Positions 1 to 64,000 of a DNA stretch of 64,000 bases are shown piece after piece. How positions within the stretch are numbered: the stretch's first letter is position 1; each line of letters begins with the position of its first letter. Origin of the DNA: a virus; IMG/VR virus record IMGVR_UViG_3300005965_000004, positions 1-64,000 of that record. One strand, given 5' to 3'. The translations under genes were made by a program, and so were the position numbers. The notes under the pieces were generated by a model. That model was given only the letters and a program-made list of their open reading frames with translations. It was not told the origin of the DNA and made no database searches.

Positions 1-337
1 TATTGGACAAATTAATAATCCTAAAGAAGTTGATTCCATAGCTGCCGCTATGGAAATTTCAAGAAGAACTTATCTATTTATTAAGATATATAAACAAAAA
101 ACTTTAAGTAACCAAAATATAGTTTTCCCAAAATTTAATATTGGTTCTTTAGATGATCATTGGAAGAAAACACTAAAGGATACTTTAAACAGCATTAAAT
201 CATGGAAACAACTATATGAATGGTTTAAGAAATCTAAAACCAGTTATAGGTTTCTTTTTTCCAAAGATAAATTCTTTGGAAATTCTTTTAGGTTATTTTC
301 TGTAAAAAGTAAACTATATAGGTATATTTTTACATGA
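1..337 (+). CDS. 5'-truncated hypothetical protein
   Basis: The reading frame is open from the first bases of the window to a stop at 335-337, so the gene begins upstream. The visible part is about 111 residues, basic and aromatic, with a lysine- and phenylalanine-rich C-terminus (FSKDKFFGNSFR). I do not recognise a family. Its last codons overlap a 33-bp sequence that recurs at 21285-21317 and the start of the next small ORF. Function unknown. Confidence 0.45.
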   Translation, partial: IGQINNPKEVDSIAAAMEISRRTYLFIKIYKQKTLSNQNIVFPKFNIGSLDDHWKKTLKDTLNSIKSWKQLYEWFKKSKTSYRFLFSKDKFFGNSFRLFSVKSKLYRYIFT

Positions 338-350
338 AATATCTAACTGT
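318..350. repeat. 33-bp exact direct repeat, copy 1
   Basis: These 33 bases (starting ATAGGTATATTTTTACATG) are identical to 21285-21317. The copy covers the end of the first ORF and the first codons (MKYLTV) of the ORF at 334. The second copy lies between two tRNA genes. Confidence 0.9.
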
Positions 351-456
351 AAAATTTCCTAAGAAGGAAATCAAGGTTAAAAAGATAGATACTGACAAGA
401 AAGCTAACAATGATAAGAAGGAGTTGAACAATGGAATGCTTTTTTTGTATAGATGA
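334..456 (+). CDS. small basic protein, 40 aa
   Basis: A 40-codon ORF begins inside the repeat with MKYLTVKFPKKEIKVKK and is rich in lysine. No clear Shine-Dalgarno sequence precedes it, but it overlaps the next gene in the tight way typical of phage operons, and the ribosome binding site of that gene (AAGGAG at 417-422) lies within it. No family recognised. The second repeat copy carries the same first six codons followed quickly by a stop, so the 5' end of this ORF has been duplicated elsewhere. Confidence 0.4.
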   Translation: MKYLTVKFPKKEIKVKKIDTDKKANNDKKELNNGMLFLYR

Positions 457-637
457 TGATAATGATTGTACACCCTTTGACTTTGACAAAATATCTGAGC
501 ACCTTATTGTCACAGAGGATAATAAGGGTAGAGTTCACGTTCACGGTCCTATCAAAAATAAGAAGCAGATAGAAAGGTTTGTTTCCACAATTCTAAAAGA
601 AGCTCAGATAGATTCCTTTAGCTACGAGAAAGGTTAG
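431..637 (+). CDS. hypothetical acidic protein, 68 aa
   Basis: A good ribosome binding site (AAGGAG, 9 bases upstream) supports this start. The protein begins MECFFCIDDDNDCTPFDFD, with a CxxC pair and an acidic N-terminus, followed by a region reading HVHGPIKNKKQIERFV. No catalytic motif is visible and I cannot name a family. It is part of a rightward cluster of small genes. Confidence 0.6.
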   Translation: MECFFCIDDDNDCTPFDFDKISEHLIVTEDNKGRVHVHGPIKNKKQIERFVSTILKEAQIDSFSYEKG

Positions 638-672
638 GGCTACGCATAGCATAAGATTCATAAGCCTCCTTA

Positions 673-703
673 ATTCTCCATTCGCAATTCGTGAATAGAG
701 AAT
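673..703 (+). promoter_or_regulatory. intergenic hairpin
   Basis: ATTCTC/GAGAAT and ATTC/GAAT pair around a 9-nt loop with single-base mismatches, giving a ten-pair hairpin between two small genes and about 35 bases before the next start. There is no U-run, so a processing or stability element is more likely than a terminator. Confidence 0.45.
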
Positions 704-739
704 GAACAAATAATAATCAAAAAATAAGGAGTATAAATT

Positions 740-1069
740 ATGAATACCAAAATGCTATCTATAAAAGAAGAACTTAAGTCAATTGCTCAAGAAATAAAGT
801 CCGCAAAACAAGAGTACAAACAATATCAGAAAAGTGGTTTAGCTTTCGGAGAAAATTTATTTGATCTGGATTCAGAGAATAAAAAGAAAGTATGGAGACT
901 TTGGGTTGGATATGAAGTTGAAAAGCTATCTAAGGATTTTAGACACAAACATATAGCTTATAGCTTACTGAAAGGAAATAAGTATGAACAAATCGAGAAG
1001 TCTGTTAGGAAAGGTAATGAGGCTGATTGGAATCTCATCAAAGGAATCCAAGATGAAATTACCTCTTGA
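740..1069 (+). CDS. hypothetical protein, 109 aa
   Basis: AAGGAG 12 bases upstream supports the start. The N-terminal 40 residues are a likely coiled coil (IKEELKSIAQEIKSAKQEYK), followed by a short aromatic segment (KKVWRLWVGYEVEKLSKDFR) and a mixed C-terminus. No known catalytic motif. It overlaps the next gene by 17 bases, suggesting coupled translation. Confidence 0.6.
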   Translation: MNTKMLSIKEELKSIAQEIKSAKQEYKQYQKSGLAFGENLFDLDSENKKKVWRLWVGYEVEKLSKDFRHKHIAYSLLKGNKYEQIEKSVRKGNEADWNLIKGIQDEITS

Positions 1070-1397
1070 ACCAAGAATGTATATTATTACTCGCAAAGAA
1101 CTTTCGGATAGTTACCGTATGGTGCAAGGTGCTCATGCTCTTGCACAATACGGTCTCGAACATCCAAATGAGTTTGAAAAATGGAACAATAAGTTCCTTA
1201 TATTCTTAGGAACTTTTCTTCCCGAAAGTTTAATTGAACTCAGAAAAAGATTATCTATTGAAGGTATTAAGACTTCGTCTTTTCACGAACCTGACTTAGA
1301 TAATCAAATGACGGCTTTTAGCGTTTTTTATGATCCAAGTGATACCGAAGAATCACAAAAAATTGTTAGCATTATTGGAAGTTTGCCGTTAGCTTGA
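1053..1397 (+). CDS. peptidyl-tRNA hydrolase 2 (Pth2)-like protein
   Basis: The 114-residue protein matches the small Pth2 fold: a first strand (MYIITRKELS), a helix with RMVQGAHALAQYGLEHP, a second strand (KFLIFLGTF), a helix with LIELRKRLSIEGI and a final strand region ending MTAFSVFYD. Pth2 enzymes cleave the ester bond of peptidyl-tRNA and are about 115 residues long, as here. I chose ATG 1053, preceded by AAGGA, over upstream starts that lie inside the previous gene. A phage carrying a huge tRNA array might use such an enzyme to recycle tRNAs, but that link is inference. The catalytic residues were not checked by alignment. Confidence 0.6.
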   Translation: MKLPLEPRMYIITRKELSDSYRMVQGAHALAQYGLEHPNEFEKWNNKFLIFLGTFLPESLIELRKRLSIEGIKTSSFHEPDLDNQMTAFSVFYDPSDTEESQKIVSIIGSLPLA

Positions 1398-1398
1398 G

Positions 1399-1406
1399 TA
1401 TAAATA
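1399..1406 (+). promoter_or_regulatory. T4-type late promoter box TATAAATA
   Basis: An exact TATAAATA lies just after the Pth2-like gene and about 100 bases before a GIY-YIG start codon. T4 late transcription (gp55, gp33, gp45) uses this box, and gp55 and gp45 genes are present in the window. Confidence 0.5.
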
Positions 1407-1602
1407 CTTATAGGATGAGTTGGGACAGGGCCGATCACCTTTCTTGACTACAGAAAGATTACCAACCATCTCTTACAAATAAGCCTTACTGTAGGGGCAT
1501 CTTATGAGTATCATTTACAAGACTACCAATTTGGTTAACGGAAAATTTTATGTTGGGCAATACTTCTCTGAACAACTTTTGAAAATCATAAAATACAGGT
1601 GA
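1407..1602 (+). pseudogene. GIY-YIG homing endonuclease relic with conserved leader
   Basis: From ATG 1504 the frame reads IIYKTTNLVNGKFYVGQY, the diagnostic start of a GIY-YIG nuclease, then stops after 32 residues at 1600-1602. The rest of the enzyme is gone and the stretch overlaps the 3' end of the leftward gene at 1548. The 100-base leader resembles the leader of the second GIY-YIG relic at 38829-38937: both share a core reading TTGGGACAG and a similar segment before the start. This is the scar of a deleted homing endonuclease. Confidence 0.7.
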
Positions 1603-2111
1603 ATTATCTCTGCTCTGTCGTGAACTTCGCAAGTGTTAGAAGGTTTGTGGAAGTTATAAACTATGTTATCAAACAGATAGAAACCTGCGTCAGAGAAACT
1701 ATCCCAAACTTCAAAACTTCCTTTAAGCTCCTTCGAACCTCTTTCCTTGAAGTCATTCATCTTAACAATAATTATACCTTTCGGTTTTAATATCTTCGAG
1801 AATATCTTCGATGATTTGATAGAGTCTTGATAGAATGATTTGTTTCGAGGAGGTTCGTAGATTACTATGTCGAACTTTTTGTTCATCACAGAGCCAGACT
1901 TATTTCTTGTACTTTCGATGTTAAATAACTTCATGTCCTTCTCTGTCCACATATGGGAATGCGAGCAGTCAAGTACCTTGGTTTTGTAGTTTCTATTCTT
2001 GTTAGGATCGAAGTAGTTTATGACTCTGTTAAAAGCAGTCACTAAGTCACAACCATCGCTTATTACTGAGTTTAGACCTTTCTTGTTATACATAAGTGTA
2101 GAATTATACAT
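1548..2111 (-). CDS. class I SAM-dependent (DNA) methyltransferase-like protein
   Basis: The 187-residue protein has a Rossmann-like layout: an early strand (KTKVLDCSHSHMW) where a SAM-binding motif would sit, then FDIVIYEPP at about 80-88 in the position of the D/N-PP-Y catalytic motif, then a strand (KGIIIVKMNDF), and a C-terminal HLYFMIFKS. The EPP in place of DPPY is degenerate, so activity is uncertain. It resembles phage proteins annotated as DNA methyltransferase. It overlaps the next gene by one base and lies at the leftward end of the cluster. Confidence 0.5.
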   Translation of the reverse strand: MYNSTLMYNKKGLNSVISDGCDLVTAFNRVINYFDPNKNRNYKTKVLDCSHSHMWTEKDMKLFNIESTRNKSGSVMNKKFDIVIYEPPRNKSFYQDSIKSSKIFSKILKPKGIIIVKMNDFKERGSKELKGSFEVWDSFSDAGFYLFDNIVYNFHKPSNTCEVHDRAEIIHLYFMIFKSCSEKYCPT

Positions 2112-2704
2112 TATATGCTTATCCTTATCAAAGATTCCAGAATGTCATCGATTAGTAGTTTGTCTATTCCATGAGAATTAAACTTACCATTTCTTATAAG
2201 GTATGATGGATGGAGACTTGGTTTTACTATGATAGAACCGAAATTGTCGTTGTTGATCGAATATATGTTTTTTCTATCAGAAGTAATTCCTATTTTGTTG
2301 TCTAAGAAGACAGACTTGGCATGGTTGCCTAGAGGCATAACTACTTTGAGATTGTATACTTTCTTCAACCTTTTTATGTCTCTGAATAGAAACTTCAAAC
2401 AAAATCCTATCTCTTCCTTACTTGGTGCGCTGTTACCATCTGGATTATCTCTTATAGTATTAGAGAAAGCTATACCAAAAGGTTTTCCCCAAATAGATTT
2501 AGCCTTGAGTATACAAGTCTTCAGTCTCTTTCCTGCTGGACCTACAAAAGGCATTCCTTGATCTCTTTCATCAGAACCACCACACATTCCTACAAACATA
2601 ATATCTACCTTATTGTCTATATGGAAGAATGTTGTCGGAAGAAAGCAGCACTTGCTAAAGACAGGACAATTCTCTTGTTGACAATTTACTTCTATTAATG
2701 ACAT
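2111..2704 (-). CDS. family 4/5-like uracil-DNA glycosylase
   Basis: GMPFVGPAGKRLKTCI (about 50-65) matches motif 1 of thermophile-type UDG (PFVGPAG..L), and HPSYL near 173 matches the conserved C-terminal loop. Cysteines at 8, 13, 19 and 20 could belong to the iron-sulfur cluster of family 4. Such enzymes excise uracil from DNA. Length (197 aa) is typical. It is co-directional and nearly contiguous with a zinc-ribbon gene and the methyltransferase-like gene, suggesting a DNA maintenance group. Confidence 0.8.
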   Translation of the reverse strand: MSLIEVNCQQENCPVFSKCCFLPTTFFHIDNKVDIMFVGMCGGSDERDQGMPFVGPAGKRLKTCILKAKSIWGKPFGIAFSNTIRDNPDGNSAPSKEEIGFCLKFLFRDIKRLKKVYNLKVVMPLGNHAKSVFLDNKIGITSDRKNIYSINNDNFGSIIVKPSLHPSYLIRNGKFNSHGIDKLLIDDILESLIRISI

Positions 2705-2707
2705 AAA

Positions 2708-2980
2708 TTAATATGGATTTTTGTTTTCTGTTAGAACCTTCACCTGATCTTCTTGACTAAGATGTTTCTTCCAGTTTTTCTTTCCATATTCGTTCATATA
2801 ACAATAACCCACGATGTCAAAACCACCATGACCACCCACCATATCAAATACTTTATCAAGCTTTCCTTCTTTACATTTTGGACAATTTTCTGGGTGCCAA
2901 TTTTCCTTTGATGTTGAGAAGCTTTCAACATATTCTTCTGTAAAATCACACTCATTACATTTGTATTTGTTTATTGGCAT
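2708..2980 (-). CDS. FmdB-type zinc ribbon protein
   Basis: The protein starts MPINKYKCNECDFTEEY and continues CPKCKEGKLDKVF, the CxxC...CPxC arrangement of the small FmdB zinc ribbon. After about residue 45 it has a glycine-rich segment (MVGGHGGFDIVGYCY) and a lysine-rich end. Function of phage copies is unknown. Four bases separate it from the glycosylase gene. Confidence 0.65.
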   Translation of the reverse strand: MPINKYKCNECDFTEEYVESFSTSKENWHPENCPKCKEGKLDKVFDMVGGHGGFDIVGYCYMNEYGKKNWKKHLSQEDQVKVLTENKNPY

Positions 2981-2981
2981 G

Positions 2982-3431
2982 TTAGTTCCTCCTATTCAAC
3001 TTGTCAATAGAATTCTTCAATTCTGATGCTATTTTATCTAACAACCTTATGTTGTTTGAAACACTAGCAAGAGAGCTAGCAATGTCCTTACTAACCTTCA
3101 ATTCATCTGACGTTTCTTTGATATTTCTTTGAGTTTCTTTTAGAGACTTTGTAGATTCTGTGAGGTTTCTGACACTCATATCTATTTGAGTATTGTATCT
3201 TCTTAGTATGCTGAGTTCTGATGTTTGTTTTGAAAGACCTTCTAATACTTCTTTGTCCTTTTTAGCTACAGACTTTTGGTTCTCGTAAAAACCCTGGTTG
3301 ACTTCAATAAACTTCTCAAGAAGTAAACTAAATCCTTCTATTGCCGTTGTATGTTTCACAAGAATAGCCGTCTGCCAAACTGCGTAAAAAACAATCAATA
3401 TTATCAAAGCAATTAAAATCCAAGTTACCAT
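2982..3431 (-). CDS. membrane-anchored coiled-coil protein
   Basis: Residues 3-25 (TWILIALIILIVFYAVWQTAI) form one hydrophobic membrane segment. The rest, to residue 149, is rich in S/T/L/K heptad-like repeats (LTESTKSLKETQRNIKETS) consistent with a long coiled coil. No known family. The start overlaps the next upstream gene by 7 bases. A role at the inner membrane is inferred only from topology. Confidence 0.6.
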   Translation of the reverse strand: MVTWILIALIILIVFYAVWQTAILVKHTTAIEGFSLLLEKFIEVNQGFYENQKSVAKKDKEVLEGLSKQTSELSILRRYNTQIDMSVRNLTESTKSLKETQRNIKETSDELKVSKDIASSLASVSNNIRLLDKIASELKNSIDKLNRRN

Positions 3432-3787
3432 TTGAAATCATTCTCCTGTAAATTGTCAAAAACCTTGTCTTTTAGAGGAACATATCCTAATTTTTTTAGT
3501 TCGTTATAAACGATAGAATGTCTGAGTCCTTCTCCACCAGAACAGTAGAAATCCAAATAGCCTTCTCCCTTATCTCTTATTTCGGCAACGAACTGTCCAG
3601 CATATCTCCAAGTACATGAGTATATATCGTTTGTAGATTTGTTTATCCATACAGTGTTACACAGAGATGCGTAAAGTTTTTGAGCAAATGAGTCATCATC
3701 TCTTACTCTATCTGTAAGATTTTCCTTTACTACATCTTTGAATCCCTTTGATGTTTTGTCAATTTTAATCAAACGAACCGATGGCAT
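3425..3787 (-). CDS. hypothetical protein, 120 aa
   Basis: A compact mixed protein (MPSVRLIKIDKTSKGFKDVV...) with a central WINKSTNDIYSCTWRYAGQF and a C-terminal GGEGLRHSIVYNELKKLGY. No motif I can assign. It shares a one-base overlap with the gene upstream and an overlap with the gene downstream, so it belongs to the same transcript. Confidence 0.55.
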   Translation of the reverse strand: MPSVRLIKIDKTSKGFKDVVKENLTDRVRDDDSFAQKLYASLCNTVWINKSTNDIYSCTWRYAGQFVAEIRDKGEGYLDFYCSGGEGLRHSIVYNELKKLGYVPLKDKVFDNLQENDFKW

Positions 3788-4125
3788 TATTCACTTCCTT
3801 GGTTTTCAACGTACTCATTGTATTTTTTAGCCCATTTTTCCATCTTTTCAGGGCTTTTAACAAGATCATCTAATGTCTGTTGTAGTTTATTCTGAATACT
3901 GTCAAAGTCCAGAATATCAAGTTCTCTATACATTTTGTAAAGAGAAATATTTACATAGGTCCAAGTTTGTTGAAGTCCGCTTCTGAAAATTTCTATATCT
4001 CTTCCGTTTTCAATATCATTAGGAGCATTGGCAGACTTTTTAGAATTCCTCTCTATAACAGCCCCATACATAGCGAACATTATCAACAAAATAAGACACT
4101 GAATTATTAAAATCGCAATCATCAT
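3787..4125 (-). CDS. small membrane protein, 112 aa
   Basis: The protein starts MMIAILIIQCLILLIMFAMYG, a single membrane segment, followed by a soluble region with DDLVKSPEKMEKWAKKYNEY. I took ATG 4125, which follows AAGGTGG by about nine bases, rather than a TTG at 4146. A TATAAATA box at 4147-4154 lies directly upstream. Confidence 0.55.
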   Translation of the reverse strand: MMIAILIIQCLILLIMFAMYGAVIERNSKKSANAPNDIENGRDIEIFRSGLQQTWTYVNISLYKMYRELDILDFDSIQNKLQQTLDDLVKSPEKMEKWAKKYNEYVENQGSE

Positions 4126-4146
4126 ACAATCATCCACCTTTGTCAA

Positions 4147-4154
4147 TATTTATA
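4147..4154 (-). promoter_or_regulatory. T4-type late promoter box TATAAATA
   Basis: Exact TATAAATA on the minus strand between the terminator of the TROVE gene and the small membrane protein gene, well placed to restart transcription after termination. Confidence 0.5.
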
Positions 4155-4162
4155 AAAACAAA

Positions 4163-4200
4163 AAAAGACGGTTCGGTCCTATTGGAACCAAACCGTCTTT
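4163..4200 (-). terminator. rho-independent terminator after TROVE gene
   Basis: On the minus strand AAAGACGGTTTGGT pairs with its near-complement across a short AATA loop and is followed by a run of T (TTTTTTTG). It lies 15 bases after the TROVE stop codon. Confidence 0.85.
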
Positions 4201-4214
4201 CATTTCTTACACAC

Positions 4215-5684
4215 TTAAGAAGGTACAACTACGTTGTACTTCTCAAGCTTCTTGAGCATGATGCCAAGTGGAGTGAAGTCCTCAGCACTCATGATTGCCT
4301 CAAGAATGCTTGGGGAGAAACCTGACACAAGTCCAACGTCCTTATGTGCTACTGTTGATGGTGAACCAGCATATCCTGATGTGTTCCAGTAAATGACCTT
4401 TGGACGGTCATATCCAGCAGCTTCCCACTTAGCAAGGCAACGCTCAACTTCTGTCTTGTCTCCACCATCAACACCCTGGTGGAACTGCATATCCGAGACA
4501 ATAAGTAGCATGTTTGGAACCTGTTCGTTGGTTGCTCCAAACACAGTTGCGTGATTTAGCAACATGTCAAGTGCCTTGTCAACTCTGGTAGAACCAACAG
4601 CACCATCGAATACTCCATGATTGCTGTAGTACCAGTACCTTCTATCAGCACCACCCATTGGGTTCTTACCTTTTCCATAAGCCTCGGAGAATGTATGACC
4701 CTTCCAGTCTGTTAGCTTCGACTCTGAGCAGAACTGAATGAACTTACGGTGGAATGGACTTTCTGCTGGGATTCTGTCCGAGCAGTAAAGAGCCAACGAA
4801 GTCGAGACATGCCATGCATGGACAGTTCCACCAACAACTGATGACATTGAGCCAGATGTATCACAGATAACCATGATACGAAGCTTGCTGTCACCAACCC
4901 AGTTTGGAAGAGCCTCGAACTGAGCATCTGCGATCTCACTGTCACCATTCATCACAGTACGTGTAAGATCATGTGGGAAGACAACTGATGCGTTAATCTT
5001 CGCCTCGCCCTTCTTCACCTTTTCCTTGAACTTAGAGAAACGAGTCTCGTCATGCTTACCGAATGCCTTCGTGTAACGAGACATTGCGACAGAAGGAACA
5101 TGAGTGTACTCAATCTCATTCCAGTTGTTAGAACACATCTTACGCTCAACAACATTCTTTCGACCCTGCGCAAGAAGTCTACGGAATTCACCAATGTCAC
5201 TTACTACCTTATCCTTACGGAGAGCCTTAAGTACATTTGTATCCTTACGGTCTGCCCACTTACAAGCAAGACCATCCTTCTTCGCAATTGCCTTTGCCCA
5301 CATCTCCGTGGCAACCTTCTCAGCAACTGTTCCATTCAATGCTCGAAGGTCATCCCAACGACCATACTCAGGAATGAGCCCAAGGTTTACCTGAACCCAT
5401 CTTGGGTCAGTCTCTGCCAACCACTTTACACACTCACGGAATGCTGAGCGGTTTCCTGCTCCACCGCGACAATCACGAAGCCAGAACAAAAGCTTTACAG
5501 CAAGTTCGTGGTTTCCGCTGAACCAGACATTCTTAAAAAGCTCAAGAGCGGATGTTTCGTTTCCGTAGTAAGACTTCTTTGTCTTGGTTGTGTAAAGGGA
5601 ACCAGCCTTGGAGAAAAACTCAACTCCGTGGTCAAGTGAATGGTCATACTGAACTGCGCCTTCATTTGTGCGTGCCTTAGCCAT
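4215..5684 (-). CDS. TROVE/DUF2828-type RNA-binding protein with von Willebrand A domain (Ro60-like)
   Basis: The 489-residue protein has the Ro60 layout: an alpha-helical repeat domain with LLFWLRDCRGGAGNRSAF and IPEYGRWDDL, then a vWA domain with the MIDAS motif DTSGSMSS and a later VSDMQF. Ro60 and its bacterial relative Rsr are ring-shaped RNA-binding proteins that hold Y RNAs and misfolded small RNAs. I chose ATG 5684 because AGGAG stands 7 bases upstream; a TTG at 5768 has no ribosome binding site. Base composition is clearly more GC-rich than the neighbours, hinting at separate origin or strong expression. Upstream lie two RNA elements sharing a 20-nt motif, and a third copy is in the tRNA array. 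RNA binding is expected from the family; the partners are inferred. Confidence 0.8.
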   Translation of the reverse strand: MAKARTNEGAVQYDHSLDHGVEFFSKAGSLYTTKTKKSYYGNETSALELFKNVWFSGNHELAVKLLFWLRDCRGGAGNRSAFRECVKWLAETDPRWVQVNLGLIPEYGRWDDLRALNGTVAEKVATEMWAKAIAKKDGLACKWADRKDTNVLKALRKDKVVSDIGEFRRLLAQGRKNVVERKMCSNNWNEIEYTHVPSVAMSRYTKAFGKHDETRFSKFKEKVKKGEAKINASVVFPHDLTRTVMNGDSEIADAQFEALPNWVGDSKLRIMVICDTSGSMSSVVGGTVHAWHVSTSLALYCSDRIPAESPFHRKFIQFCSESKLTDWKGHTFSEAYGKGKNPMGGADRRYWYYSNHGVFDGAVGSTRVDKALDMLLNHATVFGATNEQVPNMLLIVSDMQFHQGVDGGDKTEVERCLAKWEAAGYDRPKVIYWNTSGYAGSPSTVAHKDVGLVSGFSPSILEAIMSAEDFTPLGIMLKKLEKYNVVVPS

Positions 5685-5805
5685 GTGTGCCTCCTGTACG
5701 ATAAGGTTACAGATTGGATTTGGTTCCTCGTTTGCAGAGAGCTTTTTTCTGCTGTATCCAATCTTCAAAACTTAAAAATTCAATACCCGTAATGTTGGTA
5801 AAAAC

Positions 5806-5867
5806 AGGGTGATTTTTCTTGGTTTCTTTTTGATAGAAAGATAGAAAATGTTTGCTGAACTCACCCT
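5806..5867 (-). ncRNA. Y-RNA-like element E2 (structured leader of TROVE gene)
   Basis: On the minus strand AGGGTGA (5867-5861) pairs with TCACCCT (5812-5806), and the 5' strand belongs to the 20-nt motif GAAGGRTGAGTTCRGCAAWC (5869-5850). The same motif and helix occur at 5937-6106 and 18996-19050, where the middle pair is A-T instead of G-C, a compensatory change. It lies between a promoter and the TROVE gene. Confidence 0.6.
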
Positions 5868-5893
5868 TCATTTTATTTCTTGTCTGTAAAAAC

Positions 5894-5933
5894 TATTTAT
5901 ATGAATTATATCATATTACCGCGGGATTGTCAA
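5894..5933 (-). promoter_or_regulatory. overlapping sigma70-like and late promoters for E2/TROVE
   Basis: TTGACA (5933-5928), a 17-bp spacer and TATAAT (5910-5905) with an extended TG form a near-perfect sigma70 promoter. A TATAAATA late box (5901-5894) follows at once. This would give both early and late expression of the element and the TROVE gene. Confidence 0.75.
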
Positions 5934-5936
5934 TAT

Positions 5937-6106
5937 TTTTTTACGTCAACAGGATGCTTGAAGATTTCATATTTGAGGGAACGATACCTTCAAACAACCC
6001 TTGGTCCTGGCCGAGTCAACCTTTCGGAAGCAGGGCTTGGGACCTATCCATGTTTACGTTTCCGTAAGAATTGGTTTGCCGAACTCATCCTTCACGACGT
6101 AAAAAA
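5937..6106 (-). ncRNA. candidate Y-RNA-like structured RNA E1
   Basis: No ORF is credible here. An 11-bp outer helix (TTTTTTACGTC with GACGTAAAAAA) and a 6-bp inner helix (AGGATG with CATCCT) close a multi-branched interior: TTACG-GAAA-CGTAA, GGTCC...GGACC and TTGAAG...CTTCAA. The 5' strand carries the motif shared with E2 and E3 (6093-6074). A promoter lies just upstream (6192-6220). The long stem closing branched modules recalls bacterial Y RNAs, which are usually encoded beside Ro genes. Assignment is inference. Confidence 0.55.
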
Positions 6107-6191
6107 TTTGAGCTTTACAGAGTAGTCAGAATATTTATTTAAGGACTAATATTCATAATGTTCAAAAGTCCACACAGTCTCTTTACCTTAT

Positions 6192-6220
6192 AATATAACA
6201 TATTTCAACAATATTGTCAA
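6192..6220 (-). promoter_or_regulatory. sigma70-like promoter of E1 RNA
   Basis: TTGACA (6220-6215), 17-bp spacer ending in ATGT, TATATT (6197-6192). Transcription would start near 6185 and run into E1, with no protein gene in between. Confidence 0.7.
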
Positions 6221-6258
6221 TGATTTTTTATAAAGTTCACAGGCAGAACTTAGGTTAA

Positions 6259-6690
6259 TTATTTGATTTTGACTTCAATTTCTTTTGGCTTCTTTTCAGG
6301 AGCCGTAGGGATTTTTATAGTTAGTAATCCCTTGTCAAGTTCTGCTTCTGTTTTTGTAATATCAAGTTTGTCTGATACTCTCCAAGCAAAGTTGAATGAC
6401 TTCTTGGTGATGCCACGATAAGCACACCTTTCGTCATTTGAACCACTATTGTTTGTGTGAGATACCTTTAGCACATCTCCAGAAATATCAATCTTGATAT
6501 CTGGCTTGTCAAGTCCGACTGCGGCAATATCAATCTGAATTCCTTCGTCGGTTTCGTAAATGTCTACTGGATAGTTAATTTTCTTTAGCGATGGAATGGG
6601 ACTAAACCAATCCTCTCCAAAGAAATCTTTGAAAAATACGTCGTTAAAAAGTGATGGAATATCACGGTTGCGAGTAACTAAGTAGTTCAT
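6259..6690 (-). CDS. Hsp20/alpha-crystallin small heat shock protein
   Basis: The 143-residue protein has the Hsp20 layout: an N-terminal arm with LFNDVFFKDFFGEDWF, an alpha-crystallin domain (YPVDIYETDEGIQIDIAAVG, then ISGDVLKVSH, RGITKKSFNFAWRV), the conserved A-x-L-x-x-G-L-L motif (AELDKGLLTIKIP) and a short tail. It is an ATP-independent holdase. An early and a late promoter lie upstream at 6771-6810. A GroES homologue is also present in the window, so the phage carries two chaperone components. Confidence 0.9.
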   Translation of the reverse strand: MNYLVTRNRDIPSLFNDVFFKDFFGEDWFSPIPSLKKINYPVDIYETDEGIQIDIAAVGLDKPDIKIDISGDVLKVSHTNNSGSNDERCAYRGITKKSFNFAWRVSDKLDITKTEAELDKGLLTIKIPTAPEKKPKEIEVKIK

Positions 6691-6770
6691 AGTAACCTCC
6701 TTAGATGGTTAAAATGTTACAGAATCCATTAGGTATTCTGCGGTTCTGCCTGTGAACCTTTTCTACTACC

Positions 6771-6810
6771 TATTTATATTAATGATAACATTTTCTTAGA
6801 AAAATGTCAA
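6771..6810 (-). promoter_or_regulatory. dual early/late promoter of hsp20
   Basis: TTGACA (6810-6805), 17-bp spacer, TATCAT (6787-6782), then TATAAATA (6778-6771). Same tandem design as in front of the TROVE gene. Confidence 0.7.
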
Positions 6811-6840
6811 ATGTTTTTTATGTATTCAATTCTATTTCAA

Positions 6841-7059
6841 TTATTCCTCTGGAAGAGGACCAACAACATCTTTAATTGCGTTGGCTAAAGCTGGGTCCTC
6901 TTCTACCAAAACATTAATAAGTTCAGCAAGAACATCATAAGAACCATTCTCTTTTACAAGCTTATACAAGTTCTGTCTCAATTGGACGTTTTCTTGTCCA
7001 ACATATTCTTCTTCATTTAAAAAACTGTTGGCTCCGTTGATATAACTTTCTCTTTTCAT
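6841..7059 (-). CDS. hypothetical protein, 72 aa
   Basis: A short acidic, helical protein (LRQNLYKLVKENGSYDVLAE, LINVLVEEDPALANAIKDVV). A ribosome binding site (AAGGAG) precedes the start. It is the last of four tightly packed leftward genes of unknown function and is probably co-transcribed with them. Confidence 0.55.
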   Translation of the reverse strand: MKRESYINGANSFLNEEEYVGQENVQLRQNLYKLVKENGSYDVLAELINVLVEEDPALANAIKDVVGPLPEE

Positions 7060-7069
7060 TTTTATCTCC

Positions 7070-7399
7070 TTAAATATCGATATTTAATTTTCTTACAACG
7101 TCCTCTGCTCTAAAAGTAGCAATAGGCTCTTTAGATAGTGCGTCTACTAACTTATTCTTGGCGTATTCGTCATCGTTAGCAATATTTAGATTATCTCTCA
7201 AAGCATCCATAAAAACCTTTTGAGACTCCTCATCAAGATTATCAAAGTATACTTGTACCTGAGTACCCTGACCTTGTTCTGGTTCTTCTTCAATATCAGG
7301 TTCTTCAGCATCTTCTTCGTCCTCTTCCTGCTCCCAGAGCAATCTACCAATGAGATCGCTAGCTGCTTTTACTTCTTCATCCAATCTTCTTTTTCTCAT
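7070..7399 (-). CDS. hypothetical acidic protein, 109 aa
   Basis: The N-terminus is basic (MRKRRLDEEVKAASDLIGRLL), followed by a stretch of almost only E and D (EEDEEDAEEPDIEEEPEQGQ) and a helical C-terminus. AGGAG lies upstream. Acidic low-complexity segments like this also occur in the rightward genes at 59310 and 60688. No family recognised. Confidence 0.55.
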   Translation of the reverse strand: MRKRRLDEEVKAASDLIGRLLWEQEEDEEDAEEPDIEEEPEQGQGTQVQVYFDNLDEESQKVFMDALRDNLNIANDDEYAKNKLVDALSKEPIATFRAEDVVRKLNIDI

Positions 7400-7410
7400 A
7401 TTGTCTCCTT

Positions 7411-8607
7411 TTATTCTGGAGCTTCGGCAGCTTTTTCCAGATTATACTTATTTATCAAATCATATTTGTCAACAATATTCTTACCTTTATCATCATAAGC
7501 AATGTAGTACTTGTTGTCTACTTTGCTCTGGTACACAAAAATAGTTCCATTGTTGTTTGTTATGTATCTCCAACCGTTCTTAACATTCTTGGACTTGACT
7601 TCATTTGGTTTCGTTTGAAGCTCGTCCTTTATGTCGAAGTAGAGCTTTCCGTATGCGTCGACTTGCTCTTTAGAAGGTTTTTCATCTTTCTTATCTGCTT
7701 TCTTCTTTTTGTATTCCTCTATTTTCTTATCAAGTTCACTTTGTAGGTCTTCGCTAGGCTTTCCATCTTTATCAACAGCAATAAGATCATCAGTGAATTT
7801 TTTGATTGATCCACTTCCTGTCATAATTTTACCACTTTTACCTAATCTACGCCATTCACCGTTAGAATCAATGGTTACAGCTCTTTTACCATCTATAACA
7901 AGACCAGTAGCGGCTTCTATTAAAACTTCTTCACTAAACATGTCTAAAAGGTTCAGAGATTTATTTGATGCTGCTAGTCTTCTTATTTTATCTGCCTCTG
8001 GAGCAATATCGTTAAACTTCTCTCTGTCAATCTCTATTTTGTGTTTAACAGTAGGAGAAGAATCCTTCTTCTTATCAGGTGTCATACCTTTTGATAAAGT
8101 TCCTATTTTATTAGCTTTTTGTGCTGATAACCAACCTTTAAACACCATTCCGATGCCACCTTCTTTTGGTTTAGCAGAAAAGAATTTTTGTCCTTTACCA
8201 TCTATTCCTATAAAATATCTATCATTGTCTTCTTCATCTTTTATATTATAAAGAGCAATAGCACCACCATTACTAAGCTTAAAATATGATACAACTTCTA
8301 TTTGTTTTTTATCATTAATTTCTAAATCTTCAAAAGCACCTTCGGCATCTTTTGGTTTAAACACACCTTGAAATAATTCTTTTATATAGTATTTTTTCTT
8401 TTTATTATCAGAATATTTATTTGTCAATAAATTAAAAAGCTCGTTATATCCTGCTGGAGTTAATTCCAAATTTTCCAATGCCTTTGGATTAATTCTTCTT
8501 CTATTTGATCCACCAATTTTTCTAAGAATATTAGTAAAATAAGAATCTTTTCCGATAGAAAATTCGTCTATCTGTTCTTCTGTAAAATAATGATTTTCAA
8601 AGTTCAT
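7411..8607 (-). CDS. hypothetical protein with repeated ligand-like modules, 398 aa
   Basis: The start is taken at ATG 8607 after GGAG. The N-terminus MNFENHYFTEEQIDEF resembles that of the next gene (MQTFSEHYYISEKI) and of the gene at 59310 (MNFEEYYLREDL), suggesting a shared N-terminal signal or propeptide. The body has three segments of the same flavour: GAIALYNIKDEEDNDRYFIG, then KRAVTIDSNGEWRRLG, then GTIFVYQSKVDNKYYIAYDD, which look like a repeated small beta domain. A lysine-rich linker joins the last two. No enzyme motif seen. Possibly a virion-associated protein, by analogy only. Confidence 0.55.
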   Translation of the reverse strand: MNFENHYFTEEQIDEFSIGKDSYFTNILRKIGGSNRRRINPKALENLELTPAGYNELFNLLTNKYSDNKKKKYYIKELFQGVFKPKDAEGAFEDLEINDKKQIEVVSYFKLSNGGAIALYNIKDEEDNDRYFIGIDGKGQKFFSAKPKEGGIGMVFKGWLSAQKANKIGTLSKGMTPDKKKDSSPTVKHKIEIDREKFNDIAPEADKIRRLAASNKSLNLLDMFSEEVLIEAATGLVIDGKRAVTIDSNGEWRRLGKSGKIMTGSGSIKKFTDDLIAVDKDGKPSEDLQSELDKKIEEYKKKKADKKDEKPSKEQVDAYGKLYFDIKDELQTKPNEVKSKNVKNGWRYITNNNGTIFVYQSKVDNKYYIAYDDKGKNIVDKYDLINKYNLEKAAEAPE

Positions 8608-8625
8608 TTTCTTCTCCAAATTTTA

Positions 8626-9594
8626 TTATAAGTCCTCTATTGTTCCAGTTCTCCAAAAGATAGATGTCTTGTCGGGCTTAGTTCTCCAGAAAGAAAGCAA
8701 TCCTATATTCTCTGCCCAGTTATATGATTCTTTTCCATCAAAAGCTATGAATGCGTTTTCTCCATCACCAGTATCAACCAGATAGACTGTATTACCATCA
8801 TTATCAGAGTATTTATATCCTTTGTAACCTTCTGGTGAAAAGTACACACTTCTTGTAAAGAGATTTCTAAACTGATATGTAGCACCTTTCACAGCACCAC
8901 CAGTTTTACCATCTCCCCATACCTTGACAAGATTATCATATTCGTTACTGGAAATATCCAATATACCGATTTCTTTATACTCTTCTTCCTCTTCTTTAGG
9001 TGGCTCCTCTTCTATCTTCTCAATAGATTTAGATATCTTTCTGAATTCTTCAGATGGAGATTCTGGTCTTGATCTTGTTCCGATCTTCTTACTTTCTGCG
9101 GCGTCTGCTGATATTTGTTGAATTGTTGTTCCGAGGTTTGTTCTAAGGAAATCATTGCCTTTGCTATTTGTTGCTATATATCTTCTTATTATTCCATTAT
9201 TATCTTCTGTAGTAACAAATGCTATTCTTGATCCGTTACTCAATTCGTAAACTATGCCAGCAATAGGCATTCCGTCTAAAATATCAAGTCCACTATCAAC
9301 TTCTCCTTCGTAAACGTTCTTTACGTAGATTCCACTTGGCTTGGCTTTCTTTACATTGGTTTTTCTTTTGGTCCTTGGTTTACTTGAAGACTTGAAGAAA
9401 TCTACAACATCCCTTCTTATGGACTCTTTTATTTTATTGAACGAGCTTTGTGTAGTTGGTACAACAATTTTATATTTGCCTTTACCAAGGTCAATTCCAA
9501 CCTTTCTCTTTTTCAAGAGATTAGATGTGAATGCTCTCTTTATATCAGAAGTTATCTTTTCTGATATGTAGTAATGTTCACTAAATGTTTGCAT
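8626..9594 (-). CDS. hypothetical protein related to the downstream gene, 322 aa
   Basis: Start supported by GGAAGAGAG. It shares the N-terminal pattern F-x-x-H/Y-Y-x-x with the neighbour and has two similar modules: GSRIAFVTTEDNNGIIRRYI and GNTVYLVDTGDGENAFIAFD. Between them lie basic and acidic linkers (SSSKPRTKRKTNVKKAK; EEEPPKEEEEEYKE). The two genes are probably paralogues with different module numbers. Function unknown. Confidence 0.55.
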   Translation of the reverse strand: MQTFSEHYYISEKITSDIKRAFTSNLLKKRKVGIDLGKGKYKIVVPTTQSSFNKIKESIRRDVVDFFKSSSKPRTKRKTNVKKAKPSGIYVKNVYEGEVDSGLDILDGMPIAGIVYELSNGSRIAFVTTEDNNGIIRRYIATNSKGNDFLRTNLGTTIQQISADAAESKKIGTRSRPESPSEEFRKISKSIEKIEEEPPKEEEEEYKEIGILDISSNEYDNLVKVWGDGKTGGAVKGATYQFRNLFTRSVYFSPEGYKGYKYSDNDGNTVYLVDTGDGENAFIAFDGKESYNWAENIGLLSFWRTKPDKTSIFWRTGTIEDL

Positions 9595-9631
9595 CTCTCT
9601 TCCTTATTGAATGATTAGGAAATTTAATCCA

Positions 9632-10273
9632 CTAATCCTGCTTTAGTTCTACGTTCCAATATATGTAATCTGCCCACTTCTTATTATTTATAACTCTTGA
9701 CATTCCTTTCATTCTGTTGAGGATTCCAGAGTTGAAATCATTAGCTATAAGTGGTGCGTATGGTTTATGAATAAGCTTCATTCCTGCTTCACTTGGAGTC
9801 TTGTTGTCCTTCTTGGCGTTACATTGTAGGCAGCAACAAACAATGTTTTGCCAAACAGTCTTTCCACCGCGAGACTTAGGAATAACGTGGTCAAATGTAA
9901 AACTGTTTCTTGAAACTGGTTTTTCGCAGTACATACACTTACCACCATCTCTGTAGTAAACATTCTGTCTGGTAAAAGCTTCAAAGAACCTAATTTGCTT
10001 CTTTGGATTTACAAAATCAAGAAGTCTGATAACAGCAGGCATTTCAATTGCGGTTTTCCAGGACTCAAGCTTTTCATCGTAGATTGAGCGAACGAATGTA
10101 TCATTGACACCAAATTCTGGTTTCTCAAAACGATTACCAGTATGAAGAATTCTGTCCTCATATGTGTCAAGGATTTCTACCTTCTTCTTTGTCCACAAAT
10201 CTACTGCTTCTTCCCAGTCGATAATGCCAACTGGCATGTAAGCTGAGTTTAGCTTTAAAACTTCTCCTGCCAT
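9632..10273 (-). CDS. HNH endonuclease family protein
   Basis: The C-terminal half has a complete HNH/zinc module: CMYCEKPVSRNSFTFDHVIP, SRGGKTVWQNIVCCCLQCN and KKDNKTPSEAGM. The N-terminal 90 residues (LNSAYMPVGIIDWEEAVDLW) are the usual companion of the bacterial HNH family that has no known homing role. AAAGGAG precedes the ATG. It could be a nicking nuclease or a host-derived HNH enzyme. Unlike the other HNH genes here it is intact and not inserted in a conserved gene. Confidence 0.8.
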   Translation of the reverse strand: MAGEVLKLNSAYMPVGIIDWEEAVDLWTKKKVEILDTYEDRILHTGNRFEKPEFGVNDTFVRSIYDEKLESWKTAIEMPAVIRLLDFVNPKKQIRFFEAFTRQNVYYRDGGKCMYCEKPVSRNSFTFDHVIPKSRGGKTVWQNIVCCCLQCNAKKDNKTPSEAGMKLIHKPYAPLIANDFNSGILNRMKGMSRVINNKKWADYIYWNVELKQD

Positions 10274-10288
10274 ATTTGGGCTCCTTTC

Positions 10289-11686
10289 TTATAAAAACAT
10301 TTTTCTGAACTCTTTAAAGTCCACATTTTCACCCAACGAAAACTTAAGCTTAGGATTTATGTTTACTCCTAACTCTGACAAAAAGTCTCTACACAACAAA
10401 ACAGGAGATAATTGTCCTGGTCTGTCGTCAAGTGTAAACAATATATTTTTATGCAAAGCTCCGTTAAATTCCACATCAAATTTTACAGTTGGTCTTTTCT
10501 CGGTGTAATCTCTTATAGCACCAACATTAACGTCAACCAAACCTTGCAATTTCTTTACGACCTTTTTTCCTTCGGTTCTGAAAGAAACTATATCATCAAT
10601 TATTTTGATGTCTTTAGCATCAAGCACATTATACATTCCGTTTCCTGTATCTGCCTTTGCGTCAACCTTTATTCCTATTTCGGGAAATGTCATTTTTTCT
10701 AAGTATCCTATTTCCTTACATTGTTTCTTCCAATTGTTTTTATCAGAAACATAGTCCATAAGCTTTTCTATGACATTTATACCGGTTGCTTTCTCCATTC
10801 CTTTACTTCCTGGAGAAACGTTGACCTCTATTACTAAAGGTTTTCCGTTGACAACCATATGGTCAACCCCACAAAAGAAAGCTCCACAAATCTTAGCAGA
10901 ATCCAATACAACCTTTTCCTCTTCCTTTGAAAGAGAATATGACTCTACATTTCCACCAAGTGAGTAGTTGCTTCTAAAATCTCCATCAATTTTACTTCTC
11001 TTCATAGATGAAATTATCTTTCCATCCAACACAATCGTTCTGACATCAAAGTCACAGTCAAGGAACTCCTGAAGTAAAAGTTGTGCTCTATGCTTCCAAA
11101 GAGATTGTAGAACACCAACTAGACTTTCCTTGGAGTCTATTCTACTAACTCCAATACCAGCGCTTCCTCTTAGTGTTTTTACTATTACTGGAAACTGACC
11201 ACCTATCCTTCTTAGAGCTTCTTCTATTTCTTTAGAGTTTGAAACTAGACTAGTTTTCGGAACAGGAACACCACCAACCTTGAGTTTAACAGTCGTATTG
11301 TATTTGTTAGCACAAAGAGATATTGAGTCTTTGCTGTTTATAACAAATACACCCTTCGACTCAAGATATGTCAAAAAGGAAGAAATAGAATTATCGTGAA
11401 TTACTGAACCCCTAATAACAACTATTGTATTCTCTGGTTCCAACTCAATCACACTCTTATTCTTGACATCCCTGATTATTATATTAGGGCTTTCCTGGTC
11501 AAAGTCAGAAACATATGAAGAACCAGGTATCAAAATAGGATAAAATGGAAATCCTCTTCGTTCACAAGCATTCTTGAGTTTTTTGGCAGAAGGATATAGT
11601 CCTTCTCTGTCCTTAGGATTTCTCTCCGTCAATGCTATGATATTGATACTTTTATCATTTTTTTTATCTATGTAATCATTTAGCAC
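10289..11686 (-). CDS. RimK-type ATP-grasp ligase fused to RimB-like aspartic protease domain
   Basis: Residues about 1-320 form an ATP-grasp ligase of the RimK group: NKYNTTVKLKVGGVPVPKT, VIVKTLRGSAGIGV, LLQEFLDCDFDVRTIVLDG, and the metal-binding end LVIEVNVSPGSKGME. RimK adds glutamate to proteins such as ribosomal protein S6. The C-terminal 130 residues contain IGIKVDAKADTGNGMYNVLD and DDRPGQLSPVLLCRDFL, the pattern of the retropepsin-like RimB/DUF-type protease that accompanies RimK in bacteria. Here both are in one chain. The start is GTG 11686, nine bases after AAGGAA. A late promoter box lies at 11730. The substrate in the infected cell is unknown; modification of host ribosome or another protein is inference. 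Confidence 0.7.
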   Translation of the reverse strand: MLNDYIDKKNDKSINIIALTERNPKDREGLYPSAKKLKNACERRGFPFYPILIPGSSYVSDFDQESPNIIIRDVKNKSVIELEPENTIVVIRGSVIHDNSISSFLTYLESKGVFVINSKDSISLCANKYNTTVKLKVGGVPVPKTSLVSNSKEIEEALRRIGGQFPVIVKTLRGSAGIGVSRIDSKESLVGVLQSLWKHRAQLLLQEFLDCDFDVRTIVLDGKIISSMKRSKIDGDFRSNYSLGGNVESYSLSKEEEKVVLDSAKICGAFFCGVDHMVVNGKPLVIEVNVSPGSKGMEKATGINVIEKLMDYVSDKNNWKKQCKEIGYLEKMTFPEIGIKVDAKADTGNGMYNVLDAKDIKIIDDIVSFRTEGKKVVKKLQGLVDVNVGAIRDYTEKRPTVKFDVEFNGALHKNILFTLDDRPGQLSPVLLCRDFLSELGVNINPKLKFSLGENVDFKEFRKMFL

Positions 11687-11728
11687 TTCTATTGTTCCTT
11701 ATAATTATAAAATAACTATTTATCATAT

Positions 11729-12097
11729 TTATTTATATTTTTTGTTCCAATCCCTAATTCTATCCATCAAGTCAGAGTAATTGATTGAAGACCTCCAACC
11801 CTTCTCAAGGTTGTTATTATAGGGCATTAGTTTACAATTTGCGGGATGTCTAATAATACCAGGAGGAATATCTCTTTTCCAACCATAGCTTATAGATAGC
11901 ATATGATCACGAGAAAATCCATTAGGATTATCATTATTATACCAACCAAACTCTTCAATCAATTTTAGGTCAAATTCTTTAGGATAATCTTCAAGATTGA
12001 ACCTAAATCTACACATTCGACTATAATCTTTATATGTTAGTTTACTAGTTCTCTTTCTTCTTGGTATCTTTTGCCTTGAGAATTTTCTTTTCTTCAA
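11729..12097 (-). CDS. HNH-like endonuclease, start uncertain
   Basis: The core reads FSRDHMLSISYGWKRDIPP, IIRHPANCKLMPYNNNLEKG, matching the HNH family DH-x-x-P/S-x-S...HP-x-N-x-x...N-x-x-K seen in phage homing genes. No ATG is available. TTG 12097, six bases after AAGGAAG, is the best start, giving about 122 residues. It follows the broken methyltransferase gene by 40 bases, so it may have inserted next to it. Confidence 0.55.
   Translation of the reverse strand: MKKRKFSRQKIPRRKRTSKLTYKDYSRMCRFRFNLEDYPKEFDLKLIEEFGWYNNDNPNGFSRDHMLSISYGWKRDIPPGIIRHPANCKLMPYNNNLEKGWRSSINYSDLMDRIRDWNKKYK
11730..11737 (-). promoter_or_regulatory. T4-type late promoter box TATAAATA
   Basis: Exact box at the 3' end of the HNH-like gene and 44 bases upstream of the RimK-like start. 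Confidence 0.45.
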
Positions 12098-12137
12098 ATT
12101 CAACTTCCTTATGGAAGTCAACTTACTTTCATCTCAA

Positions 12138-13083
12138 TTAGAACTCAATGAACTCAGTTATAACCCCATTCTCATCCTCAATCTTGTTATCAGATACAGC
12201 ATAACTGTTAATCCTCTTCCTAGATTTTTCAACATATTCTTCGTTGATTTCAAGTCCTATAAAGTTCCTCCTTGTTCTCTTTGCCTGAATTGCTGTTGTT
12301 CCTGATCCAGAGAAAGGATCAAGTATAACATCACCTTCGTTAGACCAGCTCATTATATGTCCATACGCAAGTTCTGAAGGAAACACAGCAGGATGCCAAT
12401 TCCATTCTGTTATATCTCCACCGGCAGATTGCTCAAGGTTAACTTCCCATACATTGTATCTTATTCCAAACTCACCAAGAGAGTACTTGAAAGAGTCACA
12501 TACGACAAGCTTATCATCTGTCTCTCTCTTGTTCTTCACCTTTGCCCATCGCTTCTTTGGATCAAATCCTTTGTTCTTTCTGTCCTTGATGAGATTTATT
12601 GTCTTGGGCTTTCCCTTTGACATAACGAACATATACTCAAAACATTGGTGGTACCTTAGAGCATCTGGAAACCTTACGCCTGGTTTCTTGTATATCATTG
12701 TATCATGAATGTTGAATCCAATTTCCTGAAAGTAAAGTGCTTGTCTAAATGAATTTCCTGTTTCTGTTGAACCACCATCTAATCCGTCAACGGTTTGGTC
12801 ATTCACAACCCAAACAACAACTCCACCCATTTTAGTTACTCTGAATAACTGTTGAGCAAGCTCTTCAAAAGGAAACGAGTAATTTCCAATCAGTTTTTGT
12901 TTTGTATTGAGTTTTTTGTTGTAGTTTCTTATACCATCGTAACTAATAAGGCGGAGAAGTTACTGTCAAATCAATACAATTTTCTGGAAATGTCTTTAAT
13001 GTCTCGACATTACTTCCAAGGATGATTGTATTGAGTTTATCAGTAAAATCTCCGCCTGTTTTGGCAGACTCCTTTTTACTCAT
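12138..13083 (-). pseudogene. N4/N6 DNA methyltransferase disrupted inside its catalytic motif
   Basis: The first 46 codons from ATG 13083 (good AAGGAG upstream) run to LTVTSPPY and then meet TAG at 12945-12943. In another frame the sequence continues YDGIRNYNKKLNTKQKLIGN and then the long ORF with VVVWVVNDQT, VILDPFSGSGTTAIQAKRT and FIGLEINEEY, the SAM motif of beta-type methyltransferases. Removing 7 bases (TATTAGT) would restore TSPPYDGIRN. The gene therefore looks inactive, or the 7 bases are a sequence error. A downstream start at 12830 would lack the catalytic motif. Confidence 0.7.
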
Positions 13084-13142
13084 ATAAACTCCTTCTTCTT
13101 AAATAGATTTGGTAAAATATTTCAAACTTATCTTTTTTCTTT

Positions 13143-13289
13143 CTAATGATATATTACAATCTTATAACCTAAAAATTCTCCAATTTTCAAAATATCGTCA
13201 TATCTATAAGAGCTTAACTCATAAATATTACATTCTATTCTCTTTCTTATTTTAACATTTATTTTGTTCTTTGTCAACATTTTCTTCAT
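13143..13289 (-). CDS. small hypothetical protein, 48 aa
   Basis: An ORF MKKMLTKNKINVKIRKRIEC...GYKIVIYH overlaps the 3' end of the gene upstream out of frame and ends before the methyltransferase gene. Lysine-rich start, then an ELSSYRYDDILKIGEFLGY segment that looks like a genuine folded helix. No strong ribosome binding site, so support is modest. Confidence 0.35.
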   Translation of the reverse strand: MKKMLTKNKINVKIRKRIECNIYELSSYRYDDILKIGEFLGYKIVIYH

Positions 13290-13419
13290 GTTTAAAGAAG
13301 TGAACTAACTGTTTTCCATCCATCAATCTTATTCCTGTACCTTTGTCTACCTTGGTGTATTTTTTACCATCAACCCGAAATTCCTCACCAAGTCCGATCT
13401 TATCGAATGTTGTAGTCAT
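13252..13419 (-). CDS. small hypothetical protein, 55 aa
   Basis: AGGAGG stands 6 bases before ATG 13419, a very strong signal. The protein (MTTTFDKIGLGEEFRVDGKK..., KVDKGTGIRLMDGKQLVHFF) looks like a small beta barrel of a family common in phages, function unknown. It overlaps the DUF488 stop by 20 bases. Confidence 0.65.
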   Translation of the reverse strand: MTTTFDKIGLGEEFRVDGKKYTKVDKGTGIRLMDGKQLVHFFKHEENVDKEQNKC

Positions 13420-13762
13420 TTGGTCCTCCTGTTAGTTCTGGAACACTGACGTTAAGATTGTCTTCAAACCATCTTGCTACTATTCTTCTATGACAAAACT
13501 TATCAGGTGCTTCCCAACATAGCAAAAGAGAATACCTACCCAGCTCCTCAAAAACTTCTTCAGGGTCAAGAGTGGCTAGAATATCACAAGCATATCTCTC
13601 AGTATACTCGTGTACGTTTTTTGTTCTTTTGTATTCTGAATATATTTGCCAGGTTGGTGCTAGTGGTAGATATTCTCTACCTCTATAGAAGTCTGGTGGT
13701 TTTGCCGCTATAGAAACAGCATTTGGAAGATTACTGGATATTGCAAAGTATGACGTTTGCAT
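13400..13762 (-). CDS. DUF488 family protein
   Basis: YSLLLCWEAPDKFCHRRIVARWF near the C-terminus is the DUF488 signature (LLC-E-x-P..CHR..VA.W). The N-terminus contains a short strand and PPDFYRGREYLPLAPTW. The family is widespread, with no established activity. It lies next to tRNA-Ser(GGA), at the leftward end of the tRNA array, and is probably co-transcribed with it from the late box at 13882. Confidence 0.75.
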   Translation of the reverse strand: MQTSYFAISSNLPNAVSIAAKPPDFYRGREYLPLAPTWQIYSEYKRTKNVHEYTERYACDILATLDPEEVFEELGRYSLLLCWEAPDKFCHRRIVARWFEDNLNVSVPELTGGPNDYNIR

Positions 13763-13784
13763 TCAACCTCTTTTTGTTGTGAAT

Positions 13785-13872
13785 TGGCGGGGGTGAGGGA
13801 CTTGAACCCCCAAGCCGGTTTCCCGACGGTAGCTTTCCAAGCTACTGGCTTACCAATTAGCCATAACCGCCC
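13785..13872 (-). tRNA. tRNA-Ser(GGA)
   Basis: Anticodon arm GTAGC-TTGGAAA-GCTAC, long variable arm with CGG-GAAA-CCG, T loop TTCAAGT and encoded CCA. The acceptor stem is imperfect (first and fourth pairs mismatch), so function is a little uncertain. Confidence 0.75.
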
Positions 13873-13881
13873 ATTTGAAAG

Positions 13882-13889
13882 TATTTATA
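13882..13889 (-). promoter_or_regulatory. T4-type late promoter box TATAAATA
   Basis: Exact box 10 bases upstream of tRNA-Ser(GGA). Confidence 0.4.
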
Positions 13890-13904
13890 ATCAGTCAATA
13901 TGCT

Positions 13905-14189
13905 TCATGCGGCACCTCTCAAATCATCCAAAAGTTCAAACTCTGATGCGACGAACTCATGGTCCTTCAACTCTTGTAATGTAAGCGGATCAAACCCTTC
14001 TCTTCTTGGGTTTCCACACATACTACAACTACATCTTTTTGTGGTGTTTCCTAATATTCTGGAGTTTATATACATCCATTCATCTTTGTTTCCATTTGTC
14101 CAGTACCAACCTTCTTGTAGTCCTTTTGCTCTTCTGTAACCTTTTGTCTTCTCGATCACTCTACGTTCGTATTTGTTACTTGGATGCAT
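13905..14189 (-). CDS. CSCxxCGNPR-type small protein, 94 aa
   Basis: The start ATG 14189 follows AGAGGAG by 7 bases; an upstream extension would read through tRNA-Leu. The protein has NTTKRCSCSMCGNPRREG, a motif shared by many short phage and bacterial proteins, where the cysteines probably bind zinc. The N-terminal half is basic (YERRVIEKTKGYRRAKG). Function unknown. It sits between tRNA-Leu(TAA) and tRNA-Ser(GGA). Confidence 0.65.
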   Translation of the reverse strand: MHPSNKYERRVIEKTKGYRRAKGLQEGWYWTNGNKDEWMYINSRILGNTTKRCSCSMCGNPRREGFDPLTLQELKDHEFVASEFELLDDLRGAA

Positions 14190-14207
14190 ACAAACTCCTC
14201 TGAAATT

Positions 14208-14295
14208 TGGTACCCCAGGCAGGACTCCAACCTGCACATCCTCTATGGGATAGTTGGGCTTAAACCAACCGTGTCTTGCATTCCACCACTGGGGC
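14208..14295 (-). tRNA. tRNA-Leu(TAA)
   Basis: Acceptor GCCCCAG/CTGGGGT, anticodon arm GTTGG-TTTAAGC-CCAAC, long variable arm with ATCC-CATA-GGAT type pairing, A73 and encoded CCA. Confidence 0.9.
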
Positions 14296-14300
14296 AAATT

Positions 14301-14386
14301 TGGTACCGAAGGAGGGATTTGAACCCTCAATCCACGAAGGCAACAGGTTTTGAATCTGTCGTGTATTCCAATTCCACCACTTCGGC
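14301..14386 (-). tRNA. tRNA-Leu(CAA)
   Basis: Acceptor GCCGAAG/CTTCGGT, loop TTCAAAA with an A-C closing mismatch, long variable arm, A73, encoded CCA. Its D region is like that of tRNA-Leu(TAA), six bases away. Confidence 0.85.
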
Positions 14387-14395
14387 ATATGGTTT

Positions 14396-14527
14396 TTAAA
14401 ACGTTTTATTTTCCAAGTCTTCTTCCTGGACCTCTTCTTGGTGGTACTGAAGAATTTGTACAATTTCCACGACCTCCCCAGTTCTAGCTCCACGCCCTTC
14501 TGGTCCCGTTCCATCTCTGTTAGGCAT
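14396..14527 (-). pseudogene. DUF5320-like small gene with a one-base frameshift
   Basis: The first codons from ATG 14527 read MPNRDGTGPEGRGARTG, the start typical of DUF5320 proteins. The annotated frame then becomes acidic and runs to 14396, but with one extra G in the GGGG run near 14474 it would continue GGRGNCTNSSVPPRRGPGRR and stop at 14406, which fits the glycine/arginine-rich family. Either a recent frameshift or a sequencing error. Confidence 0.5.
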
Positions 14528-14560
14528 AATACAATCCTTTTGGTTTTGCAAAAAATATAT

Positions 14561-14651
14561 TGGCGGAGGCTAGAGGGATCGAACCTCTAAGGCATTTCTG
14601 CTCGCCGGTTTTCAAGACCGATTCCGTCGCCATCCATCGGATTGAGCCTCC
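14561..14651 (-). tRNA. tRNA-Ser(TGA)
   Basis: Acceptor GGAGGCT/AGCCTCC, loop CTTGAAA, long variable arm, G73, encoded CCA; T loop TTCGATC. Confidence 0.9.
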
Positions 14652-14660
14652 AAAATTTTA

Positions 14661-14957
14661 TTACTTTTCCTCAACTGCGTAAATATCGTTGTCAGTCAAA
14701 ACGATTTGTGTTGGGTTTCCTGCGTCATCAAACTCAACACCCATGCCACTGTTCTTCAAAAACAAAACTGTCTGTCCAACTTCTACGTCCATTGGAATTC
14801 TTGTTGCGTTCTGATAATGGCCCTTTCCAACAGACAATACCTTACCCTTGTAATAAGGTGTTGGCTTATTTGGAACGAAAAGACCCGACTTTGTAATCTT
14901 TTCTTCATTGTCTTCAATAAGTTCAACGATCAATTTGTTGTACAACGGTGTCAACAT
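14661..14957 (-). CDS. groES: GroES-like co-chaperonin (Cpn10)
   Basis: The 98-residue protein has the Cpn10 pattern: LTPLYNKLIVELIEDNEEKITKSG at the N-terminus, a mobile-loop region (FVPNKPTPYYKGKVLSVGKG) and the barrel strand VGQTVLFLKNSG, ending with DNDIYAVEE. T4 uses gp31 instead of GroES for capsid folding; here the product looks like true GroES. ATG 14957 is chosen because AGGAG is eight bases upstream. It probably pairs with host GroEL. It sits inside the tRNA array with small genes. Confidence 0.9.
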   Translation of the reverse strand: MLTPLYNKLIVELIEDNEEKITKSGLFVPNKPTPYYKGKVLSVGKGHYQNATRIPMDVEVGQTVLFLKNSGMGVEFDDAGNPTQIVLTDNDIYAVEEK

Positions 14958-14969
14958 AAGCATACTCCT

Positions 14970-15107
14970 TTACTTAGATTCAACATACTCTCTGACTTTG
15001 GTTTTCTCTTTCCAAGAAAGACCCTTCCACGAATTCTTCAATTCTTTGTATTTATTCTCATCACCATCTGAAGCTTTTCTGAGAAGCTTTACTGCTTTCC
15101 CTCTCAT
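14970..15107 (-). CDS. small hypothetical protein, 45 aa
   Basis: AAGGAGG five bases before ATG 15107 is very strong. The basic protein (MRGKAVKLLRKASDGDENKY, WKGLSWKEKTKVREYVESK) resembles short phage proteins of unknown role. It is followed directly by the GroES gene, whose ribosome binding site overlaps its stop. Confidence 0.65.
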   Translation of the reverse strand: MRGKAVKLLRKASDGDENKYKELKNSWKGLSWKEKTKVREYVESK

Positions 15108-15117
15108 AGAATCCTCC

Positions 15118-15327
15118 TTATAAACTGTTCAAGACTTTTCTTGTTATTTCAAAATCATTCTTTATTTTAGAAAGCCTGTCTCTGAAATATTCCAAAACTT
15201 CTATCTTAGAGCTTTCTGATTTCTCATATTTACTTATTAAAGAATCATTAGCTATTATTTCACTTTCAATCTGTTCAACATAAAGCTCTAATCTCTCTCT
15301 GAGTGATGCTTCGTATACTCTTTTCAT
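15118..15327 (-). CDS. small coiled-coil protein, 69 aa
   Basis: From ATG 15327 the protein is almost all helix (EASLRERLELYVEQIESEII, KSESSKIEVLEYFRDRLSKI). Upstream codons in the frame lie in tRNA-Gly and are excluded. AAGAG is a weak ribosome binding site. No family named. Confidence 0.5.
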   Translation of the reverse strand: MKRVYEASLRERLELYVEQIESEIIANDSLISKYEKSESSKIEVLEYFRDRLSKIKNDFEITRKVLNSL

Positions 15328-15345
15328 ATAACTCTTAGTTAAAAT

Positions 15346-15424
15346 TGGTGAGGTAGACAGGATTTGAACCTGCGATATTCTGATTGGCAATCAGACCCAG
15401 TTGACCAGGCTGTGGCACTACCTC
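15346..15424 (-). tRNA. tRNA-Gly(GCC)
   Basis: Acceptor GAGGTAG/CTACCTC, loop TTGCCAA, T arm GCAGG-TTCAAAT-CCTGT, A73, encoded CCA. The D arm is longer than usual. Confidence 0.8.
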
Positions 15425-15440
15425 ATTTTTCATCATTAAA

Positions 15441-15515
15441 TGGTGCCCGTTGGTGGAATTGAACCACCGACCTCTTGTACGTCAAACAAGCATTCTTCCA
15501 CTGAACTAAACGGGC
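15441..15515 (-). tRNA. tRNA-Val(GAC)
   Basis: Canonical cloverleaf: acceptor GCCCGTT/AACGGGC, anticodon arm CTTGT-TTGACGT-ACAAG, T loop TTCAATT, A73, encoded CCA. Confidence 0.95.
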
Positions 15516-15518
15516 ATA

Positions 15519-15749
15519 TTATATTCTATCATTTTTGTTTATCTTTGTCAATAGATTTTTAAATTCTGGTTTATGTGGAAGCATACAACCAGAACAGTCT
15601 TTTACAACTTCCATCATCGTTCTCATGTATTTAGGCTTTCCACCGAAATTTTCACAATCTCTGTCATACAAAGGACATTTACAAAACTCACAACTAAACC
15701 TCACACAAGGATTGTCATGGCAAGGGTAAAACTCACAGCAATTTGCCAT
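15519..15749 (-). CDS. cysteine-rich small domain protein (PF04071 type)
   Basis: The order CCEFYPCHDNPC, FSCEFCKCPLYDRDCENFGG, VKDCSGCMLPHKP matches the cysteine-rich small domain family, in which the cysteines probably bind metal. Length fits. ATG 15749 is about ten bases after AAGGAG; an ATG at 15776 is possible. A late promoter box (15778) precedes it. The function of the family is not established. Confidence 0.75.
   Translation of the reverse strand: MANCCEFYPCHDNPCVRFSCEFCKCPLYDRDCENFGGKPKYMRTMMEVVKDCSGCMLPHKPEFKNLLTKINKNDRI
15523..15551 (-). promoter_or_regulatory. sigma70-like promoter of tRNA-Val/Gly
   Basis: TTGACA (15551-15546), 17-bp spacer ending ATGA, TAGAAT (15528-15523), eight bases upstream of tRNA-Val. 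Confidence 0.65.
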
Positions 15750-15777
15750 AGAAAATAACTCCTTATTCATTTTCAAT

Positions 15778-15785
15778 TATTTATA
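15778..15785 (-). promoter_or_regulatory. T4-type late promoter box TATAAATA
   Basis: Exact box 28 bases upstream of the cysteine-rich gene. Confidence 0.45.
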
Positions 15786-15794
15786 AAACAGGAT

Positions 15795-15889
15795 AGATAG
15801 TGTGCCGTCCACACGGCATCTTCCCCATAATGGCGGGGAAGATAGGAGTCGAATCTATTTTTGTTTGTTTTGCAGAAGCTATCCTTCAT
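15795..15889 (-). other. tRNA-like remnant followed by two hairpins
   Basis: A T-loop-like TTCGACT sits in a weak stem and is bounded by GAAGGATAG and CTATCTTC, which can pair with one bulge. It is followed by TCTTCCCC/GGGGAAGA and TGCCGT-GTGG-ACGGCA hairpins. No anticodon arm can be found. I read this as a decayed tRNA plus processing or termination hairpins. Confidence 0.4.
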
Positions 15890-15903
15890 TTACAAATAGA
15901 AAT

Positions 15904-15987
15904 TGGTAGGGGTGGTGGGATTTGAACCCACGTTTTCAACGTACCGCTACAGTTATACTGCTTATAAGACAGCACTGGTACACCCCT
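15904..15987 (-). tRNA. aberrant tRNA-like gene (possible anticodon TAT)
   Basis: Acceptor AGGGGTG/CACCCCT, T arm GTGGG-TTCAAAT-CCCAC, A73 and CCA are perfect. Between them there is no normal D arm: GTACC pairs with GGTAC 31 bases later, enclosing an arm with loop CTTATAA (TAT if read as anticodon). It may be a non-canonical tRNA or a decayed one. Confidence 0.5.
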
Positions 15988-16303
15988 ATATGTGAAGATT
16001 GTTCCTGTACCCGGGATTCTGTCATTGAAGACGTACATTTATCTAATGCCACTAACCCGACTATCACTGAGTTGCTCACCCTCTAAGTCTGTTTGTGTCG
16101 CTACCTAGGTAGTGAAAATGACTGTTCAGTTCACTCCAGACTTCTTCGAGAGGTCTGTGTCAGGATTTGAACCTGTTACCAACACCCGCCATACTGATTT
16201 GTTTTTTAGGTGCAGTCTCCTACCGTGAGCAAAGTAGTCCCGAAGTTCCTCCCCTGGCTACAAGAGCCTCAGGCGTACGTCCAGAACAATCTTCAAAGAA
16301 CAT
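15988..16303 (-). other. 316-base stretch without a clear gene
   Basis: No ORF with coding character. A T-arm-like ACAGG-TTCAAAT-CCTGA at about 16160-16180 has no matching acceptor strand nearby. There is a CTACC-TA-GGTAG hairpin near 16100 and a D-arm-like AACTCAGTGATAGTC near 16070. I read it as debris of one or two tRNAs with possible RNA structure. Confidence 0.4.
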
Positions 16304-16388
16304 TGGTAGCGGGGGTTGGATTTGAACCAACGTTTCGCAATCGCGACTTGGTTATGAGCCAAGTGAGTAGCCACTACTCTACCCCGCA
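16304..16388 (-). tRNA. initiator-like tRNA-Met(CAT) with extended variable arm
   Basis: Body closely follows bacterial fMet: GCGGGG/CCCCGC after a T1-T72 mismatch at the end of the acceptor, loop CTCATAA on a TTGG/CCAA stem, T loop TTCAAAT, A73, CCA. An unpaired 1-72 is the initiator hallmark. The variable region is 15 nt with a TCGC-GATT-GCGA hairpin, which fMet does not have. Confidence 0.8.
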
Positions 16389-16395
16389 GTAAATT

Positions 16396-16471
16396 TGGTA
16401 CCCCTACAAGGAATCGAACCTTGACCTTCAGGTTTAGGAAACCTGTGCGCTTTCCATTATACCATAGGGGT
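16396..16471 (-). tRNA. tRNA-Arg(CCT)
   Basis: Canonical: ACCCCTA/TAGGGGT, CAGGT-TTCCTAA-ACCTG, T loop TTCGATT, A73, encoded CCA. Confidence 0.95.
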
Positions 16472-16478
16472 ATAAAAT

Positions 16479-16553
16479 TGGCTGGGGTGGAAGGGTTCGA
16501 ACCTCCGACTTCCTGGTTCAGAGCCAGGCGTTCTTCCACTGAACTACACCCCA
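16479..16553 (-). tRNA. tRNA-Gln(CTG)
   Basis: Canonical: TGGGGTG/CACCCCA, CCTGG-CTCTGAA-CCAGG, T loop TTCGAAC, G73, encoded CCA. Confidence 0.95.
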
Positions 16554-16557
16554 ATAA

Positions 16558-16634
16558 TGGCACGCCTGGCAGGACTCAAACCTGCAACACTTCGCTTAGA
16601 AGGCGAATTTTCTATTCAATTGAAATACAGGCGC
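16558..16634 (-). tRNA. tRNA-Arg(TCT)
   Basis: Acceptor GCGCCTG/CAGGCGT with a terminal G-T, anticodon arm TTCGC-CTTCTAA-GCGAA, T loop TTTGAGT, G73, encoded CCA. Confidence 0.9.
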
Positions 16635-16643
16635 TTAAAATTT

Positions 16644-16718
16644 TGGTACTCCTACGGGGAGTCGAACCCCGGTTACATGGCTGAGAACCACGCGTCCTAA
16701 CCACTAGACGATAGGAGC
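16644..16718 (-). tRNA. tRNA-Glu(CTC)
   Basis: Acceptor GCTCCTA/TAGGAGT, loop TTCTCAG, T arm CGGGG-TTCGACT-CCCCG, A73, encoded CCA. Nearly identical outside the anticodon arm to tRNA-Glu(TTC) at 20280, so the two are duplicates. Confidence 0.95.
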
Positions 16719-16724
16719 AAAAAA

Positions 16725-16901
16725 TTACTTTTCGACCTTTGGAACAATTCTTCCTTCAAACTTATCTCCGTCAAGTACTCCATGAAATATAGGAATATCG
16801 CTACCTATTTTTCTTGCTTCATCTCTTGCTTGGTTCAATCTCTCAAAAGGTCCTACGTATTTATTATCGTTCACTACAAAAAAACCCTGTTTTGTACTCA
16901 T
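16725..16901 (-). CDS. small hypothetical protein, 58 aa
   Basis: From ATG 16901 (GGAG upstream) it reads MSTKQGFFVVNDNKYVGPFE, then LNQARDEARKIGSDIPIFHG. The pattern resembles short phage proteins with one beta-hairpin and one helix. It overlaps the zinc-ribbon gene upstream by four bases, so both are probably translated together. Function unknown. Confidence 0.6.
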   Translation of the reverse strand: MSTKQGFFVVNDNKYVGPFERLNQARDEARKIGSDIPIFHGVLDGDKFEGRIVPKVEK

Positions 16902-17086
16902 GTCAATGCTCCATTTCCGAAACCACATTCATCATCATGTTCTCTTACTAATTCTTCGATCCATTTGTCCCTCAAAGTATTTCTACAATTCCAACAATAA
17001 GGTAAAGCTTTATGGAATACAAAATGTACATTGACTTTACCAGGAACGAATTCTCCACATTCAACACATTTTACAAAGTACTTCAT
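16898..17086 (-). CDS. small zinc-ribbon protein, 62 aa
   Basis: CVECGEF and CWNCRNT give two CxxC pairs, and a later C may add to the site. AAGGAA precedes ATG 17086, which overlaps the stop of the gene upstream as ATGA. Function unknown. Confidence 0.6.
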   Translation of the reverse strand: MKYFVKCVECGEFVPGKVNVHFVFHKALPYCWNCRNTLRDKWIEELVREHDDECGFGNGALT

Positions 17087-17291
17087 TCGATGTTTTCCTT
17101 GTCAATCTCTTCATTATACTTACGTATATATCTCATTAGGAAAATAGCCTTGTCATCTCTCTTGAAAGTAGCATTTCCAATTTCCTTCTTGTCATGAATG
17201 GGTACAGGAAACCATTATCAGTCTTGTACCACATTTCACCATCTCTGTAATATTCAAAATGTACTTCCTGATCCTTAACAAGGTCTATCAT
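17083..17291 (-). pseudogene. small phage gene split by a one-base frameshift
   Basis: Frame one from ATG 17291 reads MIDLVKDQEVHFEYYRDGEM and WYKTDNGF; the family-like continuation VPIHDKKEIGNATFKRDD, KAIFLMRYIRKYNEEIDKEN is in the next frame and ends at 17083, overlapping the next start. One missing base near GGTTTCCTG (about 17208) explains both. Many T4-like phages have a protein with this GNATF...MRYIRK ending, function unknown. Confidence 0.6.
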
Positions 17292-17324
17292 TTTTATAAT
17301 GGACTTCTTCGATATTAATTATAA

Positions 17325-17400
17325 TGGCGGGACCGACGAGATTTGAACTCGCATTTTCCACATTGACAGTGTGGTGCTCTACCAGTTGAGCTACAGCCCC
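17325..17400 (-). tRNA. tRNA-Asp(GTC), first copy
   Basis: Acceptor GGGGCTG/CGGTCCC with wobbles, D stem GCTC/GAGC, anticodon arm CCACA-CTGTCAA-TGTGG, G73, encoded CCA. Confidence 0.9.
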
Positions 17401-17411
17401 GAAAAATTGTG

Positions 17412-17508
17412 GACGATGTGTGACGACTTGGCATCACTGACACAAACACGCCTTTGTGTCCCATCTCAATATCAGTGTTATGTGCGTGACAACTGATATT
17501 ACATCGAC
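17412..17508 (-). ncRNA. four-way-junction RNA candidate inside the tRNA array
   Basis: No tRNA or ORF fits. An outer helix (CGATGT 17506-17501 with ACATCG 17419-17414) closes three perfect hairpins: AATATCAGT/ACTGATATT (9 bp), GACACAAA/TTTGTGTC (8 bp) and GTGA/TCAC (4 bp). The shape is a cloverleaf, but no T loop or anticodon loop of normal size is present. It lies between tRNA-Arg(ACG) and tRNA-Asp(GTC). Confidence 0.6.
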
Positions 17509-17515
17509 CAATAAA

Positions 17516-17591
17516 TGGTACCTCTGAAAGGACTCGAACCCTTAACTCTTCGTTCGTAGCGAAGTATGATTTCCTGTTTCACTACAGAGGC
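17516..17591 (-). tRNA. tRNA-Arg(ACG)
   Basis: Canonical: GCCTCTG/CAGAGGT, CTTCG-CTACGAA-CGAAG, T loop TTCGAGT, A73, encoded CCA. A34 would need deamination to inosine to read all CGN codons it normally serves. Confidence 0.95.
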
Positions 17592-17597
17592 AAAAAT

Positions 17598-17674
17598 TGG
17601 TACCCAGTAGAGGATTCGAACCTCTGATCCCTTGCTTGTAAGGCAAGTGCCTTCTACCGCTCGGCCAACCGGGC
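17598..17674 (-). tRNA. tRNA-Val(TAC)
   Basis: Acceptor GCCCGGT/ACTGGGT, anticodon arm CTTGC-CTTACAA-GCAAG, T arm CAGAGG-type with loop TTCGAAT, A73, encoded CCA. Confidence 0.9.
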
Positions 17675-17681
17675 ATATATT

Positions 17682-17759
17682 TGGTACCGGGAGAGAGATT
17701 CGAACTCTCAAAAAACACTGGTTCTAAGCCAGCTGCATATGCCATTCTGCTACCCCGGC
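17682..17759 (-). tRNA. tRNA with Leu anticodon (TAG) but short variable loop
   Basis: Acceptor GCCGGGG/TCCCGGT, anticodon arm GCTGG-CTTAGAA-CCAGT, T arm GAGAG-TTCGAAT-CTCTC, A73, CCA. The variable loop is only 7 nt (GTTTTTT), whereas leucine tRNAs normally have a long arm. Amino acid identity is therefore uncertain. Confidence 0.8.
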
Positions 17760-17770
17760 ATTTTATCAAA

Positions 17771-17839
17771 TGGTGATGTCGGGGAGACTCGAACTCCCAT
17801 TACACTAAGCCGCGATACCACTGTTTAAAAGCCGACATT
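17771..17839 (-). tRNA. degenerate tRNA-like gene lacking a full anticodon arm
   Basis: T arm GGGAG-TTCGAGT-CTCCC, acceptor 3' strand, A73 and CCA are good, and the 5' acceptor pairs apart from one mismatch. Only about 34 bases separate acceptor and T arm, too few for both D and anticodon arms. Probably a tRNA that lost its anticodon arm. Confidence 0.45.
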
Positions 17840-17880
17840 TACAGACTCCTGTTAAAATTCTTATTGTGTGCAACATTTAT

Positions 17881-17909
17881 AATATAACATATTCCATGTT
17901 AATTGTCAA
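17881..17909 (-). promoter_or_regulatory. sigma70-like promoter inside the tRNA array
   Basis: TTGACA (17909-17904), 17-bp spacer ending ATGT, TATATT (17886-17881). Would drive the tRNAs from 17839 downward. Confidence 0.65.
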
Positions 17910-17992
17910 TGGCACCCGTGGTAGGATTCGAACCTACATTTTCAGTTCCAATTACCTTTACTGAGGTAGAAGCTCAGCAGGACTACACGGGC
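17910..17992 (-). tRNA. aberrant tRNA-like gene (possible anticodon TCT)
   Basis: Acceptor GCCCGTG/CACGGGT, T arm GTAGG-TTCGAAT-CCTAC, G73 and CCA are perfect. A five-pair arm CTGAG-CTTCTAC-CTCAG follows the acceptor after only eight bases, and 23 bases then precede the T arm. AGTCC can pair with GGAACT around it. This is the same abnormal plan as at 15904. Confidence 0.5.
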
Positions 17993-18006
17993 ATTTTTAG
18001 TATTTA

Positions 18007-18080
18007 TGGAGCTGCTATTCGGATTTGAACCGAAATCTTTTCCTTTACGAGAGGAAAGCTTTACATTAAGCTATAGCAGC
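18007..18080 (-). tRNA. tRNA-Thr(CGT)
   Basis: Canonical: GCTGCTA/TAGCAGC, TTTCCT-type arm with loop CTCGTAA, T loop TTCAAAT, T73, encoded CCA. Its first 15 bases also encode the end of the HNH gene at 18066. Confidence 0.9.
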
Positions 18081-18383
18081 GTATTTTCTATCTCTAAGTT
18101 TTCTTTGAATTCTTCCATTTCCACGATTCGCACCTTTAGAAGTTTTTGTTAAACTGTGGCAGTTTGGGCAAAGTAAAGTTAAATTTTCTTCTTTACTGTT
18201 ACTGGCATTTCCATCAATATGTTCAATTTCTAATGGAATATTTCTAGTAAATTCATTGACTTCGTTCCAACCACATCTTGAACATTTTGAATCAAACTTT
18301 TTGAAAATATATCTTTTTACATAATTGGAAAGATTTTCTTCTCCAACTTTATTTCCAGAAACTTTTTTTGTTTTTCCAATCAT
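18066..18383 (-). CDS. HNH homing endonuclease inserted between threonine tRNA genes
   Basis: The 105-residue protein has a full HNH module: CSRCGWNEVNEFTRNIPLEI, EHIDGNASNSKEENLTLLC, PNCHSLTKTSKGANRGNGR. This family is a common phage mobile endonuclease. ATG 18383 follows directly after the T stem of a truncated tRNA-Thr(GGT), and the stop codon lies within tRNA-Thr(CGT). There is no ribosome binding site, so it may be poorly translated. The position points to insertion into a tRNA gene. Confidence 0.8.
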   Translation of the reverse strand: MIGKTKKVSGNKVGEENLSNYVKRYIFKKFDSKCSRCGWNEVNEFTRNIPLEIEHIDGNASNSKEENLTLLCPNCHSLTKTSKGANRGNGRIQRKLRDRKYAAIA

Positions 18384-18384
18384 T

Positions 18385-18447
18385 GACAGAATCGAACTGT
18401 CGTTACTACTATACCAAAGTAGCTTTCTACCATTGAAATAAGCGGGC
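18385..18447 (-). pseudogene. tRNA-Thr(GGT) truncated by the HNH insertion
   Basis: From the 5' end, GCCCGCT, D arm TTTC-AATGGTA-GAAA, anticodon arm CTACT-TTGGTAT-AGTAG and T arm GACAG-TTCGATT-CTGTC are all intact. The 3' acceptor strand (expected AGCGGGC) and CCA are replaced by the start of the HNH ORF. Confidence 0.75.
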
Positions 18448-18467
18448 ATTTGTCAAGAATTTTTATA

Positions 18468-18554
18468 AGCTAGTGGACGGATTCGAACCGCCGCGTGGCT
18501 TTCGCCATCCTCCTTACAAGAGAGGCGCAATCGACCAGACTATGCGACACTAGC
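18468..18554 (-). tRNA. tRNA-Thr(TGT) with long variable arm
   Basis: Acceptor GCTAGTG/CACTAGC, anticodon arm CCTCT-CTTGTAA-GGAGG, T loop TTCGAAT, T73, no encoded CCA. The variable region is 16 nt with TGGC-GAAA-GCCA, a class II feature not expected for threonine. The D arm is like tRNA-Gly(TCC) at 21060. Confidence 0.8.
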
Positions 18555-18564
18555 ATATTAAATT

Positions 18565-18658
18565 TGGCGGAGAGCTAGAGAATCGAACTCTAACCGGCAT
18601 ATTTTATCCGGGACACTTTAGCAGAGTGCTCCAACGAACCAATATTTGGCTGCTCTCC
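18565..18658 (-). tRNA. tRNA-Ser(GCT)
   Basis: Acceptor GGAGAGC/GCTCTCC, loop CTGCTAA, long variable arm, T loop TTCGATT, G73, encoded CCA. Confidence 0.9.
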
Positions 18659-18677
18659 AAAATTAAATCAGAATGGA

Positions 18678-18719
18678 CTTTTGCTTTACTTGTGCTCTAC
18701 CAGTTGAGCTACCCTCCCA
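18678..18719 (-). pseudogene. 5' half of a tRNA
   Basis: GGGAGGG, TA, GCTC-AACTGGTA-GAGC is an intact acceptor 5' strand and D arm, as in tRNA-Asp, but no anticodon stem, T arm or 3' acceptor strand follows. Confidence 0.6.
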
Positions 18720-18722
18720 TAA

Positions 18723-18794
18723 TGGCGGAAGGGGCAGGACTTGAACCTACAACATCAAGTTGGACTTAGCGTTAATTGCTGTAGCCATTCTTCC
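18723..18794 (-). tRNA. degenerate tRNA-like gene
   Basis: T arm GTAGG-TTCAAGT-CCTGC, G73 and CCA are good. The acceptor pairs at five of seven positions and the 37-base interior has no convincing anticodon arm. Likely decaying. Confidence 0.4.
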
Positions 18795-18811
18795 TTTATT
18801 TTCAAAGAATT

Positions 18812-18886
18812 TGGTCGTAGCCCAGGGAATCGAACCCTGTTGAGACTGGATATGAGTCAGTCTAAGATGCCAACCTACCGACTACG
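18812..18886 (-). tRNA. tRNA-Met/Ile2(CAT)
   Basis: Acceptor CGTAGTC/GGCTACG, loop CTCATAT on an ACTG/CAGT stem with an A-C closing mismatch, T arm CAGGG-TTCGATT-CCCTG, A73, CCA. Elongator Met or lysidine-dependent Ile cannot be told apart from sequence alone. Confidence 0.8.
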
Positions 18887-18910
18887 AAAAATCGTTCTAT
18901 AGGATATATT

Positions 18911-18985
18911 TGGTGGAGACGGTGGGAGTCCAACCCACCAAAAAAACCTTGCAAGGGTTTCTCGCCTGCCCGACTGTTCGTCCCC
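18911..18985 (-). tRNA. tRNA-Ala(TGC), unusual anticodon stem
   Basis: Acceptor GGGGACG/CGTCTCC contains the G3-U70 pair and A73, the alanine identity set. The anticodon region is a palindrome (AAACCCTTGCAAGGGTTT), so the loop can be drawn with 6 or 8 bases; with a seven-base loop CTTGCAA the anticodon is TGC. The T loop is TTGGACT. Cys(GCA) is the less likely alternative. Confidence 0.65.
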
Positions 18986-18995
18986 ATTATCTCAC

Positions 18996-19050
18996 AGGAT
19001 GATTTTTTCTCTTTTACCATAAAGATTTTTGAGATTGCTGAACTCATCCT
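18996..19050 (-). ncRNA. Y-RNA-like element E3 inside the tRNA array
   Basis: AGGATGA (19050-19044) pairs with TCATCCT (19002-18996), with the shared 20-nt motif at 19052-19033 and an inner hairpin CTTTA-TGG-TAAAAG. It matches E2 in size and helix and differs by the compensatory A-T pair. It lies between tRNA-Pro and tRNA-Ala. Confidence 0.55.
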
Positions 19051-19069
19051 TCTGAGTTATTTACAAAAA

Positions 19070-19146
19070 TGGTCGGGATGGAGGGATTCGAACCCCCGAT
19101 TCCTCGGCCCCAAACCGAGTGACCTACCAAACTAGCCTACATCCCG
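19070..19146 (-). tRNA. tRNA-Pro(TGG)
   Basis: Canonical: CGGGATG/CATCCCG, CTCGG-TTTGGGG-CCGAG, T loop TTCGAAT, A73, encoded CCA. Confidence 0.95.
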
Positions 19147-19154
19147 ATGAAAAT

Positions 19155-19231
19155 TGGTATCGACGACCGGATTTGAACCGGTGATTTTCACATTGAAAGT
19201 GTGATGGATTAGACCACTATCCTACGCCGAC
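19155..19231 (-). tRNA. tRNA-Glu(TTC), first copy
   Basis: Acceptor GTCGGCG/CGTCGAT with wobbles, arm TCACA-CTTTCAA-TGTGA, T arm ACCGG-TTCAAAT-CCGGT, A73, encoded CCA. Confidence 0.9.
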
Positions 19232-19243
19232 ATTGATATCTAT

Positions 19244-19272
19244 AATATAATAGATTCAAGAGTCTTTGTCAA
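19244..19272 (-). promoter_or_regulatory. sigma70-like promoter of tRNA-Glu(TTC) and following tRNAs
   Basis: TTGACA (19272-19267), 17-bp spacer, TATATT (19249-19244), 13 bases from the tRNA. It overlaps the end of the small gene upstream. Confidence 0.65.
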
Positions 19273-19411
19273 GTCCTTTCTTCATTTTTTCTTCTTCAAG
19301 CATCTTCATTGTGAATCTCGATTCAGCTATAACTTCATAGTAACTGTCATCCACGAATCTTTCAAGAAGACTAATGATCCTCATTACTCTTTCTATTTTT
19401 CTGTCTTCCAT
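19256..19411 (-). CDS. small hypothetical protein, 51 aa
   Basis: AAGGAA before ATG 19411 supports the start, just downstream of the kinase stop. The protein is helical and charged (MEDRKIERVMRIISLLERFV, KMLEEEKMKKGLDKDS). Similar short proteins are common in T4-like phages, without known role. Confidence 0.6.
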   Translation of the reverse strand: MEDRKIERVMRIISLLERFVDDSYYEVIAESRFTMKMLEEEKMKKGLDKDS

Positions 19412-19423
19412 TTGTCGAGTTCC

Positions 19424-20083
19424 TTATATAACAATATCAGCAAAAGGTTTTAGCTTCTCGACTTCCTTACATTCCATTTCAACAACTTTTGCCCTGAAGT
19501 CGCTTGTCTCGTTTTCTTTCTTCCTTTTGTTTCTGAAGTCAAATGTCGATTTTGGGTCTGTGTTTCCAATATGTATTCTAACATCAGAACAAATCTTATT
19601 ATGACATCCATACAAACCTTCAAAAATCAAAATGTCACAATTAGACTTATCTATGCTTGCCTGTATAATAGCAGTAGAGAACTTTGACATTATGAAGAAC
19701 TGTATGTTATTATATAGTGGATTTTTGAATGTTTCAAAAGTCCAACAAAGTCTCTTCCAATCCCATTCATTAGGACCAACAGTATCCAAGTTTTCTTTTC
19801 TCACATCATTTCTTATATGCCACGGTGTTTTGTAATAATCATCACCAGAAATAATGTGACATTGCTTTCCAGAATTAATGAAGTATTCTGCTAGCTTGAA
19901 TGCTGTTTCTGACTTCCTAGTTCCAGAAATTCCACCAACTGAAATTATAGCTTTTTTCAGCAAAATTTTCTTGTCAAGTCTGTCAATTATTCTTTTGGCA
20001 TTCTTCTCACTAACACTGTCCCAAACTAAATAATCTCCAAACATAAGCTTTCCCTTTTTTCTTGAAAGAGTGTTAAAAATCAT
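19424..20083 (-). CDS. uridine kinase-like P-loop kinase
   Basis: The P-loop is ISVGGISGTRKSETAFKLAE at about 47-66, followed by HIISGDDYYKTPWHIRND, which resembles the acceptor-site motif of uridine kinases (DDYY) and phosphoribulokinases. A second strand (CDILIFEGLYG) fits the Walker B region. Usual family length is about 210, as here (219 aa). An internal ATG at 20044 after AGGGAAAG is an alternative start. The substrate (nucleoside or other) is not determined. It interrupts the tRNA array. Confidence 0.6.
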   Translation of the reverse strand: MIFNTLSRKKGKLMFGDYLVWDSVSEKNAKRIIDRLDKKILLKKAIISVGGISGTRKSETAFKLAEYFINSGKQCHIISGDDYYKTPWHIRNDVRKENLDTVGPNEWDWKRLCWTFETFKNPLYNNIQFFIMSKFSTAIIQASIDKSNCDILIFEGLYGCHNKICSDVRIHIGNTDPKSTFDFRNKRKKENETSDFRAKVVEMECKEVEKLKPFADIVI

Positions 20084-20108
20084 CGCACTCTTATTTAGGG
20101 ATTTGAAA

Positions 20109-20184
20109 TGGTGCCGCCTTTGGGAATCGAACCCAACTCTTCACGGGCTTCAACCGAACGCTTCTCCAGTATAGCTTAGACGGC
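20109..20184 (-). tRNA. tRNA-Phe(GAA)
   Basis: Acceptor GCCGTCT/AGGCGGC, loop TTGAAGC (stem with one mismatch), T arm TTGGG-TTCGATT-CCCAA, A73, encoded CCA. Confidence 0.85.
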
Positions 20185-20193
20185 ATAAAATTA

Positions 20194-20270
20194 TGGTGGA
20201 TGGACTCTGAATTGAACCGAGGACACCCTGGATTTTTAGTCCAGTGCTCTACCAGCTGAGCTACCCAGCC
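20194..20270 (-). tRNA. tRNA with anticodon AAA, partly degenerate
   Basis: D arm GCTC/GAGC and anticodon arm CTGGA-CTAAAAA-TCCAG are perfect, but the acceptor has a C3-T70 mismatch and the T stem a G-A mismatch. AAA would read UUU, with unmodified A34, which is rare; tRNA-Phe(GAA) is next door. Possibly mutated from another tRNA. Confidence 0.65.
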
Positions 20271-20279
20271 ATAAAATAT

Positions 20280-20354
20280 TGGTACTCCCACGGGGAGTCG
20301 AACCCCGGTTACAGGACTGAAAACCCTGTGTCCTAGCCACTAGACGATAGGAGC
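20280..20354 (-). tRNA. tRNA-Glu(TTC), second copy
   Basis: GCTCCTA/TGGGAGT, loop TTTTCAG, T arm CGGGG-TTCGACT-CCCCG, A73, CCA. Duplicate of tRNA-Glu(CTC) at 16644 with changed anticodon. Confidence 0.9.
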
Positions 20355-20360
20355 ATAAAT

Positions 20361-20447
20361 TGGTACTGCGGGTGGGATTTGAACCCACGTCGGCTTTCAC
20401 CACACCTTATCAGAGTGTTGCCTGACACCGGACTCGGCTACCGCAGT
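20361..20447 (-). tRNA. tRNA-Ile(GAT) with long variable arm
   Basis: ACTGCGG/CCGCAGT, arm ACACT-CTGATAA-GGTGT, T arm GTGGG-TTCAAAT-CCCAC, A73, CCA. The variable region is 13 nt with GGT-GAAA-GCC, and the D arm is of class II type. Isoleucine tRNAs normally have a short variable loop. Confidence 0.8.
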
Positions 20448-20457
20448 ATAAAAATTC

Positions 20458-20533
20458 AGGATGGTTAGTTTGATGGATTTGAACCATCTAAGATGTCGAT
20501 TAGAAGTCGATGTTGTTATGCTGAAACCATCCT
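20458..20533 (-). tRNA. aberrant tRNA-like gene (possible Arg TCT)
   Basis: The ends pair over nine bases (AGGATGGTT/AACCATCCT). Inside are an arm TCGA-CTTCTAA-TCGA (TCT) and T arm GATGG-TTCAAAT-CCATC, but six to seven extra bases separate T arm and outer stem and the D arm is short. The first bases resemble the E1-E3 motif (AAGGATG..TTCAGCA). Confidence 0.5.
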
Positions 20534-20551
20534 TCTCTTATTTACAAAATT

Positions 20552-20637
20552 TGGAGTCCCGGTAGGGAATTTCACCCATTATACTTTTAATACTTGGCCG
20601 TTCCTCTCCAAGCATCTACGCCTTTTACGCTCGCGAC
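20552..20637 (-). tRNA. degenerate tRNA-like gene
   Basis: T73-CCA end and a weak acceptor (GTCGCGA against CCGGGAC, two mismatches), a T loop without TTC (TGAAATT) and no clear anticodon arm. Class II length (86 nt). Confidence 0.35.
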
Positions 20638-20643
20638 AAAATT

Positions 20644-20732
20644 TGGAGCACCCGGTGGGATTCGAACCCACGCCCTCAATGGGGTCATACAGTTTTGCAG
20701 ACTGCGGCCTTAATCCACTTGGCTACGGATGC
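20644..20732 (-). tRNA. tRNA-Cys(GCA) with long variable arm
   Basis: GCATCCG/CGGGTGC, arm GCAGT-CTGCAAA-ACTGT, T arm GTGGG-TTCGAAT-CCCAC, T73 (the cysteine discriminator), CCA. The variable region is 17 nt with a CCC/GGG hairpin, unusual for cysteine. Confidence 0.8.
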
Positions 20733-20740
20733 TTAAAAAT

Positions 20741-20816
20741 TGGGGTGACATTTCGGACCCGACCCGAACCCTACAGCTTCACAGGCTGCAATGCTTCCAA
20801 CTACACCAATGTCACC
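20741..20816 (-). tRNA. tRNA-His(GTG)
   Basis: GTGACAT/ATGTCAC with an extra 5' G opposite C73, the histidine hallmark; arm GCAGC-CTGTGAA-GCTGT; T stem TTCGG/CCGAA with an atypical loop GTCGGGT; encoded CCA. Confidence 0.85.
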
Positions 20817-21055
20817 ATAAATAACGGGGACGTGCTTCCGTTACACTTCATTTCCTAGTAGGTATCAAGACTTACATTTGAATTACTTTACAATTGACAA
20901 CATTTCGAAGACTAGCCAATTGTGATTAGATTGCGCACTCCAATCAAATTCAAAAATAACGCTTAATACGTTTCAAAAAGCTTGGAATCGAACCAAGTCC
21001 TTCTCCATGAATTTCATACCATATAAAAAGGTATGGTAGAATTTGTACCTACTTT
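20817..21055 (-). other. tRNA debris and hairpins
   Basis: A T arm CTTGG-TTCGATT-CCAAG (20997-20981) has no acceptor partner. Next to it is a CATACC/GGTATG hairpin. A GATTG-GAGTGCG-CAATC arm near 20930 has anticodon-arm size. No ORF. Probably one or two decayed tRNAs. Confidence 0.4.
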
Positions 21056-21059
21056 AATT

Positions 21060-21139
21060 TGGAGCACCCGGTGGGATTCGAACCCACGATGATTTCCTGC
21101 TTGGAAGGCAGGCGCAATCGACCACTATGCGACGGGTGC
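21060..21139 (-). tRNA. tRNA-Gly(TCC)
   Basis: GCACCCG/CGGGTGC, CCTGC-CTTCCAA-GCAGG, T loop TTCGAAT, T73, encoded CCA. Confidence 0.9.
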
Positions 21140-21153
21140 GTATTTACAAAAAT

Positions 21154-21241
21154 TGGCTGATGAGGAGGGATTCGAACCCCCGACGGGCTTTCGCCATCTG
21201 ATTAACAGTCAGACCCCTGCTGCCAACTCGGGTACTCATCA
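21154..21241 (-). tRNA. tRNA-Asn(GTT) with long variable arm
   Basis: TGATGAG/CTCATCA, arm TCTGA-CTGTTAA-TCAGA, T arm GGGGG-TTCGAAT-CCCTC, G73, CCA. Variable region 15 nt with GGC-GAAA-GCC. With G73 and a long arm the body looks serine-like while the anticodon is Asn. Confidence 0.8.
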
Positions 21242-21284
21242 GTAAATTATATTAATCCTATTTTTATCAATCTTTTCTTAACGG

Positions 21285-21317
21285 ATAGGTATATTTTTAC
21301 ATGAAATATCTAACTGT
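21285..21317. repeat. 33-bp exact direct repeat, copy 2
   Basis: Identical to 318-350. It lies between tRNA-Asn and tRNA-Asp, where no other coding sequence is present; the copied start codon leads to a stop after seven codons. Confidence 0.9.
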
Positions 21318-21327
21318 TAATTAATTT

Positions 21328-21406
21328 TGGCAGTCTCGACGGGATTTGAACCCGCGACCTTCTCGTTGACAGCGAGAAATCCTAGACCTGACTAGACCAC
21401 GAGACT
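21328..21406 (-). tRNA. tRNA-Asp(GTC), second copy
   Basis: AGTCTCG/CGAGACT, arm TCTCG-CTGTCAA-CGAGA, T arm GCGGG-TTCAAAT-CCCGT, G73, encoded CCA. D loop longer than in the first copy. Confidence 0.9.
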
Positions 21407-21413
21407 GTGAAAT

Positions 21414-21483
21414 TGGTCTGGACGGTAGAATTCGAACCTACGTGATCCCGGTTCCAGGCCGCGTGACTCAAGCCATACTAGCA
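21414..21483 (-). tRNA. degenerate tRNA-like gene
   Basis: T arm GTAGG-TTCGAAT-TCTAC, A73 and CCA are good. The 5' acceptor strand is not found: the expected region adjoins the 3' end of tRNA-Lys(TTT), so it may have been overwritten by that neighbour. Confidence 0.4.
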
Positions 21484-21567
21484 TACACCCGGATGGATTC
21501 GAACCATCGATGCGCTTTCGCGTCCACATTAAAAGTGTGGTACTCTCGACCTCTGAGTGACGGGTGC
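21484..21567 (-). tRNA. tRNA-Lys(TTT) with long variable arm
   Basis: GCACCCG/CGGGTGT, arm CCACA-CTTTTAA-TGTGG, T arm GATGG-TTCGAAT-CCATC, A73, no encoded CCA (TGC follows). Variable region 15 nt with CGC-GAAA-GCG, not expected for lysine. Confidence 0.8.
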
Positions 21568-21749
21568 GTAAAAAATTTAGTAATAATTATCTCAAACCAT
21601 AATATTCATGTTACATTGAACTATCTTTGTACCTTTTTCTTGTTTACCAACAAAGGATTTGGCACAAAACTTACTACAAAAATCTCCATTACTCCACTTA
21701 CTATATTTTTTCAGTGAACTTTTTTCAAACTTTTTTACAGGTTGGAACT

Positions 21750-21824
21750 TGGCAGACCCGGAGGGATTCGAACCCACATCTGCTGGTTTTGGAGACCAGT
21801 GTGTTACCGTTACACCACGGACCT
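21750..21824 (-). tRNA. tRNA-Trp(CCA)
   Basis: AGGTCCG/CGGGTCT with wobbles, arm CTGGT-CTCCAAA-ACCAG, T loop TTCGAAT (one T-stem mismatch), G73, encoded CCA. Confidence 0.85.
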
Positions 21825-21836
21825 GTAAAGAAATCT

Positions 21837-21911
21837 TGGTTACCGGGGCAGGATTCGAACCCACATCCTTTGAGTCAAAGTCAAACATCCTAGCCATTGG
21901 ACGACCCGGCA
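21837..21911 (-). tRNA. tRNA-Gln(TTG)
   Basis: TGCCGGG/CCCGGTA, arm TTTGA-CTTTGAC-TCAAA, T loop TTCGAAT, A73, encoded CCA. Confidence 0.9.
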
Positions 21912-21924
21912 ATAAATTTACTTA

Positions 21925-22009
21925 TGGTGGGCATGGACGGAGTTGAACCGCCACAGTCGAAAGACGGGTGGGTTACAGCCACTTGAGCTCGCCAATGCTC
22001 AGCCTACCC
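21925..22009 (-). tRNA. tRNA-Tyr(GTA), first copy
   Basis: GGGTAGG/CATGCCC with one mismatch, D stem GAGC/GCTC, arm GTGG-CTGTAAC-CCAC, long variable arm GTC-TTTC-GAC (normal for tyrosine), A73, CCA. Confidence 0.85.
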
Positions 22010-22026
22010 ATCAAAAGTAAATTTAT

Positions 22027-22113
22027 TGGTTCTGCGGGAAGGATTCAAACCTTCATAGCCATAAAGTCGACGGATTTACAGTCCGCTGATTTCGTCCACT
22101 TACCATCCGCAGA
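22027..22113 (-). tRNA. tRNA-Tyr(GTA), second copy
   Basis: TCTGCGG/CCGCAGA, arm GCGGA-CTGTAAA-TCCGT, long variable arm, T loop TTTGAAT, A73, encoded CCA. Confidence 0.9.
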
Positions 22114-22121
22114 ATAAAATT

Positions 22122-22199
22122 TGGTACCCCCGTCTGGACTCGAACCAGAACCTTACAGATTAAGAGTCTGCCATGCTAATCCAATTACAACACGGAGGC
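22122..22199 (-). tRNA. tRNA-Lys(CTT)
   Basis: GCCTCCG/CGGGGGT, arm GCAGA-CTCTTAA-TCTGT, T loop TTCGAGT, A73, CCA; short variable loop as expected. Confidence 0.9.
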
Positions 22200-22206
22200 A
22201 AAAGTG

Positions 22207-22263
22207 AGTGTGTTACTAAAATCTCTTTAGCGTTTTTCGCAAAATGATTCTTTCACACACTCT
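22207..22263 (-). other. hairpin of unknown role
   Basis: GAGTGTGT pairs with ACACACTC over eight bases around a 41-nt interior holding a GCG/CGC mini-hairpin. The rest of 22264-22365 has short inverted repeats (TGTAAA/TTTACA) but no gene. Confidence 0.4.
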
Positions 22264-22365
22264 TATATGTAAAATTTACATCTTCAATGTAAATTCACAT
22301 TCAGTACAAGTTGCTTTCGCAACAATGTGCTTACGTCAGTTTCCAGAAATGTCAAAAAGCCAAAA

Positions 22366-22397
22366 AAAGAGAGTCAGATTTTTACCTGACTCTCTTT
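22366..22397 (-). terminator. rho-independent terminator
   Basis: Perfect 12-bp stem (AAAGAGAGTCAG/CTGACTCTCTTT) with an 8-nt loop; on the minus strand it is followed by seven T. It closes the small transcription unit 22425-22655, so the tRNAs below 22200 need another promoter. Confidence 0.9.
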
Positions 22398-22424
22398 GAT
22401 ATTCCAAGTATCTTATGAGTCAGG

Positions 22425-22550
22425 TTAGGCAGTGCCTCCTTCTGGTCTATCTGTAATATTAGCACTGAGCCAATTATAGACCACGGATATGGCACTAAAA
22501 TAATGCTGCTTGCCTTGTTTTTGAATTGTCTGTTTACAAATGCGTTCCAT
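22425..22550 (-). CDS. small hypothetical protein, 41 aa
   Basis: ATG 22550 follows AAAGG by seven bases. The protein (MERICKQTIQKQGKQHYFSA, VVYNWLSANITDRPEGGTA) ends 27 bases before the terminator stem. It is the only ORF of this short unit behind tRNA(CAT). No family recognised. Confidence 0.5.
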   Translation of the reverse strand: MERICKQTIQKQGKQHYFSAISVVYNWLSANITDRPEGGTA

Positions 22551-22582
22551 AAGATTACCTTTTCTTTCCTTTTCCTTTTGGT

Positions 22583-22655
22583 TGCAACGGGTTGGAATCG
22601 AACCAACTTTTCTCTGCTTATGAGACAGAGCGAGATGCCAACCTCTTCCCCCTGC
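22583..22655 (-). tRNA. tRNA-Met/Ile2(CAT), head of the array
   Basis: GCAGGGG/CCGTTGC (one mismatch), D stem GAG/CTC, loop CTCATAA on CTCTG/CAGAG, T arm GTTGG-TTCGATT-CCAAC, A73; ACC rather than CCA is encoded. Confidence 0.8.
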
Positions 22656-22675
22656 TGTAATTTGTCTCCAAAAAC

Positions 22676-22717
22676 TATTTATAGTTTTAATATACCATTT
22701 TCTCCAAAAAATGTCAA
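22676..22717 (-). promoter_or_regulatory. tandem sigma70-like and late promoters at the head of the tRNA array
   Basis: TTGACA (22717-22712), 17-bp spacer, TATATT (22694-22689), then TATAAATA (22683-22676), about 20 bases upstream of tRNA(CAT). Confidence 0.7.
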
Positions 22718-22724
22718 ATTTTTT

Positions 22725-22782
22725 GAGTGAGACTCATCCAGGTACTTCTACCGCTGGCACGGATTTTATTATTGTCTCACTC
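22725..22782. ncRNA. structured RNA candidate
   Basis: GAGTGAGAC pairs with GTCTCACTC over nine bases, enclosing CCA-GGTA-CTTC-TACC-GC-TGG, a seven-pair hairpin with one bulge. Neither strand has a U-run, so it is not a terminator. It lies between two promoters, in a 325-base region (22656-22980) without protein genes. Confidence 0.45.
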
Positions 22783-22803
22783 TCTTCTACTAACCACATA
22801 TTA

Positions 22804-22832
22804 AAGATAACATATTTTCACAAGATTGTCAA
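22804..22832 (-). promoter_or_regulatory. sigma70-like promoter
   Basis: TTGACA (22832-22827), 17-bp spacer ending ATGT, TATCTT (22809-22804). Would transcribe the structured element at 22725. Confidence 0.6.
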
Positions 22833-22888
22833 TAGTTTTTTTCATCTTTTTTTCTTGTGTTTCTTTCTCTTCTCAATCGCACAATAAC

Positions 22889-22917
22889 AATATACAAAAT
22901 TTTCGTAAGAATGTCAA
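22889..22917 (-). promoter_or_regulatory. sigma70-like promoter
   Basis: TTGACA (22917-22912), 17-bp spacer, TATATT (22894-22889). Third of three tandem promoters leading into the tRNA array. Confidence 0.55.
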
Positions 22918-22980
22918 CAACTTTCTCAAAAAAATTGTTTAAGCGATTAAACTACCTATAATATTGTACGCGCTTGTACA

Positions 22981-23247
22981 TTATATATCATTCTTAGAAG
23001 CATCTCTGAATAACTTGTCCATGAATGGCTCAAGTCCTGCTTCTCCACCATCAGAAGAAATAACTTCGTCTATCATTGACTTATAAGCCAAGAAATCAGT
23101 TGTTCTGTAACCTGTTGCTCTCTCGTATCTCTTCTGTAATTCTCCAAGCTTTTCAGAGGCTTCCTTAAGAAGTTCAATAACATCTTCCGTATCGACAACT
23201 ATTAACTGAAGCTCTTCATTCTCTTTAAGATATTGTTTGAAACTCAT
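22981..23247 (-). CDS. hypothetical protein with SFKQYLKE N-terminus, 88 aa
   Basis: GAGGAG precedes ATG 23247. MSFKQYLKENEELQLIVVDT has the F-K-x-Y-L-x-E pattern at the start of many T4-like phage proteins. The middle is helical (EASEKLGELQKRYERATGYR) and the C-terminus acidic. Function unknown; two bases separate it from the gene upstream. Confidence 0.6.
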   Translation of the reverse strand: MSFKQYLKENEELQLIVVDTEDVIELLKEASEKLGELQKRYERATGYRTTDFLAYKSMIDEVISSDGGEAGLEPFMDKLFRDASKNDI

Positions 23248-23249
23248 TA

Positions 23250-23627
23250 TTACTCCTCTCCACCCATGTCAAATTCTTCATCGTCAGACATTGATGGCTC
23301 TTTTGTTGGTTCTACCTCGTCATTTCCACCAATCTTTTCTGTAGAAATTTCAACCATGATTTCCACTGGAACCGCATCACCTTCACTTTCATCGTATTTT
23401 GATGTTGCTACAAATCTTGGAGAATTTTTCAAAACACCCTTTTCATGGGTCTCTACTCCAATCTCCATATTATTGATGACCTGCATTTTCTCATCTTCAG
23501 ACAGGTCGAATTCTGTTACAATATACTCCTTAATAACATCTATAATGTTTTTGAGAAGGTTGCTTGAGACTTTCTTAGACTCATTTTCCTCAAGCTTGTT
23601 TCTGACAAAATCTGTAAAGGCTCCCAT
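23250..23627 (-). CDS. hypothetical acidic-tailed protein, 125 aa
   Basis: AAGGAG precedes the start. MGAFTDFVRNKLEENESKKV begins a helical N-terminus; the middle has beta strands (NMEIGVETHEKGVLKNSPRF, VPVEIMVEISTEK) and the end is acidic (EPSMSDDEEFDMGGEE). Forms a pair with the next gene. Unknown function. Confidence 0.6.
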   Translation of the reverse strand: MGAFTDFVRNKLEENESKKVSSNLLKNIIDVIKEYIVTEFDLSEDEKMQVINNMEIGVETHEKGVLKNSPRFVATSKYDESEGDAVPVEIMVEISTEKIGGNDEVEPTKEPSMSDDEEFDMGGEE

Positions 23628-23639
23628 TTTCCTCTCCTT

Positions 23640-24060
23640 AATTTAAAAACAATTTTAGTTGTTTTTTATTAGTTTTATATCCAAACTTTTTGTGAATTTC
23701 TTTATGACAATCTTTACATAAAGTTATACCATTATTTATTTATATATATTATAACGATTTTCAAAATTTTCTTTAAAATTGTCAATATGATGAACGTGAA
23801 GATGTTCTTTAGAACAACATTTTTGACAAGTATGATTGTCTCTTTCAAGAACTTCTTTTTTCCAAAAATAGTTATCTGAAATTAATCCTCTATTACGACT
23901 TAAAAATCTTTCTTCGTTGGTAATTTTATTATTATATTTTGGATGATTTGAACCAACTTTTAAATTTTATTCTTCCAAATCTATCCTTATAAAGAGGAAT
24001 ATCATATCCTTTACTTTTCCAATAATCATAAGTTCTTCCATTTATTGTTACATTCAAATA
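23640..24060 (-). pseudogene. HNH homing endonuclease, frameshifted
   Basis: Three frames together give an intact-looking enzyme: INGRTYDYWKSKGYDIPLYK, then NEERFLSRNRGLISDNYFWK and EVLERDNHTCQKCCSKEHLH VHHIDNF, then NNGITLCKDCHKE and a basic end. Single-base shifts lie near 23950 and 23690 and about 5-7 extra bases near 23745, which creates TATAAATA. The gene begins at the dNMP kinase stop. A decayed mobile element, or one with sequence errors. Confidence 0.7.
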
Positions 24061-24761
24061 AGTATGTATCTATTATCATAATTTTCTTCTTTTAAAATAT
24101 CATTGCATACTACTTCAGCTGAATTTTTTAAATCATTTAAATTACCATTATTGGAAATTATATAGTTCCATTCATTCCAGTTGTCAAGAGATGTCTCCGA
24201 ATCGTGATTAGCAATCTGCTCTTGAGTATTTATATTTCTTGTGATCCTTATGACGTATGTTTCGTATTCATCACAAAACATCTCAGTAATTTCATTTGGA
24301 AATCTACAGTCAGTGATTACAATAAAGTCATCATCAGAATCTATTGCTCTGTTCTTAACTTGATTGACCCACCAATCGTTGTCTACTCTTTTTCTGAAAA
24401 TCTCTGTTCCGTATAACTGAAGAATGTTTCTGGTAATGTCTGTCTTGTTCTCATACCAGTTCTCATCATTGATCTTTAGCTTATTGATGGTATCGTCTAT
24501 ATCTCCAACCTGTGAAGGATACTTCATGTATTCCCTTCCATCAATGAAAGTATATATTTTTCTTTTTATCTCATCTGAAATATTGTCAAGAACATCTACA
24601 AGCTTTCTGAAATCTTCCTTACAACAGTCTTTGAGTGAACGAGCAAAAAGATCAGTTGATACTTTGAATCCTCTTTGTTTTAGAATATCAACAACATATT
24701 CAGAAAACTGATTTTTACCGCAATGTATTTTTCCCGAGATCAGTAGAACCTTCTTCATCAT
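24054..24761 (-). CDS. deoxynucleoside monophosphate kinase (T4 gp1-like)
   Basis: The P-loop is LLISGKIHCGKNQFSEYV. The family signatures LQLYGTEIFRKRVDNDWWV, VITDCRFPNEITE and a C-terminal HDSETSLDNW follow in order. T4 gene 1 product phosphorylates dTMP, dGMP and hydroxymethyl-dCMP. ATG 24761, after AAGGAG, is chosen over an upstream start, giving 235 residues. It works with NrdJ, ThyX and MazG in nucleotide supply. Confidence 0.85.
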   Translation of the reverse strand: MMKKVLLISGKIHCGKNQFSEYVVDILKQRGFKVSTDLFARSLKDCCKEDFRKLVDVLDNISDEIKRKIYTFIDGREYMKYPSQVGDIDDTINKLKINDENWYENKTDITRNILQLYGTEIFRKRVDNDWWVNQVKNRAIDSDDDFIVITDCRFPNEITEMFCDEYETYVIRITRNINTQEQIANHDSETSLDNWNEWNYIISNNGNLNDLKNSAEVVCNDILKEENYDNRYILI

Positions 24762-24811
24762 AAACTCCTTCGTTTTCAAGTCATATATTTGGTAAGCCAA
24801 TCACTAAAATC

Positions 24812-24979
24812 TTAAACTTTTTCATTCAAGAGCCTTGCCGATATATCAACGTAGTCCCTTCCCAGACTTCCTTCAGTAATTGTTCCGTTTGTAATTCTGA
24901 CTTTTCCACAACTACATGAACCATCATGTTCCACAACACTCTGACAATGTAGGCATTTTACTTTTTTGTTAATTTGCAT
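24812..24979 (-). CDS. small zinc-finger protein, 55 aa
   Basis: AGGAG seven bases before ATG 24979. KCLHCQSVVEHDGSCSCGK holds two cysteine pairs likely to bind zinc; the rest (GTITEGSLGRDYVDISARLL) is typical of short phage zinc proteins. Unknown function. Confidence 0.65.
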   Translation of the reverse strand: MQINKKVKCLHCQSVVEHDGSCSCGKVRITNGTITEGSLGRDYVDISARLLNEKV

Positions 24980-24982
24980 AAT

Positions 24983-25558
24983 TTACTCCTCTTCATCTTC
25001 TTCAGAATATTCGTTATCATCATTATTTTTAGAAAGTTCATCATTTATGATGCCCAATCTTGTTCTCAAGTTACCATCATAATCATAATCTTCGTCGTCG
25101 TGTCCAGAATAGTCTATTATAACTCTTCCACAATTCTGACATTTGAACTGTTCATCAGGGACATCTGTCACATCTTTGAAAAAATATACTCCAAACCCAC
25201 AAGTACATTCAACCTCCAAAAAATTTCCACAAAAAATTTCTTCAACATTATCTGGATGGGACTCATGTAAACAAATAATTTTATTTTTTATAATTTCCTT
25301 ATAATATTCTCTTATCTCTTCTTCTGAACATTTAGATTCTCTTTTTCCATTTTCCATTATATCATTAAATCTTGAGCTATCCAAACATAAATCAATTCCT
25401 TTAAGATTGATTTCGATACCATTGTCTTTAAGAGTTTCAACAATTAAGTTTTCAATCATCTTTATACCACTTATATACCCAACCAACCAATCTTTGTTCT
25501 TTGCTACGATAGGTACGAATTGTGGTTTCTTGTTAATCTTCGGTGGTTTGTATCGCAT
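24983..25558 (-). CDS. hypothetical protein with C-terminal zinc ribbon, 191 aa
   Basis: AAGGAGG precedes the start. The N-terminus is helical (VGYISGIKMIENLIVETLKD). CTCGFGVYFF and CQNCGRV form a four-cysteine ribbon around residues 118-143, then an acidic tail. A late box (25580) lies 22 bases upstream. No family recognised. Confidence 0.6.
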   Translation of the reverse strand: MRYKPPKINKKPQFVPIVAKNKDWLVGYISGIKMIENLIVETLKDNGIEINLKGIDLCLDSSRFNDIMENGKRESKCSEEEIREYYKEIIKNKIICLHESHPDNVEEIFCGNFLEVECTCGFGVYFFKDVTDVPDEQFKCQNCGRVIIDYSGHDDEDYDYDGNLRTRLGIINDELSKNNDDNEYSEEDEEE

Positions 25559-25579
25559 AAATACCTCCTTATTTGTAAG

Positions 25580-25587
25580 TATTTATA
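25580..25587 (-). promoter_or_regulatory. T4-type late promoter box TATAAATA
   Basis: Exact box 22 bases before the gene start at 25558, inside the end of gene 62. Confidence 0.5.
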
Positions 25588-25981
25588 CATCAGCAATTTT
25601 ATTTTTGCCGTAACTAAAGATTTCAAGTATCTCCTTAATTTGCTTTTCATCAAGAAGTTGAATGTATCTTTCAGCATCCTTCAACCCTACTTCAAAATAT
25701 CTGGCAATAACCATTTTTTCTTTCTGATCCAAATCCTTCTTCTTTTTTATATACTTAAAGTAATGCTTTCTCTTTGGTAGAATAGAAAAGTAGTACCTGT
25801 AGTGAGTACTATTAGGAACATCATACTTGTTTATTTCGTTGACTACAGGTACATATATCTCACTCATAGATACAAACCTGTTAATCATATAACCAGGATA
25901 TCCCTTATTAACCTCTTCATCACTGAAATCTAAATCCTTATTATCAACAGTCAAGCCATCGAGATAATCAAATAATTCCAT
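25583..25981 (-). CDS. 62: clamp loader small subunit (T4 gp62-like)
   Basis: The pattern fits gp62: MELFDYLDGLTVDNKDLDF, then NKGYPGYMINRFVSMSEIYV, VNEINKYDVPNSTHYRYYF and PKRKHYFKYIKKKKD. In T4, gp62 binds gp44 to load the gp45 clamp. Here it lies 3.5 kb from gene 44 rather than next to it. Length (132 aa) is shorter than the 187 of T4 but usual for more distant relatives. Confidence 0.75.
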   Translation of the reverse strand: MELFDYLDGLTVDNKDLDFSDEEVNKGYPGYMINRFVSMSEIYVPVVNEINKYDVPNSTHYRYYFSILPKRKHYFKYIKKKKDLDQKEKMVIARYFEVGLKDAERYIQLLDEKQIKEILEIFSYGKNKIADV

Positions 25982-26232
25982 TAGAGTATCCTTTCAATTG
26001 CTTCCTCAATATCTATGCCATTTATCATTTCTGTAGTTGCTTCCTGAGTTGCGTCGTAAATATCATTGAAAAGCTTTTCCTCACTTTTCTCAGGAATTCC
26101 AGGAATGTCAACCTTCTTGTTTGCTTTGGTGACTATCAATTTCTGATACTTTTCACTGTTTACATTACTTAAAAGAATCTTCTTGATCTTGGGCCAAGCC
26201 ATTCTTATTATAATTTTTTTAAGCCAATTCAT
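25981..26232 (-). CDS. hypothetical protein, 83 aa
   Basis: From ATG 26232 (GGAGAG upstream) it reads MNWLKKIIIRMAWPKIKKIL, an amphipathic N-terminus, then acidic helices. Start shares M-x-W-L-K with the broken gene upstream, so the two might be related. Unknown function. Confidence 0.5.
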   Translation of the reverse strand: MNWLKKIIIRMAWPKIKKILLSNVNSEKYQKLIVTKANKKVDIPGIPEKSEEKLFNDIYDATQEATTEMINGIDIEEAIERIL

Positions 26233-26234
26233 AA

Positions 26235-26388
26235 TTACTCTCCACATCCCAGCCACATAATTTTATATTCTGGGTATTTCTTTTTGAAATCGCTTGAAAT
26301 TTTCTTTATGTACTCTTCCGCTTTACTTTTGGGTAGTCTACCAGTATATACATACAGCTTCTTTTATCAAATTCTTTAACCACTTCAT
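26235..26388 (-). pseudogene. small gene with one-base frameshift, about 50 aa
   Basis: From ATG 26388 (ATGA overlap with the gene upstream) the frame reads MKWLKNLIK and then fails; in the next frame it goes on KLYVYTGRLPKSKAEEYIKK, ISSDFKKKYPEYKIMWLGCG and stops at 26235. One extra base near 26362 separates the parts. The second part looks like a conserved T4-like small protein. Confidence 0.55.
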
Positions 26389-26606
26389 GAGCCATTACCT
26401 CCTCTTTTCATTTTAACTTTAGGCCATATTGATAGAAATTTTTCCTTTTCTGATCTTGATAATCCTGACAAATCTATATTCCAGATTTCGGATTCTTTCC
26501 ACGAAACTATATAATAGTCGTCGTACTTCTTAATTTTGTGAATGTTCTTCCCCTCAAGAAAATCACCAAGCAAATCTGACAGTTTGACAACTTTTGATTT
26601 AATCAT
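26385..26606 (-). CDS. hypothetical protein, 73 aa
   Basis: A compact basic protein (MIKSKVVKLSDLLGDFLEGK, YYIVSWKESEIWNIDLSGL). It overlaps the start of the gene downstream and follows the peptidase gene closely. No family recognised. Confidence 0.5.
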   Translation of the reverse strand: MIKSKVVKLSDLLGDFLEGKNIHKIKKYDDYYIVSWKESEIWNIDLSGLSRSEKEKFLSIWPKVKMKRGGNGS

Positions 26607-26626
26607 AACAAATTATTTCTCCAAAG

Positions 26627-27127
26627 TCAAGGTTTTACTATTAGAAATCTTTCTTGTTCTTCTCTCAAAACTCTACAATCAACATGGACCCAACTTTGGC
26701 TTGGAAAATCTTCGACTGTTGTTATGTATTTGAAAGCATCTTCATATGGACTATCCAGAATAGTTTTTCTTATCTCAGCAGAATCAATTCCATTCATGTA
26801 AAAGTCTATTGCTCTTCCATATGTATGTTGAGAGAATCTTGAATACTCCGGAGAGTTTTCGTATCTTATCCCCGACCACATTCTACTACCACCAACATGC
26901 CAATTGTTTATTATCATTGGTTTATCGAAATACTCTCTTATCATATCGGCAGTCCATAACATTCTCCAATCAATGACAGAGATTGATTTATCGCCTCTAA
27001 TGCTATATGTCTCAGGGTCTACGAACTCCTGAACTACAAAATGCTTTAGTTTATATTCTACCATAGGAGCCTCTAATACTGTTATTTTTCTAAAATCAAA
27101 CAAATGTTTCAACAATTTCCATCTCAT
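26627..27127 (-). CDS. M15-type peptidase, probable endolysin-like enzyme
   Basis: FSQHTYGRAIDFYMNG (S-x-H-x-x-G-x-A-x-D) and SWVHVDCR (H-x-D) are the zinc-binding motifs of M15 peptidases (VanY, Ply500 and DUF882-type). Many phages use them to cut peptidoglycan cross-bridges. ATG 27127 follows AAGGA inside the end of the kinase gene; ATG 27064 is an alternative. It has no signal peptide, so lysis would need a holin, not found in this window; a virion or other role is possible. Confidence 0.75.
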   Translation of the reverse strand: MRWKLLKHLFDFRKITVLEAPMVEYKLKHFVVQEFVDPETYSIRGDKSISVIDWRMLWTADMIREYFDKPMIINNWHVGGSRMWSGIRYENSPEYSRFSQHTYGRAIDFYMNGIDSAEIRKTILDSPYEDAFKYITTVEDFPSQSWVHVDCRVLREEQERFLIVKP

Positions 27128-27128
27128 A

Positions 27129-27650
27129 TTATATATCCTTTGAAGATTCAAATGGATTGACCTTTACGAGTTTATTGTATCCTTCTCCATCTGTTGGTGG
27201 TTCAAAGTTCTTCTTCATACCATTGATGACTTGAGCCCACTTGGATACATCATATCCACGGGATTCTCTCATTCTATATTCAATATTTCTTTTGTCTTCT
27301 GTAAACCACATATATACAATCTCAGTCTCACCAAAGTCTTTTGTAATCAATCCATAACTTCTCTCAAAATCTCTGATGGATTCTACTATTTCTATTCTCC
27401 TGGCAGACTTTATATGAGTCTCATCGACAATAACATCAAGACCGTGCTCTAGTGCCATTTCGATTGCCTTGTTAGTTGATTGTTTGATAAAAGGTTCAAA
27501 TCTAAAATCGAATGTATACTCTCCACCCTTTATCATCGATCTGTATGCGTCACGATTGACAATAACAACTTCTTTGTTCTCACTGGCAAACTTTCTTGAC
27601 CATGTTGATTTACCAGAACCCGGCAACCCAATTGTTAAGTAAACTTTCAT
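27129..27650 (-). CDS. polynucleotide kinase-like P-loop kinase
   Basis: LTIGLPGSGKSTWSRKF is the P-loop, NRDAYRSMIKGG the substrate-binding region and VIVDETHIKSARR the Walker B/lid region. It corresponds to the kinase half of T4 Pnk; the phosphatase half is missing (173 aa against 301). In T4, Pnk with RNA ligase repairs tRNA cut by host anticodon nucleases; no RNA ligase is seen in this window. Confidence 0.8.
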   Translation of the reverse strand: MKVYLTIGLPGSGKSTWSRKFASENKEVVIVNRDAYRSMIKGGEYTFDFRFEPFIKQSTNKAIEMALEHGLDVIVDETHIKSARRIEIVESIRDFERSYGLITKDFGETEIVYMWFTEDKRNIEYRMRESRGYDVSKWAQVINGMKKNFEPPTDGEGYNKLVKVNPFESSKDI

Positions 27651-27659
27651 ATTAAATCC

Positions 27660-27833
27660 TTATCCATGAGTTCCATCTACTAAAGATATTCCATGTTTAA
27701 TTCCACTTAGAAAATTTCTAGCTTCCTCTATATCAATCTTAGAGACTTCTATACCAATCTCATTTCCAATATCAGAAGCATCGTACCAATCTTCACATTT
27801 TTCCAATATCTTTATGATGTCTTGCTTGTTCAT
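27660..27833 (-). CDS. small hypothetical protein, 57 aa
   Basis: MNKQDIIKILEKCEDWYDAS and IEVSKIDIEEARNFLSGIKH read as a folded helical protein, but no clear ribosome binding site is present. It lies alone between the kinase and a small membrane gene. Confidence 0.45.
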   Translation of the reverse strand: MNKQDIIKILEKCEDWYDASDIGNEIGIEVSKIDIEEARNFLSGIKHGISLVDGTHG

Positions 27834-27848
27834 ATATCACAATACTTA

Positions 27849-28001
27849 TTATTGTAAATTTTTAATTGTTTCATTTTGAACTTCAACCCATTCCCACCTG
27901 TTTGGTTTTTCCATCATCATAATCATTTTGTCCAACTTTATTTTTTCAAAAATTTCTATCATAATAATTCCAATGACATATCCAATCAAAATCATAACCA
28001 T
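27849..28001 (-). CDS. small membrane protein, 50 aa
   Basis: MVMILIGYVIGIIMIEIFEK is a single membrane span. GGAGGT lies just before ATG 28001, inside the overlapping end of the glycosyltransferase gene. The C-terminus is hydrophilic. Role unknown. Confidence 0.55.
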   Translation of the reverse strand: MVMILIGYVIGIIMIEIFEKIKLDKMIMMMEKPNRWEWVEVQNETIKNLQ

Positions 28002-28012
28002 AGTTACCTCCA

Positions 28013-28786
28013 TTATATATCAATCTCAACAATCTCGCTTTCAACTTCTTTTATGTCAAATTGGTCACGAGTAATCGGTAATTTAAGTCCCTTGTCTTTC
28101 CATTTCTCAAAAAGCTTTTCTTTAGATTGTTTCCACTTATCATCGAAAACACCCATTCCTGATGATTGGTGGTAGATAAGTACATCAGCAACGGCGATTT
28201 TGTATCCCATTTCCTGTACCCTTAGACAGAAATCTATATCGTAAAAATCGTTATACTCATATGTCTTATCGTCAAAAGAAATTCCCTCTTTTAGAAATCT
28301 GCCTTGAGTTATCATTATACAACCATCAACACAAACAACATCATCAAAGTAACCTATGACACCTTTCTGAAGATGGAATCCTTCACCAATTTTACCTTCG
28401 TTCTTACCCTGAATAAGATGTCCTCTCATTTTGTCAGGTGTTGTCATCCACCACCCACCTCTTTCTGTCAATTCAGTAGTTCCTGCTATTCCGACAATGG
28501 CTACATCGTTCTTTTCAGCAAAAAGAAGTTCAACCTTCTCTCTAAATAAGTTGTCAAGAATACCAACATCTTCATGCATGAAAACAATGATATCATCATC
28601 CTTAAGACCTGACTGCATTGCTGCTTCTATACCGGCATTATATTTCTTGAAAATGTTTTCATGTTTACCTTCTTCTTGATCGAAGACTGATAGAACTTGT
28701 GCTCCTATCTTCTTCAATGATGGTTCAGCAAACATCTTGAATTTTTGCTCGTCATGTCTAGGTATTATACATTTAAAGTTTGACAT
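28013..28786 (-). CDS. glycosyltransferase, GT-A type
   Basis: IIVFMHEDVGILDNLFREKV and AIVGIAGTTELTERGGWWM, then VVCVDGCIMITQGRFLKEG and DIDFCLRVQEMGYKIAV, match the glycosyltransferase 2-like family found in capsule and phage gene clusters. Start ATG 28786 follows AGGAG. The acceptor could be phage DNA or surface sugar; nothing in the sequence decides. Confidence 0.75.
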   Translation of the reverse strand: MSNFKCIIPRHDEQKFKMFAEPSLKKIGAQVLSVFDQEEGKHENIFKKYNAGIEAAMQSGLKDDDIIVFMHEDVGILDNLFREKVELLFAEKNDVAIVGIAGTTELTERGGWWMTTPDKMRGHLIQGKNEGKIGEGFHLQKGVIGYFDDVVCVDGCIMITQGRFLKEGISFDDKTYEYNDFYDIDFCLRVQEMGYKIAVADVLIYHQSSGMGVFDDKWKQSKEKLFEKWKDKGLKLPITRDQFDIKEVESEIVEIDI

Positions 28787-29048
28787 TACCATTCTCCTTC
28801 ATTGTCTCAAAAAGACTCTTTACGGATAATATAACTATTTCATTATAGCATTTGTGACAAAGCTCTGCTGAGTCTTCTCTACCGGATATTGGTTGTGATT
28901 TGCTGAAGTCATGTTCCTCGATTCCGTCGATTCCTTCCCAACCAGGGTTTTTACCGTTGGCAATATCTGTCAGATGACAAAGCCACACAAAGACATTACC
29001 TCTTTTCTTCAGTTCTTTGCCACAACAATCACAAAAGTATCTAACCAT
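28773..29048 (-). CDS. small zinc-binding protein, 91 aa
   Basis: FCDCCGKELKKRG and LCHKCYNEIVIL give two cysteine pairs typical of a treble-clef or rubredoxin-like zinc site, with a loop of 55 residues between. It overlaps the glycosyltransferase start by 14 bases. Similar proteins occur in many T4-like phages; function unknown. Confidence 0.65.
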   Translation of the reverse strand: MVRYFCDCCGKELKKRGNVFVWLCHLTDIANGKNPGWEGIDGIEEHDFSKSQPISGREDSAELCHKCYNEIVILSVKSLFETMKENGNVKL

Positions 29049-29415
29049 TATAAGACCTCCAACATTTTTTGAATATCATCTTTACATATAATTGAAAGTT
29101 TTGTATGGTTGTTTTGATAAATTTTAATTTCAAAATAATCATACTTATTGTTGTGAATTTTTTAAACCTTTTTATCAAATTATTTAAATCTAACCTTTTA
29201 TCATCATATTTACATTTAGGACATCCACATAATCTTGATTTAGCAACATGGTCAGATGGTTTTATCAACCATCTATGACCACATTGATTACAAGTTATTG
29301 GGACTTTACTTCTTGAATCAATCCAATTTTCTTTGACTTCATCATAATTATATCTCCAATTCCAAATTAAATTTGCTTTTTCTAACCAGTCCTCAAATAT
29401 TACTTTCTTTCTCAT
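29041..29415 (-). pseudogene. homing-endonuclease-type zinc repeat protein, frameshifted
   Basis: The intact part has VPITCNQCGHRWLIKPSDHV and GCPKCKYDD, the zinc module of DUF723-type homing proteins. After LIKRFK the ORF degenerates; in the next frame it continues IHNNKYDYFEIKIYQNNHTK and LSIICKDD, which matches the KYDY...I-C-K repeat in the gene 43 endonuclease at 46534. One shift in an A run near 29165 explains it. The C-terminal nuclease domain is missing. Confidence 0.6.
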
Positions 29416-29422
29416 ATAAATT

Positions 29423-29452
29423 CCTTATAAAGATATTTATTTCTTTATAAGG
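29423..29452 (-). promoter_or_regulatory. hairpin next to the ribosome binding site of the homing relic
   Basis: A perfect 10-bp inverted repeat (CCTTATAAAG/CTTTATAAGG, 10-nt loop) contains the AAGGA used by the ORF starting at 29415, and could mask it. T4 homing genes are known to have such hairpins. It may also end the gene 44 transcript. Confidence 0.45.
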
Positions 29453-29468
29453 AGATTTATATATTAGA

Positions 29469-30431
29469 CTATAAAATACCCATTAATTCTAATAAACACG
29501 CTGTAAAATTGATTTCTTTGTCAAGGACGTGAACTGAGCGAAACGCATATTCAGCGATTATTAAAATTGATTGAGCCTGCTTATCTTTATCTAACATTGG
29601 AACAAGATTGTCAAACAGATTTCTATAAAGCTCATCATAGTTGTAGTTTCTCTCTATGATATATTTTCTTGCGGCTGTTAGCTTTCTGTTGACAATCATA
29701 TTATAAAATTCAGTATCAACATTTTCTACGTTGAATATACCATTGTCAATCATTCCACTTGCTTTAGAGTAATGCTGAAGTAAGCTTACCATTCTACGAA
29801 TATCTGGATAGAATGTCTCCACAACCTTCTTAATAACTTCTGGAGTATACTCAACATTCTCAAACTTCAAAATACCACAAAGTCTCTTAAAAATTATTGG
29901 CTTCAGTTCCTTCTGAATTTCAACATCCATCATGTTGAAATCTACTAACTGACACCTTGACTTTAGTGGTTCAATTATTTTTGTGAAGTAATTACATGTC
30001 AAGATAAATCTACATGAGTCCTGAAACTCCTCCATGAATCCACGCATAGCAGCCTGTAGTTCTGGTGTGGCTCCATCAAACTCATCAAGAATACAAATTT
30101 TCTTTCCACCCTCGTTCTCACCGAACATAGAATAAGAAGTTGCGAATTTAGATATTCTATTTCTCAGTGTGTCAATACCTCTGTCAAGAGATATATTGAT
30201 GTATATATAATCCGACTTTATGTCATTGACAAGGGCTTTTGCTATAGTGGACTTACCAGTTCCCGGACTAGATGAATAGAGAAGAAGATTTGGAATCTCC
30301 TTCTCCTTTACCAATTGTTGGAAGAAAGCTTTGACCTTTGGAGCAAGTAGAACTTGCTTAACTGACATTGGGCGATATTTCTCAATCCACAAACTATAAG
30401 ACAACTGTTTTGACTTATTTACCTCAATCAT
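29469..30431 (-). CDS. 44: sliding clamp loader, AAA+ subunit (T4 gp44)
   Basis: SLWIEKYRPMSVKQVLL begins the RFC-type AAA+ domain; LLLYSSSPGTGKST is Walker A, ICILDEFDGATPELQ Walker B, and the arginine-finger region is PLKSRCQLVDF. 320 residues match T4 gp44 (319). With gp62 it loads the gp45 clamp. The start overlaps the gene upstream by four bases. Confidence 0.95.
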   Translation of the reverse strand: MIEVNKSKQLSYSLWIEKYRPMSVKQVLLAPKVKAFFQQLVKEKEIPNLLLYSSSPGTGKSTIAKALVNDIKSDYIYINISLDRGIDTLRNRISKFATSYSMFGENEGGKKICILDEFDGATPELQAAMRGFMEEFQDSCRFILTCNYFTKIIEPLKSRCQLVDFNMMDVEIQKELKPIIFKRLCGILKFENVEYTPEVIKKVVETFYPDIRRMVSLLQHYSKASGMIDNGIFNVENVDTEFYNMIVNRKLTAARKYIIERNYNYDELYRNLFDNLVPMLDKDKQAQSILIIAEYAFRSVHVLDKEINFTACLLELMGIL

Positions 30432-31153
30432 TTATTCCTCTTTACTTTCAATTTTTCAAGTTTCTCTTTATTTCCCTTCACGATCTTTTTAGTTTCTGTC
30501 AATGTAAGATTCAAAGAAGTTGATGTATCTTTTAGAGATTCTCTCTTGATGTATTCTCTAAGAACTTTGTTAATATGTCTTGCTGAAGGCTCTTTCAACT
30601 CAACAGTATTACCATTAGTCCCCCTTTTCTTCCTTCTTTTTTCGATCTTCCTTTGAATTTCGAAATTCTTCTTCAACATTCTAGCCATTGCTCTTTTTTG
30701 ACTTCTGGTAATCTTTCTATTTATTTTTCCAGAATCATAAGCACTCTCAGACTCTTTTTCTTTCTTGGTTTTCCCACGAAAAAGGCATCTGCACGGGACG
30801 GGTGACTTGGTAACAGATTCTAAACCCTCGTATCCTCTTCCGTAACAATATCTACAACTTTCCTTAGGGTCTTTCAACTCTGTTCCATTTTCCTTGGCAA
30901 TCGATTTGATTATTTCAAAAGGAGTCATATCCTCCCTTTTAATAACCTTACCCTCACCGGTTTCAACAAAAGCATCAGCATCATCTGGAGTATCATATTT
31001 AGCGTCTGTAAATAGACCACCAGATTCATACTCATCATCGAAGTTTTCAGGAACAAACAACTGGTTTTCTTCCTGATCCAAAACTTCATCAACTTTAGAT
31101 TTTTTTTCGGAATTCTTTTCAGGCTCTAAATTCTCTTCTCTTTTCTTTGTCAT
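30428..31153 (-). CDS. hypothetical protein with cysteine-rich centre, 241 aa
   Basis: The N-terminal 80 residues are acidic. CRYCYGRGYEGLESVTKSPV then PCRC form a DnaJ-like half zinc finger (CxxC...CxC). The C-terminal third is very basic (RSQKRAMARMLKKNFEIQRK). It stands between clamp and loader genes, where T4 carries rpbA or small genes; I cannot assign it. A nucleic-acid-binding role is plausible. Confidence 0.55.
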   Translation of the reverse strand: MTKKREENLEPEKNSEKKSKVDEVLDQEENQLFVPENFDDEYESGGLFTDAKYDTPDDADAFVETGEGKVIKREDMTPFEIIKSIAKENGTELKDPKESCRYCYGRGYEGLESVTKSPVPCRCLFRGKTKKEKESESAYDSGKINRKITRSQKRAMARMLKKNFEIQRKIEKRRKKRGTNGNTVELKEPSARHINKVLREYIKRESLKDTSTSLNLTLTETKKIVKGNKEKLEKLKVKRNK

Positions 31154-31164
31154 AAATGAACTCC

Positions 31165-31866
31165 TTACTGCCTTACACGACCAGTATAAATGTCAAGACT
31201 AATATCCTCATCAACCAATGAAATTCTTACAAAACCCTGAGATTTTATTTCAACAACATAATCTCTTTTAGCTGGAAGATTTTTAAAAGTATCCGAAAAC
31301 ATTATGAAGTCAATCTCATCATCGAAATTTGTCAGGTTCTCAACCTCAAATGACTTCTCAAATGTATTGTCATGTAGATTGTGGAAGACCTTGAAAATGA
31401 TTTTACTTCCATCACCGATAACCTGCGTCTTCTTTGAATTGATAAGACCAATCATCTTCAACAACTCATCAAGCTCTTCTGAAGAAATCTTGATACGAAT
31501 ATCTGGGTCCTTAAAATTAATTGACTTTGGACCCGCTGCTATTGACTCTGGGTTTGACAACAGATAACTAGATTTAGAACTTCCTTCCTTCATAATAACA
31601 TTCTTCTGCTCAATATCAATTTCAGGTTCTCCTAGAGCCTTGAAGTAGTTATAGAACTCCGGATAATTGTAAAAAGCAACCTGGTCATATTGGAAGTCAA
31701 AGTAATCCTTTGGGGCTACCAACTGATATGCGATAGTTGACTCTGAATCTGCTCTTCTTACCAAGACATTTCCATCATCATCCTTCTCAAAAATAACCTG
31801 AGTATTGATTGATGTGAGGTCTTTCAACAAATCAAACAATTCACTTTTGTACTGAACTTTAGACAT
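31165..31866 (-). CDS. 45: DNA polymerase sliding clamp (T4 gp45)
   Basis: The 233-residue protein follows gp45: YKSELFDLLKDLTSINTQVI at the start, APKDYFDFQYDQVAFYNYPE, IRIKISSEELDELLKMIGLI and FRVSLVDEDISLDIY-like end. gp45 is a trimeric ring that tethers gp43 and is needed for late transcription. ATG 31866 follows AAGGAG. A sigma70-like promoter lies at 31903-31931. Confidence 0.9.
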   Translation of the reverse strand: MSKVQYKSELFDLLKDLTSINTQVIFEKDDDGNVLVRRADSESTIAYQLVAPKDYFDFQYDQVAFYNYPEFYNYFKALGEPEIDIEQKNVIMKEGSSKSSYLLSNPESIAAGPKSINFKDPDIRIKISSEELDELLKMIGLINSKKTQVIGDGSKIIFKVFHNLHDNTFEKSFEVENLTNFDDEIDFIMFSDTFKNLPAKRDYVVEIKSQGFVRISLVDEDISLDIYTGRVRQ

Positions 31867-31902
31867 AAACAACTCCTTGTTGAAATGTTCGTCTTTATTT
31901 TA

Positions 31903-31931
31903 ATAATAACATGTTTCTTTGATTATGTCAA
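31903..31931 (-). promoter_or_regulatory. sigma70-like promoter of gene 45
   Basis: TTGACA (31931-31926), 17-bp spacer ending ATGT, TATTAT (31908-31903), 37 bases before the start. Confidence 0.7.
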
Positions 31932-31939
31932 CAACAAAA

Positions 31940-32311
31940 TTATCTGTCGTCGCCAGAACCTGTCAATTTGTCTCTTCTCTTCCTGTCAAACAATTTATCT
32001 ATATTTGCTTCTGCTACTTCGTCAAGGGACAGATTTAGTTCAGAACACATAGCAGAAACATACCAAAGAACATCTCCGAGTTCTTTCTTCAAATCCTGAA
32101 CATTGGAATCCTTAATTTCTCCACCTTGATCCCTAAGAATCTTCTTGATTTTTCCTTGTATCTCACCAACTTCTCCTAGACCGTTTGCGCAGTAAGAAAG
32201 ACCAAGATACTTCATAACAGTACTAGGAATTTCTTCGTAACCACATTGCTTGAACTTGTCAAGATAGATTGCTGTTTGTGAAGCAAGTCTTTGGTATTCA
32301 TCAAAATTCAT
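31940..32311 (-). CDS. MazG-type nucleotide pyrophosphohydrolase
   Basis: GLGEVGEIQGKIKKILRDQG (E-x-x-E) and LKKELGDVLWYVSAMCSEL (E-x-x-D) are the metal-binding helices of the all-alpha NTP pyrophosphatase family. It hydrolyses non-canonical or canonical dNTPs; in phages it may adjust nucleotide pools. 123 aa is normal for a single domain. It follows ThyX by four bases. Confidence 0.85.
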   Translation of the reverse strand: MNFDEYQRLASQTAIYLDKFKQCGYEEIPSTVMKYLGLSYCANGLGEVGEIQGKIKKILRDQGGEIKDSNVQDLKKELGDVLWYVSAMCSELNLSLDEVAEANIDKLFDRKRRDKLTGSGDDR

Positions 32312-32314
32312 TGT

Positions 32315-33934
32315 TTACCTCCGCAGTTTGTTATTGAGATGTACAAATATTCTATTTTGTAATTCATCAGAAAGTTTATCAATAATTGATTCTATGTCAC
32401 CATTTTCTGTAATCTTCTCTGCTATATTAAATACTGACATCACAGGACGAGCATATTCTTTACCATCTTCAGTTTTGAAAAACTTAAAATCATCAAATAC
32501 AAGTGGGATATTTTCTTGGCACCATTTTAATAAGTTGAGCATGACACCACGAATTTCCCAATGAGCAAACTTATCACATCGCATAGTAAATATATGTCTA
32601 AGTTCTCTCAAATTAGATTTGAAAACTATTTCTGTTTTAATATTACTAGGAAGAAACAATCTTCTATCATCATTTTTATATATTCCTTTTAAAGATTCAT
32701 AACAAGAAATTTCATTCTGAGTATTATACACATAATTATATTGTCTTTCTATATCGTCAAATGGAGGACTAACAACATTATACTTATCACAAAAATTATT
32801 GAACTTAGAATTAATCTTATCATCTATATTAGATAATGAAGATGCCATAGATAATTTTCTTTCCATTATTAGTTCGAAAGAAAATTCACTATACATCCAA
32901 TCAACTATTTTTTTAATATCTTTTTTTCCTTGATAAACCAATTGAAAACTTTTAGTTTTAGAATAAATATTTTTTATATCAACATTACAATTTTTATGTA
33001 ATACAATAGATAACCATTCTAAAAATTCTTTACAACCAGAGGTAAAAGTTAATTGTCTTTTCCAATTATTTTTATACCAACCTATAAAACCACCCCCTTC
33101 AAAAAATCCTCTTATAAAACTTGACAAATATTCTTTTGGCAAATTTTTTTCTATAAGATTATATCTGAGATTTAGTGATTTATTTTCTTCACATCCATAA
33201 ACATTTTTGAATAAATTATACAAAGATTTAGAACTTATATTAAGTTTAATTAATCCTTCTTTTTCATATGGATATATATTACCACCAATAATAAAATGTA
33301 ATTGTTGTAAATATTCTATATCTTTTATTTTAAATGAGATAACATAATTAGAACCATTATTATATAAATTTCCATTTGCAAATAAAAATCCTAATATCTG
33401 AGCATAAACATGATTAATATTTTCTGGTTCAAAATTATTAACAATATCAGAAGAAAAACAAAAATCTCCACGTTCTCTAATTTGGATATTATTATTTTTA
33501 AGTATATTAATTATAGTTTGTGAGTTACATCCATATAATTTTGATATTTGATTAGCCGATTTGCCAGTTTGATAAATATCTATTATATCTTTTTCATCCT
33601 CAATAGAAAACTTACAAAAAATATTTCTTTTATTTTGAATACTATCATATGAACAATATCTCGTACTTTCTTGGGCATATGACAACAATCTATGTCTAAC
33701 TAATTCATGAGTTAAATATCTGCTTATATTACTTAATTTAACTGTTAAATGAGCGAACTCAAACATAGCAAAATGGCCTCTATTCATCAAATTCTTAACT
33801 AACTTTTTATCAGTCTCAGGAGTAGCTTTATCCTGAGACTGATAACATGTTCTTGCTGCTGTTGCTATGTCTTTAATCACATCTTCAGGCTTAGTCAGCA
33901 CTTCAAATTTACCAGCATTTTTCAATATTTTCAT
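32315..33934 (-). CDS. thyX: FAD-dependent thymidylate synthase ThyX with in-frame LAGLIDADG insertion
   Basis: ThyX motifs flank the protein: AHLTVKLSNISRYLTHELVR, then LVRHRLLSYAQESTRY (R-H-R-x7-S-x-R) at about 77-92, and at the end FLPSNIKTEIVFKSNLRELR with HIFTMRCDKFAHWEIRG. Between about residues 108 and 395 lies a helix-turn-helix (TGKSANQISKLYGCNSQTII) and two LAGLIDADG helices (ILGFLFANGNLY; FIRGFFEGGGFIG). The total of 539 residues is about 290 over the usual ThyX. No intein splice signals (block A cysteine start, or HN before C/S/T) are visible, so how active ThyX is made is unclear. Confidence 0.85.
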   Translation of the reverse strand: MKILKNAGKFEVLTKPEDVIKDIATAARTCYQSQDKATPETDKKLVKNLMNRGHFAMFEFAHLTVKLSNISRYLTHELVRHRLLSYAQESTRYCSYDSIQNKRNIFCKFSIEDEKDIIDIYQTGKSANQISKLYGCNSQTIINILKNNNIQIRERGDFCFSSDIVNNFEPENINHVYAQILGFLFANGNLYNNGSNYVISFKIKDIEYLQQLHFIIGGNIYPYEKEGLIKLNISSKSLYNLFKNVYGCEENKSLNLRYNLIEKNLPKEYLSSFIRGFFEGGGFIGWYKNNWKRQLTFTSGCKEFLEWLSIVLHKNCNVDIKNIYSKTKSFQLVYQGKKDIKKIVDWMYSEFSFELIMERKLSMASSLSNIDDKINSKFNNFCDKYNVVSPPFDDIERQYNYVYNTQNEISCYESLKGIYKNDDRRLFLPSNIKTEIVFKSNLRELRHIFTMRCDKFAHWEIRGVMLNLLKWCQENIPLVFDDFKFFKTEDGKEYARPVMSVFNIAEKITENGDIESIIDKLSDELQNRIFVHLNNKLRR

Positions 33935-33957
33935 TATTCATCAACCCTCAAGTGTTT

Positions 33958-34065
33958 TTACATTCCTACAAATTTCTGAGGCTCAAAATGGCTTTTACAA
34001 TAAAGACAATTCATATTACTCTCCTGATTTTTCTTTAGTAAGTTCTTGAATAAACTCTTCATCAT
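33958..34065 (-). CDS. very small ORF with CxxC, 35 aa
   Basis: ATG 34065 follows directly after the stop of the gene upstream; an internal ATG 34014 has AGGAG six bases upstream and gives MNCLYCKSHFEPQKFVGM. The CLYC pair suggests a truncated zinc-binding protein. Weak support. Confidence 0.3.
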   Translation of the reverse strand: MMKSLFKNLLKKNQESNMNCLYCKSHFEPQKFVGM

Positions 34066-34068
34066 CTT

Positions 34069-34365
34069 CTATATTTTCAATTTGTCTCTAAGAATATTAT
34101 TACAAAGCTGATTGAAAGTAATGTTTCTTCGGTGGGCTTCTTCGTAGAGTGGAAGAAGTTCTTCTATTGAAAATTCTATCTCAACTTCTTCCATGTTTGA
34201 GTTTTCTTCTTCTTCAAGAACCCATTTACTTATATCTTCAGAAAGCTTAGGGTTCTCATCCTTGATGAATCTGGAATATGCCATCAGAGCCTCTCTTGAG
34301 GCTCTGGCATATACATCACTTCCTTTTGGCTTCAACACAAAGTATTTCATCTCTAAACCAGACAT
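34069..34365 (-). CDS. hypothetical protein, 98 aa
   Basis: ATG 34365 follows AAGGAG. KYFVLKPKGSDVYARASREA and LMAYSRFIKDENPKLSEDIS form a start seen in many T4-like hypothetical proteins; the acidic middle and ELLPLYEEAHRRNITFNQL complete it. A near-perfect sigma70 promoter is upstream. Function unknown. Confidence 0.65.
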   Translation of the reverse strand: MSGLEMKYFVLKPKGSDVYARASREALMAYSRFIKDENPKLSEDISKWVLEEEENSNMEEVEIEFSIEELLPLYEEAHRRNITFNQLCNNILRDKLKI

Positions 34366-34411
34366 ATTATAAACTCCTTTCAAAAATGAACAAATATCAT
34401 TCAATATCAAA

Positions 34412-34440
34412 ATTATATCATATTATTGAAATGTTGTCAA
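34412..34440 (-). promoter_or_regulatory. sigma70-like promoter
   Basis: TTGACA (34440-34435), 17-bp spacer ending ATGA, perfect TATAAT (34417-34412). Confidence 0.75.
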
Positions 34441-34446
34441 CTATTT

Positions 34447-36996
34447 TCAACCACAACCTGCGTATCCACATTGTTTACAAACAAAACACCCGGATTCCAT
34501 TACAAGAGTAGACTTACATTCTGGACAGTTCATTCCAACTATCTCTTTACCGTCATCAATGGTTGATCCGATAAACTTTCTTACTGCTGTTAGTAAACTT
34601 GAAATATTGTCACCTTCTATATTAGTCAACGCAACTAAAATATCTTCTCTTGGAACGTTGTGTCTCATACAAAGTGAAATCATTCTCGCAAGTCTATTAT
34701 GTGGATAATCACCCAAACACTTTTCCCAAGTATCGTCAATTATCCTATGGTCAATTCCAACAGCAATTGCTAGTTTTGTAAGAGACTTACAAGCACGATT
34801 ACAAGCTACTGTTTCTTTCTTGGCGTTTGTATGAATCCACATAGCTACTGGATATCTAAGTTCCTTGTCATCTGGAAGGTAACTAAAATGTATATAAAAT
34901 TTCGCACCCTCTCTTTTGATTGTTGTTGTGGGTCCATTCAAGAAAACATCTGGAAGCTTGATATCCTTTTTCATGATTTCCTTCTTCTCTTCTGCCTTCT
35001 CAAGAGAACTCAACACAGATTCCATAGAACCTTCTCTATATGTTGTAAATCCTATCAATCCCTTCTTCCATGCTTCAAGATAAAGATTCTTGAATTTTGT
35101 GAATGAATAGTTCTTTGGAATGTTACATGTCTTGGAAACAGACTGGTTACAGTAATACTGTACGACTTCTTGAATGTTGATATGGTCTTCAATTTCAAGA
35201 TTCTTGGTTGTCACAATATACTCTTTATCAATGTCTGAGAAGTTTTCCAACAACCACTGATAACCGTAGTCTCTCATTATGTGAATTTCACAAAGACCTC
35301 TATTGTGTGGCTCATAGTAATACTTCTGCCCATTGAACTCACCTTTCCAGTAAACAAAATCCTTCTCTTTTTCTTCCTTCAGAATCTTCTTTACATTGTT
35401 GGAATTCAAACCTTCTGGCCAATCACAAATCACCTTCCTTTCAATTTCCAAATCATATACAGGCTCAATACCATTTGATACATTATCACAAATGACTGAT
35501 GTGTTTCCAAGTGGAGGATTTGTTGTAGTTTTAGCATTTCTAACACCATGATCCATTATCATTTTCTTAGTCTCTTCACTAAGTCTATCTGACTTGAAGT
35601 AATCAGTATTTGTAAACTTTTCCTTGTCATACAACGGAAACGTTCCCTTTTCTGCCGCAAGTTTTGCTGATGCTTGCCAAGTTATATTTTCTTTGAGTCT
35701 GACTAATTCTTCTACGAACTTTACAGATTCATCACTTCCATATCTGATTTTGAGCATCATTAGAGTGGAGCCAACTCCGTTGAGACCCATTCCAAATTGC
35801 CTGTTATTTTTAACAGCCCACTCATATGCTGGAAGAGGCAAATCTGTCAAGTCATTTACATTATCCAACATTCTCGAAAAAACTTCAATATCATTTTTAT
35901 ATTGCTCAAAGTCAAATTTTGTATTTCCACAATCGTCTATGAATACATATTGTGTGAGGTTGACGGAACCAAGAAGACAAACAGTAGTGAGATATGGATT
36001 ACCTGGAATTTCACCACACGGGTTAGTACAGTTACAATCTCCAAGATACTGAATTGGATTATTTCTTCTCATGTTATCATAGAAAAGAACTCCGGGTTCA
36101 GCACGATTATATGTTGACTTCATAATAAGGTCATAAAGATGCTTTGCCTTGACTCTTTTGTAAATCTTACCATCAAAATGAAGCTCGTACATTTCGTCAT
36201 TTTCAACAGCTTTCATAAAAGCGTCGTCAATAAGAACACTGATATTAAATTTAGTGAGTCTTCCTGGTTCCTGTTTTGCTCTAATAAATTCTTCAATATC
36301 TGGATGCCAAACAGGCAATGCTCCAAGCATAGCACCTTTTCTTGTTTGCTTCTTGACAATAGACTTTACTTCATCAAACTCTTCCTTTGTCAGGTAGTTC
36401 TTCAAATTGTCACTATAACCATCATTGTCACCTTTAACGATACACTCTGATACAGCATCCCAGATGTCCATGTATGATACTATACCAGGGTGCCTTATAC
36501 CTGTTCCCTTTATCAATGATCCTCTTGGTCTTATGAATCCAAAGTTAATTCCATAACCACCCTCAGAAGCAAGAGTTTTTGCCTGTTCCATTATTGTCAA
36601 GAATATATTTACCAAATCATCAGGCGTATCTGGAGTGTTCATGTTGATAGTATTTTCTATCAAGCCATCTTCCGATTTTCTAACATACTTTATTTCCGCA
36701 TTTCTAACAGGACCATTTATAAAACAATTCATCAAGGTTGCTTTATCATACGTAGTTCCTGCGTTGGCAGTAATTCTTCCACCAGGAGTACACTTTAAAC
36801 CAATAGGATTACCCTCTTCATCAAATTTGACAAGTGTATGTAAGAACTTTTCTTCCCACTCTTCAGGGTTCTTCTCTACAGAAGCAAGAGACTTTGCTAT
36901 TCTTTTGAAAGTTTCTATTGGTGTCTCATCACCAAACTGATATTTTTTCTTCCAATTTTCATATGCCAGACTTGTCTTAAAAAAGCTTGATTTCAT
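34447..36996 (-). CDS. nrdJ: class II (cobalamin-dependent) ribonucleotide reductase
   Basis: CNCTNPCGEIPGNPYLTTVC carries the catalytic loop (N-P-C-G-E) and cysteines; GVSTL-type NGVGSTLMMLKIRYG, TTTNPPLGNTSVIC and NVSNGIEPVYDLE follow the order of NrdJ. At the end CPECKSTLVMESGCFVCKQC with GYAGCG is the C-terminal zinc ribbon typical of adenosylcobalamin-dependent enzymes. 849 residues. It converts nucleotides to deoxynucleotides without oxygen, but needs B12 from the host. T4 uses class Ia enzymes instead. Confidence 0.85.
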   Translation of the reverse strand: MKSSFFKTSLAYENWKKKYQFGDETPIETFKRIAKSLASVEKNPEEWEEKFLHTLVKFDEEGNPIGLKCTPGGRITANAGTTYDKATLMNCFINGPVRNAEIKYVRKSEDGLIENTINMNTPDTPDDLVNIFLTIMEQAKTLASEGGYGINFGFIRPRGSLIKGTGIRHPGIVSYMDIWDAVSECIVKGDNDGYSDNLKNYLTKEEFDEVKSIVKKQTRKGAMLGALPVWHPDIEEFIRAKQEPGRLTKFNISVLIDDAFMKAVENDEMYELHFDGKIYKRVKAKHLYDLIMKSTYNRAEPGVLFYDNMRRNNPIQYLGDCNCTNPCGEIPGNPYLTTVCLLGSVNLTQYVFIDDCGNTKFDFEQYKNDIEVFSRMLDNVNDLTDLPLPAYEWAVKNNRQFGMGLNGVGSTLMMLKIRYGSDESVKFVEELVRLKENITWQASAKLAAEKGTFPLYDKEKFTNTDYFKSDRLSEETKKMIMDHGVRNAKTTTNPPLGNTSVICDNVSNGIEPVYDLEIERKVICDWPEGLNSNNVKKILKEEKEKDFVYWKGEFNGQKYYYEPHNRGLCEIHIMRDYGYQWLLENFSDIDKEYIVTTKNLEIEDHINIQEVVQYYCNQSVSKTCNIPKNYSFTKFKNLYLEAWKKGLIGFTTYREGSMESVLSSLEKAEEKKEIMKKDIKLPDVFLNGPTTTIKREGAKFYIHFSYLPDDKELRYPVAMWIHTNAKKETVACNRACKSLTKLAIAVGIDHRIIDDTWEKCLGDYPHNRLARMISLCMRHNVPREDILVALTNIEGDNISSLLTAVRKFIGSTIDDGKEIVGMNCPECKSTLVMESGCFVCKQCGYAGCG

Positions 36997-37007
36997 AAAA
37001 CTTTCTC

Positions 37008-37472
37008 CTACTTATTGAAAAGCTCCCTTTCGGTTATTATCTTGAATTCGAGACCTCTCTTAGCGCAAAATTCCCTTGCTGCATCCCATTTACATCTGTT
37101 AGTGACGTAAGTGTGCGCCTCGTAGATATATCTCTTTCGGGCTTTTCTGTTGTTGTTTTTGGGTTTCTTTGGTGGTCTTGTTTGTGATGCCGGTTTAACT
37201 TCAATGACGAACTTCCTTTCATTTCCATTTTTATCAACTTCCTCAAAATAAAAATCTGGATAATATCTGTGAATCCTTTTGTCAATAGCGCTTAGATAAG
37301 GTATTTCTAAACACTCAAACCCCCATTTCTTTATACTTGGAGAGTGGTCACAAAAGTAACAAAATCTAGATTCCCAAGAACTTCTGTACACTGGGTTTTT
37401 GGCTCCAATATACTTTTTCTTATTCTCAACTTTATATTCACCAATGTAAAATCCACTTTTTCCCTTCTCCAT
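37008..37472 (-). CDS. 4: head completion nuclease-like protein (T4 gp4)
   Basis: YRSSWESRFCYFCDHSPSIK, then YYPDFYFEEVDKNGNERKF and VIEVKPASQTRPPKKPK match T4 gp4/gp50: S-x-W-E near the start, then P-D-F and E-V-K-P, a PD-(D/E)XK nuclease arrangement. gp4 is needed to finish the head before tail joining. 154 residues as expected. Confidence 0.8.
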   Translation of the reverse strand: MEKGKSGFYIGEYKVENKKKYIGAKNPVYRSSWESRFCYFCDHSPSIKKWGFECLEIPYLSAIDKRIHRYYPDFYFEEVDKNGNERKFVIEVKPASQTRPPKKPKNNNRKARKRYIYEAHTYVTNRCKWDAAREFCAKRGLEFKIITERELFNK

Positions 37473-37481
37473 AAACTCCTT

Positions 37482-38399
37482 CTACTTTAGCGATTTTATT
37501 AATGGGCCATAGTTAGACCAATCATCCATCATCTTATTCAATCTATTTCTGGAGAAGAACTTCATAAGCTTAGAACCGTCTATATCTTTAATCTCGTAAT
37601 CGTTGTACGTTTTCAATATACCTTTTGACAGTTCTTTTGGAATGAAGTCAAAGTCAATAAGAATTCTATTTCTCAGATAATTGTTCTTGACTTCTTCATT
37701 CTCCTCAAGAAAATCATCCAATCCTTTCTTCAGTATAGCTTCAGCAGTTGCTTTACCTGTTCTTGGCTTTATTGCGGGAATAGTATCGCTCTTATCACCA
37801 GTGATAACTTTTATATCAAGTTCTCTCTGTGGATTTATACAGTTTACGATCTTATTCTTTATAGGATCAAACTGCTTATTGTTCTTATCAATCAACAACT
37901 GATGAAGGTCTTTATCAGTCGATACTATCACATTCTGACAAGAGCTAAACTGCTCTTTTACAAGAACGGCAATAATGTCATCTGCCTCTGATCTTGGATG
38001 TTCTATTGTATATATAGTCGAAAACGTTTCTTTTATTTCTTCTCTGAATTCATTGAAAACCGGAAAGAATTTCTGAAAGTCAACAACAGCCTTGTCTCTT
38101 GCTTGTCTTCTATTATTTTTATATCCATCAAAGTGGTCATATCTCCAACTTCCTTTTGTGTCAAAAGCGAGAATAACTTTCTCAGGATTAAACTTTTCTA
38201 TTGTTGAGAAAAGACTATTCATGAATAAATGTCTCCAAAAGAAAAAAAAATTTTCGTTATCTTGAGGATTCATAAAGATAGCTGAGAATAATGTTCTGTA
38301 GGCTAGATTATGCCCATCAAACAATAAAGTTTTTTTCTGATTTTTTATTACTTGTTGATCTTCAACAGAAAATAATTCTGATAATGAACTTTTATTCAT
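37482..38399 (-). CDS. rnh: RNase H / 5'-3' exonuclease, FEN-1 family (T4 rnh)
   Basis: LLFDGHNLAYRTLFSA, VILAFDTKGSWRYDHF, RSEADDIIAVLVKEQF, VIVSTDKDLHQLLID and ITGDKSDTIPAIKPRTGKAT are the ordered acidic motifs of the T4 RNase H/FEN nuclease. It removes RNA primers of Okazaki fragments. 305 residues equals T4 Rnh. Confidence 0.9.
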   Translation of the reverse strand: MNKSSLSELFSVEDQQVIKNQKKTLLFDGHNLAYRTLFSAIFMNPQDNENFFFFWRHLFMNSLFSTIEKFNPEKVILAFDTKGSWRYDHFDGYKNNRRQARDKAVVDFQKFFPVFNEFREEIKETFSTIYTIEHPRSEADDIIAVLVKEQFSSCQNVIVSTDKDLHQLLIDKNNKQFDPIKNKIVNCINPQRELDIKVITGDKSDTIPAIKPRTGKATAEAILKKGLDDFLEENEEVKNNYLRNRILIDFDFIPKELSKGILKTYNDYEIKDIDGSKLMKFFSRNRLNKMMDDWSNYGPLIKSLK

Positions 38400-38828
38400 T
38401 TGTAAACTCCTTTTTAAGTGTTTTATGTATTATAACATTTTTATATTCAATCTCCAAAACTTTTTTTCTTCTAAATGTTTCTTTAATATTATGTCTTTCT
38501 TTTTTAGAAAAATATTCATAAAAATCCATTCTATTAGATAATACATATATCCATTTACTCGAAGGATTATTATAACCTTGTTTAGCTAAACTTATTTTTT
38601 GTTTATGTTCTTCTGAATATTTTCTTCCTTTTAATTTTTTACTGAGATTTTCTTTAAATTCTTTGCTTCGTATTTTTCCAATGTTTTTTCCAATCATAGA
38701 TTGACGTTGTTTTATTTTACTTTCTTCACTTTTTGTTTTACCAATCATTGATTGACGTTGTTTTTCCTTTTGTTCTTCTGAAATAATTTTACCTTATTGG
38801 TGGTTTTGTAGATTATATAAGTACTCAT
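38392..38828 (-). pseudogene. GIY-YIG homing endonuclease relic with NUMOD repeats
   Basis: ATG 38828 starts MSTYIIYKTTNK, the beginning of a GIY-YIG domain, but the catalytic domain is deleted and the frame fails. In another frame the C-terminal NUMOD3-type repeats remain (MIGKTKSEESKIKQRQSM, then KGRKYSEEHKQKISLAKQGY). The leader 38829-38937 resembles that of the relic at 1407. It sits beside RNase H. Confidence 0.7.
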
Positions 38829-38937
38829 AAGATACCTCCACATAAGGTTATTAGTAAGAGATTGATTGATAATTCTAATGTTGGATATAAAACTTCCGTC
38901 GAAGCTGTCCCAACCTATCCAATGAGTATTTACATTT
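38829..38937 (-). promoter_or_regulatory. conserved leader of GIY-YIG relic
   Basis: On the minus strand, TAAATACT..GGAT..GTTGGGACAG at the upstream end and GGTATCTTATGAGT at the start codon are shared with the leader at 1401-1507. The conservation of an untranslated leader between two relics suggests a functional control element carried with the mobile gene. Confidence 0.5.
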
Positions 38938-39526
38938 AAATATTTTTTTCTTTAACATATTCTTCCAAACTTTTGACCTCAAAATGGTATTTTTTCTTCT
39001 TTCCAGTTTTGGTTAATAAAGCTTTTTCGGGAACAAATGTATCTTTAAATAAACATTTGGTTTTAGCAACTGGTGTAATTTTTTGAACTAATATTTTGTA
39101 TTCATAATACACCCATTTGATATTAATAATTGCTAGTCTTGTCATATTTTGAAAATCAAATGATGGCTTTATTTCTATAAAAGAACCAACATCATACCCA
39201 TCATTCCCAATATTGTTTATAAAAGGCACAGAGTCCAATTTATTTTTTCCATCGTTAATATCAAGATAAAAAATTCCGTATGCTTTAGAATTCCACAATA
39301 TTTTGAAATCGGGCACATAAACATGTGATTGAAGCAAAGTACTTTCCATTTTCTTATCTTTAGTCTTCATCTTTTTTATCCAATCATATGTCACTTTTTC
39401 TGAAAGGGTAAATGATTCCGAATGAAAAGAGAATTCTCTAACGAAACCTCTTTCCTTAAGCTCATCCAAATAAAGGTAAAACAATCTTTCTTCTTCGGAA
39501 TCAAACTCTATACCATTATAAATCAT
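38936..39526 (-). CDS. possible PD-(D/E)XK-like nuclease, 196 aa
   Basis: The start MIYNGIEFDSEEERLFYLYL (E in S-x-x-E-E), then HVYVPDFKILWNSKAYGIFY (PDF) and VGSFIEIKPSFDFQNMTRLA (E-I-K) have the order of a PD-(D/E)XK nuclease, as in DUF1064-like phage proteins. The remaining C-terminus is beta-rich and basic. It overlaps the frameshifted gene upstream. Tentative. Confidence 0.5.
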   Translation of the reverse strand: MIYNGIEFDSEEERLFYLYLDELKERGFVREFSFHSESFTLSEKVTYDWIKKMKTKDKKMESTLLQSHVYVPDFKILWNSKAYGIFYLDINDGKNKLDSVPFINNIGNDGYDVGSFIEIKPSFDFQNMTRLAIINIKWVYYEYKILVQKITPVAKTKCLFKDTFVPEKALLTKTGKKKKYHFEVKSLEEYVKEKNI

Positions 39527-39702
39527 TGTTCATAATCCTTTTGTCATCTTCTTCGTCATTATCTTCATTGTAGATAATTCTCATTGCGTAAGCAAGTCCT
39601 GCTGGTTGTGTCATTGGTTGGGCACCACTTTACCATTTCAATCAAATCCATATTGTTCCTCATGGCATTAGGATTTATCTTATTTACATTCCAGTAAATC
39701 AT
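39516..39702 (-). pseudogene. small conserved phage gene with frameshift, about 60 aa
   Basis: From ATG 39702 (ATGA with the primase stop) it reads MIYWNVNKINPNAMRNNMDL IEMVK; in another frame from ATG 39614 it goes on MTQPAGLAYAMRIIYNEDND and ends at 39516. A shift near 39625 separates the parts. The second part recalls, weakly, a T4 gp23-type segment, but the length is far too short for a capsid protein. Confidence 0.45.
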
Positions 39703-40691
39703 ACGAAAAACACCTTATCAAAAATAGAGTTTGTGAAGAAGGGTTCTAACTCTTCATAAGAAAAATTGTCTTTATTCATGTAAAGTAAAACATCATTGAT
39801 GTCCCATTTACTTCTCTTGGGTAGATTGTATGTCTTCATGAATTTCTTCCAACAGAAGACGTACTCTCCTTTAGTCAAGAGTTCTATGGTTTTTTTCTTA
39901 GTATCAAATGTTTCACAGTCATAATCTATAAGAAATCTCTTCTGCTTGAAAATCTTCAAGTTATCGTCGTATATCTTTACACCAGTAACAGCAACTGAAT
40001 TCTCGACGAAGATACTGTCAATGGGACCCTCTAACACAGTGACTGGTTTTTCTCTATCGACAAGGTAGTAGTTATATATGCTATTGTAATTTCCTGCTCT
40101 TGACAGATATTTTGGAGTCATGTAGTCATAAAGCGATCTTCCCTGGTAATAGTATATTTTACCTTTATCATCATAAAATGGTATAATAAGCCTATTACGA
40201 TACATCTCTCCAGTTGCCACATACCATTTACTCCAAACATCTTCTGGAATGTTTCTGTCAATACAAAACCTTATTGCTTTAGCGAAGAGTGGAGTTACAC
40301 CACTCTTTATATGTACGAAGAATTTTGTTTGATCCTGCTCAGTACTTCTCTTTCTCGTTCTTCTTGCCTTTATATTTGGTAAATCTCTTTTCTTTTTATT
40401 GTCGTTTCTTCCAAGGACTTCTTTGAAGTAGTCCTTGTAGTATGAAGGGAAAAATTCCTTCATCCAAAAAATAACGGGTTTCTTGTAATAACAATTGTGA
40501 CAATAGTACATCCAAGGAGTCTTGTTTTTAAGAATGTATCCTCTTTTCTTTGATTTTGACTTTTGAGAATCTCCACATATATGACATCTGAAGTTGTAAT
40601 AGTCATAGCTCTCAGTTACATTTTCCAATGAACTCAGAATTAGTCTTACTTGTCTTTCGAGAGCTATTTCATCAAAATCTGAAAAATTCAT
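39699..40691 (-). CDS. 61: DNA primase (T4 gp61)
   Basis: The zinc finger is FRCHICGDSQKS...YCHNC at about 34-70. The TOPRIM core follows with VTVLEGPIDSIFVENSVA and RFLIDYDCETFD. gp61 makes RNA primers with gp41 helicase. 330 residues against 342 in T4. GGAG precedes ATG 40691, just after the gene 32 terminator. Confidence 0.9.
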   Translation of the reverse strand: MNFSDFDEIALERQVRLILSSLENVTESYDYYNFRCHICGDSQKSKSKKRGYILKNKTPWMYYCHNCYYKKPVIFWMKEFFPSYYKDYFKEVLGRNDNKKKRDLPNIKARRTRKRSTEQDQTKFFVHIKSGVTPLFAKAIRFCIDRNIPEDVWSKWYVATGEMYRNRLIIPFYDDKGKIYYYQGRSLYDYMTPKYLSRAGNYNSIYNYYLVDREKPVTVLEGPIDSIFVENSVAVTGVKIYDDNLKIFKQKRFLIDYDCETFDTKKKTIELLTKGEYVFCWKKFMKTYNLPKRSKWDINDVLLYMNKDNFSYEELEPFFTNSIFDKVFFV

Positions 40692-40705
40692 AAATTCTCC
40701 AAAAA

Positions 40706-40736
40706 GAAGGGGAGTGATGTATATTCACTCCCCTTC
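40706..40736 (-). terminator. terminator after gene 32
   Basis: 12-bp perfect stem (GAAGGGGAGTGA/TCACTCCCCTTC), 7-nt loop, then TTTTT on the minus strand, 25 bases after the gene 32 stop. It probably limits read-through into gene 61. Confidence 0.85.
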
Positions 40737-40760
40737 TCCAATAAACAAACAACCATTCAA

Positions 40761-41648
40761 TTATTCTTCATCATTCTGTAAGTCATTGAAGAAATCGTCA
40801 TCCGATCCTTCAAATATTGATTCTTCTGCGATTGATTCAGAAGTTTCATTCTTGGTGTTGCTCTGCTCTGGTTTTGTTGTCGATGGCGCAGGAGTTGGTT
40901 GGTTTGTGTATGATGGATTTGGAGCACCAACAACTCTATTGAACTTACTTTCAAGTTCCCCATATTCCTTGAAATTGTCAGGAGAAACGAATTCAGACAA
41001 ACTATAAAGACTTTTATCAATCTTTTCAATTTCAGCATCTGTTCCAACAGGTGAAGGATTGTCAAACTGACAAGAGTCATAGTTTGGCATATTCAAATTA
41101 CCAACTTTGATCTTCTTGATAATCAACTTAAAGTCTGCTCCATCATAGTAGTCAAAAACCATGACAGGTTCTTCAATTGAGTCATCACCAGGATTAATTC
41201 TTTCCATAATCTTATCATGAACTTTCTTTCCATATCTGTAAAGGAATACCTTTCCTTCGTTCTCTGGATGAGCTGGGTCCTTTACAACAAGGATATTGGA
41301 GTAGTAGTTCTGCTTTCTCTTTCTTTTTCTGGCAGTTTCCTGGTCACTGTCCCAAATTGCCGAGTTGGCCTTACAGACTGGACATTCCTTCTTCAATGTT
41401 GTTGGGCAATTCTCAATGTACCATCCACCAGGTCCCTTTACAGAGTGGCTATATGTACTTACAAATGGGATATCTGTGTCTGGTGATGGAAGGAATCTGA
41501 TAAGTGCCTGGGCAGTTCCATTGCTTGAGAATTCAGGGTAGTAAATTCTTTCGTCTTTATAAGAGTTTCCAGAATTACCCTTATCATTCTGTTCACGGAT
41601 TTTGTCCATTGTCTTTGACCAATCTCTACCGAATTTCTTTTTGTTCAT
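40761..41648 (-). CDS. 32: single-stranded DNA-binding protein (T4 gp32)
   Basis: YYPEFSSNGTAQALIRFLPS, SVKGPGGWYIENCPTTLKK and CPVCKANSAIWDSDQETARK with RKRKQNYYSNILVVKDPAHP are the gp32 core, including the zinc-binding C-x-x-C. The C-terminus is acidic (EESIFEGSDDDFFNDLQNDE), as needed to recruit partners. 295 residues. An own promoter lies at 41720-41748. Confidence 0.95.
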   Translation of the reverse strand: MNKKKFGRDWSKTMDKIREQNDKGNSGNSYKDERIYYPEFSSNGTAQALIRFLPSPDTDIPFVSTYSHSVKGPGGWYIENCPTTLKKECPVCKANSAIWDSDQETARKRKRKQNYYSNILVVKDPAHPENEGKVFLYRYGKKVHDKIMERINPGDDSIEEPVMVFDYYDGADFKLIIKKIKVGNLNMPNYDSCQFDNPSPVGTDAEIEKIDKSLYSLSEFVSPDNFKEYGELESKFNRVVGAPNPSYTNQPTPAPSTTKPEQSNTKNETSESIAEESIFEGSDDDFFNDLQNDEE

Positions 41649-42207
41649 TTAAGAACCTCCTTTGTGTTTCTTTTATCTTATTTGCTATTCTCTTAAATAG
41701 CTCGTACTCTCTATTATTAATTGTATCATATTCATCATTTTTTGTCAACATATTTTTTATGAAAAATCTTGGAGAAATATGCTTCTTTTTTGTCAATTCA
41801 AACACCACATTTGTCCCATCCTCCTTTATGTCAAAGAATTCTTTCATGCTTTTGAAATTTAGACTTTTATAAACCTCCCTTAACAAATGTAAATCTTCAT
41901 TATACCTTTTGTCACTTATCATTTCCTTGAAATCTTTCAAGTTTTTGTAGTTTACTTCACCAAGCTTTATAGACGTTTTACCCATCATGTACTGATACAG
42001 AAGAAATATTGCCAAGTCACAAATGCTATAGTATCCGTTAGATATCTCACTATATATTCTCTTAGAACTAATTGCGTAGAATTTAGGAGCTTTTCTAAAG
42101 GCAGTCATACTAAGAAGTTTGAAAATGTCAATATCCTTCTTACCTTTTACAAAGTTCTTAGTGTTTACAATAACAGAAAAAACTCTCAAAGTAGAAGCGA
42201 ATTCCAT
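41626..42207 (-). CDS. possible helicase loader (gp59-like)
   Basis: The helical protein (FSVIVNTKNFVKGKKDIDIF, FYAISSKRIYSEISNGYYSI) has the size and neighbourhood of T4 gp59, which loads gp41 on gp32-coated DNA: it stands next to gene 32 and overlaps it, with gene 41 nearby. I do not see a diagnostic motif. Tentative by context. Confidence 0.45.
   Translation of the reverse strand: MEFASTLRVFSVIVNTKNFVKGKKDIDIFKLLSMTAFRKAPKFYAISSKRIYSEISNGYYSICDLAIFLLYQYMMGKTSIKLGEVNYKNLKDFKEMISDKRYNEDLHLLREVYKSLNFKSMKEFFDIKEDGTNVVFELTKKKHISPRFFIKNMLTKNDEYDTINNREYELFKRIANKIKETQRRFLNEQKEIR
41720..41748 (-). promoter_or_regulatory. sigma70-like promoter of gene 32
   Basis: TTGACA (41748-41743), 17-bp spacer ending ATGA, TACAAT (41725-41720), inside the gp59-like gene. 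Confidence 0.65.
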
Positions 42208-42211
42208 ACAA

Positions 42212-42601
42212 CTACCCCAGTATTTGTTTCAGATTATTTTCGTCCAATTGAATAAAGTACTTTTTTGATAGTTCCTTTTTAAGTTCGTACTTTGTTTCTC
42301 CATCGAATGTATAGAGTATCTTCTTGAACTTGTTAAAGTTCTCTTCAAACAACACAATAATATCTACGAGATTAATGTTAACTTCTACCTTTGCCTTTCT
42401 TATTGTCTCGTTGAATTTACTCTGTTCAGAGGCACTCATTTTCTTACCATCAAAAATTTCCTTTAGATAATCGAAAGAATACCCTTTTCCTTCCATCCAA
42501 TTTAGAAATTCCTTTTTGAGTATGTCATTCACTAACTCAAACTCGTTTGTTTTTTCTGATATCTTACTTTGGTCAAATGTGTTTACTTGATGTTTAGCCA
42601 T
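42212..42601 (-). CDS. hypothetical protein, 129 aa (position of T4 gp33)
   Basis: A charged helical protein (NEFELVNDILKKEFLNWMEG, VNINLVDIIVLFEENFNKFK). In T4 the late co-activator gp33 lies near genes 59 and 32, and its relatives have this size, but I cannot see the hydrophobic clamp-binding end with certainty. A late-transcription role is only suggested by context. Confidence 0.45.
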   Translation of the reverse strand: MAKHQVNTFDQSKISEKTNEFELVNDILKKEFLNWMEGKGYSFDYLKEIFDGKKMSASEQSKFNETIRKAKVEVNINLVDIIVLFEENFNKFKKILYTFDGETKYELKKELSKKYFIQLDENNLKQILG

Positions 42602-42609
42602 TTAAACTC

Positions 42610-44019
42610 CTATTCAAAGTCAATCATTTTTTTGAACTTATCGTTTGTATCTTTACTTAAAACTCCCTTTGCGTCTTTAATAGCACTACTAACCTTTTTC
42701 TTCTTGTCTTTATCACTCGGAGGGTCTCTGGATATTGATCCAGTAGTATCTCCAACTTCTGTCTCCTCATCTTCAAAAACTCTCATCTTGTAATAATCAA
42801 CACAAACATTCATACCCTTCTTATTCAAACCATATCTGTTTTTCAGTACCATCCAATAGTACTTTCCAACTTTTCTTAAATCATTCGATTGAGTTACTCC
42901 AATTATAACATCAGCAGTTGCTGCTGTTCCAATGGAGTCAGATATATCAGTCAAATCTATTTCAGCACCACCAAAACCCTTACGGTTTGTCTGAACTGCT
43001 GAAACGATAGGAAGAGACATCTCCACAGCAACTGCTCTTACTTCCTCTGAAATTCTCTTGACTTCAAGATATGTATTATCACCCTTGTTTTTATGAATAG
43101 GGTTCATTATACCAAGATAGTCTATGAATATTATATCAGGAGTAAACTTCTTCCTAACCTTAAGCTCTTTTAGTAAATTTCTAATATGGTTGGCGTTGAT
43201 AGATGTTGGTGGATATTCCTTTACTATTATCTTCTTACTGACTTGCTTTTTAACCTTTTCAAACTTAGAGTGAAACTTGTCTTTAGTCAATAGTTTCAAA
43301 TCCTCAGTATTAACATCAAACATATTTGACATTATTCTTTCTGAGATTTTGTTTTCTGACATTTCACAAGACACATAAAGGACGTTCTTGTTTCTAAGAA
43401 CACAATCAACAGCAAGAGAAGTCATTATCAAAGACTTACCCATATTGGTTTCGGCCATGAACAATGTCAATGACTTTTCATGGAATCCACCTTCTATTAT
43501 CCTATTGAGAATACCGATAGAGGTTGGTATCACTCTGTCAACATCATGTAGGAACTTATACAATCTTTCTTCCTCTTCCATAAAATCAAGTCCAACTTTA
43601 GAGTCAAAACTAAAAGCTATTGCTTCTCTCAACTGATCTGGAGTCTTCTTAATATCATCTATTTTTTTGTTACTGAGATTCACAGCAATATCAACATTGA
43701 TGTTATGAATCAACTTTTCTCTCATAAATTCTTCTATCTCTTCCAACAAGAAATCTGACTGATATTCAGAAACATCAGTCTCCATAATTTCTAATAATCT
43801 TTTGTACACACTCTCATTATCAAGTTCAAGACGCATTTCGGGAACTGTTGGAAATCTCTCAAATTTTTCATACATTTTTATGACAGACTTTATCAACTGA
43901 ACGTTCTTATGATCTTCAAAAAGTTCAGGGACAAGAAACGGCATAACCTTGTCCCTAACATTCTCGATTGTAAAAAGAAACTTTATGAGAACATTTTCAA
44001 AGAATACAGCTTCTTTCAT
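42610..44019 (-). CDS. 41: replicative DNA helicase (T4 gp41, DnaB family)
   Basis: Walker A is LTLFMAETNMGKSLIMTSLA, Walker B DIIFIDYLGIMNPIHKN; SAVQTNRKGFG and the arginine-rich C-terminus follow the RecA-like helicase core. The N-terminal 150 residues form the oligomerisation domain. 469 residues (T4 475). Works with gp61 and gp59. Confidence 0.95.
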   Translation of the reverse strand: MKEAVFFENVLIKFLFTIENVRDKVMPFLVPELFEDHKNVQLIKSVIKMYEKFERFPTVPEMRLELDNESVYKRLLEIMETDVSEYQSDFLLEEIEEFMREKLIHNINVDIAVNLSNKKIDDIKKTPDQLREAIAFSFDSKVGLDFMEEEERLYKFLHDVDRVIPTSIGILNRIIEGGFHEKSLTLFMAETNMGKSLIMTSLAVDCVLRNKNVLYVSCEMSENKISERIMSNMFDVNTEDLKLLTKDKFHSKFEKVKKQVSKKIIVKEYPPTSINANHIRNLLKELKVRKKFTPDIIFIDYLGIMNPIHKNKGDNTYLEVKRISEEVRAVAVEMSLPIVSAVQTNRKGFGGAEIDLTDISDSIGTAATADVIIGVTQSNDLRKVGKYYWMVLKNRYGLNKKGMNVCVDYYKMRVFEDEETEVGDTTGSISRDPPSDKDKKKKVSSAIKDAKGVLSKDTNDKFKKMIDFE

Positions 44020-44022
44020 ATA

Positions 44023-45114
44023 TTATTTCTTTCCTTTTTTAGATTTATTCTCTTCTTTGTCCATTATACTTAGAGCTTCATCCTTTGTAGCAATATCTAT
44101 TGGTGTTTTGTAAGTATATTTCTTTTCTAACCAATTCTTGAACTCAGTATCCTTGAAAACTGGTAACCAAAAATCTGAATTGTATATCTCACTTTCTCTG
44201 TGCTTTTTATCATTCTCTACACAAGTTCTGGTGTAATATCCAACAGTTGGTTTTTCTACAACTCCAGCTTCTAAAGCATCCGGTAATATTCCATAGAATA
44301 TATCAAGACCACCTTCAACTTTGATTCTGAATTGAATTCTGGAATTCATCTTGCTCCATCTTGACTTGTAAGTTTCAGCAGTAACAATATAACCAGTTAT
44401 ATTTTTCTTGGCATCCTTCTCTTTTGCCATACTTCTACCAAGAACAATTGCTTCACTATTGAACTCTATCTTTCTTCCACCAGGAATTTTTAGAGTATCT
44501 CCCATTCCACCAGTATTATCATAAACGTGATTGACTACAAAGAATGTTGCTCTTTGATTTATCATTATATTAGCAAGATTGTTTTTCTTTTTGGGGATTG
44601 TAAAATCTGCAGCATCGTTACCTGATCTCGCGTTATCAACCGTCTTTGATGTTACCAATGAACCCCAACTATCTATAACAAACAAAATATTCTTTCTCTC
44701 GCTCTTTGGAATTTCATCACAAATCGTTACAATAATTCCTTGAACGTCCTCAATACTATTTTCTTGAAGAACAACAAGTTTTTCTGGACTAATATCAATA
44801 CCAATAGATTGTGCGAATGAAAAGTTGAATGCTCTCTCAGTATCAATAATACAAACTTGCATTCCATTCTTTTGAGCATTCTTGACAAGTCCATATGCTA
44901 CGAAAGACTTTCCAAGCATTGAAGGTGCTGAAATCATTGAAATTCTACCAATTGGAATTCCTCCGTCAATCCTCCCACTGTATAGTAGGTTCAAAGATAT
45001 TACATTGGTAGACAGAAAATCTATCTTCTCATCTTCTGTAAAGAGATATGATGATAGCGCTGGACTATCTTTAGTCTCTTTGTCTTTTAGAATAATCTCA
45101 TACAAATTTTTCAT
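44023..45114 (-). CDS. uvsX: RecA-like recombinase (T4 UvsX)
   Basis: Walker A ISMISAPSMLGKSFVAYGLV, the Walker B strand ILFVIDSWGSLVTSKTVDN, then MINQRATFFVVNHVYDNTG and IPGGRKIEFNSEAIVLGRSM match UvsX. The C-terminus is lysine-rich. 363 residues. Promoter at 45133. Confidence 0.95.
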   Translation of the reverse strand: MKNLYEIILKDKETKDSPALSSYLFTEDEKIDFLSTNVISLNLLYSGRIDGGIPIGRISMISAPSMLGKSFVAYGLVKNAQKNGMQVCIIDTERAFNFSFAQSIGIDISPEKLVVLQENSIEDVQGIIVTICDEIPKSERKNILFVIDSWGSLVTSKTVDNARSGNDAADFTIPKKKNNLANIMINQRATFFVVNHVYDNTGGMGDTLKIPGGRKIEFNSEAIVLGRSMAKEKDAKKNITGYIVTAETYKSRWSKMNSRIQFRIKVEGGLDIFYGILPDALEAGVVEKPTVGYYTRTCVENDKKHRESEIYNSDFWLPVFKDTEFKNWLEKKYTYKTPIDIATKDEALSIMDKEENKSKKGKK

Positions 45115-45132
45115 AAATCCTCCTTTTATATG

Positions 45133-45161
45133 ATTATATCATATTATTTCTGTTTTGTCAA
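45133..45161 (-). promoter_or_regulatory. sigma70-like promoter of uvsX
   Basis: TTGACA (45161-45156), 17-bp spacer ending ATGA, perfect TATAAT (45138-45133). Confidence 0.8.
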
Positions 45162-45163
45162 TA

Positions 45164-46561
45164 TCAAAACTCAATGAAGTCAGATAAACTGTTCTCTTCT
45201 ATTTCTATCTCACCCCACCCGAGAACATTGAAGAATCTCTGTATTGCGTTTTGAAAAACCTTCTTCCATTGCTCCTCTGTGTCAATATAAAACAAATCAT
45301 CAAACTCCTTTGGCCACTCATTCACAAAGCCAATTACATTCTGATGAATTTCGTTCTTATGAGGAGCAACATAAATGTACTTCATTTTAGTTCCATTATT
45401 GACAGGCATCAATGGAAGATCATTCTTAGCAACAACGAAATTATAATTCATAGCAGCTCTGACATGAATCGGTAAATGTTTTGGATAACTTATCTCGTTG
45501 TTCTCAATATACTTTTCAACTGGTTCAGCATATTTTGTGTAATCTTTTATACCAGTTGGGTTGGCAATATCAGAAGGACCAGCTTCAAGAAATTCATTAT
45601 GAATCTTTCTAAGCTTTGTCAATACGGCTTCCTTGTCCTTTCCACGCACATTGAATATTTTTCTTATAACACCCATAATCCTTTCACGACTAAATTGAGG
45701 AGTGTCAGTTCTAACAACCTCAATTCCAGTGATTGATATTTTTGGTTCATCAATGTAAAGCTTATCTTCATTGGCAATAACTTCATCAGCATATTTCTTC
45801 TTAGCAAGTATGAACTTCTGTGTTATAATCTTTTCTCTCTTGAAGTCAATCAACTGAGGAACTCCATAGTTATTGGCATAGATTTTTAGAATCTTGTCAA
45901 AGAATGGTTTGAAAAATCTTTCATCAAGATCGTCAACCCAATCATAAAATTCCTGATTATTCTTGAATTCCAGACCCATGTTTCTAACAATTTCCTGAAG
46001 ACAAACATAGCTGGAGTCAGTATCTATAAGTATCACAACATCTTTTTCCAAAGGTTTCCAATCACATTTTGCGTATGGATAGAGCTTAGGACCAATTTCG
46101 TGCCACTTTTGCTTCATGTAGTTGTTGAGAGTATTTGATAAATATCTAATCAAGTCCTGTCCGCTCAATGTAACAGCGATAGCATTGTTCACATTGAAAA
46201 AGTTGAAGAAAGGATTTCCAAGAACTCCATACACTGAGTTGATAAGAATCTTTCTGATTAGCTGTTGAGAGTCATAATATTCCGATGTCTCACCTTCTGA
46301 TTTGACAGCATCAATAAGCTCTTGTGGATAACCTTCAAGACTTCTACCTTTTGCGATAGCATCAGCAATGAATCCCTTCTTCTTCAAAGTCTTTCTTTCG
46401 TTGTAAATATCGCTTACAATCTCTGCCATGACTCCCCTTTTATCTTTACGATAATAGATTCCACCACACTCAAAATCACCGTTAACTGTTTCCCATGATT
46501 TCCATTTGGAAAGAGGACATTTGTAATTTTTACTTAATTTGAAATTTTTTCCTTCAACCAT
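45164..46561 (-). CDS. 43: DNA polymerase gp43, C-terminal part (fingers, palm C, thumb)
   Basis: KILINSVYGVLGNPFFNFFN is polymerase motif B and VVILIDTDSSYVCLQ motif C. The C-terminus ends SLSDFIEF, like the clamp-binding end of gp43. The N-terminal NFKLSKNYKCPLSKWKSW continues the chain interrupted after motif A in the piece at 47485. The first codons overlap the end of the homing gene. How the pieces combine (separate subunits or trans-splicing) is not clear. Confidence 0.85.
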   Translation of the reverse strand: MVEGKNFKLSKNYKCPLSKWKSWETVNGDFECGGIYYRKDKRGVMAEIVSDIYNERKTLKKKGFIADAIAKGRSLEGYPQELIDAVKSEGETSEYYDSQQLIRKILINSVYGVLGNPFFNFFNVNNAIAVTLSGQDLIRYLSNTLNNYMKQKWHEIGPKLYPYAKCDWKPLEKDVVILIDTDSSYVCLQEIVRNMGLEFKNNQEFYDWVDDLDERFFKPFFDKILKIYANNYGVPQLIDFKREKIITQKFILAKKKYADEVIANEDKLYIDEPKISITGIEVVRTDTPQFSRERIMGVIRKIFNVRGKDKEAVLTKLRKIHNEFLEAGPSDIANPTGIKDYTKYAEPVEKYIENNEISYPKHLPIHVRAAMNYNFVVAKNDLPLMPVNNGTKMKYIYVAPHKNEIHQNVIGFVNEWPKEFDDLFYIDTEEQWKKVFQNAIQRFFNVLGWGEIEIEENSLSDFIEF

Positions 46562-47451
46562 TTATTAAGCTCCATCTTTATGTTTTGTTTATAAGATATT
46601 CTTATTAGTTCAATATTATTATCTTGACAAAATACATTCTTTATTTTATCACATTCCTGTTGTCTACAAAATTTTTTGTAGCTACCAAAACAAGGAACAT
46701 GATAAAAATGTTGTATACCATCATATTCAATACATGTATTATACTCTGGAATATAAAAGTCAAAAGATAATTTTCTTTTGTTACTACAACCGTCAAAATT
46801 GTATTGACTAATAAACTCTATTTTATTATCTTTGAGAAATTTTTCAATTACAATTTCACCTTTGGATAATTTACAGATAGGACAACCATTTTTATGATGA
46901 ATGTGTGAATTATAACTTTGCCAGAATTCACCATGTTTAGGACAAATGATACAAACTTTTTTTAAACTACTTACATATTCAACTTTTGAGTAATCATACT
47001 TGTTACCGTGAACTTTTTTAGCTTTATCTATAAATATTTCATTATTAAAAGAATGTTTTGAAATATGATTATCAACCATACAAATAGGACATCCATGTCC
47101 TCTTAAATGGTTTTGTGGCTCTTGTAAAAATATACCGTGATTTTTACAAATTATAGCAACTTTGGTATGGTTGTTGACATAATCAACTTGACTATAATCA
47201 TACTTTTCTCCATGAACTTTTTTAGCTTTTTTTATGAATACATTATGATTCATAGTTCTATTGTCAATAGCACATAAAGGGCAACCATATTTTCTAATAT
47301 GATTAGACGGCAATTGTTCAAAAATTCCATGTTTTTCGCATTTGATTTTTACCAAAGTCCTACTATTAACGTAATCAACTTGACTATAATCATACTTTTC
47401 TCCATGAACTTTTTTAGCTTTCTCTACAAATATTTTCTTATTCCACTTCAC
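46534..47451 (-). CDS. homing endonuclease with DUF723 repeats and Vsr-like nuclease domain
   Basis: Three zinc-repeat units each have K-V-H-G-x-K-Y-D-Y...I-x-C-x-x-H-G and G-C-P-x-C (for example KKVHGEKYDYSQVDYVNSRT). The C-terminal 110 residues (KLSFDFYIPEYNTCIEYDGI, QHFYH, then LIRISYKQNI) resemble the Vsr/EDxHD type found in split-gene homing endonucleases. GTG 47451 follows AGGAG. A late box lies at 47496. It interrupts gene 43 after polymerase motif A. Confidence 0.75.
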   Translation of the reverse strand: MKWNKKIFVEKAKKVHGEKYDYSQVDYVNSRTLVKIKCEKHGIFEQLPSNHIRKYGCPLCAIDNRTMNHNVFIKKAKKVHGEKYDYSQVDYVNNHTKVAIICKNHGIFLQEPQNHLRGHGCPICMVDNHISKHSFNNEIFIDKAKKVHGNKYDYSKVEYVSSLKKVCIICPKHGEFWQSYNSHIHHKNGCPICKLSKGEIVIEKFLKDNKIEFISQYNFDGCSNKRKLSFDFYIPEYNTCIEYDGIQHFYHVPCFGSYKKFCRQQECDKIKNVFCQDNNIELIRISYKQNIKMELNKWLKEKISN

Positions 47452-47484
47452 AAGATTCTCCTAATGATGTTATAACAATGTATT

Positions 47485-48609
47485 CTATTTAGAAGTATTT
47501 ATATAAATAACATCATTTTCTTGTAAATCTTTGACAAATTTTTTAATATATCCTTTAGAACTTTCAACCAAAATTTCATCATTACCATCAAAAAAATAAT
47601 CTTTGTCTTTATAAGTTAATGTGTATTCTTTATCACAAATTGTTTCCGGGCTTATATTGTAAGTCATAATTTCGTGAGGATACATAGAAGCAACATCAAA
47701 AGAAACAACATACTCATAGAATCCTGGTTTTGCCATAACATACGCCCCAGGAAACTTTTTGTTCTTCTCCGTGTTTATTCTATCTGGGAAAACGATATTC
47801 CTTTCATGAAGATATCTCAGCATGTATCCAGTCACAAGAGTTATAGAAGAGAATATTCTTTCAAATGGTATCAATGCCTGATAACAGAACTGGATTGTGA
47901 GCTTGATATGCTTTTTCTTATCCTCTATCTTCTTACAAAGTAGAACGTCTTGTATGTTATACTCCACAAATTCATTCCACTGCTTCCAAGCAGTATTGAC
48001 AGTTCCCTCCAAGTCCTTCTTACCTTCATTGACTTCCAACTTTCCTATAAACTGAAGAGAATATCTTTCTCTTTTGGTATAAACAAAGTTCTTGTATAAT
48101 TCCAATCCATCAAGAATAGAAATACCAGGTATGATAAAACCACCACCTTCTATATGATAGCCACCAGTTTTTCTCTGAACGTAATCAAGATTTATTGGAG
48201 ACAGTAGAGTTTCTATTTTAAGATTTCTACACCTGTTGACAATGTATGGAACGTCGAATCCCATAACATTCCAACCAGTTAGAATATCAACACTCTTCTT
48301 TCTGAAGTGTTTTATAAATCTCTCTAACATCGTCTTTTCATCTGGACAATAGTGATAGTTTTTTACCAGAGGACTATCGCCAGTATAAGGTCTTGTACCA
48401 AATGTATAAACCTCATCTTCCTTAGAATAGTGTATAGATATTAGATTGATTGGGAATTTGGCATCTTCTGGTTTGGGGAACTCTGAATTTGAGTAATAAC
48501 AACTATCTTTGAAATTACACCATTTTTGTTTCTTCTCATCCCAAACTTCATAATCATTTTTATCATTTTTGGTTTCAAATTCACTTATTGTAATAAACTC
48601 TTCATTCAT
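47485..48609 (-). CDS. 43: DNA polymerase gp43, middle part (exonuclease to motif A)
   Basis: FPKPEDAKFPINLISIHYS continues the exonuclease domain; VDILTGWNVMGFDVPYIVNR is Exo II and FVEYNIQDVLLCKKIED Exo III; VVSFDVASMYPHEIMTYNIS is polymerase motif A. After NISPETIC the protein leaves the family with a 45-residue tail (YFFDGNDEILVESSKGYIKK...) and stops. The tail looks like the start of a Hint/intein domain without its second half. The first 45 residues before FPKPED are also foreign. Confidence 0.85.
   Translation of the reverse strand: MNEEFITISEFETKNDKNDYEVWDEKKQKWCNFKDSCYYSNSEFPKPEDAKFPINLISIHYSKEDEVYTFGTRPYTGDSPLVKNYHYCPDEKTMLERFIKHFRKKSVDILTGWNVMGFDVPYIVNRCRNLKIETLLSPINLDYVQRKTGGYHIEGGGFIIPGISILDGLELYKNFVYTKRERYSLQFIGKLEVNEGKKDLEGTVNTAWKQWNEFVEYNIQDVLLCKKIEDKKKHIKLTIQFCYQALIPFERIFSSITLVTGYMLRYLHERNIVFPDRINTEKNKKFPGAYVMAKPGFYEYVVSFDVASMYPHEIMTYNISPETICDKEYTLTYKDKDYFFDGNDEILVESSKGYIKKFVKDLQENDVIYINTSK
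47496..47503 (-). promoter_or_regulatory. T4-type late promoter box TATAAATA
   Basis: Exact box at the end of the gp43 middle part and about 45 bases upstream of the homing endonuclease start; T4 homing genes are often under late control. Confidence 0.5.
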
Positions 48610-48614
48610 ATAAT

Positions 48615-48793
48615 TTATTTTCCTTTTAAATATTTTTCTCTTAGGTTTTTCATTCTTTTGTACATTTTAGGATTTTTATTTTGTAAAAAATTTTCAAATT
48701 CTAAATCAGTCATTTTAGCATATTTTTCACCCATTATTTTTTGTTGATTAGTTTTTGTCCTTTTTTTTATTTTTAGATATAGATTTTCCTCAT
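48615..48793 (-). pseudogene. mobile element remnant between gp43 pieces
   Basis: Shifting one base in the A8 run at about 48797 lets the first gp43 piece continue KKIDEENLYLKIKKRTKTNQ, then KMTDLEFENFLQNKNPKMYK and stop at 48615. This tract is not polymerase and looks like the tail of a homing-type protein. Confidence 0.5.
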
Positions 48794-49204
48794 CTATCTT
48801 TTTTTTCTTATTTTAATTTTATGATTTTGATCAAATCCAGTATATCCAGCTTCAACCTCGATGTCTATCGTAGCTATTTGAAAGTTATTCAAATCAGCTT
48901 TTAATTTTTTTCCTTTATATCTTTTCTGTAGGAATTTAACGTCTTCGGGTATGTCTGTTTCACAAGTCTTCGTACAAGATGCCACTTGCTTCATTGACTG
49001 TCGTGAATCACTTGACTGCGGCATTACTCTATTGCCGTAAATATCTCTGAATTCTTCTTGTTGGTTTGATTCTCCCAAAGTATCATTGTATGGAACATAA
49101 TACTCGAACATTGGATGGAAGTCGTGCTTTTTTCTTTTTCCGTTTTCATATTCATTACAATATAATCTGTTTTTGTATGAGTCGTAATATATACGAGTAA
49201 ACAT
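48794..49204 (-). CDS. 43: DNA polymerase gp43, N-terminal part
   Basis: FTRIYYDSYKNRLYCNEYEN and KHDFHPMFEYYVPYND match the gp43 N-terminal domain, and FQIATIDIEVEAGYTGF is Exo motif I. The protein then leaves the family (NHKIKIRKKR) and stops at an A8 run. AGGAGG precedes ATG 49204. Confidence 0.85.
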   Translation of the reverse strand: MFTRIYYDSYKNRLYCNEYENGKRKKHDFHPMFEYYVPYNDTLGESNQQEEFRDIYGNRVMPQSSDSRQSMKQVASCTKTCETDIPEDVKFLQKRYKGKKLKADLNNFQIATIDIEVEAGYTGFDQNHKIKIRKKR

Positions 49205-49369
49205 TCATCCTCCTAAGACTTTTGAAATTCTTCTCTGTAAACCATCATTTCCGATATTGATTCCAAATATAACAACATGATAACATATTTTCGAAAAGAT
49301 GTAAAGAGCAAATTTACAAAAGCAAGCCCACAAAATCATAAACAAACAAAAAAACAAAATATTTTCCAT
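49205..49369 (-). CDS. small membrane protein, 54 aa
   Basis: MENILFFCLFMILWACFCKF is a membrane span. AAGGGG precedes ATG 49369. It overlaps the promoter of gene 43 (49277-49305), so support is moderate. Confidence 0.5.
   Translation of the reverse strand: MENILFFCLFMILWACFCKFALYIFSKICYHVVIFGINIGNDGLQRRISKVLGG
49277..49305 (-). promoter_or_regulatory. sigma70-like promoter of gene 43
   Basis: TTTACA (49305-49300), 17-bp spacer ending ATGT, TATCAT (49282-49277). Confidence 0.6.
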
Positions 49370-49370
49370 A

Positions 49371-49631
49371 TTAGGCCCCTTCTATATCTCCGTTTTGTTC
49401 GATTGCTTCGTCCTCTCTCTTGTCGAGATATCTTCTTCTAAACTCATCAGCACAATGTTGAGCAGCATAAACACAGTCATGAAGATTTGAATATCTATAT
49501 TCCTTATCAGACATGTACTTGTTCATCAGACTGAAAATACAATACTCCAATTCACCTTTGGTTTCAATTTCATCAATCTCCCAGAGAGCACCATCATACT
49601 TATCTCTATCTTCCTTCTTTATGTAAGGCAT
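49371..49631 (-). CDS. conserved phage protein of PYIKxEDR type, 86 aa
   Basis: MPYIKKEDRDKYDGALWEID, then TKGELEYCIFSLMNKYM and CADEFRRRYLDKREDEAIEQ, NGDIEG is the arrangement of a widely distributed phage protein of unknown function. AGGAGG precedes the second of two ATG codons. Confidence 0.7.
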   Translation of the reverse strand: MPYIKKEDRDKYDGALWEIDEIETKGELEYCIFSLMNKYMSDKEYRYSNLHDCVYAAQHCADEFRRRYLDKREDEAIEQNGDIEGA

Positions 49632-49683
49632 CATCTACCTCCTTGGCTTCAATTGTCAATTTCTTTTCATTATAAACTCATAT

Positions 49684-50163
49684 TCAATATATAGCCGAAT
49701 GCCACGATTTGTAAAATTCGTTAATGATTTTCTTTTCTATCAGTTCTTCAACACTCTTAACATACCACGAAACTGTGTTTGTTACAAATGGATGATTTTC
49801 CCAAACAACATCATCTGTTATCATTATGACTGGTTTTCTCCAATCATATGCCCATGCAAGTTCATAAACTGTTCCAAGCAAAGGCCTATCTTGACCAAAA
49901 GTATCTGTATTGACAATCAACAAGTCTGCTTTTCTAACACAATTATAATCTTTGTGTACAATAGCATTTGGTGGGAAAACACCTTTCAATCCGTTAGATG
50001 AAATTTCATTGAAGTTCTCTCCATTCAAAGGGTCTAACCAGTTAATTGGGTAACGACCAGATGGCCAGTTGTCATATGTTTCTCTAATATTTTTACGCCA
50101 AGCAACACACTTATCAATGACACTGCCTTGAATGTAGCCAGCCAAATAAACTTTCATTGACAT
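49684..50163 (-). CDS. nucleoside 2-deoxyribosyltransferase-like protein
   Basis: KVYLAGYIQGSVIDKCVAWR and ADLLIVNTDTFGQDRPLLGT with VYELAWAYDWRKPVIMITDD match the nucleoside deoxyribosyltransferase-like fold (strand with LAG, D..I-x-N, E-x-x-x-A). Such enzymes transfer or hydrolyse deoxyribose of nucleosides. 159 aa, normal. GGAGG precedes the ATG. Confidence 0.75.
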   Translation of the reverse strand: MSMKVYLAGYIQGSVIDKCVAWRKNIRETYDNWPSGRYPINWLDPLNGENFNEISSNGLKGVFPPNAIVHKDYNCVRKADLLIVNTDTFGQDRPLLGTVYELAWAYDWRKPVIMITDDVVWENHPFVTNTVSWYVKSVEELIEKKIINEFYKSWHSAIY

Positions 50164-50185
50164 ATTAAACCTCCGTTCAATAAAA

Positions 50186-50432
50186 TTAAATTAACCAAAG
50201 ACCTTCTTCATCCCAGTATTTTATCAAGTCTTGAAACTTACTAATAACAACTTCTGGTTTAGAAGGGTCTTCAAATTGAAAAACTAAACAACAACCAGGT
50301 CTACCAGAAGTAAATTTTAGAACTTCTGGACATTGATTTTCTCTTTCGATACGAATACATTGCCAAGTCAAAAAAAGATTGTACGGCATCTGCTTCTGGT
50401 TGACTATTCCAATGCTTAATCTTTACTTTCAT
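50186..50432 (-). pseudogene. small gene with frameshift at a T7 run
   Basis: ATG 50432 overlaps the stop of the DHH gene (ATGA), giving MKVKIKHWNSQPEADAVQSF; past the run of seven T near 50375 the likely continuation is in another frame: LTWQCIRIERENQCPEVLKF, GRPGCCLVFQFEDPSKPEVV, WDEEGLWLI. One base would join them. Unknown function. Confidence 0.5.
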
Positions 50433-51370
50433 TTCCTAGGATATTTTTGTGAAATTTCTTCTTCAAGAACAGAAACCTTATTCTGGAAATCTTTCATGTC
50501 GTCACAGAAAAGCCCTGCCGATTTTTCATGCCCCCCACCAATTCCCTTTTCTTTTAGAATTGTTCCCATATTTAAACCTTCAATCTTATGTCTCACACTG
50601 ACTCTACCATGATAAGGGTTTCTAACAAAAACTATGTCATATCCTTCTTCATTCATAAGCTTGTGACATATCTCATTTATGAACTCTTTTGACTGAACAA
50701 CACAACCATTTATCTTCTCAAACTCGAATATTTCGAGACTATCATAAAGTCTTTTGAATTCAAAATCTCTTTCCTTCAACCACTTTTCTTCTTCATCTGT
50801 AAAGTATGTCCTACCGTCAAAAAAGTTATCTCTGAACTTTTTAGGTCTATACAGATAAAACATTACGTCATTTAATTTCTTACTGTCAGGATATTTGAGT
50901 TCCCACATATCATAATCATTCGTCAATCTAACTATGTCGTCAAGATGACTCAAATCAAGACCATAGTATTTTTCAACGAATTTCTTTGTCAGGTGCGCTG
51001 CGCATTTGTTAGGAACAACATAATGCATTTTGCTGGGGTCATTATAAGACTCTGCTGATTCATGATGGTCAAGTAAAATAATTTTGTCTGACAGATATAA
51101 GTTTTCCTTTCTATTGGGACTTATATCTGCCAGAAATACAAAATCATATTTGTCATAATCCAGTGATTCAAGAACAGAATCTATTCTGTAAAATGATGTA
51201 TCTATTATGGTAATGTTTTCAAAAACATGACTTAAAATTAACGCACATACGGAACCGTCAAGATCGCAATGGACAATATTCAACACTCTACTGCTTTTTG
51301 GAATTTTCTTCAAAACAAACTCCTTGGATGATTTTATTTTTATTCTATCATCTTTTTGGATGTTTGTCAA
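50429..51370 (-). CDS. DHH-family phosphoesterase (NrnA-like)
   Basis: The motifs are in order: NIVHCDLDGSVCALI, FVFLADISPN, IILLDHHESAES, and the C-terminal DHHA1 motif GIGGGHEKSAGLF. Members degrade short oligonucleotides or cyclic dinucleotides. Length (313) is typical of NrnA. Since nanoRNase activity or second-messenger cleavage cannot be told apart by sequence, a role against cyclic-nucleotide defence is possible but speculative. Promoter at 51342. Confidence 0.85.
   Translation of the reverse strand: MTNIQKDDRIKIKSSKEFVLKKIPKSSRVLNIVHCDLDGSVCALILSHVFENITIIDTSFYRIDSVLESLDYDKYDFVFLADISPNRKENLYLSDKIILLDHHESAESYNDPSKMHYVVPNKCAAHLTKKFVEKYYGLDLSHLDDIVRLTNDYDMWELKYPDSKKLNDVMFYLYRPKKFRDNFFDGRTYFTDEEEKWLKERDFEFKRLYDSLEIFEFEKINGCVVQSKEFINEICHKLMNEEGYDIVFVRNPYHGRVSVRHKIEGLNMGTILKEKGIGGGHEKSAGLFCDDMKDFQNKVSVLEEEISQKYPRK
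51342..51370 (-). promoter_or_regulatory. sigma70-like promoter of DHH gene
   Basis: TTGACA (51370-51365), 17-bp spacer ending ATGA, TAGAAT (51347-51342). It lies within the first codons of the frame, so the true start may be an internal ATG downstream. Confidence 0.55.
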
Positions 51371-51371
51371 G

Positions 51372-52583
51372 TCAAAAGAGTTCAGTAATCATTTTAACAT
51401 ATTTTTCACTTTCAAGCCATCTACCTTCTTTGTCAAGAATTTGATATTGTTCTTTAATAACTTTATTGTAATTATCTGTTTCTGTCAAATCCCAAATAAT
51501 TCTATCTAAATCTTCATATGAAATATTATATGGGACATTAACTGGACAATCATCATAAGGTGATGGAAATTTATCATATTTCGTTCCTTTCCAAGTATTT
51601 CCTATAAAACATGCACCTAAAGCATATGATTCAATAGCCTTAATATTGCTTTTACTGTAGTTAAAATAATTTGGTATAAGTGGTCCAATCATAAAATCAG
51701 GTCTATTAGATTTTATAGGAAGATGGTATTGAAAACTATTCACCCAATTTATAACTTTAAAGTTTGGTTTATTTTTAATACATTCAAAGAAAAATGGTAA
51801 GCCGCCCATCTGAACAAAATTAATTTTACCATCAATAACATTTTTAATTATCCATTCAGTCCAAACATTATCCATATCACCTTTTAATTTAGTTTGATTA
51901 TTATAATGTGTAGGGCTTCCACTCCACAAAAATGTTGGTTTTATAATCTTCTGTTTGATAGGTCTTTTCCTATGAGGTCCCCAAAAATACTGTGGAACAG
52001 CGTTGTATATAGTTCTTATCTCTGGTTTAGTAACACCATGTTCTCTTATGTATTGACCAAGAAAGTCAGTTGACACACAGACAATATCCATCTCATTCAT
52101 GATGTCAAGGGATGCTTGTTGTACTTCCTTTGATATTCCCTGCTTTCCGAAATTATAATCAGGAATTGATTCTCCTTCATCAGGACCTTCCCAGATAAAG
52201 TCATCTATATCATAGATCATCTTAAAACCGTATTTCTTCTGGGCATCCTTGTACATTTGTATTGCTTTCATATGACCGGGCGCCATAGTTCTCTGGAAGA
52301 ATATACTTCTACATCTGAGAAGAACATCATGCTGGAACAACATAACCGGAGAAATGATAACATTAAATTTTCCAGTCTTCCCAAAAATAGAGTTCAAATA
52401 TGTCATTGGGAAAATGTTTCTTATATGTCCACATCCGGTTGAGTCAGAAACATATGATATTACAAGGTTCTTTTGAACCTTCATAAGTCTGCCTTCTTGT
52501 GTGGAAATCTCAAAAGATTTATTAGGATTGAGCAGGTGTTGTCTAAAGACTTCAAAATTGCTCGTTGGAAGCTTATTACTCAT
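51372..52583 (-). CDS. glycosyltransferase, GT-B-like
   Basis: ISYVSDSTGCGHIRNIFPMT at the N-terminus, KMIYDIDDFIWEGPDEG, RTIYNAVPQYFWGPHRKRP and KPTFLWSGSPTHYNNQ, then KAIESYALGACFIGNTWKG match the two-domain layout of GT1/GT4-like enzymes. The start ATG 52583 follows AAGGAG. The sugar and acceptor are unknown. It is in the recombination gene cluster, so DNA modification is a possibility. Confidence 0.7.
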   Translation of the reverse strand: MSNKLPTSNFEVFRQHLLNPNKSFEISTQEGRLMKVQKNLVISYVSDSTGCGHIRNIFPMTYLNSIFGKTGKFNVIISPVMLFQHDVLLRCRSIFFQRTMAPGHMKAIQMYKDAQKKYGFKMIYDIDDFIWEGPDEGESIPDYNFGKQGISKEVQQASLDIMNEMDIVCVSTDFLGQYIREHGVTKPEIRTIYNAVPQYFWGPHRKRPIKQKIIKPTFLWSGSPTHYNNQTKLKGDMDNVWTEWIIKNVIDGKINFVQMGGLPFFFECIKNKPNFKVINWVNSFQYHLPIKSNRPDFMIGPLIPNYFNYSKSNIKAIESYALGACFIGNTWKGTKYDKFPSPYDDCPVNVPYNISYEDLDRIIWDLTETDNYNKVIKEQYQILDKEGRWLESEKYVKMITELF

Positions 52584-52584
52584 T

Positions 52585-53625
52585 TCAAATATCTCCTTTA
52601 ACTTCATTGTAGAGGTCAATCAACGTGTCATAAATTTCCTCTTTATTTCCAATATCAAGACTATCTATATATTCTCTCATCAAGTCAACCATCGAACCGA
52701 TATTGTAGTTTTCTAAATCTATCACTCCGTTTAGTTCAGAGTTGTTATCAACAAAAATGTTTGGAGTCATTGCCGGACAATGTTCTTCTATCTTCTTAAC
52801 ATATTTATCAATTTCTTTTTCATTGTATGTTTCATCATATGATATGTGAATATCAACAATGTTATTGTGAACTTTCTTTTTAGAGAACTTCTCTGGAAAC
52901 TTTAACTTTATGTACTTTAATGAGACTTCATTGTCAACGAACTTATGTTCCATTTTGGATAAGTCAAGAATAGTAAAACCTCTATTCTCATCAATGTCAT
53001 TTCTAGTAAGTTGGTAAGGTGATCCTATATAAACAATATCACTACCATAAAGAGTTTGAGAATTTCTTATATGAAAATGCCCTGTGAAAACCTTTTGACA
53101 TTTTCCGAAAAGCTTACTATGTAAACCATCATCGCTTCTCTTGAATTTATTAAAGTGAAATCCCTTGATATTGAAGTGTCCAAAACATACATCGCATTTT
53201 CTTTTGCTAAACTCCCTGACGAACTTAACATTGTCAACGATCCAAGGAACCATAACTATGTTCTTGTTATCAATCTCTATGCTTGTAATTTTCTCTATGA
53301 GCGTAACATTGTTAAATTCGTCAAGAAACTTAAGGGAGTTGACCTCGACAGAACTATTGAAATAACAATCATGATTACCGACTAGAACGTAAACTTTGAA
53401 ATCTGAAAAATGATTTTTGAAAACTTCATAAACAGCATTCATAACTTTGGTATTCGTACTGCTCCTATTATCAAAAACATCACCTAAAACAAACAGATAT
53501 TCTATACCATTATCTTTAAGATAAGGTACTAACTGTTCTGTAATAAACCTTGTCTGACTATTTAGAAACACTTCAGAATTTTTACGAACTCCAAAGTGTA
53601 AATCGCTAACTAAGCATACACGCAT
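52585..53625 (-). CDS. 47: recombination nuclease (T4 gp47, Mre11/SbcD family)
   Basis: VCLVSDLHFGVRKNSEVF, FVLGDVFDNRSSTNTKV, VLVGNHDCYFNSS, CFGHFNIKGFHFNK and VFTGHFHIRNSQTLYGSD are the five phosphoesterase motifs. With gp46 it processes DNA ends for recombination-dependent replication. Confidence 0.95.
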   Translation of the reverse strand: MRVCLVSDLHFGVRKNSEVFLNSQTRFITEQLVPYLKDNGIEYLFVLGDVFDNRSSTNTKVMNAVYEVFKNHFSDFKVYVLVGNHDCYFNSSVEVNSLKFLDEFNNVTLIEKITSIEIDNKNIVMVPWIVDNVKFVREFSKRKCDVCFGHFNIKGFHFNKFKRSDDGLHSKLFGKCQKVFTGHFHIRNSQTLYGSDIVYIGSPYQLTRNDIDENRGFTILDLSKMEHKFVDNEVSLKYIKLKFPEKFSKKKVHNNIVDIHISYDETYNEKEIDKYVKKIEEHCPAMTPNIFVDNNSELNGVIDLENYNIGSMVDLMREYIDSLDIGNKEEIYDTLIDLYNEVKGDI

Positions 53626-53647
53626 ATTGCCTCCAATTTTTTCAACC

Positions 53648-54013
53648 TTAAATCAAGTTGTCAGCGGTGTCGGCATTATCAATATATTCTATACTCGTAA
53701 ATATGTCATCTCTCCTGTTGTAATCATTTATATTCTGTAGAAAAGCATTTCTTGCGATCATAGTGAAGTACGCAAATGGATTCTTTCTTTCAAGATTGAA
53801 TTTGTCAACATACCTACACATGTAGTAGACTGCGTCTGATACCATCTCATCTTTTCTGTCTTGAGTGTAGTTGATAAAATTAGCTCTATTTAGTAAATTT
53901 TGAGCAATTAAAAGAAAACAATTACCAATCTTCTCATAAGTCCTTTTTGATTTATTTTCTCTGTATTCCTTTAACAAAGAATAAAATTCTTTGTTATTTA
54001 CATATTCAGCCAT
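53648..54013 (-). CDS. 55: late sigma factor (T4 gp55)
   Basis: AEYVNNKEFYSLLKEYRENK, QDRKDEMVSDAVYYMCRYVD, and KNPFAYFTMIARNAFLQNIN resemble the sigma region 2 of gp55, which recognises the TATAAATA late promoter. ATG 54013 follows AAGGGGG. 121 residues, shorter than T4 gp55 (185). It explains the late boxes listed here. Confidence 0.85.
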   Translation of the reverse strand: MAEYVNNKEFYSLLKEYRENKSKRTYEKIGNCFLLIAQNLLNRANFINYTQDRKDEMVSDAVYYMCRYVDKFNLERKNPFAYFTMIARNAFLQNINDYNRRDDIFTSIEYIDNADTADNLI

Positions 54014-54014
54014 T

Positions 54015-55790
54015 TTAATCCCCCTTAATTTTAACAACCTCGGAGAAGTTGTTATTGTTCTTTTTAATACTAATACAATTCTTGAACTGAGAATTGTAAT
54101 CCTGTTGTAATCTATGAGATATGATGTAAATGCTCAGGTCATTTGAGTCATAAGTCATATTTTTTAGACTTCCCACTAACTTTTCTAATCCATTCTCGTC
54201 TATAGCACTGTCAAGAAGTTCATCTATAATCAGTAAATTACAATTCCAATTTGATATGGTTTTTGTTATGCTTATGAACGAAAGTAAAATTGACATATCG
54301 ATTCTCTTCTTTTCACCCTCAGAATAAGAATAGTATGAAATCTCATTGTTGAGATTGTCAAGATTTGTTATTTTTTCGTTCATCAACTCATCAAATTGAA
54401 GCACAACAGGAAGTTCAAACATCTTAATGTACTCGTTTATTTTACTGTTGAGAATTGGTATAAGCTTCTTGAAGAAGTAAGCCTTTATACCACTTTCAGA
54501 AAGAATATTTTGAACAATATCATTATTCTTCAAGTCCTTCTTTATCTTTTTAGTTTCACTCCAAAGAACTCTATACTCCTGTTTTTTCTCTTCAAACTCA
54601 TCCTTTATGCTACTCAAATTAAAGTCAATTTCTCTATTGAGAATTTCATTTCTTCTGGCTTCTGAAGAAGCTAGTTCTCTATCTATCATTTCAAGTTTGC
54701 TTTGAACATTGTCTCTTTTGAACTGATTATCATTCAGCTCTTTCAAATACCCTTCTTGAGATGATATCTCATCTTCAATGGCTAATCTATCAGATTTTAG
54801 CTTACTTATTTCAGATTTTTTGTCAGAAACAATTTTCTTCAATCTTTTTATTTCTTTGTCTCTATGATCTGGAGTGATCTCTGTTTTACACCAGGGACAT
54901 ACAGTATGCTCGTTCATCGAGGTTATCATTTCTTCCGATGACCTGGACTCGTATTCACTTTCGTTAAGATTTTTAATTACTTTATCTCTTCTGTCTTTCA
55001 GGTCTTTTAGAATATCTTCATCGAATTTAGAGTTCTCTATCGATAAGTTAACTAATTCAATTTCTTCACAAAGCTCTAGCTTTTCTTTGAAAAATCTTCT
55101 AATTCTATCGTCATTTGCTCTTAAATCGTTGTCTTTATTCGTTTGGAAATTATTCTGAGCTTCTGTCAACTCGACGACTCTCTTTCTAAGAGATTTTAAA
55201 TGTTGCTCAAGTAAAGCAATAACTCTATCATTGGCTTCATTCTTTGCTTTTATATCAGCATTTTTCTTCTTGAGAACTTTAAGCATCTGTCCAAATACGA
55301 CGATGTTAAAAATCTGCTCAACTATATCTCTCTTTTCCCAAAGCTGTAAAGAAAGGAATGGTTTGTTGTAGTTGACTGCGAGGGAAATAACCTGCTTGAA
55401 CATTTGATAGTTTATTCCAATGATTTTGTCAATTTCTTCTTGGTTCAGTCTCTTGGATGAAAGAAGTTCTAATTTTTCTCCATTCTTTAAGATTTCTATT
55501 TTGTCAGGATTTAAGCTTCTTGTTATCACGTAATTGTCTCTTTCATCAACCATGAATTCACATGTAACTTTTAGGTTCTTTTTGTTCTTTCGATTGACAA
55601 GCTCTTTTATTTTAATTTTTCTGTATGGTTGACCGAATAGACAAAACGAAAGAGAATCGAGAATGGCTGATTTACCAGAACCATTCTTTCCAGAAATGAG
55701 ATTGACTCCATGGTCAAAGCTGACAGTTGTTGGAGTCGCACCGAAAGAGAGTATATTTTGAAATGTCAATTTATTAAACTTAACTACCAT
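54015..55790 (-). CDS. 46: recombination ATPase (T4 gp46, Rad50/SbcC family)
   Basis: Walker A is VNLISGKNGSGKSAILDSL, the zinc hook CPWC is at about 298, the ABC signature is YSYSEGEKKRIDMSILLSF, Walker B LLIIDELLDSAIDENG. Long coiled coils flank the hook. 591 residues. Partner of gp47. Promoter at 55835. Confidence 0.95.
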   Translation of the reverse strand: MVVKFNKLTFQNILSFGATPTTVSFDHGVNLISGKNGSGKSAILDSLSFCLFGQPYRKIKIKELVNRKNKKNLKVTCEFMVDERDNYVITRSLNPDKIEILKNGEKLELLSSKRLNQEEIDKIIGINYQMFKQVISLAVNYNKPFLSLQLWEKRDIVEQIFNIVVFGQMLKVLKKKNADIKAKNEANDRVIALLEQHLKSLRKRVVELTEAQNNFQTNKDNDLRANDDRIRRFFKEKLELCEEIELVNLSIENSKFDEDILKDLKDRRDKVIKNLNESEYESRSSEEMITSMNEHTVCPWCKTEITPDHRDKEIKRLKKIVSDKKSEISKLKSDRLAIEDEISSQEGYLKELNDNQFKRDNVQSKLEMIDRELASSEARRNEILNREIDFNLSSIKDEFEEKKQEYRVLWSETKKIKKDLKNNDIVQNILSESGIKAYFFKKLIPILNSKINEYIKMFELPVVLQFDELMNEKITNLDNLNNEISYYSYSEGEKKRIDMSILLSFISITKTISNWNCNLLIIDELLDSAIDENGLEKLVGSLKNMTYDSNDLSIYIISHRLQQDYNSQFKNCISIKKNNNNFSEVVKIKGD

Positions 55791-55834
55791 CTAATCTCCC
55801 AATGTTAATAAAGCCGTTTACAAATTCCAATTAG

Positions 55835-55863
55835 ATTGTAACATGTTACTCTTGAAATGTCAA
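55835..55863 (-). promoter_or_regulatory. sigma70-like promoter of gene 46
   Basis: TTGACA (55863-55858), 17-bp spacer ending ATGT, TACAAT (55840-55835). Confidence 0.65.
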
Positions 55864-55918
55864 CCATTTTCTAAAGTATTTTTTATAGCCTTAACCATTT
55901 TAATAAAAATAGGTTATA

Positions 55919-55926
55919 TATAAATA
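55919..55926 (+). promoter_or_regulatory. T4-type late promoter box TATAAATA (rightward)
   Basis: Exact box within an AT tract just before the tandem repeats. It is the only promoter-like element found on the rightward side of the junction, so it may serve uvsY and uvsW, though some 270 bases upstream. Confidence 0.4.
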
Positions 55927-55939
55927 TATATATATACTA

Positions 55940-56126
55940 GGTCTTTAAAGGACCTAGTACTAGGCCCTAGAGGGACCTAGGCCCAGGCCCTAAAGGGACC
56001 TAGGCCTAGAATAACCCTAAAGGACCTAGGCCTAGAATAACCCTAAAGGACCTAGGCCTAGAATAACCCTAAAGGACCTAGGCCTAGAATAACCCTAAAG
56101 GACCTAGGCCTAGAATAACCCTAAAG
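55940..56126. repeat. 26-bp tandem repeats rich in CCTAGG at the divergent junction
   Basis: CCCTAAAG recurs at 55988, 56015, 56041, 56067, 56093 and 56119; the last four spacings are exactly 26 bases, with a unit reading CCCTAAAGGACCTAGGCCTAGAATAA in pieces. Each unit contains the palindromes CCTAGG and CTAGGCCTAG. A few diverged units precede them (55940-55990). No ORF. It separates leftward recombination genes from rightward uvsY. Confidence 0.85.
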
Positions 56127-56138
56127 GGCTCTGAAAGC

Positions 56139-56154
56139 AAACCGCTTCGCGGTT
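56139..56154 (+). promoter_or_regulatory. UUCG-type hairpin in the uvsY leader
   Basis: AACCGC-TTC-GCGGTT, a six-pair hairpin about 35 bases before the start of uvsY. It probably stabilises or controls the leader. Confidence 0.4.
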
Positions 56155-56187
56155 CGTTTATGTTTACTCAAGATAAAGGAGTTTATT

Positions 56188-56595
56188 ATGAAGAATGAAG
56201 ATTTTCAGAAGTTGAAAAATTTTGTTGAAAAGGAACTGAAAATTGAAGAAAGCAATGTAATGGAAAAATCAATCCAACTTTCAAATCTCTACACAAAATT
56301 TTTACAAATTTACACTAGAGAATTAAAAAATTTAAAATCAAAACATCATGAAAAAGCTAAAACTTATGGGGAACTTTATCACCATTATAAATTTAAATTC
56401 GATTATCAATTAGACACAAAGGCAGAAGTAGAAGCTTACATAAGAGCAGATGACAAATATTATCAAATCGCATTGGAATATTCCAATCTTGAGGTACAAG
56501 TTAAGTATTTGGAGCAAATCCTGGAACAGATAAATAATCTTGGTTTTAGAATAAAAAATTACATTGACTTGAAGAAAATCTCACTTGGATATTAA
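56188..56595 (+). CDS. uvsY: recombination mediator (T4 UvsY-like)
   Basis: A 135-residue, helical, lysine-rich protein (LKNFVEKELKIEESNVMEKS, YTRELKNLKSKHHEKAKTYG, YHHYKFKFDYQLDTKAEVEA). T4 UvsY has 137 residues and is encoded next to uvsW, as here. AAGGAG precedes the start. UvsY loads UvsX on gp32-covered DNA. Confidence 0.75.
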   Translation: MKNEDFQKLKNFVEKELKIEESNVMEKSIQLSNLYTKFLQIYTRELKNLKSKHHEKAKTYGELYHHYKFKFDYQLDTKAEVEAYIRADDKYYQIALEYSNLEVQVKYLEQILEQINNLGFRIKNYIDLKKISLGY

Positions 56596-56606
56596 GGAAT
56601 TTCTAA

Positions 56607-58289
56607 ATGAATAATATACTTGAAGTTGAAAAGTTGAACGAAGTATATGTACAAATAAGAAATTTGGATAAAGGCTCTGCTTTAGAACTAAAAGAATTTC
56701 TGTCGTGCTACATAGATAATTATTGGTTTCATCCTTTAGTAAGATCAAAGCAATGGGATGGGCGTGTTTCATTTTTCAATTGGAATGAGCAGACAATACC
56801 AATAGGACTTCTTCCACAATTTGTAAAGTTTTGTAGAAAATTCGACTATGAATACAAGCTCAACTTCAGTAAAGAAGAAATTGTAAATGACATTTCAGAA
56901 GATGATTTTGAAGAGTTTTACGAAGCAATTTTCAAAGAATCGTCATTCTCACCAAGAGACTATCAGGATGATTGTATCAAAAAAGCACTAAGAATAAAAA
57001 GAGGAGTCATAGAGTCTCCTACAGGTTCGGGCAAGTCTCTAATTATTTACTCAATGATAAGATTTATAATGGGAACATCAGAAGGTAAAATATTACTGAT
57101 AGTTCCAAATATATCTCTTGTAAATCAGATGTTCAATGACTTCAAAGAATATGGATGGAACCAAGTAGAAACTTACTGTTCACTGGTTTTTCATAAGAGT
57201 AAAAAAATCAACTGGGATTGTCCTATAATAATTTCAACATGGCAATCCATTTATAAAAAAGGATCAAGCTTTTTTGATAAATTTGGTTCTGTCATAGTCG
57301 ATGAATGTTTACACCCATCAACAATAATAACAATGTCGGATGGTAGTAAAAAAAGAATTGATGAAATTAAAGTTGGTGAAAAAATTTTAAGTTATAACTT
57401 AGATAAAAAAATATTAGAAACTGATGAAGTTATTAAAGTTTATGAAAATTTACAAAAATCTTCACAAGAAGAAATGCATGAATTAGAATTTGATAATGGT
57501 ATTAAAATTCAAGTAACAGGTAATCATAAAATTTTAACAAAAAATAGAGGGTATATTAGAGCTGATGAAATTAATGAAAAAGATGATGTAATTTTTATTG
57601 ACAATATTGAAAAAATTATAAATAGTAATATAGAAAACAAAATTAAAAATTATATGAAATTAGTAAAAAGAAATTTAATTGAAAAAAGTGAAAAGGTTTT
57701 TAATCTTCATGTTAAAAATAATAATAATTATTTTGCCAATGGTATATGTGTTTCAAATTGTCATGGAGCTAAGTCAAATTCCATAAGAACATGTTTAGAA
57801 AAGTGTGTGAATGCCGATTACAGAATAGGATTGACAGGTACAATGCCAGATCAGAAGCTTGACAGTTTCACAATTTTTGGATATTTGGGTCCTAAAATTT
57901 TCGAAATGAAAAGCTCCGAACTCATTGAGAAAGGAATTCTATCCAAGATAAAGATCGCTAATATTGTCATAAAATATCCTAAGGATATCATTGACAGATA
58001 TTGGCGCGACTCAGACGATGGTAACATAAAACAAAATGACTACAATGAAGAGTTGAACGACATTTACGAATTTGAGGAAAGAAATAAAGTATTCAACTAC
58101 ATCATAGATAAGCTTGACAAATCACAAAATATATTGATACTTTGTCATAAAATAAGTCATTTGAAAGATATCAAGAAGTATCTTGAGGATAACTTTCCAT
58201 CGTATGATATTCATGAGATATATGGAAAAACAGCGGCAGATGAGAGAGAAAGAATAAGACAATTATTGGACGAAAGTAAAATCAAAATA
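56607..58289 (+). CDS. uvsW: DNA/RNA helicase UvsW, N-terminal part with mini-intein
   Basis: SPRDYQDDCIKKALRIKRGV IESPTGSGKS is motif I region, VIVDE-C...CHGAKS is motif II (DECH) split by an intein, and YRIGLTGTMPD is motif III; FNYIIDKLDKSQNILILCHK and IYGKTAADERERIRQLL follow toward motif V. After KIKIF at about 58290 the protein leaves the family and runs 45 residues to a stop at 58434-58436. The C-terminal part with motif VI is separate at 58517. Confidence 0.85.
57306..57758 (+). other. mini-intein in the DECH box of UvsW
   Basis: 151 codons from a Cys start (CLHPSTIITMSDGSKKRIDE, then IKVGEKILSYN) through block B (GNHKILTKNRGYIRADEI) to the end (VFNLHVKNNNNYFANGICVS-N) before Cys+1. 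There is no LAGLIDADG or HNH domain. Splicing would restore VDECHGAKS. The penultimate residue is Ser rather than His. Confidence 0.9.
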
Positions 58290-58516
58290 TTTTTAGACGA
58301 AGATTCATATATTGTTGTCAATAAAAAAGATAAAGTTAAACTTACAAACGGTCAAATTAAAACTGGAGCAAATATTAACATAAATGATGATATTGATGAT
58401 AATTGGATAAAAAGCAAAAAAGTTTTCAAGAAATAAGGAAAAAATTATGAAGCCAAAAAAAATAGAGGAAATTAAAAGTCCCGGCCATATATTGGTCGGG
58501 ACTTATTAGCTAAGCT
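58290..58516 (+). other. insertion in UvsW motif V region
   Basis: About 225 bases separate KIKIF from the point where the helicase resumes (STGINIKRLHHVIF). The first 48 codons are open (DEDSYIVVNKKDKVKLTNGQ, INDDIDDNW) and resemble a Hint-like start; they end at 58436. Then come a basic stretch and a 12-bp hairpin (58476-58504, AAGTCCCGGCCA/TGGTCGGGACTT). It is neither a recognisable group I intron nor a complete intein. Confidence 0.6.
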
Positions 58517-58807
58517 ACGTTAAGTACTGGTATAAATATTAAAAGACTACATCATGTCATTTTTGCGTCAAGTTATAGGTCTAAAATAAAAATTCTCCAA
58601 AGTATAGGTCGTGGTCTTAGAAAACATGAGACAAAAAGCAGGCTTATTGTTTGGGATATCGTAGATGACCTTACTTGGATAAATGTTTGGGGTGATAAGG
58701 AAGTTAAACATATCAACCATGTTTATAAACATTGGTATGATAGACTTCAGTATTATAAAAATCAAGGATTTGAGTTTTTGACCAAAAGAATAAATATATG
58801 TGATTAG
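58517..58807 (+). CDS. uvsW: UvsW C-terminal part (motif VI)
   Basis: In a frame different from the N-terminal part the sequence reads TLSTGINIKRLHHVIFASSY, then KIKILQSIGRGLRKHETKSR and LIVWDIVDDLTWINVW, which is motif V end, motif VI and the C-terminus of UvsW. There is no start codon with a ribosome binding site, and a TAA lies just upstream, so expression depends on removal of the insertion or on reinitiation. Confidence 0.75.
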   Translation, partial: TLSTGINIKRLHHVIFASSYRSKIKILQSIGRGLRKHETKSRLIVWDIVDDLTWINVWGDKEVKHINHVYKHWYDRLQYYKNQGFEFLTKRINICD

Positions 58808-59300
58808 GCATACAGGATCAGATTTTAAGAAACAATTTGTTTTTGAGGCAATGTCAGGAGAAGAGAAATTTAGAGATGTTAGAGGAAAGGCAAATTTCAT
58901 GTTAGCCGCTCCTTATGATGGAAGTTTTATAAACTTCAAGAATATGAGAAAAGTTAATCTTGACAAAATAGTTCCTCAAATAAAGTTATATGTATCATTT
59001 AAGTCCGCTGGTTCACTACCTTGGTCTGTTATAAGAGCGGAACAGCCTATATTTGCTGATTCTGTTGAGTATGGAAGTACATTGAGGTACTTTGAGGAAA
59101 AGGCTGAAGAAATAGGTATAGACCATAAAACATTGAATGAGGGTATTATTGGTGAAGGATTATTAGATTGGTTCAAAAAGATATTTAATATCATTAAGGA
59201 CGCTATTAAGAAGGGTATTGAATATATTATGAAGTTATTCGCAATTGAACCAGAAATAGAAAATCTAAACCAGGATAATATAAATTTTCTTGAAGCTTAA
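58800..59300 (+). CDS. hypothetical protein, probably 5'-truncated, 166 aa
   Basis: The frame has GTG 58800 as a doubtful start. SDFKKQFVFEAMSGEEKFRD at the N-terminus looks like the middle of a larger phage protein family, and EGLLDWFKKIFNIIKDAIKK, GIEYIMKLF forms an amphipathic C-terminus. The gene may have lost its 5' part in the rearrangement behind uvsW. Function unknown. Confidence 0.45.
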   Translation: MIRHTGSDFKKQFVFEAMSGEEKFRDVRGKANFMLAAPYDGSFINFKNMRKVNLDKIVPQIKLYVSFKSAGSLPWSVIRAEQPIFADSVEYGSTLRYFEEKAEEIGIDHKTLNEGIIGEGLLDWFKKIFNIIKDAIKKGIEYIMKLFAIEPEIENLNQDNINFLEA

Positions 59301-59309
59301 GGAACAACA

Positions 59310-59930
59310 ATGAATTTTGAGGAATATTATTTGAGAGAAGATTTAGAAGAACCGGAAGACTCTGTTGAAGAGCCAGAGGACGACTATGGATTGGACTTTG
59401 TGGATGATGAAAAGTTTACAACGGATGAAATAGAAGTTGAAGAAATTCCAGACTTGTCAGACCCAATACTAAATGCTGATGAATTCATGAAATCTAATTC
59501 AGAAGTAATGAGTCATTACGCAAAAGGTAAGGGCTTCGAAGTTATTGATAATCAAGATTTGTATGAAGTTGTTAAGACCGTCAAGGATATGACAGACAAA
59601 CATCTTTACTTTAGAGACATGACGTGGAAAGTAAATATAGATCATGGTAAGGCAAAGTTTATATTTAAGATAGGAGATGATGAATCAGCTAATGAGAATG
59701 ATTTCTTTCTTCAAGGAGTCAAGAGATATGTGATTTCCGAACTTTGGAAGAAGTACGGTCCTTTATATGATGTTGACACTGAGTTTTCGAAGGATGTCGA
59801 AGGTAAAGACCTAATGATATTGACTGTGGATAAGAATGAGGAAGAGAGGAGAAAAAGGTTAGAAAAGATTCCTGCCGGTGCTCCCGATAGCGCATCTTTT
59901 ATAACCAAATCATCAGTGTCGAGGATGTAA
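59310..59930 (+). CDS. hypothetical protein with EEPED repeats, 206 aa
   Basis: MNFEEYYLREDLEEPEDSVE EPEDDYG shows the F-E-x-Y-Y start shared with the genes at 7411 and 8626, followed by an acidic repeat also found in the gene at 60688. The rest is a mixed domain ending with GAPDSASFITKSSVSRM. Possibly a virion protein, without direct evidence. Confidence 0.55.
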   Translation: MNFEEYYLREDLEEPEDSVEEPEDDYGLDFVDDEKFTTDEIEVEEIPDLSDPILNADEFMKSNSEVMSHYAKGKGFEVIDNQDLYEVVKTVKDMTDKHLYFRDMTWKVNIDHGKAKFIFKIGDDESANENDFFLQGVKRYVISELWKKYGPLYDVDTEFSKDVEGKDLMILTVDKNEEERRKRLEKIPAGAPDSASFITKSSVSRM

Positions 59931-59947
59931 TTATAAAGGAGGAGAGG

Positions 59948-60688
59948 ATGGTTTTTGACTTCTTCAAAGGCTTTTGGGGATATATGTCCGTGTTGCCATG
60001 GTGGCAAAGTCTTATTATAATCTTTGTAGTAATTTTTACAATAGTTGTTGGAAAATTCTGGAGAGATGTAATTACATGGATAGGTAATAGGATAACAGGA
60101 GACAGGCTAACATTACAATATAGAATGTTCTGGGGGTTGGCTAACGATGCTATAAATATTCAGTTGAAGGATGAAATTAGAAGATCATTTAGAGAGAATG
60201 GATTTGATGAATTGAGTGGATCAGAGTTCTCTCAATATGTCAAGAATCAAAGTAAAGTACTATTATCTAAGCTTAGAAACCACTTTATAAACTTATATCC
60301 TCCCAATAAGATGGGTATAAGAATTTCTATGGAAGAGATTCTTGACTTTATAGATAGAAGTGAATCTGATATAGAGGATATGATTTTTGAAGTTTATATA
60401 GAAGCAAAGAAAATAAAGAAACAAGATATTGAACTAATGATGAGTATTGAAGATAAATTTGGAAAAGAGATTGACTCACTTATCAAGAATAAAAATGAAA
60501 CTATGGATTGTAAGAATTGTCTAATAGTTCTTTTTGGAAAGAGAGAAATAGCAGAAAATAAAATGTCAAAAATAAAAACTTTGAAAGCTCAGATGAATTT
60601 TGCTGAACAAAAGCTTTCGGAAATACATTCTGATTTTCTTTCATTTTTTAGTGAAAGATTGAGTGAAAAGAAAAATAGGAGGAGATAA
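59948..60688 (+). CDS. membrane-associated helical protein, 246 aa
   Basis: AGGAG precedes ATG 59948. One membrane span (LPWWQSLIIIFVVIFTIVVG) near the N-terminus is followed by long helices (SKVLLSKLRNHFINLYPPNK, SDIEDMIFEVYIEAKKIKKQ). The C-terminus is basic. Its stop overlaps the next start by one base. Unknown function. Confidence 0.6.
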   Translation: MVFDFFKGFWGYMSVLPWWQSLIIIFVVIFTIVVGKFWRDVITWIGNRITGDRLTLQYRMFWGLANDAINIQLKDEIRRSFRENGFDELSGSEFSQYVKNQSKVLLSKLRNHFINLYPPNKMGIRISMEEILDFIDRSESDIEDMIFEVYIEAKKIKKQDIELMMSIEDKFGKEIDSLIKNKNETMDCKNCLIVLFGKREIAENKMSKIKTLKAQMNFAEQKLSEIHSDFLSFFSERLSEKKNRRR

Positions 60689-61035
60689 TGGCTAGCAAAG
60701 AAATAAAAGAGACTATCAGAGATTTCGTAAACTTTGATATTGAGAATGATTATTACAAAGATGACGAGAAGGTTGAACTTGCTAAGAAATTCAAAGATAT
60801 TCTTTTTTATGATGATGCTACTGTTCGTCAGTTTTTAAAATCTCTTTTGAGTAATTTTAGAGAAGTTGCAAGAGATTATTCTCTGGTAGCTAAGGAGGGT
60901 GGAGTCATAGAGGAACCGGATGAACCAGAAGATGCTGTTGAAGAGCCAGAGGATTCCATCGAAGAACCATTATCAACTGAGGAGTCATTCAAAAGAATAG
61001 TAAGAAAATCAGCAGCAGACATTCTTTACGAATAA
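60688..61035 (+). CDS. hypothetical protein with EEPED repeats, 115 aa
   Basis: AGGAGG precedes the start. The N-terminal 70 residues are helical (TIRDFVNFDIENDYYKDDEK), then EEPDEPEDAVEEPEDSIEEP, then a short helix. The acidic module matches that of the gene at 59310. Confidence 0.55.
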   Translation: MASKEIKETIRDFVNFDIENDYYKDDEKVELAKKFKDILFYDDATVRQFLKSLLSNFREVARDYSLVAKEGGVIEEPDEPEDAVEEPEDSIEEPLSTEESFKRIVRKSAADILYE

Positions 61036-61048
61036 TGGAAAGATAGAT

Positions 61049-61477
61049 ATGAGTGGATTTTTAGATTATTTAGATGAATTTGACAATAGAAAGGATAGAG
61101 TCGTAAAAGAGGAAAGTAGACAAGTCGAATCAAGTTCAAAAAGAAAGTCTAAAGTTTTGTGTTTGAATGTAGAGGTTCGTTCTCCAGAAGGAGCGGATGT
61201 AGTTATAGAAAAATTACAAAGCTGGGTTTCTGAGAACTTTGGTGAATCTGAAAAACCAAAACCAAAATCCAAGAGACCATATAGGATTCCTCCTAAAAAA
61301 GTAAATAAGAATCCTGTTGTAGAAACAAGATCACATGCTACAAATATTCTGGACGGTCTTCCTGACGAACCTGTTGTCACGGAGCAGAATCAGAGTAGTA
61401 TAAATAATATTGCTCATCAACAGAAACCTCAATTTAATTTGGATTCTGTTAAGGGCCATGCATCGGCACTATTATAA
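61049..61477 (+). CDS. hypothetical basic/proline-rich protein, 142 aa
   Basis: MSGFLDYLDEFDNRKDRVVK opens the protein; a small folded segment (LCLNVEVRSPEGADVVIEKL QSWV) is followed by a lysine/proline linker (SEKPKPKSKRPYRIPPKKV) and a polar C-terminus. No family recognised. Confidence 0.5.
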   Translation: MSGFLDYLDEFDNRKDRVVKEESRQVESSSKRKSKVLCLNVEVRSPEGADVVIEKLQSWVSENFGESEKPKPKSKRPYRIPPKKVNKNPVVETRSHATNILDGLPDEPVVTEQNQSSINNIAHQQKPQFNLDSVKGHASALL

Positions 61478-61487
61478 GGAGAATAAA

Positions 61488-61910
61488 ATGCCAACTGTAG
61501 TAACCAACGATTTTAGAAAGTTAATGGCAACAAGTGGAGTCAACCTAAGTGCTGACACTTACAAAGTTGCTCTTATGGGAGAGCATGTCAATTCAGCATC
61601 ATCATCGACTCTCAAACAGTCAAGTGACTGGACGAGTGTTTCTGGTTATGAGGTATCCGGTAATGGTTATTCCGCATTGAGTCTATCAGCACCGACTGTA
61701 TCAGCCAACGAAGATAATGTTGTGTATTGGGATGGAACTGATTTGACTTGGACAGATGTGACAGTAAGTCCATATGGATTTGCTATCTATAGAACGAGCG
61801 ATAATCTTGTAGTTGGATATGTCGAGTTTACCGATGGACAAGTCGTTGCTGTCAATGGAACAATTACAGTACAGTGGAATGCCAATGGAATAATGAATAT
61901 TTACGGCTAA
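61488..61910 (+). CDS. probable virion structural protein, 140 aa
   Basis: From ATG 61488 (AAGGAG upstream) it begins MPTVVTNDFRKLMATSGVNL SADTYKVALM, resembling phage structural proteins that start with VxNxFRxLM...DTxKVALM. The rest is beta-rich with glycine and serine (GYEVSGNGYSALSLSAPTVS; VAVNGTITVQWNANGIMNIY). Role in the particle is inferred. Confidence 0.55.
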   Translation: MPTVVTNDFRKLMATSGVNLSADTYKVALMGEHVNSASSSTLKQSSDWTSVSGYEVSGNGYSALSLSAPTVSANEDNVVYWDGTDLTWTDVTVSPYGFAIYRTSDNLVVGYVEFTDGQVVAVNGTITVQWNANGIMNIYG

Positions 61911-61938
61911 TTTGTTTTGAAATTGAAGGAGATTGTTT

Positions 61939-63651
61939 ATGGAAGAATTGACGTTTAGTACGTTCGATAAGAAGCCGCTTTATCTCGAAAATCACTTCAG
62001 AAATTCAAGTTGTTTTCTTGTTTTATGTGGTCCTAGCCTCAATAGTTTTGATCTAAGTAAAATACAGCAACCCGGTATAATATCACTAGGTGTAAACAAT
62101 TCACCTGCAGTTTTCCGTCCTAACATGTGGACATGTGTAGACCATCCATCAAGGTTTATGATAAGTGTTTGGAAGGACCCAAACATAATGAAGTTCGTTC
62201 CTTTTCACAAACATAAGGATGAAGTATTTGACAACTACAATTGGAAAGAGACCAACACAAAAGTTGGAGAGCTTCCTAACGTTATTTACTATCATCGCAA
62301 CGACCAATTCAAAGCAGAAACTTTCTTTACAGAGAAGACGATAAATTGGGGATGCCATAAAAATTATGGTGGTGGTAGAAGTGTAATGATTGCATCGCTG
62401 AAGATGCTGTATGTGTTAGGATTCAAAAATGTTTTCCTTCTTGGTTGTGATTTTAGAATGGAATTAAACGCTAAGAACTATGCTTGGGAGCAAGGTAGAA
62501 GTAAAGGAGCAGTCAAAGGAAACAATAGTACTTACTCCAAGATGATTGATAGATATAAACAACTTACTCCATATATGGAGAAGTACGACTTTCATGTGTA
62601 TAACTGTAATCCAATGTCAAATCTGGAAGTCTTTCCTTACATGGAATATGATGATGCTGTCAATATGTGTCTTTCTAATTTCCCAGAAGTGAATAATGAA
62701 AGAGTAGAGGGAATGTATGAAAGATTCAACGAAGAGAAAGAGAAGGAAAAGAAGAGAAAAGAAAAAGAGAAGAGACTAAAGAAAATCAAGGAGATAAAGA
62801 AAAACCAGATAAAAATAGAAGAATCAGAAAGAGGTTTAGTCTATTACAATGTTGATAAAGGTGCAATTGTTAGAATGGCTGTTTCTATATCGACTTGTGT
62901 TAGAAACTATAACAAAGACAACATAGTTATATTGTCAGACGAGTTAGGTTATGATGATTGTAAAAAAATTGCTAACCATTTTGGTATTAGAATAAAAATT
63001 ATAGAAACAACGAAACTTGACAGAAAAGAAGTACTTCTAAACAAGTGCTTGATGCATAAGTTTACACCATTCAACAACACGATTCTAATAGATTCTGACA
63101 CTATTGTCCTCGGTAATATAAACGCGCTTCATGATCTTGCTGATATGAATGAATTTGTTGTTCCTCAGTTTTCAAATTGGACAACTGAGAAAGGAACAAT
63201 AAAGAAAAGAATCTTGCAATGGAAAGACATTTTTCCAGAGATGATTGATGATGCTTTGAAACCAGCACCGTCAGTAAACACTGGAGTATATGCTTTCACA
63301 AAGAACAGTGAGTTGATGAATGCTTGGTTTGATGTTGCCAAACATGGTACTCACATGTTCATACCAGATGAGCAGAGCTGTCATTTACTTCTTCCAAAGT
63401 ATAAGAACGCCATTGTTCCAAGCATATACAACTGTAGTTGTAAATATGATAAAGTCAATGATAAAACAAAAGTAATTCACTACCATGGAAAAAAACATTG
63501 TAGAATAGACGATAATGGAAAATTTCTATACAACTCTGATAAGTGGTACTCTGAATTTGAGAAGATAAAACATTTGGATTTTGTAAAAGATAATATTCAA
63601 TTTGATTCTCAACTAAGGAAAAACATAGGAAAGTACAATGAAAAACTTTGA
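61939..63651 (+). CDS. two-domain glycan protein: MptE/DUF115-like plus GT8-like glycosyltransferase
   Basis: Residues 1-250 (SSCFLVLCGPSLNSFDLSKI, GIISLGVNNSPAVFRPNMW, GGGRSVMIASLKMLYVLGFK NVFLLGCDF) match DUF115/MptE-like sugar-handling domains. A KEK-rich linker (KEKEKKRKEKEKRLKK) leads to a glycosyltransferase domain with ILIDSDTIVLGNINALHDL, where D-S-D would bind metal, and NTGVYAFTKNSELMNAWFDV, DEQSCHLLLP. GAAGGAG precedes ATG 61939. Substrate unknown. Confidence 0.7.
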   Translation: MEELTFSTFDKKPLYLENHFRNSSCFLVLCGPSLNSFDLSKIQQPGIISLGVNNSPAVFRPNMWTCVDHPSRFMISVWKDPNIMKFVPFHKHKDEVFDNYNWKETNTKVGELPNVIYYHRNDQFKAETFFTEKTINWGCHKNYGGGRSVMIASLKMLYVLGFKNVFLLGCDFRMELNAKNYAWEQGRSKGAVKGNNSTYSKMIDRYKQLTPYMEKYDFHVYNCNPMSNLEVFPYMEYDDAVNMCLSNFPEVNNERVEGMYERFNEEKEKEKKRKEKEKRLKKIKEIKKNQIKIEESERGLVYYNVDKGAIVRMAVSISTCVRNYNKDNIVILSDELGYDDCKKIANHFGIRIKIIETTKLDRKEVLLNKCLMHKFTPFNNTILIDSDTIVLGNINALHDLADMNEFVVPQFSNWTTEKGTIKKRILQWKDIFPEMIDDALKPAPSVNTGVYAFTKNSELMNAWFDVAKHGTHMFIPDEQSCHLLLPKYKNAIVPSIYNCSCKYDKVNDKTKVIHYHGKKHCRIDDNGKFLYNSDKWYSEFEKIKHLDFVKDNIQFDSQLRKNIGKYNEKL

Positions 63652-64000
63652 TATCGTAACAGCATGTACTCCTGACTATTTAAAAAAACTGAATTGGTCG
63701 ATACCAACATGGACTATAAAAGATCAATTCAAGGGAAAGCAGTTGATAATTTTCTACCATGGTCTAAAAGAAAAAGATTTTGAATTCGCGAAAGAATATT
63801 TCAAAGTCAAGCTTATTAGATGGGATAATCCAGAAAAACTATCTAATAGAGAGTTGATGCTTTCTTCTTTTGTATTAGGAGTCAATCATATAGATCAGGA
63901 TTACTTTGTAAAACTTGACGCAGACACGTACTTTACAGATAAAAGAGATGTGTTTACTGATGACGACTTTGATAAGGATTTAGTTTCTCATAAGTGGAAT
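63638..64000 (+). CDS. glycosyltransferase-like protein, 3'-truncated by window end
   Basis: ATG 63638 follows AGGAAAG and overlaps the previous gene. MKNFDIVTACTPDYLKKLNW, IPTWTIKDQFKGKQLIIFYH and DYFVKLDADTYFTDKRDVF give a GT-A start with D-A-D. 121 codons are visible to the window end. Confidence 0.6.
   Translation, partial: MKNFDIVTACTPDYLKKLNWSIPTWTIKDQFKGKQLIIFYHGLKEKDFEFAKEYFKVKLIRWDNPEKLSNRELMLSSFVLGVNHIDQDYFVKLDADTYFTDKRDVFTDDDFDKDLVSHKWN

Follow-up and report, generated by a model that had tools for sequence, protein, structure and literature searches.

In-frame insertion of an HTH-LAGLIDADG endonuclease in phage ThyX without a recognisable splicing device

The general view is that a homing element can be harmless in an essential gene only if it brings a splicing device. 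We assign the ThyX fusions described here to a known but poorly understood kind of element, namely homing endonucleases inserted in frame and left unspliced. A lone LAGLIDADG domain is known from the DNA methylases of the Taj_79 group of actinophages (PMC9957025; discussed in PMC11855218). As in ThyX, LAGLIDADG lies in frame within a phage enzyme in which neither an intein splicing domain nor an intron was detected, and prediction gives it a domain of its own next to the fold of the enzyme (PMC9957025). The methylases provide another host gene and represent one F-cluster phage group with largely vertical inheritance (PMC9957025), whereas the ThyX fusions arose at a single site taken by no fewer than two endonuclease lineages in five or more phage lineages, possess an N-terminal helix-turn-helix (HTH) and include one dead copy. 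The ShiLan domain of phage methylases is an HNH endonuclease encoded in another reading frame (PMC11855218), while the ThyX insert is in the frame of its host gene. Insertion of mobE in nrdA of Aeromonas phage Aeh1 likewise places a homing endonuclease in a phage gene for nucleotide metabolism, at a position critical for function and with no intron or intein, but it splits the gene into separate coding regions (PMC2988022); the ThyX fusion stays one polypeptide.

Phage ThyX also hosts true Hint inteins, which are selfish like the inserts described here, lie near the same active-site motif and carry LAGLIDADG or HNH enzymes, but possess the Hint splicing domains that are absent from all six fusions. 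They were found in L003 (3001-4848), L055 (1732-3435), L008/L066, L069 (1752-3299) and L155 (1959-3563), at sites located after SRGF, between QE and STRY, or after S-x-R-Y; the L155 site, after RLASF, was placed by eye. The HTH-LAGLIDADG endonucleases of the phrog_4645 family and the ThyX inserts form one protein family over almost their full length, yet nearly all the others are free-standing, while the ThyX inserts are embedded. A literature search, limited in coverage and no proof of priority, found no description of such an insertion in ThyX.

Layout of the fusion gene

The window, i.e., the whole stretch of 64,000 nucleotides of viral DNA analysed, carries a ThyX::HTH-LAGLIDADG fusion ORF of 539 aa (32315..33934; minus strand, as are all parts of this ORF given below), which runs from an ATG start to a TAA stop with no interruption of the frame; the first-pass annotation had its coordinates and its open frame right. 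Two stretches of this ORF are recognised by Thy1 of Pfam (E 1e-39) and by TIGR02170 (E 2e-36), one lying within aa 13-113 and the other at nt 32504-32773, with the phrog_4645 endonuclease in between. The ThyX N-terminal part (aa 1-93, 33656..33934) extends through the RHR and S-T-R-Y motifs with its invariant residues kept, and the C-terminal part (aa 386-539 and the stop codon, 32315..32779) contains the second Thy1 stretch and retains R425, R443, R452 and H458. The in-frame insert that separates them (about aa 94-385, 876 bp, 32780..33655) is lacking in L004, L014 and the majority of other ThyX, and its ends are uncertain by about 10-15 codons on either side. Its length fits the earlier estimate of about 290 residues, but its position had to be corrected: it follows S-T-R-Y (aa 90-93), about ten residues past the RHR motif after which it had been placed. 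S-T-R-Y is the dUMP-binding motif; its counterparts in T. maritima ThyX, S88, R90 and Y91, are established as residues that act in binding dUMP and were mutated in solved structures (3g4a, 5ios and 8req are among the Foldseek matches).

The HTH and the two LAGLIDADG helices noticed at first within ThyX are confirmed by a match of aa 102-368 to the phrog_4645 'endonuclease' profile (positions 36-304 of 308, E 7.5e-33), and because this profile is covered nearly end to end, the insert is essentially a whole HTH-LAGLIDADG protein. The HTH domain (about aa 107-155, 33470..33616) gives weak matches to HTH_Cbp1, HTH_23 and CENP-B_N, and the double-motif LAGLIDADG domain (about aa 172-368, 32831..33421) matches PF14528 (E 1.4e-4 with the insert alone) in addition to phrog_4645. 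The insert is free of stop codons in its own frame, while each of the five other frames has 13-52, so its open frame is not a matter of chance. Its first in-frame ATG/GTG/TTG codon falls at aa 238 in the window and at aa 214 in the related fusion L020, in both cases beyond the HTH and the first LAGLIDADG motif; since no in-frame start precedes the endonuclease core in either, the endonuclease can be made only from the thyX start. The region is 100% identical at the DNA level in two further IMG/VR records, which rejects an assembly error or a chimera of one contig, and searches of DNA and plasmid collections found no close relative. Near thyX, the 85-kb virus record encodes a T4-like clamp loader, ribonucleotide reductase and MazG. 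No second ThyX or ThyA that might act as a backup was found in this record or in the 340-kb record of the related fusion L063.

Structures were predicted with AlphaFold as monomers and scored moderately (mean pLDDT about 73). In the window model, the ThyX halves and the HTH are confident, with a pLDDT >90 across most of the N-terminal part and of 91-95 over the three helices of the HTH, while the linkers (aa 92-107, 353-368 and 385-387) have a pLDDT below 50 and the LAGLIDADG part is poor. Foldseek aligned this monomer model to solved ThyX across both halves (TM 0.6-0.7). The L063 model shows a well-formed double LAGLIDADG domain that matches the monomeric nucleases I-Tsp061I, I-AniI and I-DmoI. 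Structure prediction of the junctions, which had been suggested as a check, thus returned low-confidence linkers, and the models are consistent with tolerance of the insert by ThyX without being proof of it.

Search for a splicing device

In the window insert, HTH homology begins at about aa 107, some 15 aa past the upstream junction, the LAGLIDADG match ends at aa 368, and ThyX resumes about 18 aa further on, at about aa 386. A Hint domain needs roughly 130 aa, so that these spare residues leave no room for one. The splicing profiles TIGR01443, TIGR01445 and PF14890 gave no match in the window, L020 or L063, whereas L008 and L069, which served as positive controls, were matched. Because L003 and L055, both recognisable as inteins by eye, escaped the same profiles, the argument against an intein rests mainly on the lack of room. 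In addition, no Cys1/Ser1 or HN-C/S/T pattern is common to the six fusions. An intein was thus rejected on the Pfam/NCBIfam splicing models with their positive controls and on the lack of room, and the absence of intein signals reported by the first-pass annotation holds, with no Hint profile match in the window. Its proposal of a degenerate or novel intein, in which protein splicing would proceed without a recognisable Hint domain, could draw on the location of the insert at a conserved active-site motif of ThyX, as is typical for inteins, and on the true inteins at nearby ThyX sites in other phages, including that of L069 at the same S-x-R-Y junction. However, those neighbouring inteins are recognisable by their Hint domains, and in view of the space available, the profile results and the missing splice-site pattern, this reading appears extremely improbable. 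The likeness of the two junctions (FC-x-K), which had also been pointed out, is not common to the five related fusions; it was discarded as a signal and is probably a coincidence.

Removal at the RNA level would require an unrecognised intron, for instance one of group I trimmed by 'core creep' or one of another type, with its ORF in frame with the exons, and the same endonuclease family is indeed found among annotated intron-encoded enzymes of Staphylococcus phages. Against this, Rfam intron families had no match in the window at the gathering level or at E up to 10, where only below-threshold chance matches to unrelated RNA families appeared, nor in L020 and L063 at E up to 1. Nearly all of the insert is protein-coding, so that a ribozyme core would have no space. 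In six of six records the open frame also continues into the 3' exon, and the window insert shows no unusual RNA folding (z -1.3). In the close pair L151-L231, the dS of the insert (0.27) equals that of its flanks (0.29 and 0.23), and synonymous sites as free as those of the flanks argue against an embedded ribozyme. Group I and group II introns were rejected on Rfam searches at several settings together with the RNA fold, and an intron of unrecognised form seems improbable. Neither of the findings that had been named as contradicting the initial description, a clear intein profile and a homologue with a group I intron, was obtained.

A hidden endonuclease of the ShiLan type was ruled out by the lack of a long ORF in any other frame of the window insert: there is none of 50 aa or more, and the longest open stretch, start codon ignored, is 77 codons.

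Recurrence and selection at one ThyX site

ThyX and the insert family were surveyed in IMG/VR and GTDB genome contigs. Five more ThyX proteins carry a homologous insert at the same residue with no Hint domain (L020, L063, L151, L231 and L242), L242 being a 3.5-kb contig filed under a Bacteroides MAG and possibly from a phage. None of the five has a stop in frame, whereas each of their other frames has many, and homology among inserts is clear for window-L063 (E 3e-15), window-L020 (E 6e-15) and L151-L063 (E 3e-49). In a ThyX tree of 128 sequences, insert carriers are scattered among insert-free relatives: L020 is sister to the insert-free L014, the window branches near the insert-free L004 and L014, L063 lies in a distant clade, and L242 and L151/L231 belong to another clade, among insert-free relatives. 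This distribution of same-residue inserts points to recurrent, mobile, in-frame insertion, and the sequences show this spot of ThyX invaded in at least five phage lineages. The endonuclease tree unites L063, L151, L231 and L242 in a single clade (0.98) despite their widely differing ThyX and places L020 with free-standing enzymes (0.88), without resolving the position of the window (0.74). The separation of the L063-type clade from L020 indicates that at least two endonuclease lineages took this site.

Nearly all other members of the phrog_4645 family surveyed are free-standing ORFs of about 270-340 aa, and only the ThyX inserts are embedded by >100 aa on both sides. A few endonuclease relatives are fused at one end, to a dUTPase-like C-terminal part in L138/L140 (2767-4041) and to methyltransferase-like parts in L103 (2809-4860) and L109 (1396-3411), all recognised by eye. 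Free-standing relatives also occur within about 2 kb of thyX, in L086/L087 (thyX 5620-6258, endonuclease 2941-3780) and in L102 (thyX 597-1571, endonuclease 2977-3699), where neighbour-targeting homing is possible. Several viral ThyX (L053, L056-L060, L064 and L068) form a group with an extra segment of ~60-110 aa inserted around aa 64-76, which seems to have no relation to the endonuclease.

Selection was measured as dN/dS in one close pair, L151-L231, both of which carry the insert, and proved purifying on all three modules, with no indels across them. The ThyX-N module has a dN/dS of 0 (16 synonymous and 0 nonsynonymous changes, dS 0.29), the endonuclease insert 0.061 (38 and 10, dS 0.27), and ThyX-C 0.042 (12 and 2, dS 0.23), while the 31-codon linker, with few changes, reaches 0.73. 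The low value for ThyX-C indicates that the downstream half is under constraint while the insert is present, and that of the insert indicates that it is constrained as a protein. The earlier suggestion that the endonuclease abolishes ThyX is contradicted for the family by this selection on the downstream half. For the window or L020 against insert-free relatives, the dN/dS of ThyX-C is similar to that of insert-free pairs, with dS near saturation. The catalytic Asp residues of both LAGLIDADG motifs are present in L020, L063, L151, L231 and L242, and L020, whose downstream junction has diverged, also keeps 44 of 44 near-invariant ThyX columns. In some lineages, both the endonuclease and ThyX look functional still.

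The reading that we consider likely is that a homing endonuclease resides inside ThyX by structural tolerance instead of splicing. An HTH-LAGLIDADG gene of the normally free-standing phrog_4645 family would have inserted in frame just after the S-T-R-Y codons of thyX, bringing no protein- or RNA-splicing module, and the fusion would be translated as one polypeptide from the thyX start. ThyX would fold from its two halves, and the endonuclease would form a domain of its own, tethered to a loop by flexible linkers. In the active ancestral state, as in L020, L063, L151, L231 and L242, the endonuclease would cut uninterrupted thyX at a highly conserved site, and repair of the cut allele would copy it in, as for inteins, host function being kept by tolerance and not by excision. 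Intact members would accordingly cut DNA, and the unspliced protein would presumably have ThyX activity, although an insertion adjoining the dUMP-binding residues could lower or abolish it. The case for homing of the thyX insert consists of the scattered distribution and the mosaic tract described below. Of the first-pass possibilities, the bifunctional protein is best supported in the form of an unspliced in-frame domain insertion, but its endonuclease half is catalytically dead in the window. If the fusions are active unspliced, a host protein with a permissive loop would make a splicing device unnecessary. Such insertions would represent a third lifestyle, next to those of inteins and introns, and could plausibly be a stage in the origin of inteins, with the endonuclease coming first and Hint later. 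For ThyX, many structures are solved and complementation is simple to assay, and its fusions make the question directly testable by comparing intact L020, L063, L151 and L242 with the dead window copy.

State of the window copy and its mosaic tract

A catalytic Asp ends each LAGLIDADG motif and is required for catalysis. Both are gone from the window copy, a feature missed by the first-pass annotation. Codon 187 of the first motif (GFLFANG, 33374..33376) encodes Asn, making the window the sole exception to Asp among 73 aligned sequences (D in 72/73), and codon 281 of the second motif (GFFEGGG, 33092..33094) encodes Gly where 73 of 75 aligned relatives have D. Among 77 distinct relatives, the window copy alone lacks both residues. 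By established LAGLIDADG catalysis, it is thus no longer an active endonuclease and, judged from its motifs, is a fossil, a defunct copy. Homing would be over in this lineage, and we propose that a continuing need for the downstream part of ThyX keeps the frame open.

On the ThyX side, all alignment-invariant residues are retained in the window, including the RHRxxS and S-x-R-Y motifs (R80, H81, R82, S85, S90, R92, Y93, R425, R443, R452 and H458). Four of 44 near-invariant columns are changed (F67L, G73Y, A424R and W445L), compared with none in L020 and two in L063, and these departures exceed those of most relatives. Together with the position of the insertion next to the active site and the already dead endonuclease, they would fit a ThyX inactivated by the insertion in the window copy alone, the gene decaying while the phage relies on host thymidylate synthase. 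Such a decay is nevertheless unlikely, as the 539 codons are free of stops and frameshifts, none of the strictly invariant residues of ThyX is lost, the end segments are 80-97% identical to insert-free relatives, and the same sequence occurs in three records. A further reading starts from WhiA, which keeps a dead LAGLIDADG domain with an HTH. By this analogy, the dead HTH-LAGLIDADG module of the window might be kept for nucleic-acid binding, turning ThyX into a bifunctional enzyme-regulator that would, for example, bind its own gene or mRNA, or sit at a phage replication site; we regard this as doubtful.

The insert is surrounded by a divergent AT-rich tract (about aa 46-452, 32579..33799), recognised by column differences and GC3. 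Identity of the window to L004, L014 and L020 is 80-97% over aa 1-45 and 453-482, and falls to 67-71% over aa 46-93, 50% over aa 425-452 and about 20% over aa 398-424. Where L014 and L004 share a residue, 23 of 70 columns inside aa 46-452 are different in the window, against 1 of 62 outside (Fisher p 1.5e-6); for L020 the counts are 4 of 70 inside and 1 of 62 outside. GC3 of the window ORF is about 0.25 outside the tract and 0.03-0.17 inside, and several replaced residues (e.g., K433-T-E435) match distant ThyX clades. This mosaic suggests exon co-conversion from a divergent donor ThyX during a past homing event, which the tract may record, though faster evolution near the insert could also account for it instead of gene conversion.

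The phage genome in the window is rich in homing-type genes. Other nuclease-type genes encode an HNH_5 protein (9632-10273), a TnsA-like endonuclease N-terminal domain (37008-37472) and a NUMOD3 protein (38392-38748). About 37 tRNA genes, interspersed with short ORFs, form one array on the minus strand (13785-22655), in which a tRNA-Phe with anticodon AAA lies beside one with GAA (20109-20270) and one of the short ORFs is an HNH endonuclease (18066-18449).
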